Below are positions 1 through 34,226 of a stretch of DNA of 34,226 nucleotides, piece after piece; the stretch's first letter is position 1, and every line of letters starts with the position of its first letter. This stretch comes from Deltaproteobacteria bacterium (GTDB lineage: Bacteria; Desulfobacterota; Syntrophobacteria; Syntrophobacterales; Syntrophobacteraceae). The stretch lies in NCBI GenBank assembly GCA_021793275.1, contig JAJYTC010000030.1:1-34226 (forward strand), read 5' to 3'. The position numbers were made by a program, and so were the translations under genes. Below the pieces are notes generated by a model. It worked only from the letters and a program-made list of their open reading frames with translations, was not told the DNA's origin and ran no database searches.

Positions 1-398
1 ACGGCCATTGCGCAGCCAACAGCCTCATAGCTCAGGTCACTTTCTACGTATTCGCGTCCATTTGCGTTCATTCGCGGTGCACTGAATTATGGAAGTGCCG
101 GACAAGGTTCATCAAAGCATCGGCAAAGTGGCAACATAGACTGCTCCTCCTTGGCTAAGGTTTTGGAGAGCACAATATTGAGATCCCGTTAACAGTCAAG
201 AAATAAATGTCGTTGTAGGGATAAGCTCAAACACCTCGAACACGTAGAGAAAGCGCTTCGGGAACTGTGCGGCTATTTCGACAACGACCTGGACGGCTTC
301 TCTATTTACGAGCAGGCCGGCCGGTCTGGTTCCGTTTGGCTGGAATGTATGCAACAGTAAGGCTCCCATTGTTATTCCTGGCAACCAGGAGCCCGTAA

Positions 399-1210
399 TT
401 AGGGGAAAGAGATCTTCTCAAAAATGCACTGGTATCCGGGATAAGGATTCAGCAGAAGCTCGCCAGTCGGAATCTCTTCATTGTTTCCGATTATGAGAAA
501 TCCCCCGGCACGTAATGCCGTCAAGACCTGGATGAATGCCCGTATTTTCGTGGGCGGTTCATAATATGTGAGCAGATTGTTTCGAAGGAAAATCATATCG
601 AAATTCTTGCAAGGGGCGCTCTCGGAAATGAAATCGTGTTCGATCCAATGAATTCCATCTCTAAGTCTTTCCACGATGCGAAATCCATTTGCGACTGGAA
701 TGAAATAGCTTTGAACAGTTGAGGCGGGCAGATTTTTCAAACTGCTTTTCGGATATATACTGGCGCGCCCTTTCTCAAGCACCTCGGGGTTTGTGTCAGT
801 GGCCCATATTTCCAGGGGAGGCGCTTTCAGGAACCTCTTTTCGATCTCATCCCACAGGATCTTCAGGCTGAAAGCTTCCTCGCCGCATGCGCATCCGGCA
901 GACCAGATACGAACCGGCCTGAAGCCAGTTGACTCGATTTCCTGCATCAGTTTAGGAATGACGGAAGTCCCGATAACCTCCCAAAGGCGCTGGTCTCGAA
1001 AAAAGCGGCTGGCACGGTCAGCAACTTTCCAGCTGCATCTGCGACTTCGGGTTTTTCCTCCAGGAGTATCAGATAATCGCCGATTTCCCGGCATCCACAT
1101 TGGCGCATGTGCCGGGCGATTCGCTTTTTCACTCCCCTGCGAACCTTTTGGTACCCAGGCCAGGAAAGATTGAAGAACCAAAGGAGCGTCCGAAAGGACC
1201 CGTCATCCAC
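399..1210 (-). pseudogene. CheR-type SAM-dependent methyltransferase, split by a frameshift
   Basis: N-terminal CheR-like part in ORF 947..1210 (FNLSWPGYQKVRRGVKKRI...LLTVP). The C-terminal catalytic part is in another frame, ORF 399..1181 (SRFFRDQRLWEV...RIWSAGCACGEEAFSL...DMIFLRNNLLTYY). The frames join near 1008-1016, where LLTVP continues as SRFFRD if one nucleotide is added or a -1 shift occurs. Confidence 0.8.
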
Positions 1211-1546
1211 CGTCAGCCCTGTCTCATTATGGAGTCAAAGGCACGTTGTTGATTATGAATAATAAGTATCTGGACGGCGGATCCACAATGATCAAGTCAG
1301 TTATCGCCATTGGGAAGCCGGCAGAAAGAAAAATGAGCGTTAAAAATTCCGTAGTCGCAGTCCGGACTTCGTAGAATCCAGCCCTGCGCGCGCTTGACAA
1401 GCCCGGTTCGAGGCTCGGACGTCCTTTGTCCTTGAACTCTCCCGCCGAATAAACATAAATTGTGGTTGCTGATCTTCGGGCGCGCAATGGCCCATACTGG
1501 CTTCCTAATTGGCGTGCTGTCAAACGCAACCATGGAGGAAATAGAA

Positions 1547-1831
1547 ATGGCCGCATACGTTGTCGGAAATATCAGGGTCAAAAACGAAGATAAATGGACG
1601 GAGTACCGCAGCAGAGTACCTGAAACACTTGCCCCCTGGGGAGCCGAATTGCTCTTTCGAGGGCGACTGCAAACTGTATTGAGTGGCGAACCACCATACC
1701 CGGATATTGTGGTGATCAGATTTCCTAACCTAAAGTCGATCGAGGGATGGTACAACTCGGTAGCCTACCAGGCAATCATTCCAATTCGGGAAGAGGCCGC
1801 AGATATAGCTCTGGTAAGCTACGAATCGTGA
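1547..1831 (+). CDS. DUF1330-like dimeric alpha/beta-barrel protein
   Basis: MAAYVVGNIRVKNEDKWTEYRSRVPETLAPWGAELLFRG...PDIVVIRFPNLKSIEGWYNSVAYQAIIPIREEAAD matches the DUF1330 pattern. GGAGG lies 5' of the ATG at 1547. Confidence 0.8.
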   Translation: MAAYVVGNIRVKNEDKWTEYRSRVPETLAPWGAELLFRGRLQTVLSGEPPYPDIVVIRFPNLKSIEGWYNSVAYQAIIPIREEAADIALVSYES

Positions 1832-1847
1832 TCCACGGGGAACTGAT

Positions 1848-2216
1848 ATGGCAAGAGTCAAAGAAAACAAGGAACGGGAAGAGCGAATCGAGATGGAAAT
1901 TGTCGTCGATGCCTATAATGAAGAAGAACGGGCAATGGGCTGGTACTACTATCTCGAAAATAGGATGAGATGTCCGTTAAAGGCGAGGTGCATCACGGAG
2001 AGGCGCATTTCACTCCTTAAGGAGGGAGAAGTGGTCGAGGTAGTCGGCATGGCGCCGGAGGAAGATTGCGAGAAGGAGATGTTTGTTGAGATTCGATGGC
2101 AGAATCGCACCCTCGGCGTTCCTCTATCCCAATTGAAAGGGATTGAAGTGGATGAAGGCACTCAACAGGCGATGGATGATTGGTGCTACTGGATTGACAG
2201 AGGCTATGAATTCTGA
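1848..2216 (+). CDS. CcbP-like calcium-binding family protein
   Basis: EREERIEMEIVVDAYNEEERAMGWYYYLENRMRCPLKARCITERRISLLKEGEVVEVVGMAPEEDCEKEMFVEIRW...DWCYWIDRGYEF resembles the Calci_bind_CcbP family. Confidence 0.75.
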   Translation: MARVKENKEREERIEMEIVVDAYNEEERAMGWYYYLENRMRCPLKARCITERRISLLKEGEVVEVVGMAPEEDCEKEMFVEIRWQNRTLGVPLSQLKGIEVDEGTQQAMDDWCYWIDRGYEF

Positions 2217-2369
2217 AAACTGTCCCCATCCTGTACATGACCGATTTGCAAAGGGCACGGACGGGAGGGGACGATCAACTCGGCGACAATAGGGATAGCT
2301 ACCCCAAGAACCATAAGGTGTTGACGCTCTAAGGTGCTGGGTCCCTCCAGGTCAGGAAACGCCGGGGAC

Positions 2370-3338
2370 TCAGAGAATCTTGATCGGATAGTTCTCCTTG
2401 AGCAGCACCGCTAAGGCCTTTTCGTACTCTTCACGGTGCATGAGGATTTTGAGGCGTTCCTGAGTCCAGGCGCCATCGAGTCGTTTCATTAATTTCGGTT
2501 CATGCTCGCTCCATTCTTCGGCCGAGCATATCTTTTGGAAAGCTTTGTAAGTGTCCAAGGTGAGATGATCGCTCGTCTGCTCAAATTGAAGTGTCAGATA
2601 CCGCTTCCTATCCCCACTCTCAACGGCCCTCTCTGACAGAAATTGACGCAGCTCATTGATGCGCCCCTGCCCCTTTTTCCTTCCTTCCTCTGCTACTGTA
2701 AGGGCTTCCTCGCAGTTTCCCTCGTCCCCTTAGAATGTGGCCAAGTCGTAGTAATCCATCCCGTACACCAACTTTTTCCTTCGTAGTTCCAGATATTTTT
2801 CTCTGTCGCCAAGCTCCCGGTAGATCCGCCTGGCATGGTCGGTCGGCCAGTCCTTCTTCATGGTTTCCAGTGTGGCCGCGAGGCTTCGCCAGTCCTCATC
2901 ACTGTAGCAGGCGGAATAGGCAAGAGCAAAAAGTGGGTCGTCCAGACCGGCGTTGCCGCTTTTGATGAATGGGATCACTTCCTCGACCAACTCCCGGCGA
3001 GTCTTTTCGTCCACCTTTTTGGCCGCAAGCTTTTCCTGTATATCGTCAATAAGGCCGACCACGTGATACTCAATCTTCTCGTCACCGCCGCCATAGCTAT
3101 CCAGGTCTTCAAGGTCAGGGTACAGTTCCCACCAGAGCGCCATTGCAATCTCGCCTTCAGAGTTGATTTCCTGTTCGGCGGTGAGCTTGACGTGCTGTTT
3201 TAGGTAGTCGAAGCACTCGCGGCGCACTTCGGGGCTAAAATTCGAAAGGTGGACAACTAAGTTCTTCACTGTCTCCGGTTCGGCTGCCGCCAACAAGTCG
3301 GTCAGGGGATCGGCTGGGGTTTTCTTTTTGGGCATCAT
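2370..3338 (-). pseudogene. Hypothetical ~322-aa protein interrupted by one in-frame TAA stop
   Basis: ORFs 2730..3338 and 2370..2558 share a frame. The bases between them read open (GDEGNCEEALTVAEEGRKKGQGRINELRQFLSERAVESGDRKRYLTLQFEQTSDHLTLDTYKAFQK) apart from a TAA at 2730-2732. Confidence 0.75.
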
Positions 3339-4393
3339 TTTCCTCTCGCATGGAATTGGACCACATGATCGAGAAGCGGGAGCTTTTTAAGCCGGAAATC
3401 GCCATATCGTTTGTCGGCTTCGCGTTGAATCTCCACCAGTCCAAGAAAACCGGCAAAGCTGTCAAGGCAGCGCAGCGAATAGCAACTGCGCAGAACCTGC
3501 TCCGCTGAGTAATACTCTCCAACAGGCGAAATCTCCTGCGAAACCGCTGGGAAGGCACGCAGGAACCAGTCCTCGTAGAAGCGGCTCGATTGCCAATCGC
3601 CCCCGTGTCTTTTAAGAAGATAAAGAGTGAACGGAAAGGACTGCTGGATCAGCGGGATTTGCTGCCAACTGTCCCGGTAAGCCCAGTTGTACTTGGTGGT
3701 AAATGCCCGGAAAAGCTTCGAATAAATGCTTGCCAGCTCATGCTTGCTCATCAACTTCCGGCACTCGCCGCCAACGACAAACTTTCCCTTATATTTTCTG
3801 ATCAATCCGCTCAACCCTGATACCAGCCGGGTGACGTGCAGGTCGAAAAATTCCGGTTCCGATCTCAGTTCGCCAAAGCGGTAGTTTTCTCTGTATTTCT
3901 CCTCTCCCATATATGCCATAGCGATATCCCTGCACAGCTGACGCGGGAGGTTACCAGTCGAAGTCGCCTTTGCGCCCTGATCGCCAAGCGCTTCAACCAG
4001 CAGGCTAAAGAGTGTAAGGATCGGAGCTTTGGGGGTAACATCGAGACGAGACGGGAAACTGACCAGATCGGGCGCTTCGAAGGGGAAATGCAGGAAACGA
4101 TGCATCTGTTCGGAGGAGAGGCCGTCGAAGTTATCCCGGGGCGTCCGGTTACGCTCTTGCGTATACTCACTCAAGAATGCATTGGCCTCTTCCAGCGAGG
4201 CAAAGTTCCGCCCCTCGAGCAGTTCTCTAATTTCGCCCATTGCATCATCAAGTTTGGCTCGATGAACATCGGCACTCAGCTTATTGGCGCAGCAATGCAA
4301 GAATTTTTTCCCACTGCCGCAGGGACAAAGATCATTCGGTCCGATTATCATGGGCGGCTCCGTTGTCGTTTCCTGCTCCACTCCCGATACCAT
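3335..4393 (-). CDS. SEC-C metal-binding motif protein
   Basis: N-terminal PNDLCPCGSGKKFLHCC is a classic SEC-C motif. Overlaps the downstream gene by 4 nt. Confidence 0.85.
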   Translation of the reverse strand: MVSGVEQETTTEPPMIIGPNDLCPCGSGKKFLHCCANKLSADVHRAKLDDAMGEIRELLEGRNFASLEEANAFLSEYTQERNRTPRDNFDGLSSEQMHRFLHFPFEAPDLVSFPSRLDVTPKAPILTLFSLLVEALGDQGAKATSTGNLPRQLCRDIAMAYMGEEKYRENYRFGELRSEPEFFDLHVTRLVSGLSGLIRKYKGKFVVGGECRKLMSKHELASIYSKLFRAFTTKYNWAYRDSWQQIPLIQQSFPFTLYLLKRHGGDWQSSRFYEDWFLRAFPAVSQEISPVGEYYSAEQVLRSCYSLRCLDSFAGFLGLVEIQREADKRYGDFRLKKLPLLDHVVQFHARGK

Positions 4394-4550
4394 TGGGGCT
4401 GAATACGGTTCTGCTGCCTAAAATCAGCTCTTGAACTATTATCTCGATTTGGTCGAAGAGATGCAAGCCGGCTATGGCCGGCCGGCGATGCCCAAAGGGA
4501 CGAGCCAAGCCGAGTGTGGCAGGCGAATTGGAACCTTATCAGAAAAACCA

Positions 4551-4739
4551 TTATAGCATGCTGGTGGGCCATTCGAGCAATATGGACGGATGAGTTGGAA
4601 GTTTTCTGGGTAGGATTATTTCGCCCATGCCATCGCCTCCACCAACTGCGACCCCGCGTCCGGCGAGGTACTCGTGCACTGTAAATGCCGCGACATAAGC
4701 ATCAATCATGTCCTTCACGCCCCGAGCAAAGCCTTTCAA
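4551..4739 (-). pseudogene. Possible C-terminal remnant of a larger protein (DUF429-like?)
   Basis: KGFARGVKDMIDAYVAAFTVHEYLAGRGVAVGGGDGMGEIILPR looks protein-like. The frame hits a stop inside the adjacent direct-repeat copy at 4751-4852. Family assignment is tentative. Confidence 0.3.
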
Positions 4740-4750
4740 ACTTATCCTAC

Positions 4751-4852
4751 GGCATTGGGTCTGACCAAGTCAAGTCACCGATTTCATATACGGAAGTCTG
4801 CCGCCGGCATCGATAAGTATCCGAAATCATAGGTCACACATCTCAATTTCCC
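4751..4852. repeat. Direct repeat copy A, ~100 bp
   Basis: Near-identical to 6011-6114. The shared exact core ggaagtctgccgccggcatcgataagt (27 bp) is at 4792-4818. Confidence 0.9.
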
Positions 4853-5214
4853 CACCGTCTTCGTAGCCGCTGCTATCGCACGGGGCTGCCAGAGGCTGAA
4901 GCGCCGGCAGGTCAAACCGAGCCTCCAAAAGGCCATGAGCTTTTTGAAAGATGCCTCTGAGGTCGCGTCGGCTGGAAATACAGAGTCCCAGCGTTATGCC
5001 CCCCTGAAAAGCTGGACGCAGCAATAGCTCCCCTATACCCCGACATTTTCCGGCTGAAAACCGGTTCTATTCCCGGTTCATTTTCCAAGCGCCCAGCTGC
5101 TGCCAGCGTTTTCCGCAAGCTACAAGTTGCATTAATCGCAACAGGGCCTGATCTGGAGTATCCTTCAAGCGATTTGTCACCTGCAGTGGGAGGCAGGATC
5201 GAGTCTTGGATTCC

Positions 5215-5262
5215 CCTGAGGGCCCCTCCATGATCTAGACCATGCGGGACGACTCGGGACGG
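5215..5262. repeat. Imperfect tandem duplication, copy 1
   Basis: cctgagggcccctccatgatctagaccatgcgggacgactcggga compared with 5293-5340 cctgagggatactacatgatccggaccatgcgggatgtctcgggt; offset 78 bp. Confidence 0.7.
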
Positions 5263-5292
5263 TGTGCTTCAGGTGAAGATCAGCTAAATTTG

Positions 5293-5340
5293 CCTGAGGG
5301 ATACTACATGATCCGGACCATGCGGGATGTCTCGGGTGGG
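5293..5340. repeat. Imperfect tandem duplication, copy 2
   Basis: See 5215-5262. Confidence 0.7.
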
Positions 5341-5530
5341 GAGATCGTGGTCAAGCACACCAGGTGAGTCCTCCGGATACTCTATCATCGGGACCACCGG
5401 GGATGTTTTCGGCGATAAAATCAGGTTTTCCCACTTGAATCATCTGGACTCAGCCTATATTAAGAGAATAGGTTCTTTGATTTTGACAAGGAAAGTCTAC
5501 CGGCTTGAGCAGCGACTAGAGGAAGTCTTG

Positions 5531-5728
5531 ATGCCGCCTAAGGTGAGAGAACTGATAGGTGAACTTGAACGAGCCGGATTCGAGAATCGAGGAGGCAAGG
5601 GAAGTCACAGGAATTTCGTCCACCCGAGGGTGACGAGGCCAATCACCATCGCGGGGCATCCATTGGATGACGCCAAAGAGTACCAGGTCCGGGCTGTGAG
5701 GTTGGCCATTGAGGAATCAAGAAGATGA
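5531..5728 (+). CDS. hicA: HicA-family toxin-like protein
   Basis: MPPKVRELIGELERAGFENRGGKGSHRNFVHPRVTRPITIAGHPLDDAKEYQVRAVRLAIEE. G-SHRNF has the HicA catalytic-His context. ATGA overlap with the next gene. Confidence 0.8.
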   Translation: MPPKVRELIGELERAGFENRGGKGSHRNFVHPRVTRPITIAGHPLDDAKEYQVRAVRLAIEESRR

Positions 5729-5964
5729 AAGATAGCGCCAGGTACGCAAAAATCGTCGAGTGGTCCGAGGAAGATCATTGTTACGTAGGAAGCGCGCCGG
5801 GTCTGATATACGGCGGGACCCATGGCGACGACGAAAAAGCGGTTTTCGAGGAGCTGTGTCAAATCGTCGAAGAGGCGGTTGAACTCTACCGCAAGGAGGG
5901 TAAGCCGCTTCCACCGGCAACTTCCGGTCGCGATTTCGCCAATAAGATGCAAATGGTCGCCTGA
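5725..5964 (+). CDS. hicB: HicB-family antitoxin-like protein
   Basis: YAKIVEWSEEDHCYVGSAPGLIYGGTHGDDEKAVFEELCQIVEEAVELYRKEGKPLPP is the typical HicB partial RNase-H-like fold. Coupled to hicA by 4-nt overlap. Confidence 0.8.
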   Translation: MKDSARYAKIVEWSEEDHCYVGSAPGLIYGGTHGDDEKAVFEELCQIVEEAVELYRKEGKPLPPATSGRDFANKMQMVA

Positions 5965-6010
5965 ACAGGCTCGAGCCACTTTTCGCCCGCCCGCCACCAA
6001 GTCACAATCG

Positions 6011-6114
6011 GGCAATCGGTGTCTGACCAAGACAAGTCACTGATTTTATCCAGGGAAGTCTGCCGCCGGCATCGATAAGTGTCCGAAATCATTGACCACA
6101 TATCTCAACTTCCT
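6011..6114. repeat. Direct repeat copy B, ~100 bp
   Basis: Matches 4751-4852. Exact 27-bp core at 6054-6080. Confidence 0.9.
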
Positions 6115-6115
6115 C

Positions 6116-6135
6116 ATTCCGGCGTAGGCCGGAAT
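6116..6135. repeat. REP-like palindrome
   Basis: attccggc-gtag-gccggaat, 8-bp perfect stem with 4-nt loop. Confidence 0.6.
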
Positions 6136-6282
6136 CCAGCCCGGCCGCCACGTCCTCGGACGCACCTTGAACTCTGCTGAAACTGCCGACTGCTCAGGGG
6201 CAAGTTCGTCACCACGGCAATCCCGCTCTCAGGGGGGGAGCCATGGAAATCATGTCGTGCAATGATTGCACGGAGTCGGCAT

Positions 6283-7257
6283 TCAAAGGGCGCCCGAAGA
6301 CCCGCAGTTCAAGCAGTTGGGGGGACGCTTTCCGGCCAGGCCGGCAAGAAGATTGTCGCATGCCATATCGGCCATCCTGGTGCGGGTTTCGATAGTGGCG
6401 CTTCCCATATGGGGAAGCAAAACCACGTTTTCAAGCTCCGCAAGACCACTGCTAAGTTCGGGCTCGTTTTCATAGACGTCCAGGCCCGCGCAGCGGATCG
6501 ATCCGGACCGCAGCGCGGCGACCAGCGCTTTTTCGTCCACAACCGGCCCTCTCGCCGTATTTATGAGCATAGCCGAACTCTTCATCATCGAAAGCTCCCG
6601 CTCGCCGACCAGGTGGCGCGTTTTCGGCCCCAGAGGCACGTGGAGGCTCACGAAATCCGACTCGCGCAATAAATCCTCCAATGAGGAAAAAGAAACTTTC
6701 AGCTCATGCTCCGCCTCATCTCCCAGGCGGGAACGCCCCCAATAGACAACCTTCATATTAAATCCCGCGGCCCTCTTGGCCACCGCACATCCGATCCTTC
6801 CCATCCCGATTATCCCCAACGTCTTACCGGCAACCTCCGTGCCCAGGAAGTGCAACGGCGCCCAGAATTTGAAATCGCCGGCCCTCACCATCCGGTCGCC
6901 TTCCACCACCCTGCGGGCGGCAGCCAAAATAAGCGCAAACGTCAGATCGGCCGTGGCATCGGTCAGCACTCCGGGCGTATTGGCCACCGGAATGGATCTG
7001 CGACTTGCCTCCCCGACGTCGATATGATCGAAACCTACCCCGTTGTTGGCGATTACCTTCAGCCGTGGAGCGCGCCCCAGAAGCTCCCGGTCTATGCGGT
7101 CGGTCAGGGTGCAAAGCAGCCCGTCGACATCCCCGATGGCTTCCAGCAGCTTTTCGCGTTCCATCGGGATGTCCTGCGCATGCATATGGACCTGGTGATC
7201 GCAGGTGATCCGGCTCAACACCTCTTCCGGCAACCGGGCGGTTACGAGTACTTTCAT
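6283..7257 (-). CDS. D-isomer-specific 2-hydroxyacid dehydrogenase (glyoxylate/hydroxypyruvate reductase-like)
   Basis: GKTLGIIGMGRIGCAVAKRAAGF (NAD-binding), NTARGPVVDEKALVAAL, and a C-terminal LLPHMGSAT. GGAGG lies 5' of the ATG at 7257. Confidence 0.9.
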   Translation of the reverse strand: MKVLVTARLPEEVLSRITCDHQVHMHAQDIPMEREKLLEAIGDVDGLLCTLTDRIDRELLGRAPRLKVIANNGVGFDHIDVGEASRRSIPVANTPGVLTDATADLTFALILAAARRVVEGDRMVRAGDFKFWAPLHFLGTEVAGKTLGIIGMGRIGCAVAKRAAGFNMKVVYWGRSRLGDEAEHELKVSFSSLEDLLRESDFVSLHVPLGPKTRHLVGERELSMMKSSAMLINTARGPVVDEKALVAALRSGSIRCAGLDVYENEPELSSGLAELENVVLLPHMGSATIETRTRMADMACDNLLAGLAGKRPPNCLNCGSSGAL

Positions 7258-7497
7258 CGCTGCCTCCAAGTGTAGATTTAAATGTTTGTTGTCAGGTTAT
7301 TTTCTTCTTTTTTTGTCGAGGTTTCATCCTAATTTTTGTTGCTCTTTTACAATCGTTTTGTGACATAATACATAATAACACATAAATGCCGGACAGCTTC
7401 TTTCCGGCATCGTGAACACGATCCACTCTTCCAGCACCTCATTTCCATCAGGAACAGGCACATTCAGAACTCCCGTCCAGGACAAGGAGAAGGGAAC

Positions 7498-8949
7498 ATG
7501 CCTGATATTCGTTATGTTTGTCTTTCCGATATGCATTTTGGCTCCGAGACAAGTCTTCTGACCGATTTGGGCGCTCATGGCGAGGCACAGCCCGAACAGC
7601 CCTCCCCCGTATTGAGACAACTCGCGAAATGCCTGAGAAAGCTCATCCCGGATCAAGACCCCGGCCTGAAACCCGCCCTCATCATCAATGGAGACGTCCT
7701 TGAACTCGCACTTGCTCAGGACAACACAGCAGCCATGGCGTTTCAGCAATTCATCGATCTAACCATGCTCGATGGCGAACCGCTTTTCAGCAGCATTCTT
7801 TTTAACCCCGGAAACCACGATCACCACCTCTGGGAGACGGCCAGGGAAACCCAGTTCGCCGAGTACGTGAAGGGGCTTGCATGGGAAAAGAGTATCGAGC
7901 CGGCCTGGCATGTTTCGCGGATATTCAAACAGCATGTCGAATCCTATTTTTTCAACAGCCTCCTCAAGCGCCATCCAAGGCTCAAAGATTTAAGGATCAA
8001 TACGGCTTATCCCAATTTCGGCCTTCTCGACGCGGATCGCCAAAAGGGAGTCGTCTTCCACCATGGCCACTTTACCGAGGAGATCTATCTACTGGTAAGC
8101 ATCCTCAAAACGATGCTGTTTCCTGGCTCCGAGGTCCCGATGGACATTTGGGGTATCGAAGGCGAAAACTTCGCCTGGATCGATTTTTTCTGGTCGACCC
8201 TCGGTCGTTCGGGGGACGCAGGCGTCGCCGTGGACCGCGTCTATGAAAAGCTCCAGGATAAAGAACAGGTAAAAAAACTGCTGCACAACCTCGCCGAAGG
8301 GCTCACCGAAAAATATGGTTCATCCGCCTGGCCGGCGCACCTGCTGGAGGAAGGTTTTATCGAACTGGCCTGCAATGCCCTTGTAAACGGCATGGGGTCA
8401 TTGGAGCGGCACAACACCGATGTCCCGTTAAGCGAAAAATCCGAGGAGGGTCTCAAACACTACATCGAATGGCCATTGAAAAATCATATCGTAAGTGAAC
8501 TCGGGTTTTCGCCCGAAAAACTCACCTTCGTTTTCGGGCATACGCACAAACCATGGCAGGGAGTAAAAAATTACGAAGGCTACCGGGAACCGGTTCTCGT
8601 CTATAACAGCGGCGGCTGGGTGGTAGACCACGTGGAGCGCGACGATAAATACGGAGGGGCGGTTATTCTCGTAGACGATAATCTCGATGTGGTCTCCCTG
8701 AGTATGTATAAAGAAGAGGAAAACGAAGCGGATTATTCGGTGAGAGTCGAGGAAGCTTTGCGGCCGGGGGAAAACGAGAGTCGGCTTTATTCGAAGATAA
8801 AAGAGAGGGTGGACGCACACTCCGACCCCTGGAAAGCATTCTCCGCTACAGTGGCCTCGGAAGTACGGCTACGGGCACAATACCTCAAAGAGAGGATTGC
8901 ACGGCAAAGTCTTCCCCGCACCCGGCAGTCCCCGCCTCCGCAGGCGTGA
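7498..8949 (+). CDS. Metallophosphoesterase family protein
   Basis: SDMHFGSE, INGDVLELAL, NPGNHDHH and FGHTHKPW metallophosphoesterase motifs. Confidence 0.88.
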   Translation: MPDIRYVCLSDMHFGSETSLLTDLGAHGEAQPEQPSPVLRQLAKCLRKLIPDQDPGLKPALIINGDVLELALAQDNTAAMAFQQFIDLTMLDGEPLFSSILFNPGNHDHHLWETARETQFAEYVKGLAWEKSIEPAWHVSRIFKQHVESYFFNSLLKRHPRLKDLRINTAYPNFGLLDADRQKGVVFHHGHFTEEIYLLVSILKTMLFPGSEVPMDIWGIEGENFAWIDFFWSTLGRSGDAGVAVDRVYEKLQDKEQVKKLLHNLAEGLTEKYGSSAWPAHLLEEGFIELACNALVNGMGSLERHNTDVPLSEKSEEGLKHYIEWPLKNHIVSELGFSPEKLTFVFGHTHKPWQGVKNYEGYREPVLVYNSGGWVVDHVERDDKYGGAVILVDDNLDVVSLSMYKEEENEADYSVRVEEALRPGENESRLYSKIKERVDAHSDPWKAFSATVASEVRLRAQYLKERIARQSLPRTRQSPPPQA

Positions 8950-8964
8950 TTTGTCCAGGAGGTT

Positions 8965-9846
8965 TCATTCGAAAAAATTCGCCAGGATGGGTTGAAACAT
9001 CCTGGTTTTGAAATACCTGGCGTAAGGGAAGCACTTGGCAAGGAGCATGAAAGTAATGTTCCTGCAGCGGTCCTTTTCGCTTTCCAGGCTGTCAAAATTA
9101 CCTCCGCCTTTTGAAATCACCAGATCGCAATTCTCAAACAGATCTCTTAGTTCCGGAGAACATCGAGACAGGACAGTCCCGGGAACACTGCCATCGATTC
9201 CGTTCGACATCACCCTCGCCACGCTGTCCATTCCAACCCTTCGCGCTTCATAAAGGGTTGCGTCGTTTAAAGCCGGAAGATTGCGCACCACGTAAGTGAT
9301 TTGAGGATCGTACAGCTCGTTTATCGTCTCGATGAGGACCTTGTCGAAAACGATCTCTCCCGAATTGTCGCACAGATAGAGCAACCGGCGGCTTTTCGCC
9401 AGCTTCTCCCGGAAAATCTCGTAGGGTTTTGCGGTAATCGGATTCCTCAGTTCTTCCGCCAGGACCCCCTTCACGTCTATCGAACGATCGGAAATCATGA
9501 GATCGACGGAGTTTCCCATTATGGCCAGGTTGACCGCGGCAAAAAGAGGGTCTTCAGACTCCCGCACCGATTCCTTGAACGTCGGATAAAGTTCAAGGGC
9601 CTTGGCGTTTTCTTCCTCTTTGAGGTCTCGAAAGGGGTCGTCGGACTTGAAGGTCTCCATGATCATATTCATGACCGGTTCGATCGCCTGAGGACTCGTG
9701 AGGTTCCAATCCTCACCGCGCAGGGCCGGAAGTCGAAGGGCGCTGGTAATTAATTCGCGGGTCACATTTTCGTCATCGGTCAATTTCCTGATGGACGATA
9801 CAGCCATTCGCAAAATACAGGGGATGCAATCCGGCGTCAGCAACAT
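8965..9846 (-). CDS. DUF89/ARMT1-like damage-control phosphatase family protein
   Basis: N-terminal PDCIPCIL; LLYLCDNSGEIVFDKVLIE; NCDLVISKGGGNFDSL. These are typical of the AF1104-like DUF89 group. Confidence 0.82.
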   Translation of the reverse strand: MLLTPDCIPCILRMAVSSIRKLTDDENVTRELITSALRLPALRGEDWNLTSPQAIEPVMNMIMETFKSDDPFRDLKEEENAKALELYPTFKESVRESEDPLFAAVNLAIMGNSVDLMISDRSIDVKGVLAEELRNPITAKPYEIFREKLAKSRRLLYLCDNSGEIVFDKVLIETINELYDPQITYVVRNLPALNDATLYEARRVGMDSVARVMSNGIDGSVPGTVLSRCSPELRDLFENCDLVISKGGGNFDSLESEKDRCRNITFMLLAKCFPYARYFKTRMFQPILANFFE

Positions 9847-9870
9847 CTTTCGAGTATCCTCGGTAAAGAT

Positions 9871-11013
9871 CTATCGATTTACAATGGCCCCGACCGCCGA
9901 CAGAACGGCCGAAACGTCCTCAGCCGAGTTGAAGGGGCCAAAGCTGAAACGCACCGCTCCGCGCGGGCTCGTACCGATGTCTTCATGCACCAGGGGCGCG
10001 CAGTGAAGGCCGCTCCTGGTTGCTATATCAAAATCGCCGTCCAGGATAGCAGCAAAATCACCGGGGTCCAATCCTTCGACGTTGCAGGTGATCACGCCGG
10101 TATGGTTGTCCAGGTTTTCGGCGCAGTACATCTTCACTCCCGTAAGGGAGGCAAGTCCGTCCCTTAGCGCCCGCACAAGCGACATCTCGCGCTCGTGTAT
10201 GTTGCGGACTCCCTGCCGTTCGACGTATCGCATCCCCGCCGAAAGGCCGATTATCCCAAGGATATTGGGCGTGCCCGGTTCGAGACGGTACGGATATTCC
10301 AGAGGCTGGCTGGTGCTCAGGGAATCGGCGCCGGAGCCGCCGAATCTCACCGGACGAACGTCAACCCCATCCCTTAGCACAAGGCCTCCGATGCCCGTGG
10401 GACCCAGAAGCGATTTATGGCCGGTAAACGCCACCGCCTGAACGTTCATCGCCTGCATGTCGATCGGAACCACTCCCGCGCTCTGCGACACATCCAGCAC
10501 GAGCGGGACCCCTTTGTCCCTGCAAATCCGGCCTACCTCGGCCACCGGTTGAATCGTCCCCAGCACGTTGGAGACATGGTTCAAAATGACGAATTTGGTC
10601 GAAGAACGGATACGATCGGCTACGTCCTGCGGGTCTATGAAACCCTTCGAGTCGAACCGAACCAGGTCGAACTCGATTACGCCCTGCTCTCGCAAATGAT
10701 AAAGAGGCCTCAGGACCGAATTGTGCTCGAGCCGGGTGCTCACCACGTGGCTCCCGGGTTCTGCCAGCCCCTGTATGATGGTGTTAAGGGCGTCCGTCGA
10801 GTTGTATGCGAACACGACCCTGTCGGGGTCTTCGCTCCCGAAAAAATTGCCGACCTGGCTGCGAACCCCGTGCAGGTATTGCTCGCACTGCACTGCCAGA
10901 TCATGACTCGCGCGGCCGGGCGAAACGCCCATTCGCGAGTAAGTGCCGAACATCTCTTCGAGAACCTCCGGCAATTTTGGAAACGATGTAGCTGCATTAT
11001 CAAGGTAAATCAC
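9871..11013 (-). CDS. Cysteine desulfurase family class V aminotransferase
   Basis: IYLDNAATSFPKLPEV; AFTGHKSLLGPTGIGGLVL (PLP Lys); ATRSGLHCAPLVHEDIGT (catalytic Cys loop); probable GTG start at 11013. Confidence 0.9.
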   Translation of the reverse strand: MIYLDNAATSFPKLPEVLEEMFGTYSRMGVSPGRASHDLAVQCEQYLHGVRSQVGNFFGSEDPDRVVFAYNSTDALNTIIQGLAEPGSHVVSTRLEHNSVLRPLYHLREQGVIEFDLVRFDSKGFIDPQDVADRIRSSTKFVILNHVSNVLGTIQPVAEVGRICRDKGVPLVLDVSQSAGVVPIDMQAMNVQAVAFTGHKSLLGPTGIGGLVLRDGVDVRPVRFGGSGADSLSTSQPLEYPYRLEPGTPNILGIIGLSAGMRYVERQGVRNIHEREMSLVRALRDGLASLTGVKMYCAENLDNHTGVITCNVEGLDPGDFAAILDGDFDIATRSGLHCAPLVHEDIGTSPRGAVRFSFGPFNSAEDVSAVLSAVGAIVNR

Positions 11014-11081
11014 TGATAAAATCCGTGAATAATGAGTACGGTCTAGCAGGACACCGGCGCCGCCGGTGGCAACCTGACTGA

Positions 11082-11414
11082 TTAACAGTTCCTGGGATGG
11101 GGAAGCCCGGCGAGCCGCCTGGCGCCGCGCCTGATCCCTCCGGGGAAAAGGCGCTCGATCTCGAGAAGACTGAAACCTGTCTGTCTTCCGAACTCCTTGT
11201 TGAGCGGCGCCCTGCCGTTGGCCAGGTAGAAAGCGCGGAAAAACCGGATCGTTTCCCAATGGCGATCGCTGAGTTTTGCAATGCCCATCTCCGAGGCCAT
11301 TATCTCCGCGATCGCCTCAGTCCATTCTTCAGGGTTTACAAAAAATCCCTCTTCGTCGAGCAGGACCTCTACACCACCGATGACCCTCTTCATAGGATCG
11401 CGCTCAGGGGCCAT
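11082..11414 (-). CDS. DsrC/TusE-family sulfur-carrier-like protein with a single C-terminal Cys
   Basis: GVEVLLDEEGFFVNPEEWTEAIAEIMASEMGIAKLSDRHWETIRFFRAFYLANGRAPLNKEF...LFPGGIRRGARRLAGLPHPRNC. An alternative start is at 11393. Confidence 0.9.
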   Translation of the reverse strand: MAPERDPMKRVIGGVEVLLDEEGFFVNPEEWTEAIAEIMASEMGIAKLSDRHWETIRFFRAFYLANGRAPLNKEFGRQTGFSLLEIERLFPGGIRRGARRLAGLPHPRNC

Positions 11415-11480
11415 TCACTTTTACCTTTTGCCTCCCGCGTTTCGCGGGATTACTTCTGCCTTCGCTCGGTGCGGCCATCC

Positions 11481-14141
11481 TCAAATCGAAGGCTTTTCTT
11501 TGCCCATCGCCCGGAGAACTCGTTCCGGGGTCGCCGGCAGATCGCAGATCCGTTCTGCTCCCGTGGCGTTCTGGATGGCGGTAATTATGGCCGCCGAGGT
11601 CGGCAAAAGAACAAATTCGCCGACTCCGACCGCTCCAAGCGGCCCTCTTTTCCGCGGGGTCTGAAGCAGGATGATTTCCATGTCGAAAGCCGTCCGGGTG
11701 GTCGGAAACCTGCTTGTGACCCAGTCGCGCGTCTTGCCGTGGACGTAGTGCTCGCGCAGGGCCATTCCGGCGCCCATATCGAGCCCGCCCTCTATCTGCC
11801 CTTCCACTATTTTCGGATTGAGAACCGTTCCCGGATCGACCACGGCGGTCATCTTCAAGATACGAACCTCGCCGGTCTGCGTATCCACTTCGACTTCCGC
11901 CATCTGCACCCCGTGGACACGGGATTCGAAAGGCGCGCCCTGGCCTTTTTCCGGATCGAGCCCGGTGGTCTCCGCGATTTTGGTCCCCATATACTTAGTG
12001 GGCTTCCCCATGGCCGTGAGTTGATTGTAATCGTTCGCGCCCGCTTCGGCCATAGCTTTTTTAAGCATCCCGATCGCGTTTACAAGCGCGCCTCCGCTCA
12101 TGTAAGTCACCCGGCTGCCCGAGGCGGAGCTGGAATCGGGAGTGAGACCCGTATCGCGGGTGACAAGCCTGATCTTCGCTGCCGGGATCCCGGTAAGGTG
12201 TGATGCAATCTGGGTCAACATGGCGTCATTGCCCTCGCCGGGGTCGGAAACCGAGCCGTAAACCGTAAGACCCCCATCAGGCATGAGTTCGACCGCGACC
12301 TGGGAGCGGTCCGGACCTCCCTTGCCTACCCCGAAGCTTCCGCCCGCAAGCCCTACCCCCCGCTGGAACCGGCCGTTGCCTGCCGAGGCGCAATCTTTTC
12401 CGGCCCTTTCATAATGTTTCCGGATCGCTTCGAGACATCCGCGATAAGGCCATTCATCGACAACCTGTCCCGTTGAAATCGACCGGCCCGGCTCTAACGA
12501 ATTCATGATGCGAAATTCCAGCGGGTCGACTCCAAGCCGGGCAGCCAGCATCTCCATGGCGGATTCGAGGGCGAAATTGACCTGCGGCGGCCCTGCCCCC
12601 CTGGCTGCGCCTCCGGGCGGATTGTTCGTGTAGACGAGCCTTGCACTGGCCGCGACATTGGGAATGTCATAGGAGCCGCTCAGCATGTAGAGCGCTCGAT
12701 TGACGATGGACTTTCCAACCGAAATGTAGGCGCCGTTGTCAACGGTAAAATCGATCTCATATCCGGTGAGCTTGCCGGCAGCATCGGCGCCGAGCCGCAC
12801 CTTCATGTCGAAGGGATGACGTTTCGTGGTTATCCACATGGATTCCGTGAGGCTGCAGACGTAACGCACGGGACGCTTCACATGCAGGGCGGCGGCGCCC
12901 GCCAGTCCCTCCGCCGTGATGTCCGCCTTTATGCCGAACTGGCCGCCGCTAAAGGCCTGGTAATATCGCATATCCTCCCAGCCAAGCGCATCCTGGAGGG
13001 TTTGCAGATGCGCGTGAATATTGATGCTCCGCCCGACAACCACAAGTTGCGGCCCATCGGGATCGTCTTCGAAATACGCCAGCGAGGCTTCGGGTTCGAG
13101 CGGCGACTGGTGAATACACTGGGTTGAAAAACTCTTTTCCACTACCACATGAGAATTTGCGAGGGCCGACTTTGCGTCCCCCTTGATCTGAGGATGAGAA
13201 AAACAAAGGTTTGGAATTTTTTCATGGATCCGGCAGCAGCCTTCCGTCAATGCCTCTTCGGGCGAATAGATCACCGGGAGGCCTTCATACTCGACCTTGA
13301 CCGCCTCCGCACCCGCCAGAGCGCTTTCCCTGGTCTCGGCTATCACCGCGGCCACGGCGTCTCCCATCATGTGCACCTTTTCATCGCAGATAACCGGCTG
13401 ATCCGCCTTGATCCGGTTCGTGCCCTTTATGTCTTTTGCCGTCATGACGGCAACGACGCCCGGAACTTTTTCAGCAATCGAAACATCTATCGATTTTATA
13501 AGAGCGTGAGACAGGGGGGAGCGCACCGCCGCGAGTTCCAAAACGCCTTCTTTCCGGATGTCCGCCGTGAAAAGGGCCTTGCCCGTCGCAAGGAGCAACG
13601 CGTTCGGTCGGACGTGAGACACCCCCACGGCGCCCGCGCCCGCTTCCGGACGCACGTCGCCGGGGCTTAGCTCACCACGCAAAAACCTTCCCGCAAGCTT
13701 TACGGCCTCAATTATTTTCTTATATCCCGTGCAGCGGCACAGATTGTGCGAAAAGGCCTTCTTGATCATATCGGTATCGGGGTCGGGGTCCTGGTCCAGG
13801 AGAGCCTTGGCTGCCATGATCATCCCGGGGGTGCAAAAACCGCATTGAACCGCACCGCTTATGGCAAACGCCTCCTGAATCAGATGGGGATTCTCGGGCG
13901 TGCCCAGTCCCTCGATGGTTATCACATCGGCGCCCTCCAGGCCGGCAACCGGCGTCAGGCAGGAAAGGACCGCCTTCTTGTTGACCAGAACAGTGCAGGC
14001 GCCGCACTGTCCCTTGCGGTCGCATGATTGCTTGGTTCCTGTCAAGTTCTTGGTTTCTCGCAAGAAATCGATCAGGGCCAGCTTATCTTCAACGACACAG
14101 GTCTGCCGAATCCCGTTCAGAGTGAATTTTACCTCTTTCAT
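11481..14141 (-). CDS. Xanthine dehydrogenase/aldehyde oxidoreductase-family molybdenum hydroxylase with fused [2Fe-2S] and molybdopterin domains
   Basis: CDRKGQCGACTVL, CGFCTPGMIMAAKALL and NLCRCTGYKKI cluster motifs, a large Mo-binding domain, and C-terminal GVGEFVLLPTSAAI containing the expected catalytic Glu. No FAD domain. Confidence 0.9.
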   Translation of the reverse strand: MKEVKFTLNGIRQTCVVEDKLALIDFLRETKNLTGTKQSCDRKGQCGACTVLVNKKAVLSCLTPVAGLEGADVITIEGLGTPENPHLIQEAFAISGAVQCGFCTPGMIMAAKALLDQDPDPDTDMIKKAFSHNLCRCTGYKKIIEAVKLAGRFLRGELSPGDVRPEAGAGAVGVSHVRPNALLLATGKALFTADIRKEGVLELAAVRSPLSHALIKSIDVSIAEKVPGVVAVMTAKDIKGTNRIKADQPVICDEKVHMMGDAVAAVIAETRESALAGAEAVKVEYEGLPVIYSPEEALTEGCCRIHEKIPNLCFSHPQIKGDAKSALANSHVVVEKSFSTQCIHQSPLEPEASLAYFEDDPDGPQLVVVGRSINIHAHLQTLQDALGWEDMRYYQAFSGGQFGIKADITAEGLAGAAALHVKRPVRYVCSLTESMWITTKRHPFDMKVRLGADAAGKLTGYEIDFTVDNGAYISVGKSIVNRALYMLSGSYDIPNVAASARLVYTNNPPGGAARGAGPPQVNFALESAMEMLAARLGVDPLEFRIMNSLEPGRSISTGQVVDEWPYRGCLEAIRKHYERAGKDCASAGNGRFQRGVGLAGGSFGVGKGGPDRSQVAVELMPDGGLTVYGSVSDPGEGNDAMLTQIASHLTGIPAAKIRLVTRDTGLTPDSSSASGSRVTYMSGGALVNAIGMLKKAMAEAGANDYNQLTAMGKPTKYMGTKIAETTGLDPEKGQGAPFESRVHGVQMAEVEVDTQTGEVRILKMTAVVDPGTVLNPKIVEGQIEGGLDMGAGMALREHYVHGKTRDWVTSRFPTTRTAFDMEIILLQTPRKRGPLGAVGVGEFVLLPTSAAIITAIQNATGAERICDLPATPERVLRAMGKEKPSI

Positions 14142-14280
14142 ACCCTCCCCCGCATAATAGCAAATGGTGACTAGTGAACAGTAAGCAGTGAGTTAATCAC
14201 TAACCACCGGAGATCGGAGACTGGAACAACACCCTCCGATCTTCCGACCTCCGACCTCCGATGTCTTAAACCTTGCCGGT

Positions 14281-15924
14281 TTAAACCGATGCAGGTTTCC
14301 ACAGTTTGAAATCATCCGCTATGGCTTTGTAACAGTTGTAGCTCGACCCGCGCCCTATGCCCGGACCGCCGTAGGTACCCGATGAACACTGGTAGAGGTT
14401 CTTTATGGGGGTCCTGTGACCTCCGGGCGTACCCCGGAAACGGCCGTTCTGAATGCCCGAGCAGTTGCCTTCGCACCAGCCGCCTTCCTTCATATCCAGG
14501 TGAGTGTCCTGAATGTCGGTCGGGTTTGTGATGCGATGAACGATAAGATTGTCTCTGGTCATGTTGGGCGCATACTCGGCCCAGGTTTCAAAAAGAACGT
14601 CCACGAACTGCTCGGTCAACTGCTTCCATTCCTTCCTGGAAAATATTCGCGCCGGGCAGGTGAACTCCTCGACGTGGAGCGAATGCTTGCCCGCGGGCAC
14701 CCTGCTCGGGTCCCAGATGCTGTCGGGCGCAGTGAGTATGAACATCTTAGAAGGCATACCCGCAAGAAAGATCTCGTGCATGTACTTGTCTTCCATGAAC
14801 GCAAGGTCCTTGGGAGCGAAGTAGGTTCGAGGCGTGCAGTTGACGTCCGGGTTCGATTTGGCCGCCTTGTAGTTGGGAAGTTCATGGACCCCCACCGTTC
14901 CCCAGAAAAGCTCGCCCCGGTCGAACTGGTAGGTTCGGGCCATGCGCTTCATCTGGTCGCTTATCCTGTCCTCACCTATCAACCGCAGGAAGAGCTGAGG
15001 GGATGCGTTGTCGGAAACCACCAGTTGCTTCGCGGTAATCTCGGTGCCGTCCATGAGCTTTATCCCGCTGGCCCTGCCGTTCTCCATGAGCACCCTTTGC
15101 ACTTCCGAATTCAATTGGGAATCGACGCCCAGTTTTTTCCCGGCCGAAACCAGCGCAGCCGTGATGGAACCCGTGCCGCCCTTCACGATAGCCGCCGTTT
15201 CCCAGCCCAGGGTCAGGTGAATGGTTGCGATGATGATGTTAAGACCCGGCACATCGTCGGGGAAAACCCCCCATGAGGTGAGAAATCCCCTGAGAGTTAT
15301 GATCCTCAGCTCATCGCTTTCGAAAAAGTAGCGTGCCACATGCTTGGCGGTCATGTACTGCATCGAGATGTCGAGGCCGCTCGCAGGATCGAGGCAAAGC
15401 TCTTCCAGGGCGTCGGGCACTCCCCAGGGGCTGGGAGGCGAATAGCGGTGCTTGTGAAACGCAGGGCGCCATTTGGTCCTGTACTTTTCGGTCAGGTCCA
15501 GATAGGTTTCGGCGTCCACCTTGGAAAAGCGCGAGATCTGCTCGTAGGTCTTTTTGACGTTTTCTTCGTTGAACCGGGTTTCACCGGTCATCGGATCGAC
15601 CACCGTGAACGCCGCGTAAGCGACATAGCTGGTCTCGTCATCGAATACGATGGCTTCATTGGTGTCCGGGAAGGTGTACTCCAGGCCTTCTTCGCGAAGA
15701 TTGAATTCCTTGTAGGCCGGGTGACCATAGTAGCGCGTAAAATGGGCGCAGAAATTTCCCCGGAACCCGGGCGAGGGAAGATCCTCCGTGACCGCTCCCC
15801 CTCCGAGATGATCGAGCCGCTCGAAAACACCGACCTTCAGACCGGCCTTGGCGAGATAAGGAGCAATGGTCGTACCGTGGTGACCGCCCCCGATAATTAC
15901 CGCATCATAAGCTTTGTCCGACAT
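14281..15924 (-). CDS. Phytoene-desaturase-like FAD-dependent oxidoreductase
   Basis: YDAVIIGGGHHGTTIAPYLAKAGLKVGVFERLDHLGGGA Rossmann motif. C-terminal YQCSSGTYGGPGIGRGSSYNCYKAIADD. Confidence 0.85.
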   Translation of the reverse strand: MSDKAYDAVIIGGGHHGTTIAPYLAKAGLKVGVFERLDHLGGGAVTEDLPSPGFRGNFCAHFTRYYGHPAYKEFNLREEGLEYTFPDTNEAIVFDDETSYVAYAAFTVVDPMTGETRFNEENVKKTYEQISRFSKVDAETYLDLTEKYRTKWRPAFHKHRYSPPSPWGVPDALEELCLDPASGLDISMQYMTAKHVARYFFESDELRIITLRGFLTSWGVFPDDVPGLNIIIATIHLTLGWETAAIVKGGTGSITAALVSAGKKLGVDSQLNSEVQRVLMENGRASGIKLMDGTEITAKQLVVSDNASPQLFLRLIGEDRISDQMKRMARTYQFDRGELFWGTVGVHELPNYKAAKSNPDVNCTPRTYFAPKDLAFMEDKYMHEIFLAGMPSKMFILTAPDSIWDPSRVPAGKHSLHVEEFTCPARIFSRKEWKQLTEQFVDVLFETWAEYAPNMTRDNLIVHRITNPTDIQDTHLDMKEGGWCEGNCSGIQNGRFRGTPGGHRTPIKNLYQCSSGTYGGPGIGRGSSYNCYKAIADDFKLWKPASV

Positions 15925-15951
15925 TTCATACCCTCCTTTGGGTTCGTAAAA

Positions 15952-16743
15952 TTACCTGAGTTCGGCCAGCACCGCGGCCAGCCTTTCAGCCTGTTCCTCC
16001 GCCGAGCCTTCTATAAGCGTGCATTCCCGCCCCATATCGGCAGGCGGCGCCAGTTCCGTCAGTTGAAGCTTCCTTAACCGCTCGACATCGCAGCCGAGAT
16101 CCTTACTGTTCCATTTCGGGATGGTCATCGGACGCCTCAGAAGCCCCAGCATCTTGCTGCGGGCCACATACCGCAACTCGCCAACCTCGTTGCTTACCGT
16201 CACAAGGGCGGGAAGCGCAGCTTCGACCACCTCGTAGCCAACCGGCACGGTCTTTTCCACCAGCAGTTTTCCGTCGTCTATCTTTATCGACCGCGCAAGG
16301 CTTACGCAGGCGACATCGAGCATCTCTCCCAGGATCAGGCCCACCTGCCCCGAGTCCCAGTCGCCGGCCTGCCTGCCGGTCAAAACGAGGTCCCAGTCAC
16401 CGATCTTTTTGATCGCGCAGGAAAGAACATGCGCCGTGGAAAAGCTATCCAGCCCTTCGAACAACGGGTCTTCCAAGAGCACCAGGGAGTCGGCGCCCGC
16501 CGCGATCGTCTTCCTCAGCACCGTATCTGAAACCTTCCGGCCCATGCTGAGAACCGTTATCTTTCCCCCCAGCTCTTCCTTTATCCTGATCGCGGCCTCC
16601 AGAGCGTTTTCATCATAGGGGCTGATGACGTCCGGAGCGTCCACACTCACCTGCTTTTTCTCCACGTTCACGGTAACGTCGGAAAACGGCGCTTCCGGAT
16701 CGGGTATCTGCTTTGCGCAGACAATGATTTGCGGCTCTTTCAT
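15952..16743 (-). CDS. etfB: Electron transfer flavoprotein beta subunit
   Basis: IVCAKQIPDPEAPF...ISPYDENALEAAIRIKEELGGKITVLSMG...DLVLTGRQAGDWDSGQVG. Confidence 0.92.
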   Translation of the reverse strand: MKEPQIIVCAKQIPDPEAPFSDVTVNVEKKQVSVDAPDVISPYDENALEAAIRIKEELGGKITVLSMGRKVSDTVLRKTIAAGADSLVLLEDPLFEGLDSFSTAHVLSCAIKKIGDWDLVLTGRQAGDWDSGQVGLILGEMLDVACVSLARSIKIDDGKLLVEKTVPVGYEVVEAALPALVTVSNEVGELRYVARSKMLGLLRRPMTIPKWNSKDLGCDVERLRKLQLTELAPPADMGRECTLIEGSAEEQAERLAAVLAELR

Positions 16744-17729
16744 TATCGTTCCTCCAGTTTCTTCACCAGGGCGGGGACTATGTCCCTGTAGTCGCCAACA
16801 ACTCCGTAGTCGGCCACCTTGAACATGTTGCAGCCGGGATCGGTATTTATGGCCACAATCTTTTTGGACCGGATCATCCCCACCAGATGCTGGATCGCTC
16901 CCGATATCCCTACCGCTATGTAGGCATCAGGGGAGATGATCGTTCCGGTAAGCCCCACCTGGCGGTCCGAAGACATCCAGCACTTGTCGACTACCGGACG
17001 GCTGCACCCGACCATCACGTTGCCGTGCGACCCGCTCAGCGCGGCCGCAAGCGCCTCGAGCATTTCGAAATCCTCTTTGGCCTCTATCCCTCTTCCTCCG
17101 GATATGACCACATTGGCCTTGTCCAGCTCGACCACTTCCTGCTCGACCGTCTGTATGGTTTTCACCCTGATCGAGGATTCCGCGATGCCAGGCGCCATAT
17201 CGACAATCGCGCTTCGAGTCTGCGCCTCATCTATCGGCTCGAAGGCGTTCTTTCGAACCGTCACCATCTGCGGAACGCCCTCACACTTGACCGTAGCGAT
17301 GGCGTTACCCCCGTAGATCGGCTTTGTCCTCACAAGCAGGCCGTCTTCAGGATCCACTCTCAAGTTCAGGCAGTCGGTGGTAAGGCCGGTATTCAACCTG
17401 CACGCGAGCCTCGGCCCCACTTCCTTTCCCACAAACGAGTGGCTCATGAGAAATATCCCCGGTTTCACCTGCCCGCACAGCCATTCCAGTCCGCCCACCC
17501 AGGCATCGGCATTGAAGCCCTCGAGCAGGGGATGTTCGAGCCTGTAGACCTTGTCCAGCCCGAAAGAGGCGGCCGACTCGGCCAACTGCGCCGTCTGACT
17601 CCCAACCACCACGGCGTTGGCCTCAACGCCCAGTTGGCTGCCAAGCCCTTTTGCACCCCGCATCAGCTCCAGGGTCTTTTTGTCCAATATTCCATCTTTG
17701 GCCTCAACCAACAGCAGTATCTCGCTCAT
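16743..17729 (-). CDS. etfA: Electron transfer flavoprotein alpha subunit
   Basis: VVISGGRGIEAKEDFEMLEALAAALSG, ISPDAYIAVGISGAIQHLVGMIRSKKIVAINTDPGCNMFKVADYGVVGD. GGAGG lies before the start at 17729. Confidence 0.92.
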   Translation of the reverse strand: MSEILLLVEAKDGILDKKTLELMRGAKGLGSQLGVEANAVVVGSQTAQLAESAASFGLDKVYRLEHPLLEGFNADAWVGGLEWLCGQVKPGIFLMSHSFVGKEVGPRLACRLNTGLTTDCLNLRVDPEDGLLVRTKPIYGGNAIATVKCEGVPQMVTVRKNAFEPIDEAQTRSAIVDMAPGIAESSIRVKTIQTVEQEVVELDKANVVISGGRGIEAKEDFEMLEALAAALSGSHGNVMVGCSRPVVDKCWMSSDRQVGLTGTIISPDAYIAVGISGAIQHLVGMIRSKKIVAINTDPGCNMFKVADYGVVGDYRDIVPALVKKLEER

Positions 17730-17751
17730 CTCAGCCAGTCCTCCTTGTTGT

Positions 17752-19737
17752 TTATTGTCCATCGGAAACCGATTGGAGAAGCAACTCGTTTAGGTCCATT
17801 ACCTTCAATTCGTTTTCAAATCCCACGGTCTTCAAAGCATCCTCGAGCATGATCAGGCAGAGGGGACAGGCGGTGACCAGAACCCTGGCGCCCGTCCGGT
17901 GCGCCTCCCTGATCCTGATTTCGCTCATTCTGGCCTCGCCCCGAATCTCCTGCCCCTGCCACATCCTTCCCCCTCCTCCGCCGCAGCAGAGGCTGTCCGG
18001 ACCATGGTGGGCCATCTCGACGAGTTTTATTCCGGGAATCGAGCGGATGACCTGCCTCGGATCATCGAAAATGCGGTTGTGCCGGCCAAGGTAACAGGGA
18101 TCGTGATAGGTCACCGTGAAGTCCAGCGCCTTTTTCGGCTCGAGCTTCCCGCCAGCGACCAGATCCTTTAAAACCGCCGAATAATGGCGCACCCTGAACA
18201 TCGAGCCGGGATATTCGTTAAGAAAGGTGTGAAAGCAGTGCGGAGAAGACGTTACGATGTCGGATACCGAAAGTTTTTCGAAAAGCTCGGAACAGCCTTC
18301 CATTTTCTCCTGAAACAGCCCCAGTTCTCCCACTACTCTCGCAATGTCTCCGCAACACGGCTCTTTGTCCCCGAGGATCGCGAAATCCATCCCCGCGAGT
18401 TTCAGAAGCTTCGAGAAGGACACGGCTATCGCCTGGGCCCTGGCGTCAAAGGAGGTGGTGCATCCGACGAAGTAGCAAAGTGGACCCCGGCTTAAAACTT
18501 GCCGGGGTGACGAACCATCGTTTTTCCCCCCGGCCTTGATAACCGGCACATCGAGCCCCTTTGCCCAGACAGTCCGGTCTCTTTTGGACGAAACCCAGGG
18601 ATTATCGTAGTTGAAGAGCCTCTCGAGGGTCTGGTTCAAAACATCCGGCACCCCCTTGCCCTCTTCGATCAGCATGGCCCGTTTTTTCCCGACGGCCCTG
18701 AACGGAGCCCCGTACACCGGGCAAACTTCCATGCACGCCCCGCAGGTTGTGCAAAACCAGGCGGCCTTATCCCCCTCGATCCCGTCCACGTTAAGCAAAA
18801 ACCGGATGTCTCCGGCCGGCGAATGCTCCTGCCACAGTAAATGTCGCGCGGTCTGCACAAAGTCGCGCGGTGAGAGAGGCTCGCCCGCTCCCGCCGACGG
18901 GCATGCCTGCACACAACGCCCGCACCGCGTGCAGGCATCGAGAAAAGCCGTCTCGGCGATCTCCCATTGAACACCCGATGCAATCGCTTCCTCGGGCTCT
19001 TCCGAAGCTTCCACCGGAGAATGGTGCAGGTAATAGGCAGCAGGCGCCCCGACCAGGTGAAAGAGCTTCGTGTAAGGAATCGCGGCGATGAATGCCAAAC
19101 AGAGCAACGCATGGCCCCACCACAGGCCCGGGTATATCGACAGGGCCGTCGCCTGCGGGATAAAACCGGCGATAAGAGGACCGAAAAACGCCCACTCGGT
19201 CCACGGAGGTCTTTGGGCCGAAAGTATCACTGCCTCCAAAAAAAAGCCCGAACACACTACCACCAGGAACCAAAGAACCACGACTCCGTCCTCGAGTCTT
19301 CGTTCGAGCCTTGGCGCCCGCTGAATATATCGGCGCACAAGCGACCAGATAATCCCGGCCAGCAGAAGCATCCCGCCGATCTCCATCGACAATCCGAAAA
19401 ATAGATACTTCTTTCCGGTAAGAAAGGGATACACATGACCATCTATAGCCAGCAATGTGGTGCCGATCAGTAAGATGATAAATCCCCAGAACGTCAGGAA
19501 ATGAGCAATACCCGCCTGGATATCGCCTTTAAACAGGCGGATGCCGAACACTATCTCGAAGATCGACTGCTTCACGGCCTGCCATGAAAAGGACGTTTTG
19601 TTTTTTGATGTGCTTTTTCGCCATACACTTATATGAATGCCGACTCCTACCGCGAATATGCATATGGCAAGAAAGGCTATTGTATAAAACAGCCAGACAT
19701 CATTTATTTTCCAAAACATGGGCCTTTCCGGAATCAT
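17752..19737 (-). CDS. Membrane-bound FeS oxidoreductase with HdrD-like CCG domains (putative Etf:quinone oxidoreductase)
   Basis: Several N-terminal transmembrane stretches; two 4Fe-4S motifs (CTRCGRCVQACP, CTTCGACMEVCP); CCG-type motifs (CCGDIARVVGE, DSLCCGGGGGRMW). Immediately upstream of etfAB. Confidence 0.88.
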   Translation of the reverse strand: MIPERPMFWKINDVWLFYTIAFLAICIFAVGVGIHISVWRKSTSKNKTSFSWQAVKQSIFEIVFGIRLFKGDIQAGIAHFLTFWGFIILLIGTTLLAIDGHVYPFLTGKKYLFFGLSMEIGGMLLLAGIIWSLVRRYIQRAPRLERRLEDGVVVLWFLVVVCSGFFLEAVILSAQRPPWTEWAFFGPLIAGFIPQATALSIYPGLWWGHALLCLAFIAAIPYTKLFHLVGAPAAYYLHHSPVEASEEPEEAIASGVQWEIAETAFLDACTRCGRCVQACPSAGAGEPLSPRDFVQTARHLLWQEHSPAGDIRFLLNVDGIEGDKAAWFCTTCGACMEVCPVYGAPFRAVGKKRAMLIEEGKGVPDVLNQTLERLFNYDNPWVSSKRDRTVWAKGLDVPVIKAGGKNDGSSPRQVLSRGPLCYFVGCTTSFDARAQAIAVSFSKLLKLAGMDFAILGDKEPCCGDIARVVGELGLFQEKMEGCSELFEKLSVSDIVTSSPHCFHTFLNEYPGSMFRVRHYSAVLKDLVAGGKLEPKKALDFTVTYHDPCYLGRHNRIFDDPRQVIRSIPGIKLVEMAHHGPDSLCCGGGGGRMWQGQEIRGEARMSEIRIREAHRTGARVLVTACPLCLIMLEDALKTVGFENELKVMDLNELLLQSVSDGQ

Positions 19738-19847
19738 AAAAAACCCCTTTTCCTTATCCAGAAACGATCAGCAGCTTGTAGTCAATAGACATACCACTCC
19801 ACAGTTACTTGAACACATCTAGCAACATATATGTAACATCAGATGAA

Positions 19848-20507
19848 TTAGAATTTTTTCATCATTTCACCTAACAAATACGGTACTTCTATCCTTCCGG
19901 TCGGAGCCAGTATCCTGTTGCTGTAATCCGTAGCATATTTATCTTTCAGGGTATTGGCTATTTTTCTGAAAAGGGGCTTTTCGATGGCCTCCGCGATAGC
20001 TGCGAGGCTCCTGCACGTACACTCTGCAAGAATCCTGGGGCCGCTGCCTATAGCCAACCGCCATGCCCCCGTCACGGGGATTTTCAATTCTTCCATCGCC
20101 GGCATGCATTCTTCAATGACAAAATCTGCATGCTCTTTTTCCCTGCCGCTGAGGACATTGTAATAGTGATTGAATTTCCAGACCCCGGTCTGAATGCGAT
20201 AAGGTCCTTCCTCCATGCGGCCTGCCGGGACATAGACCCTGTTATTGTATTTCCATACGAATTCGGACAACCCGGAGGCAAGTTCCAGGTACTCGCGCGA
20301 AGAAATGGTCCGCCGCAAATTGTCGGCCTCATCGACCGTAGCTACTGCGACTATCCTTGGACCTTCCCCCACCGCAACGTAATAACCTCCCACCAGTCGT
20401 ATCCCCAAATCCTCCAGGCCCGGGTTGTAAGTGTTCAAGATAAAAGAGGAATATTCATCGAACTTTCCGGGTATCACGTCCCAGTACTGCACAAACAGGA
20501 TGGCCAT
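19848..20507 (-). CDS. Tandem-repeat alpha/beta-barrel (ABM/NIPSNAP-like) protein
   Basis: Two similar halves: ...IRLVGGYYVAVGEGPRIVAVATVDEADNLRRTISS... and ...IPVTGAWRLAIGSGPRILAECTCRSLAAIAEAI.... Confidence 0.6.
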   Translation of the reverse strand: MAILFVQYWDVIPGKFDEYSSFILNTYNPGLEDLGIRLVGGYYVAVGEGPRIVAVATVDEADNLRRTISSREYLELASGLSEFVWKYNNRVYVPAGRMEEGPYRIQTGVWKFNHYYNVLSGREKEHADFVIEECMPAMEELKIPVTGAWRLAIGSGPRILAECTCRSLAAIAEAIEKPLFRKIANTLKDKYATDYSNRILAPTGRIEVPYLLGEMMKKF

Positions 20508-20529
20508 GCCTTCTCCTTTTCCAGAGCGC

Positions 20530-21555
20530 CTAAGATTTGAACATGCGGGTCATAAGCTCAGCCAGGTATTCGGCTTCCTTTTCTTTGGTCTTCGAGTATT
20601 TGGCCGGTCTCGCCTGGACCCAGTAAAGGTTCTCCGGACAGCACCCCGAGCAATCCAGGACCCATTCCATATCCTGCGGGCAGTTGAAATAGGACTCTAC
20701 TTCCTTGGCAATGCGCACTATTTCCTTTAACTCTTTCTCATCCACACAAGGTTTGGCCTGAATGTCCCCGGGCACATCGGTCATTGCGGTCCCGGAATCC
20801 TTGTAGACGATCATCTTCGTCTTCTTATTGACCGTACACTCCACACACCCGCTCTCTTTATCCACGATGTACTGGTCCGGGGTGATCTCTCCGCTGACAA
20901 CGCTTTCGCCCAACCCCCAGTTTCCTTCCACCACGACTTTGGAGGTGTCTCCAACCGTCGGCAGCACAGTCAGGACTACACCCGCCGACTTGGCATCCAC
21001 CATTTTGAGCACCGCGACCCCGATGGGCGCCTTGTCAAGCGGCATCCCCTTCTCCAGCCTGAAGGCTATGGCCCTGGTAGTAAAGGCGCTTCCCCAGACC
21101 TCGATAACCTTGCGCACAACCGACTCTTTGCGCCGCACGTTCAGATAGGTCTCCATCTGGCCGGGCATGCTCACTGCGCCGCTGGAACGGACGGCCACGG
21201 CAATTTCGTCCTCGCCCGCCCGTTGTTTCAACTCCTCGTAATACCGGTACAATTCGTCTCTCATGTCGGGAGGCATTTCCTGCGATTCAATGATTTGCCG
21301 AATTGTCCGGCTGGCCTCCACCTGCTTTCTAACGTTTTTCAATTCGTTCACGTTATCCCGGACGTATTGGCGTATCAACTCACCGGCGCCCGTTTCAGCC
21401 ATGAATCGTTCATATCCCTCCACCGATATGGCAAATCCCGGTGGTATCCGCATCCCCAGTCCGGTCATCTCTCCAAGGTTGGCGCATTTTTTCCCTACCA
21501 GATCGTTATGTCCGCTATTCAATTCCTCAAACCAGTACAGCCACTTCTTACTCAT
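20530..21555 (-). CDS. PEP-synthase/PPDK ATP-grasp-like subunit (phenylphosphate synthase beta paralog)
   Basis: LVGKKCANLGEMTGLGMRIPPGFAISVEGYERF, AVAVRSSGAVSMPGQMETYLNV, GVAVLKMVDAKSAGVVLT, EGNWGLGESVVSGEITPDQY. RBS aaggaga lies before the ATG at 21555. Confidence 0.85.
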   Translation of the reverse strand: MSKKWLYWFEELNSGHNDLVGKKCANLGEMTGLGMRIPPGFAISVEGYERFMAETGAGELIRQYVRDNVNELKNVRKQVEASRTIRQIIESQEMPPDMRDELYRYYEELKQRAGEDEIAVAVRSSGAVSMPGQMETYLNVRRKESVVRKVIEVWGSAFTTRAIAFRLEKGMPLDKAPIGVAVLKMVDAKSAGVVLTVLPTVGDTSKVVVEGNWGLGESVVSGEITPDQYIVDKESGCVECTVNKKTKMIVYKDSGTAMTDVPGDIQAKPCVDEKELKEIVRIAKEVESYFNCPQDMEWVLDCSGCCPENLYWVQARPAKYSKTKEKEAEYLAELMTRMFKS

Positions 21556-21688
21556 CAAATCATCTCCTTGCGAAATCCAGGCATGGTTCGAATCATCGTC
21601 GCGGTCTCTGGCCGAAAAACAGGACTCGCAGGGTTTGGCTAACCCGATCAACTTCAGACGCCTCGAAGCAGATGGAGTGGAGATATAT

Positions 21689-21714
21689 CCGGGGTGCAAA
21701 CCTTTACACCCCGG
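21689..21714. other. Intercistronic perfect inverted repeat
   Basis: CCGGGGTG-caaaccttta-CACCCCGG between the two PEP-synthase-like genes. No U-tract on either side. Confidence 0.7.
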
Positions 21715-21747
21715 ACAGGTAACTGGACCCGCGACTTGGACGAAATC

Positions 21748-23430
21748 TCATTTATCCAATATGAACACGGCGCCCAGATTGGCATCCACCTTGACCCTCT
21801 GGCCCGATTTGATTTTGGCGGTGCCCTCGAAAACGTTCATGACAACCGGAATCCCGTATTCCCTGCCCACAATCGCCGCATGGGAAAGGCTTGCCCCACG
21901 GTCGACGATCACCCCCTTGATCATGGAGAAAACGGGGGTCCAACTGGGCGAGGTGCTAGCCGCCACGAGGATATCCCCTTCTTCGATCAGGTGGAGCTCA
22001 TCTTCGCTCAGGATCACCCGTGCAGTCCCCTCGGCCACCCCGGGCGAACCGCAGGTGCCGTAAAGGTCGGCCTTGAGTTCGGGACGCACCTGCGGCATGG
22101 AGCCCACAACCACTTTGAGGGCGATGGGGTCCATCGACTGGACCAGCACTCCCATGGCCATATCCAGGTCGAAACCCTCTTTGAGCAAGGCCGGCGGGTT
22201 GGGGGTTTTCATCCATTCATTCCACTCGCCTTTTCGCCGCTCGACGAGGTAGCGCAAATCGAACTGGTCGGGGTTGATCCCCGCACGTCTGACCTCGTCG
22301 GGCATGAGAAAGAATATATCCTCGGCCCCGTCTAAAGCCCCCTTCTGAACGAAGCGGTTTCCAAGACCCAGAGCGCTCCTGCGCATCATGGCGTGGGTAT
22401 AGAGATCCAGGTAGTGATCGTGCTCTTCGCTGAATATCCCGCTTTTCTGCGCCAGGACCATAAGGCGCTCGAACCAGCCTCTTTGTTCCTGGGGCACCTT
22501 GGATAACACGGTCTTTTCAGCCTCTTTGCGCTGTTCGGTAATCTTTTTCCTCTCTTCGTCGAGATTGAAGTTCCCGCCTTTCTGGATAAACTGCTTGACG
22601 TTGACCAGAGCGGGAGTCGGGTCTTCGACCCAACTGGGAAGGTTTATTTCCGACATGCGCTGCATCCTCCAGCCGTCTTCATTCATGAAGGACATGAAAT
22701 CCTTCATAAAGGCTCTTCCTGCGGCCGATTCGTCGAGTCTGCCCACGATTTCCGAGGCATTGCTTTGCACCAATGTCTCAGCCAGCCCTTCCTCTCGCGC
22801 CCGCTTGGAAAACTCCCAAAGCCGGCGATCCACCTGAAACACTTTGTTGTCAAAACCGGAAACCAGATTATGAAAAATGGGCGAGGTGTCGTCGATTCCT
22901 GCCAACTCACGGCACATGTTCTCAAAAAGTATATAGGCGGTATAAGTGCCGTACATCATGTACATGTGGATTTCCCACATGCGCCTGCAGGTGTTTATCG
23001 TCTCTTCGAAATTATCCAGCAGTTCGATATTCGAAGCTTTTTCAACATCGAGGGCCTTCAGTTTTTCGTATCGGCCCAGCATCTCCTTTACGAAGCCGCC
23101 CCACAAACCGTCATAGTCTTCAATGAAAGGCAAAATGGCCTTGCGAAATTCCGCTTCTCTTCTTTGTTTTTCCTCTTCGCTCTTAACCAGCAGCAAGGTC
23201 AGATATCCGCCTCCCTTATGAAACCTCCAGTCCCAGCCCTTGACCGTGGGCAGGCTCAGCTTTTCCGCCCCGTACTGCATTCCGTGGCGGCAGAAATTGA
23301 CCCAGAACCATCCAAACATCGGGGTCCAGGGCGGCACGGAATGGGTACCGTCCAAAAACCACGCCGGCGACTGGGCAAAATCTCTTTCAGCATCAAATTC
23401 CAAACCGGGGACGACATCGTACACTTTCAT
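21748..23430 (-). CDS. PEP-utilizing central/phosphohistidine-domain subunit (phenylphosphate synthase alpha-like paralog)
   Basis: C-terminal GDILVAASTSPSWTPVFSMIKGVIVDRGASLSHAAIVGREYGIPVVMNVFEGTAKIKSGQRVKVDANLGAV is the phosphohistidine swivelling domain. GGAGAGGGA RBS. Confidence 0.85.
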   Translation of the reverse strand: MKVYDVVPGLEFDAERDFAQSPAWFLDGTHSVPPWTPMFGWFWVNFCRHGMQYGAEKLSLPTVKGWDWRFHKGGGYLTLLLVKSEEEKQRREAEFRKAILPFIEDYDGLWGGFVKEMLGRYEKLKALDVEKASNIELLDNFEETINTCRRMWEIHMYMMYGTYTAYILFENMCRELAGIDDTSPIFHNLVSGFDNKVFQVDRRLWEFSKRAREEGLAETLVQSNASEIVGRLDESAAGRAFMKDFMSFMNEDGWRMQRMSEINLPSWVEDPTPALVNVKQFIQKGGNFNLDEERKKITEQRKEAEKTVLSKVPQEQRGWFERLMVLAQKSGIFSEEHDHYLDLYTHAMMRRSALGLGNRFVQKGALDGAEDIFFLMPDEVRRAGINPDQFDLRYLVERRKGEWNEWMKTPNPPALLKEGFDLDMAMGVLVQSMDPIALKVVVGSMPQVRPELKADLYGTCGSPGVAEGTARVILSEDELHLIEEGDILVAASTSPSWTPVFSMIKGVIVDRGASLSHAAIVGREYGIPVVMNVFEGTAKIKSGQRVKVDANLGAVFILDK

Positions 23431-23681
23431 ATTCCCTCTCCTCATTTTGGTGGTTGTAGCCGGTCTCACTACGAGACCTGGATTTTGCCCGGAAAAACCT
23501 GCAAAGAATTGGACTGGGGTACCAAAGACCTTTCAATTCAATATCCTGCGTTATGCCGATAATTTCGCTTCCGGCCGGAGGAAGAGGGTGAGGGTAAGAA
23601 CTCGGTGACTATAGTGAATACGACGAATTCCCTCGATGAACAGTGCGATCGATCAGTCCGGGCATAAACGACTTCCATTGT

Positions 23682-24434
23682 CTAATGCATTGCTCGACCT
23701 CCATCTATCAACAGTGTCTGACCGGTGATAAAGTCGCTTTCCGCCGAGGCCAGAAAAAGCGCGGCCCCCACCAGGTCTTCGGGTCTCTCCAATCTGTGCA
23801 AAGGGGTCTTTGAGACATCGTACCTGGAAACATCGGCCAGACCACGACTGGCTTCCGTGTCCGTAAATCCGGGGGCGATACAGTTTATGCAGATTTGATG
23901 AGGTCCCAGTTCAACGGCCAGCGCACGGGTAAGACCGATAATGCCTCCCTTGGACGCCACGTAGTGGGCGAAACCATTTGAGCCGGTAAAGAAAACCTCC
24001 GAAGCCAGATTGACGATTTTCCCGTAACCCTGCTCTTTCATGTATGGAAAAACGGCCCGGGTAGCTATAAACGCCCCTTTCACATTGACGTTCATGACCA
24101 GGTCCCATTCCGCCAGGTCGATCTCGAAAAAGGGCTTTCTTTTTATCCCGTCGTAGACGGCGGCATTGTTGATCAGGACATCCACGCGACCGAACCTCTC
24201 GATTGTCGCCTGCACCATGTTTTTGGCATCGGCCTCCGAGGAAACGTCGGCGCGAACCATTTCCGCCTCCCCACCCAGCGAACGCACCATTTTCACCGTC
24301 TGGTCCAGGTTGTCCATGTCCTTTCGAGTTACGGCCACCACCTTGGCCCCTTCCCGGGCCAGCCCGAGGCAGAACGCCCTGCCCAAACCTTTCGCCCCGC
24401 CGGTCACGATAGCCACCTTTCCACTCAGCCGCAT
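23682..24434 (-). CDS. Short-chain dehydrogenase/reductase
   Basis: MRLSGKVAIVTGGAKGLGRAFCLGLAREG, DVLINNAAV, YVASKGGIIGLTRALAVELG, and a terminal FITGQTLLIDGG. RBS aggaggg. Confidence 0.93.
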   Translation of the reverse strand: MRLSGKVAIVTGGAKGLGRAFCLGLAREGAKVVAVTRKDMDNLDQTVKMVRSLGGEAEMVRADVSSEADAKNMVQATIERFGRVDVLINNAAVYDGIKRKPFFEIDLAEWDLVMNVNVKGAFIATRAVFPYMKEQGYGKIVNLASEVFFTGSNGFAHYVASKGGIIGLTRALAVELGPHQICINCIAPGFTDTEASRGLADVSRYDVSKTPLHRLERPEDLVGAALFLASAESDFITGQTLLIDGGRAMH

Positions 24435-24491
24435 AGCGCACCCTCCTGTTTCACGATACAAAATCGCCAACCTATCCAGCAGAGCTTATGA

Positions 24492-24506
24492 GCAAATTGG
24501 ATGCCA
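24492..24506 (-). promoter_or_regulatory. Candidate sigma54 (-24/-12) promoter
   Basis: Minus strand reads TGGCAT-CCAAT-TTGC(T) against consensus TGGCAC-N5-TTGC(A/T). It lies ~58 nt 5' of the SDR start and next to an NtrC-family activator gene. Confidence 0.7.
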
Positions 24507-24640
24507 ACGGTCTTGGAAAAAAGATATAGTAATATCGATCTGTTACGGACGTGATGTTTAGATCTGCTGGAAAATTCCTTTCCGGCTGGAAAGATATTTA
24601 CCGCTTCGGTGACGGGACCGCCGGGCCGGGATCAAAAGGG

Positions 24641-25978
24641 CTAAATCACGAGCTTGTATTTTTGAATCTTGCTTCTCAGGGTGGGACGCGAAATCTTTAG
24701 CAGCTTGGCGGCCTGGGTGAGGTTCCCGTTGGCAGTCTTCAAAGCTCTGCGTATGATCTCCTCCTCGGCTTCGCCAAGCCAGGTAACAGTCGAACTATCC
24801 GGGTAGCGTTTGCTGCGAACCAGGATCTCTCTTACCGTCTCCTCCAGGATCACCTCCTCTTTTCCCAAAATAGAGGCCAGCATAAGAAGGTTTTCCAGTT
24901 CCCGCACGTTTCCGGGCCAATCGTATTCGACCAGAAGCCGAATCGCCCCGTCCTCGATTTTCAACACCCCCGTATGATGGTCGCGATTGATTTTGTGCAG
25001 AAAGTGCTGAATGAGCACGGGGATGTCTTCGCGGCGCTCCCTCAGCGGAGGGATATAAACGGTCAGGACCTTCATGCGGTAATAGAGGTCCTTTCGGAAT
25101 TTCCCCTGGGCAACGGCCTGGTAGAGGTCGCGGTTGGTCGCAACGATAATGCGCGCGTTCGATTTTTTCTGGGCGACGCCGCCTATGCGGTGATACTCCT
25201 TCTCCTGCAAAAAACGCAGCAGTTTGCCCTGGAGGGTGAAGGGAAGGTCGGCGATTTCATCAAGGAAAATGGTCCCTTCCGACGCCATTTCGAACAATCC
25301 TCGATGGCTTTCCACGGCCCCGGTAAAAGAGCCCTTTTCGTGACCGTAAAGAGTGCTCTCCGAAAGTGTTTCCACTATGGTGGTGCAATCGACGGTAACA
25401 AAAGGGCCGTCCTTGTGCGGACTGTTTTCATGGATCACCTGGGCCATAAGCTTCTTGCCGGTCCCGGTCTCCCCGCGAATGCCAACCGAAACGGTACTGT
25501 TGGCGATCAGGCCGATAAACTTGTAAATATCGAGCAAGGCCCTGCTGCGGCCGATCAGTGCGTACCCGCCCGACGAAAGGGATTCAGGGGGTTTTAGCGG
25601 AGAAATCTTGGCATTCAATGTAAGAAGCCGAATGGCCTTCTGAATTTTTCGATCCAGTTCTTCAAAATCGATATCTTCCGGGAGGTAATCGTATGCGCCA
25701 AGCTTCATGGCCTGGATAGTGGCGTTCATGTCCTGGTGGGCGGAAAGAAGAATAATCTTGGAATGAGGCAATTCCTGCCGGACAAGCCTTACTATCTCAA
25801 GGGCTTTCATGCCCGGCGGATCGTCCCCGAGAAGGACCATGGAAGGCTTCGCGGCCCCAATCAAGGCCGGCAGGTCTTCCCCCGAACCTGCGACACGGAC
25901 TTCGTAGCGCCCTTCCAGGAACCCTGCAAGTCTTTTCCGAAAAGAAGGATTCCCTCCGATGATCAAGACTTTATTCAT
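24641..25978 (-). CDS. NtrC-family sigma54-dependent activator with a degenerate receiver domain
   Basis: AAA+ motifs: GETGTGKKLMAQVIH, GSFTGAVESHRGLFEMA, GTIFLDEIADLPF. Fis-type HTH AAKLLKISRPTLRSKIQKY. N-terminal receiver-like fold lacks the canonical Asp and Lys residues. Confidence 0.93.
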   Translation of the reverse strand: MNKVLIIGGNPSFRKRLAGFLEGRYEVRVAGSGEDLPALIGAAKPSMVLLGDDPPGMKALEIVRLVRQELPHSKIILLSAHQDMNATIQAMKLGAYDYLPEDIDFEELDRKIQKAIRLLTLNAKISPLKPPESLSSGGYALIGRSRALLDIYKFIGLIANSTVSVGIRGETGTGKKLMAQVIHENSPHKDGPFVTVDCTTIVETLSESTLYGHEKGSFTGAVESHRGLFEMASEGTIFLDEIADLPFTLQGKLLRFLQEKEYHRIGGVAQKKSNARIIVATNRDLYQAVAQGKFRKDLYYRMKVLTVYIPPLRERREDIPVLIQHFLHKINRDHHTGVLKIEDGAIRLLVEYDWPGNVRELENLLMLASILGKEEVILEETVREILVRSKRYPDSSTVTWLGEAEEEIIRRALKTANGNLTQAAKLLKISRPTLRSKIQKYKLVI

Positions 25979-26282
25979 GATCACCGCCCGCTGTATAGAT
26001 AGACTTTCCGTAGAAAAGGTATGGTTGAACGAGCCTTTTTTTCCCATTTCATGATTCACTTAGCATGAATCAGGGGTATCGTCAATCGAACGGGACGGGT
26101 ATAATGCAACCCGATCTTCCTTCGGGATTTTTCGCGCCCTTCGTGGTTAACATACTGCTTCCACGATAAGGGAAGAACATACTGCTGTAAACGCGAAGGC
26201 GAGGCACTGGCGTGGAACTGCTCCCAGCTAAGCCCGTACGCCGCCCGCGTAGCGGCGCAACCTAATGTTTCAAGGCCAAGGC

Positions 26283-27701
26283 ATGCGACCACCCTATAGA
26301 GCTGCAACAGTCAACTTTTTCGCCCTGTTTTCAACCCTTTTGGCCGCGCTTTTGTCGGGCGGGTGTTTGAGCGTACCGCGGACCGGACCCGCGTTCAGCT
26401 ATTTTCGCTCCAGACAGAAGGCACTGCCGACTATCGTCGGCGACCACAAACCGCTCACTTCAGTCGAAGTCCGGGCTGTCATAAAGGGCCTTGAACAAAA
26501 CTCTTCGGCAGCCGACAACCTCGGTCACCAGATGGCGCTTGAAGAAGCGATAAGCGGTCGGCCTTTCGTTGCCGGCAACAGGGCAACCCTGCTGATCAAT
26601 CGACCTGCGGCTTACGCCGCCATGTTCAAAGCGATCCAGAACGCCAAAAAAAGTATCAATGTCGAAATTTATATTCTTTCTGCCGACAGGCCCGGTCATA
26701 GTTTTGCCGACCTTTTGATGAAAAAGGCCGCCGAAGGCGTTCATGTGAACCTTATCTATGACGGCATCGGATCCATGTGCACTCCGCCCGCTTTTTTCCA
26801 GCGTTTGACCACTGCCGGCGTCAAAGTGCTGCCCTTTAATCCGATCACTCCGCTCAGTTTATTGCCTCTGCCCTGGAGGTGGTCCCCGATCCATCGGGAT
26901 CATTCCAAGCTTGTGATCGTAGACGGTTCAATAGCTTTCACCGGAAGCGCCAATATTTCCGACGTCTGCGGCGAACCAGGCGGCCTCCTTTCCGACCTGC
27001 TGGGCAAGAAGTTGCCATGGCGCGATACGGACGTGGAAATTGAGGGACCTGTTGTCGCCCAATTCCAAAAATTTTTCTTCGCTACCTGGAAAAGAGAAAA
27101 GGGACCGCCCATTGACGAAAAAAGCTACTTCCAGCCTGTAAAACCCCAAGGCAATGATTTGGTGATGGCGGTCGGCAGCACGTGGGGAGAAAAAAACCGG
27201 GGCAACTACTTTACCTACCTTGCCGCCATACGCTCGGCGAAACATTCAATCGACCTTAGCTGCAGCTATTTCATTCCCGACAAACAGATCATGGAGGCGC
27301 TGACCGCCGCGGCGCGGCGCGGCGTGGACGTAAAGATCATCCTTCCTCACAAAAGCGATATTAAGCTGGCTCAATACGGGGGCCGTAATTATTACAGCCG
27401 GCTGTTGAAATCGGGGGTAAAAGTCTACGAGCGCAGGGACGTGATATTGCACGCCAAAACTGCAGTAATCGACGGGGTTTGGTCAACCGTGGGCTCCGAC
27501 AATATGGATATGTGGAGTATCCTGAGGAACAACGAACTCAATGCCGTGATCTTGAGCCGCGGTTTCGCTAAAAAGATGGAGACCATGTTTCAAAACGATC
27601 TCAAAAACTCCAACGAGATCACCTTGCAGAGCTGGGAGCACAGATCGGCGGTCGAGCGACTGATCGAGCTTCTCACCCGCCCGCTTGTCTATTGGCTCTA
27701 A
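26283..27701 (+). CDS. Phospholipase D/cardiolipin synthase-like lipoprotein
   Basis: Two HKD motifs (HRDHSKLVIVDGSIAFTGSANI; LHAKTAVIDGVWSTVGSDNMD) and an N-terminal lipobox-like LLSGGC. Confidence 0.9.
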   Translation: MRPPYRAATVNFFALFSTLLAALLSGGCLSVPRTGPAFSYFRSRQKALPTIVGDHKPLTSVEVRAVIKGLEQNSSAADNLGHQMALEEAISGRPFVAGNRATLLINRPAAYAAMFKAIQNAKKSINVEIYILSADRPGHSFADLLMKKAAEGVHVNLIYDGIGSMCTPPAFFQRLTTAGVKVLPFNPITPLSLLPLPWRWSPIHRDHSKLVIVDGSIAFTGSANISDVCGEPGGLLSDLLGKKLPWRDTDVEIEGPVVAQFQKFFFATWKREKGPPIDEKSYFQPVKPQGNDLVMAVGSTWGEKNRGNYFTYLAAIRSAKHSIDLSCSYFIPDKQIMEALTAAARRGVDVKIILPHKSDIKLAQYGGRNYYSRLLKSGVKVYERRDVILHAKTAVIDGVWSTVGSDNMDMWSILRNNELNAVILSRGFAKKMETMFQNDLKNSNEITLQSWEHRSAVERLIELLTRPLVYWL

Positions 27702-28657
27702 AGCCTGTGCACCGTTGTAGTTGCGAGAATCCTTCCAACCAGCGTGCCGATGTCTTCCCGCGGAAGTTCGTGTGTGTGGAGTTCCTCGAGCATCGACACG
27801 AAGGCCCGGGCAGGAAGCGAAAGCTGCTGGTCTCTCAGGTATGCGATGTTCACATCCAGCGCGGCCTGGTAGCCCTTTAGCTGGACAGTCGCCAGTTTGC
27901 CGGCCGCAACCTCATCGGCCACACCGGCGCCCACCAGGAATGAAATCCCCTGTCCCTGCATGACCAACTGCTTTATAAGCTCGATATTGCCGCTTTCCAT
28001 GAGGATGTTGGGGGAACACTCGTTGACTTCGAACAGAGCGTTGACCTCCTGGCGCGTTCCAGACCCCAGTTCCTTCATGATAATGGGTTCTTTGGCAATC
28101 TGCTTAAAGGCGATAGTCTCCAAACCGGCCAGGGGGTGTGAGGGAGGAAGAATCAGCACCAATTCCTCGCGCCTGAACGGCGTGTAGCTCACCTCGTCCC
28201 TGGCCACCACTTTGCTCATAATCGCAACGTCGTTTCTGAACTCGAGCAGGTCCAGGATCATATCCTTGGAAGTCCCCTCATTGACCACGATCTTGATGTC
28301 CGGATGGATCTTGAGGAAACGGGATACCAGGCTGGGCATGAGGTAGCGCGCATAGGTCTTGGTCGTTCCGACCCGCAGAACCCCCACCGACAGATTTAAC
28401 AGCCCGCTGATCGTTTTTTCTATTTCTTTTTCATACTCGAAGACTTTGCTTACCTGCTCATAGAGGATGCGGCCCTCGTTGGTAAGATAGAGCTTGCGAC
28501 CCTTTTTCCTAAACAGGGTCAAATTGCACGCACTCTCCAAGGATTTTATCTGAGCCGTTATTGCAGGCTGAGTTATGAAAAGCTCCTTCGCGGCCTTGGT
28601 GAAATGCTGCGACTTGGCAGCGTGGTAGAAGGCCCTGAGCTGATTGAAGTTAAGCAT
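27698..28657 (-). CDS. LysR-family transcriptional regulator
   Basis: N-terminal LNFNQLRAFYHAAKSQHFTKAAKELFITQPAITAQIKSLESACNLTLFRKKGRKLYLTNEG wHTH. Confidence 0.95.
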   Translation of the reverse strand: MLNFNQLRAFYHAAKSQHFTKAAKELFITQPAITAQIKSLESACNLTLFRKKGRKLYLTNEGRILYEQVSKVFEYEKEIEKTISGLLNLSVGVLRVGTTKTYARYLMPSLVSRFLKIHPDIKIVVNEGTSKDMILDLLEFRNDVAIMSKVVARDEVSYTPFRREELVLILPPSHPLAGLETIAFKQIAKEPIIMKELGSGTRQEVNALFEVNECSPNILMESGNIELIKQLVMQGQGISFLVGAGVADEVAAGKLATVQLKGYQAALDVNIAYLRDQQLSLPARAFVSMLEELHTHELPREDIGTLVGRILATTTVHRL

Positions 28658-28860
28658 GAAAATAAACCCCTGTCTTCCGGTAGATAATCTCCGCTTATGG
28701 ATAACACAATTTCAAACGCTTTGGCACTATTTTTCTGATGCGAACTGTTTTTCGTTCCGGTTGCAGGGGGAAATCGCGCCGGCCTCGAGGAAGTGCTCAA
28801 AACCGATAGTGCGCTTGGCTGGCAGAAAACTGGGATGATAAATTGGAAAGAGCCGCAGGT

Positions 28861-29523
28861 TCACCGGTTCTCGCAACGACAAAACGGCCAGACAGCGGTC
28901 TCATACAGCTTTGAGACCAAATCCTCCTCTCTTTTCGCCGCTTGCTCGCGAGCCAGCCTCAGGGCCGTTGCGGTAAAAAACCACTTCTCCGTGACCCGGG
29001 ACAGCCAGGACAGATAACTCGCCGGTTCACGTTCGAACACCTTGAAATAGATTCCAAAGCCGATCCTGGAAAAACGGAACAGCTTGTCGGAATCTTTCAC
29101 TATCATATCATCAATATCTATCGCCTCGGCCCTGGAATCATGACCGTCGATAATCAACTCTATTTTTCCCGTCAAATCTTCGGGGTATTGCAACCGGCGC
29201 AGAATCGACCCCGCAAGCCTGGCCCCCTCGATTTCATGCTGCCTTCGCAGATCGGGCTCTTTTACTACCGGGCCGAATGCGAGCAGTTGCCTTTCCTCGG
29301 AAAGCGTGGACCACCCCACGTCATGAAGCAAAATCGCAGGAGCCACAATAGAGCGCGCCCCTCCCTCGACGGACAGAAGGTGCATCGCATACCAATAGGA
29401 AATAACGGTGTGGATGACGTTATGTCTGGTGCGAAGATAGGGTTCTGCCTTTTCGAAAATGGATTTATGGAGCGGATCTTCGATGTCCGGAACGTTTTCG
29501 ATTTCACTGAGTATTGTTATCAT
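28861..29523 (-). CDS. HD-domain phosphohydrolase-like protein
   Basis: RHNVIHTVISYWYAMHLL...ILLHDVGWS...HEIEGARLAGSIL...IIDGHDSR. Confidence 0.82.
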   Translation of the reverse strand: MITILSEIENVPDIEDPLHKSIFEKAEPYLRTRHNVIHTVISYWYAMHLLSVEGGARSIVAPAILLHDVGWSTLSEERQLLAFGPVVKEPDLRRQHEIEGARLAGSILRRLQYPEDLTGKIELIIDGHDSRAEAIDIDDMIVKDSDKLFRFSRIGFGIYFKVFEREPASYLSWLSRVTEKWFFTATALRLAREQAAKREEDLVSKLYETAVWPFCRCENR

Positions 29524-29629
29524 AGCGAGGCTATTATACATTTGTGGGTCAAAATAGCAACCGTGTACTCGCCTGCCCCTCCTCCTCAATCCATAATCTG
29601 TCTTTATGACTGGTATAACTTTAAATGAG

Positions 29630-29658
29630 TTGACTCTTTTATATTATTCATTGATTAT
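29630..29658 (+). promoter_or_regulatory. Candidate sigma70-type promoter upstream of the ppsA-like gene
   Basis: TTGACT-N17-GATTAT. Confidence 0.4.
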
Positions 29659-29831
29659 GCCACCGTGAAAATCTCAAATAGAATTTCCCCCGGCGATTCC
29701 ATTGATGCTCTTTATGCAGGATCGGCCCAGCTCTATATCGCAAGACCATTGATCTCCCTTTAGTCCCATTCAGTTATGTTTTTGGTTCCTTAGGATTTTG
29801 GTTCAGGCTGCCCGGCGGATGGTTTTAAGAG

Positions 29832-29881
29832 GGCCGGTCGGGACCGCGGTTGACCGTAAGGAGACCGGGGCCTCGTTTTTA
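29832..29881 (+). promoter_or_regulatory. Candidate leader terminator/attenuator
   Basis: GGCCGGTC at 29832-29839 can pair with GACC(GG)GGCC at 29863-29872, followed by tcGTTTTTA. A competing GACCG sits at 29852-29856. Confidence 0.35.
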
Positions 29882-29971
29882 TTAATCCACGCCGCCCGGC
29901 ATCGATGCGATTCCCCAATCGGCTCAGCGGCATGACCGCTTAGGCCATTTTACCCACTTAGGAGGTGCCCT

Positions 29972-31810
29972 GTGGGAGATCAGAAATTTCCTTCGCCACA
30001 TGAGATCGAAACAATTCCGGGGACTGAAGGATGGGAGCGGATGTATCCCTACCACTACCTCTTCTCCACCGAAAACAAGGAGCGCAAAACCTACGAAGAG
30101 AACATGTTCTGGTTCAACGACGGCCTGCATTACCCGGAACCGATGTATCCGTTCGATATTATTTGGGATGAGGCATGGTTCCTCGCCCTTTCCCAGTTCA
30201 ACACCCGCATCTTCATGATCCCTCCGGCCCTGGGCGTCGACCACCGCATCATCAACGGCAACGTCTATATTACGCCCGTTCCGGTTGCCGATCCCCAGGA
30301 AATTCAGAACCGCGTTCCGCTGTTCATGGAACGGGCCGGCTACTATTTCGAGCACTGGAACGAACTCCACGATAACTGGGAAAACAAGATGCGCGGGATC
30401 ATAAACGATCTCAAGGCGCTCCCGATAACCCCCCTGCCCCAGATGGAAGATATCTCCACGGTAAAAGAAGGGCTCGGCACATCCAGCGGATACCAGCTTC
30501 TCAAAAGCTACGACACGCTGATCGACCTGGGCATCCTCTGCTGGCAGTACCACTTTGAATTCCTGAACCTCGGCTACGCCGCCTATGTCACTTTTGTCGA
30601 CTTCTGCACAAAGGCATTCCCCGATATATCGCTTCAAAAGATTTCCCAGATGGTCGGCGGTATAAACGTCATCCTTTACCAGCCCGACGAGGAGTTGAAA
30701 AAACTCGCCAAGCTGGCCATGGAAAAAGGCATTGCCGATCAAATCCTTGGCGCAAAGACAATCGACGAGGTCACCAGCGGGATCAATGGTTCCCCAGACG
30801 GCCGCAAATGGCTCGAAGCCTGGGATGCCGCCAAAGACCCCTGGTTCTACATTTCCACGGGTACTGGCTGGTACCATCACGACAGTTCCTGGAATGACGA
30901 TCTCAATATTCCGATGAACGCCATGAAGATTTACATCCGCAAATTGAAAGAGGGCCAGAGCATCGATCGTCCTCTTGCCGATATTCAGGAAGAGCGGGAA
31001 CGGCTGGTAAGGGAATACAGAGCGCTGCTCCAGACCGAAGAAGACAAAAAGACCTTCGACCAGCTCTACAACACCTCCAAGCTGGTATTCCCCTACGTGG
31101 AAAACCACATGTTCTACGTAGAAAACTGGTTCCATTCCATCTTCTGGAACAAGCTGAGGGAAGTGGCCGCGATCATGAAAGATCACGGCTTTTTGAACGA
31201 CATAGAGGATATTTGGTTTTTGAAGCGAGCCGAAATCAAGGATGCGCTCTGGGACCTGGTCACAGGGTGGGCGACGGGCAGCAAATCTTACGGCCCGCTT
31301 TACTGGCCCAAAGAAATCGCATGGCGCAAGGGGGTTTATCAGAAATTCCGGGAATGGACCCCTCCGCCCGCCGTGGGCAAGCCTCCCGAAACCATCAGCG
31401 AACCCTTCACCATCATGCTCTGGGGTATTACCAATGAGAGTATGGCCGCGTGGGCAAAGCTAAGAGAGATTACCGACCTTGACCAGGTGACGGAAATGAC
31501 GGGCTTCGCCGGCTCACCCGGTTCGGTCGAGGGTCCTGCGCGCGTTTGCAGAAACGCCAAAGAGATCGACCAGTTGCAGGACGGCGAAATCCTGGTTGCT
31601 CCTACAACTTCGCCCTCCTGGGCGCCTGCCTTCCAGAAAATCAAAGCGTGCGTGACCGATGTGGGCGGAATGATGTGCCACGCTTCCATCGTTTGCCGCG
31701 AGTACGGACTGCCCGCTGTTGTCGGCACCGGCCAGGCGACCTCGGTCATCAAAACGGGCATGCGCATCAGGGTGGATGGCAATACGGGTAAGATCAACAT
31801 CATGAGATAA
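29972..31810 (+). CDS. ppsA: Phenylphosphate synthase alpha-type subunit
   Basis: IPGTEGWERMYPYHYLFSTENKERKTYEENMFWFNDGLHYPEPMYPFDIIWDEAW...STGTGWYHHDSSWNDDLNIP...; C-terminal phosphohistidine domain VGGMMCHASIVCREYGLPAVVGTG. GTG start with GGAGG. Confidence 0.88.
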   Translation: MGDQKFPSPHEIETIPGTEGWERMYPYHYLFSTENKERKTYEENMFWFNDGLHYPEPMYPFDIIWDEAWFLALSQFNTRIFMIPPALGVDHRIINGNVYITPVPVADPQEIQNRVPLFMERAGYYFEHWNELHDNWENKMRGIINDLKALPITPLPQMEDISTVKEGLGTSSGYQLLKSYDTLIDLGILCWQYHFEFLNLGYAAYVTFVDFCTKAFPDISLQKISQMVGGINVILYQPDEELKKLAKLAMEKGIADQILGAKTIDEVTSGINGSPDGRKWLEAWDAAKDPWFYISTGTGWYHHDSSWNDDLNIPMNAMKIYIRKLKEGQSIDRPLADIQEERERLVREYRALLQTEEDKKTFDQLYNTSKLVFPYVENHMFYVENWFHSIFWNKLREVAAIMKDHGFLNDIEDIWFLKRAEIKDALWDLVTGWATGSKSYGPLYWPKEIAWRKGVYQKFREWTPPPAVGKPPETISEPFTIMLWGITNESMAAWAKLREITDLDQVTEMTGFAGSPGSVEGPARVCRNAKEIDQLQDGEILVAPTTSPSWAPAFQKIKACVTDVGGMMCHASIVCREYGLPAVVGTGQATSVIKTGMRIRVDGNTGKINIMR

Positions 31811-31841
31811 AGTGCAACATGAACATAAAATGAGAGGCTCG

Positions 31842-31877
31842 GGAGCGGTGATCCATTCACCGCTCCGTTGTTTTTGT
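31842..31877 (+). terminator. Rho-independent terminator downstream of the ppsA-like gene
   Basis: GGAGCGGTG-atccatt-CACCGCTCC, a 9-bp perfect stem, followed by GTTGTTTTTGT. Confidence 0.8.
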
Positions 31878-31952
31878 ATTCCGTGTCCCCCGCGCAAGCG
31901 CCGGCAGGCGCCGCCGCCGGGGACCTTTCCCCCACACCAGGAAGGTCGCTCT

Positions 31953-32627
31953 ATGGAAGCTCTTTTCACCCATGATCTCGAAGCGGTAATTTTTGATTTT
32001 GAGGGAACGCTCGTCGACTTCCAGTGGAAGCTTTCCGAGGCAGTTGAAGAAGTCCTGGAAAAACTTCGGCAAATGGGCTTTACCGCAACACACCTGAGCA
32101 ACAGGAAATATTCGACTCTTCAGATCCAGGCAATGCAGGCAGCTCCACAAATAGGGATCCGGCCACAAGACGTTCGAGACGCAATCGGCGCAGTCTACGA
32201 CGTCTACGACGAGGACGCGCTCACCCGCTGGAATCTTCGGCCCGGCGCCCCTGATTTCTTACGCGCCCTCAGGACCATGGGCATCCGTACAGCCCTGGTA
32301 AGCAACGTGGGGGGAAGAGCCCTCGGAAAAGCAATCACCCGCCTGGGCCTGGAGTCGCTCCTCGATATGGCCCTTAGCCGCAACGACGTACCAAACCTCA
32401 AACCAAGTCCCGACGGCATAAATCTCGCCCTTCACAAAATGGGCGCAAACAGGCGCCACAGCATCTTCCTCGGAGACAGTCTCGACGATATCAACGCGGC
32501 ACGAAATGCGGGCCTGAAAGTGATGATTATCACAAACGGCGAGAACCTCCGCGAAGATATCATCCAAGCAAAGCCCGATGCGATATTCGACAATTACCAG
32601 GAACTGATTGGCGCGCTGCCATCATAA
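31953..32627 (+). CDS. HAD-superfamily phosphatase-like protein
   Basis: VIFDFEGTLVDFQ (motif I), ALVSNVGG (motif II), RHSIFLGDSLDDINAARNAGLKVMIIT (motif IV). Confidence 0.88.
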   Translation: MEALFTHDLEAVIFDFEGTLVDFQWKLSEAVEEVLEKLRQMGFTATHLSNRKYSTLQIQAMQAAPQIGIRPQDVRDAIGAVYDVYDEDALTRWNLRPGAPDFLRALRTMGIRTALVSNVGGRALGKAITRLGLESLLDMALSRNDVPNLKPSPDGINLALHKMGANRRHSIFLGDSLDDINAARNAGLKVMIITNGENLREDIIQAKPDAIFDNYQELIGALPS

Positions 32628-32936
32628 GATTTGCTTATCGATAGCATAATTCTTATTGAGTTGACAGTTTTTTCTTATTGCTGCACCCTGCTGCCGAATA
32701 TTACAGTTCCTGCTGCCCCTCCCTCTATCTCCCTTTCCTTTGCCGCTTCTATTCGTTCTGAACTTCATGATCCGTTCTTAAGTTCGATCCCGTGACAGCT
32801 CATAGTTTCCGCTCGCGCCCCATATTTGCTGGTCGAGCCCGGAAAGGTCGGCCCGGTTCCAACAACGAGCCTGCTACCGATAAGAATGCAGGTCGATTTT
32901 GCTCACGACCTGGAAAACGAGATCAGGAGATCATGA

Positions 32937-34019
32937 ATGAAACAGACGAATAACTACGTCCTCTGGTTCCAGGAATGCGACATATCCTCCGTTCCTGTTG
33001 TAGGCGGAAAATGCGCCAGCCTCGGTGAACTGCTCAAAGCCGACATCCCCGTCCCGCCCGGGTTTGCCGTGACAACCGAGACCTACACGCGTTTCATGGA
33101 AGAAAACAGCCTCGATAAAGAAGTCAAGCGTTTGCTCGAAGACGTCCGTCCCGAGGATACCGCAAACCTTGAGGCGGCAAGCCTGGCGATTCGGCGCCTG
33201 ATCGAAGAAAAGCCCATAAGCGTCGAACTCGAAGACCATATCGGGGAATACTACCGCCTTCTGTCCAAGCGCTGCCAGATCCCCGCCGTACCGGTCGCTG
33301 TCCGTTCGAGTGCCACAGCCGAAGATCTTCCCGGGGCAAGCTTTGCAGGCCAGCAGGACACTTACCTTTGGATAAGAGGAGCAGACTCGGTCCTCAATCA
33401 CGTCCGCAAGTGCTGGTCGAGCCTTTTTACCGGTCGCGCCATTGCCTACCGCAAAAAGATGGGATTTTCCGACGAGGGAGTCTCGATTTCCGTAGGGGTT
33501 CAAAAGATGGTCAATTCGTTTGCCGCCGGGGTGATGTTCACCTTGAACCCGGCAAACGGGGACCGCTCGTCCATAGTCATAGACGCCAACTGGGGGTTTG
33601 GAGAAAGCGTCGTGAGCGGGTTGTGCACCCCCGACCATTTCCAGATCAACAAGGTGACCATGGAGATCGTCAAACGCACTATTTCCGCAAAGGAATGCTA
33701 CTTTGCGACCAACTTCGAGACCCAGACGGTCGAACAGCACGAGTGTCCGGCGGAGCGCGCCTCCAACCAGTGCATTATAGACGAGGAGGTGGTCCAACTG
33801 GCCCGGGTCGCCAAGCTCGTAGAAGCGCACTACGGAAAACCCATGGACATCGAATGGGCTATCGACAAGGACATGCAGACGGGAGGACGGGTGTTGATTC
33901 TCCAAAGCAGGCCGGAAACGGTTTGGAGCAGCAAAAAGCCCGAACCGGCGTCCGTACCCAAGTCATCGGCAATGGACCATATAGTGGCTGGCCTATTGAT
34001 GGGAAAGAAAATCAACTGA
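32937..34019 (+). CDS. ppsB: Phenylphosphate synthase beta-type subunit (PEP/pyruvate-binding ATP-grasp domain)
   Basis: VGGKCASLGELLKADIPVPPGFAVTTETY, AVRSSATAEDLPGASFAGQQDTYLWI, DANWGFGESVVSGLCTPDHFQI, ILQSRPETVW. Confidence 0.88.
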   Translation: MKQTNNYVLWFQECDISSVPVVGGKCASLGELLKADIPVPPGFAVTTETYTRFMEENSLDKEVKRLLEDVRPEDTANLEAASLAIRRLIEEKPISVELEDHIGEYYRLLSKRCQIPAVPVAVRSSATAEDLPGASFAGQQDTYLWIRGADSVLNHVRKCWSSLFTGRAIAYRKKMGFSDEGVSISVGVQKMVNSFAAGVMFTLNPANGDRSSIVIDANWGFGESVVSGLCTPDHFQINKVTMEIVKRTISAKECYFATNFETQTVEQHECPAERASNQCIIDEEVVQLARVAKLVEAHYGKPMDIEWAIDKDMQTGGRVLILQSRPETVWSSKKPEPASVPKSSAMDHIVAGLLMGKKIN

Positions 34020-34045
34020 AACCTTTGAAAGGAGAGAACAAAGCT

Positions 34046-34226
34046 ATGAAAAGCATGAGAGATTTCGTCGACCGGGGTATGGAACTTGGAATGGTAAAGC
34101 GAGTCACGGCGGAAGTCGACTGGGACCTCGAACTATCGCACATAGCCAAGCTGAACGAAGAAGCCGGAGGGCCTGCGCTGCTTTTTGAAAACGTCAAGGG
34201 ATACAAAACCCCTGTCATCACCAGCG
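34046..34226 (+). CDS. UbiD-family (de)carboxylase, N-terminal fragment cut by the window edge
   Basis: MKSMRDFVDRGMELGMVKRVTAEVDWDLELSHIAKLNEEAGGPALLFENVKGYKTPVITS; RBS aaaggaga. Context suggests phenylphosphate carboxylase. Confidence 0.82.
   Translation, partial: MKSMRDFVDRGMELGMVKRVTAEVDWDLELSHIAKLNEEAGGPALLFENVKGYKTPVITS

Follow-up and report, generated by a model that had tools for sequence, protein, structure and literature searches.

The window (the whole 34,226-nucleotide stretch of DNA analyzed here) carries two split PEP-synthase-like gene pairs, as the first-pass annotation had proposed, and the extent given there for the left pair, 20530-23430 in the order alpha-beta, was exact. 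The left alpha gene (21748-23430, minus strand) encodes a 560-residue protein, beginning MKVYDVVPG, that consists of an acceptor domain and a phosphohistidine swivel domain; its C-terminal region matches the mobile phosphohistidine domain PF00391 in Pfam (E = 2.9e-22), and its catalytic histidine is His517, within GASLSHAAIVGREYG. The left beta gene (20530-21555, minus strand) encodes a 341-residue ATP-grasp (PPDK_N) protein starting MSKKWLYW, which matches PF01326 in Pfam (E = 6.4e-86) and has a short PPDK-like loop. A separate gene for a PPDK_N ATP-grasp subunit next to that for the acceptor subunit is a trait of two-component dikinases, and the C-terminal swivel domain of left alpha with its catalytic histidine is of the PpsAB/CreHI/HpeHI kind. 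In Foldseek searches, the predicted structure of left alpha matched rifampin phosphotransferase (RPH) over its full length (5fbu, E = 1.3e-18, TMq 0.69), including the N-terminal acceptor domain. Judging from the domains, the catalytic histidine, and this fold, the left pair is very probably a two-component small-molecule dikinase that carries out a kinase step. Its assignment as a kinase is strong; its substrate is something that we infer.

The other genes of the left cluster lie on the same strand. An SDR alcohol dehydrogenase (23682-24470) was classed as CreG-like by homology to the SDR of the Rhodococcus cresol-type cluster, of which it is the best match in the genome (47% identity; 212 bits versus 134 for the next protein, a 78-bit gap). 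The gene at 19848-20507 encodes a double dimeric-alpha/beta-barrel (NIPSNAP/ABM-like) protein with a weak match to PF07978, whose AF2 model (pLDDT 91) matched two-domain ABM and coproheme-decarboxylase-like folds in Foldseek. Further along are genes for a membrane Fe-S oxidoreductase (17752-19737; NarI-like, 4Fe-4S, and CCG regions by Pfam) resembling ETF:quinone oxidoreductase (EMO), for ETF alpha (16743-17762; PF01012/PF00766) and ETF beta (15952-16743; PF01012), for a CrtI/CrtO-like flavoprotein of the FADox-B type (14281-15924; NF045689, 135 bits), and for a Mop-type molybdenum aldehyde oxidoreductase (11481-14141; NF045668, 767 bits, under the cut-off of 1100). They are joined by genes for a cysteine-desulfurase-like protein (9871-11259; TIGR01977), which by synteny goes with the molybdenum enzyme in loci L068, L085, and L096, and for an ARMT1/DUF89 phosphatase (8965-9846; PF01937), seen again in related loci. 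On the other side, a sigma-54 response regulator (24641-26059, Pfam), whose orthologue adjoins the SDR gene in L061, L063, and L139, is probably the local regulator. An HD-domain phosphohydrolase (28861-29589), 41% identical to the HD protein of the Rhodococcus cresol-type cluster and one of only two homologues in the genome, is encoded ∼2.8 kb past the sigma-54 gene, with two other genes between, and lies outside the operon proper. The genome also encodes BamA, which scored above the profile cut-off, and has aromatic ring-degradation genes.

The right pair is on the plus strand. Its alpha subunit (29972-31810) is PpsA-type by profile (NF006152, 1003 bits, cut-off 723), is 62% identical to Azoarcus PpsA, and falls in the Pps clade of the tree. 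The gene for a HAD-family phosphatase (31812-32627; PF13419) stands between it and that for a PpsB-like beta subunit with a long PEPS-type loop (32937-34019; PF01326, 396.7 bits; 61% identical to Azoarcus PpsB), after which the start of a UbiD/PpcB gene, recognized by homology, is truncated by the contig end (34046-34226; 62.5% identical to Azoarcus PpcB and 78% to the PpcB of locus L143). From sequence comparison, the right pair is very likely a phenylphosphate synthase feeding phenylphosphate carboxylase, an ordinary enzyme of phenol degradation. A 489-residue open reading frame beside the C46 beta paralogue was considered as a UbiD and rejected, as it has no similarity to PpcA, PpcB, or UbiD.

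The N-terminal regions of the two alpha subunits had been described as unrelated, and this had to be corrected. The proteins align end to end (28% identity, right residues 36-610, E = 2.5e-43), and a seven-way alpha alignment has 50 invariant columns, many of them within the acceptor region. The earlier mismatch arose because an extra N-terminal stretch of right alpha was set against the left core, whereas the segments that truly correspond are SPAWFLDGTHSVPP in left alpha and NMFWFNDGLHYPEP in right alpha. On these alignments, the acceptor regions of both alphas are homologous. Left alpha nonetheless lies outside the PpsA sequences in trees, where it forms its own well-supported clade outside all Pps/Cre/Hpe-type kinases; a single clade of left and Pps sequences had an AU p value of 2e-70. 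This clade is found in 44 loci, all in metagenome-assembled genomes, of uncultured Desulfobacterota, Actinomycetota, Chloroflexota, and others, and we found no characterized member of it. Since left alpha shares only ∼26% identity with the cresol-type alpha and falls outside the cresol-type clade, the kinase sequence alone gives no pointer to cresol.

Both ATP-grasp motifs quoted in the first-pass annotation were exact, and the resemblance of the left beta loop to PPDK was borne out: it reads RSSGAVSMPGQMETYLN, and the PPDK of the same genome reads RSGAKFSMPGMMDTVLN. The use of this motif as an indicator of the acceptor did not stand, because the beta tree and the locus comparison showed that loop type is uncoupled from alpha class. 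The short PPDK-like loop also accompanies Pps-type alphas (L129-L134, L158, and L159), and long-loop betas also pair with left-type alphas (L086-L089, L093, L095, L097, and L102). With both loop types occurring with both alpha types, the loop was rejected as a marker of acceptor substrate; membership in PPDK, read from the same loop, was rejected by domain content and profile scores. The long PEPS-type loop reported for characterized phenolic kinases (PMC12167813) is absent from left beta; given the sequences of short-loop Pps-type pairs, it is a reported common trait, not a defining one. This free mixing of alpha clades with loop types is a warning against inferring substrate from the beta motif. 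That the two pairs act on different acceptors is still plausible and survived the placement of left alpha relative to PpsA, but both arguments originally offered for it were wrong or weak. It is better argued from gene context, as UbiD/PpcB is beside the right pair and none is beside the left pair, which is accompanied by SDR, flavoprotein, phosphatase, and aldehyde oxidoreductase genes.

The left kinase cluster recurs in the 44 loci, across several phyla. The kinase travels with a CreG-like SDR (family present in 34 loci), an HD or ARMT1 phosphatase, one aldehyde oxidoreductase, and CrtI-like flavoproteins; the NIPSNAP/ABM-like double-barrel protein is present in 28 loci. The aldehyde oxidoreductase is of three non-homologous types that are mutually exclusive between loci (tungsten in 16, molybdenum in 8, NAD in 4). 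ETF was found in 11/11 single-flavoprotein loci versus 0/17 two-flavoprotein loci (p = 5e-8), such that the cluster has either ETF or a second flavoprotein with a limonene-dehydrogenase-type flavin motif. No P450 homologue was detected in any of the 44 loci, and no UbiD or phenylphosphate carboxylase genes within the left cluster of any of them; PpcB matches were seen only in L070 and L072, at the far edge, alongside a separate Pps-type pair.

For limonene dehydrogenase and sterol delta24 desaturase, a covalent-flavin consensus of GF(L/R)x(N/S)(T/L)HA has been reported (PMC11061730); the former enzyme hydroxylates a methyl group in an O2-independent reaction (PMC4109377). Ten partner (A) subunits match the consensus exactly and the other A subunits retain His-Ala; a His close to the site is also present in two of the five controls. 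The corresponding motif of the window flavoprotein is PGFRGNFCA, in which a Cys stands in place of the flavin-linking His.

Taken together, our best explanation, to which we assign a probability of slightly under one half (∼0.48), is that the left dikinase starts an O2-independent counterpart of the Cre pathway. By analogy, the left cluster resembles the Cre cluster of aerobic cresol degradation, except that the P450 has been replaced. Beta would bind ATP, His517 of the alpha swivel domain would accept the beta-phosphate, and the RPH-like acceptor domain of alpha would hand the phosphate to a small substrate that bears a hydroxyl group and is most likely phenolic. After this phosphorylation of an alkylphenol, the CrtI-like flavoprotein may oxidize the benzylic carbon, with electrons passing to ETF and on to the membrane EMO protein; the CreG-like SDR would convert the alcohol to the aldehyde and a molybdenum-, tungsten-, or NAD-dependent oxidoreductase the aldehyde to the acid; and the HD or ARMT1 phosphatase would finally strip off the phosphate, releasing a product for benzoyl-CoA-type degradation. 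The substrate, the order of steps, and the alkyl hydroxylation by the flavoprotein are what we infer. A complete O2-independent alkylphenol pathway with phosphorylation first is our leading hypothesis, put forward tentatively; that it is an undescribed cresol-like pathway, with a new dikinase clade and a flavoprotein in place of P450, across several phyla of uncultured anaerobes, is a somewhat more tentative proposal. We favor the alkylphenol pathway because of the kinship between its SDR and HD proteins and those encoded in the cresol-type cluster, the lack of P450, the limonene-dehydrogenase-type motif, the ETF split, and BamA. Counting against it are the Cys-for-His replacement in the window flavoprotein, the position of left alpha outside the cresol-type clade, and that of the HD gene outside the operon. 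Benzylic hydride removal should also be less favored from an aryl phosphate than from a phenolate, which again counts against the pathway.

An order of events in which aromatization comes first is unlikely. Here, the SDR and the CrtI-like flavoprotein would turn a terpenoid or hydroaromatic compound (an alicyclic alcohol or ketone) into a phenol, which the left kinase would then phosphorylate for further degradation. Desaturation is a CrtI-like activity, the flavoprotein is weakly similar to 4-oxocyclohexanecarboxylate 2-dehydrogenase (NF053676, 23.8 bits), and a dehydrogenase fits ETF/EMO, but the recurrent aldehyde oxidoreductase and the resemblance of SDR and HD to the cresol-type cluster would go unexplained. 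We rate slightly lower the idea that the left pair activates its substrate for para-carboxylation, as phenylphosphate synthase does with phenol and PasAB with aniline, with the UbiD carboxylase encoded elsewhere. The Pas-alpha of Desulfatiglans anilini, whose substrates are aniline and phenol, likewise shares only 26.7% identity with Pps-alpha and carries its catalytic His at position 512; the same organism brings together carboxylase subunits from different clusters (PMC7500099). Left alpha, with 560 residues and His517, is comparable; against this, UbiD is absent from the left cluster throughout the 44 loci, the PpcB of L070 and L072 lying at the edge beside a Pps-type pair, and no role would remain for the SDR, flavoprotein, and aldehyde oxidoreductase.

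The closest solved fold, rifampin phosphotransferase, would suit a pair whose target is a toxic or natural-product-like compound that it modifies or inactivates. This is improbable, since that enzyme is a single chain and the left pair is embedded in a conserved cluster for oxidative catabolism, the genome also having aromatic ring-degradation genes. A role for the left pair in central metabolism, as a split pyruvate-phosphate or PEP-synthase enzyme, might be suggested by the PPDK-like loop and PEP-synthase-type ATP-grasp domain of beta, but is refuted in the main: neither subunit has the pyruvate-binding PEP-utilizers C domain (Pfam gave only PF00391 and PF01326), scores are far under the cut-offs (PEPS, 264 versus 740; PPDK, TIGR01828, 68 versus 843), the acceptor domain is predicted to fold like rifampin phosphotransferase, and a full-length PPDK is encoded elsewhere in the genome.

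To our knowledge, phosphorylation-initiated aromatic catabolism has so far been described for phenol, aniline, 4-cresol, and hydroxyphenylethanones. Should the alkylphenol pathway prove correct, this type of catabolism would widen to a new kinase clade, and anaerobes would gain an alkylphenol route that uses neither P450, fumarate addition, nor a quinone-methide flavocytochrome. The left cluster is compact, its parts are separately testable, and its substrate is decidable at the bench.

Among known systems, RPH shares the acceptor-domain and swivel fold of left alpha but is a single chain with an antibiotic substrate. HpeHI (hydroxyphenylethanones, Rhodococcus) is, like the left pair, a two-component dikinase with an RPH-like acceptor domain; it differs in its PEPS-like loop (PMC12167813), and the left cluster has no biotin carboxylase. 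By description, the aniline kinase PasAB has an alpha of similar size and at a similar distance from PpsA, whereas its cluster carries a UbiD carboxylase and a CoA ligase. The left pair is similar to PpsAB (Thauera, Aromatoleum, Geobacter) in its two-component makeup, ATP-grasp beta, swivel-His alpha, and full-length homology, but its alpha shares 26-27% identity with PpsA and belongs to a separate clade, its loop is short and PPDK-like, and its cluster has no UbiD/Ppc. Benzene-activation clusters ("Magic"/BzS1 flavoproteins) were rejected as a match, as their key proteins (GlcDEF-like flavoproteins, CoA transferases, and a MaoC-like dehydratase) are absent here and no dikinase has been reported for them. 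Left-type clusters share with CtmAB and delta24 desaturase a CrtI-like flavoprotein, often as paired subunits, and ten of their A subunits carry the covalent-flavin motif published for these enzymes; the window flavoprotein, unlike CtmAB, is single, is encoded with ETF/EMO, has Cys for His, and occurs beside a phenolic-type kinase rather than in a terpene or sterol setting. On Rhodococcus plasmids, the cresol-type order is P450, beta, alpha, SDR, ferredoxin, reductase, HD, and ALDH, which fits the functions of creCDEFGHIJ as far as these are tabulated in PMC7764795. The left cluster differs from Cre in lacking the P450 system (CreJEF), with a CrtI-like flavoprotein and ETF/EMO instead, in an aldehyde oxidoreductase that is usually molybdenum- or tungsten-dependent, and in a kinase alpha that is only a distant relative. 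SDR and HD proteins are broad families, which weakens the likeness that they lend. With the Cre systems (4-cresol, Corynebacterium; Rhodococcus plasmids), the left cluster nevertheless shares a kinase accompanied by both a homologous SDR and a homologous HD phosphohydrolase, the latter outside the operon in the window, and an aldehyde-oxidizing enzyme.

The left kinase pair lies on the minus strand, with the alpha gene at 21748-23430 (PEP-utilising mobile domain at the C-terminus) and the beta gene at 20530-21555 (PPDK_N ATP-grasp domain), coordinates that coincide exactly with the interval reported in the first-pass annotation. The right pair is on the plus strand, with alpha at 29972-31810, beta at 32937-34019 and a HAD gene between them (31812-32627). 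A gene at 26265-27701, phospholipase-D-like (cardiolipin-synthase-like) judging by its sequence, separates the two kinase clusters and is apparently unrelated. The annotation had suggested different acceptors for the pairs, on the grounds that the alpha N-termini look unrelated and the beta ATP-grasp motifs differ; its conclusion is probably right, but the reasons do not hold. The two alphas align over their full length at 28% identity, with WFLDGTHSVPP of the left alpha corresponding to WFNDGLHYPEP of the right. The N-terminus is longer in the right alpha, and 50 invariant columns are common to 7 diverse alphas.

Both beta motifs had been quoted correctly, but as a sign of different acceptors they fail, as loop types mix across alpha clades. 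The loop RSSGAVSMPGQMETYLN is kept in most betas paired with left-type alphas; long PEPS-type loops stand beside left-type alphas in scan loci L086-L089, L093, L095, L097 and L102, and short loops beside phenylphosphate synthase (Pps)-type alphas near L129-L134, L158 and L159. On a beta tree computed without the loop columns, loop type requires at least two changes, and placing all short-loop betas in one clade was disfavoured (p-AU 0.012). Because it crosses alpha types and changes at least twice, the loop informs at most on the ATP half-reaction and not on the acceptor. Since the characterised phenolic kinases have PEPS-like loops according to the HpeHI study (PMC12167813), the short-loop kinases are an uncharacterised variant. 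A beta with a hybrid loop, RSSVAVKNTSISSFPGMMDT, of PEPS-like length with a PPDK-like end, is encoded elsewhere in the genome (C121, L028:4951-5919).

A quick tree with some long branches, covering 98 alphas and rooted with rifampin phosphotransferase (RPH), placed the left alpha within a 57-row clade (SH-aLRT 99). The other clade (35 rows, SH-aLRT 99) held Azoarcus PpsA, two Rhodococcus cresol-type kinases and a Rhizobium hydroxyphenylethanone (Hpe)-like kinase, all identified by their neighbouring genes. Because its clade is separate and a joint grouping of left and Pps alphas was rejected (p-AU 2e-70), the left alpha does not lie among PpsA sequences, the placement that the first-pass annotation had named as contrary to its proposal. 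Plain identity shows the same separation (26-27% for the left alpha versus 44-62% for the right). An AlphaFold model of the left alpha, built from 30 relatives (pLDDT 83), matches RPH end to end (5fbu, E 1.3e-18, TMq 0.69) and PPDK in part, so the left pair is predicted to be a small-molecule dikinase rather than a split PPDK; the published description of HpeH agrees with the RPH-like match. Within this known enzyme type the left pair represents a new clade, and the cluster around it is conserved and uncharacterised.

The right pair is an already known kind of enzyme. Its alpha was placed in the Pps clade, scored 1003 bits against NF006152 (cut-off 723) and shares 62% identity with its counterpart in an Azoarcus plasmid cluster ordered alpha, beta, CBS gene, then ppcBDAG. 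A PpcB-like gene, starting at 34046 and cut by the contig end, shares 62.5% identity with Azoarcus PpcB and 78% with the PpcB of L143, which scores above the TIGR02724 cut-off. The right pair and this gene are phenylphosphate synthase and carboxylase. The genome also has a second copy of the right alpha (C8, 82% identity) and two related betas (C46 and C31). A two-CBS-domain protein, about 36% identical to the pps-linked CBS gene of Azoarcus, is found in L068, L070, L072, L085 and L143 and belongs with the neighbouring Pps-type cluster of Desulfomonile-like bins.

At least three further kinase alphas occur in the genome, on C238 (L027), C121 (L028) and C8 (L029), at 40%, 29% and 28% against the left alpha, so it holds at least four alpha types. 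UPF0261 (Tm-1-like) proteins repeatedly adjoin kinases (L027:7381-8637, L076:15635-16867, L142, L143) as well as an AMP-forming CoA ligase, and DUF2284 is present in some cases. The region L076:13712-21674 (contig C35 of genome G007) encodes a second left-type alpha (46%), which adjoins UPF0261 and a CoA ligase, together with apparent biotin carboxylase and carboxyltransferase genes that recall the Hpe pathway.

A scan of named genomes gave 44 loci of the left-pair cluster, all labelled MAG, mostly from Desulfobacterota/Syntrophales and also from Actinomycetota-, Chloroflexota- and Proteobacteria-labelled bins. The left kinase was accompanied by an SDR in 34 loci, a CrtI-like flavoprotein in 30, a double-barrel NIPSNAP-like protein in 28, an HD protein in 16, and ETF alpha and EMO (a membrane ETF:quinone oxidoreductase-like protein) in 13 each; an ARMT1 phosphatase and an aldehyde oxidoreductase also travel with it. 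ETF was present in 11/11 one-flavoprotein loci versus 0/17 two-flavoprotein loci (p = 5e-8), and the aldehyde oxidoreductase was of W type in 16 loci (a count that depends on the cut, L083, L092 and L100 being weak or partial), Mo in 8 and NAD in 4; in this count the types were mutually exclusive (p = 0.002). Both p-values overstate independence because the loci are related by descent. That aldehyde oxidases replace one another between loci suggests that the constant feature is an aldehyde intermediate rather than any one enzyme. Neither a P450 nor a UbiD was found within the left cluster in any of the 44 loci, and PpcB turned up in L070 and L072 alone, at the locus edge, next to a separate Pps cluster (L143) on shared contigs. 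Also conserved in the left cluster are two types of dimeric alpha/beta-barrel protein, double NIPSNAP-like (19848-20507 in the window) and single ABM (L085:13513-13833). DsrC-like and cysteine-desulfurase-like proteins follow the Mo aldehyde oxidoreductase (L068:17129, L085:16646, L096:14466) and perhaps have a role in cofactor sulfuration.

The left-cluster flavoproteins are members of the CrtI/CrtO superfamily, with A and B subunit types. GFLHNTHA, in ten A subunits, exactly matches the covalent-flavin consensus published for limonene dehydrogenase and sterol delta24 desaturase (PMC11061730); other A subunits retain His-Ala, and B subunits, the window's included, mostly have Cys at the flavin-linking His position. 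Because 2/5 unrelated controls likewise carry a His close to this position, the motif is only suggestive. Limonene dehydrogenase converts an allylic methyl to an alcohol without O2, with alcohol and aldehyde dehydrogenases acting next (PMC4109377), and by analogy the flavoprotein may stand in for the absent P450 by playing such a role on a benzylic carbon.

Judging from conserved family features, ATP binding by the left beta would be followed by His phosphorylation. The family and the aromatic-degradation background point to a phenolic phosphate acceptor; BamA in the genome scores over the cut-off. From its context, we put the chance that the left acceptor is specifically an alkylphenol at slightly below even (about 0.45).

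The order of steps in the left pathway would follow that of the cresol (Cre) pathway. Two Rhodococcus plasmids carry consecutive genes for P450, beta, alpha, SDR, ferredoxin, ferredoxin reductase, HD and ALDH, the same set as in the C. glutamicum cre gene list (PMC7764795). Among the left-cluster SDRs, the best matches to the Rhodococcus SDR share 46-58% identity with it, and in the genome the window SDR matches it far better than any other protein does. HD proteins of the Rhodococcus and left clusters share 35-48% identity, and one of the only two such proteins in the genome lies in the window. Since the kinase alphas are only distantly related, the resemblance between the cresol-type and left clusters lies in the functions that surround the kinase and in two homologous enzymes.
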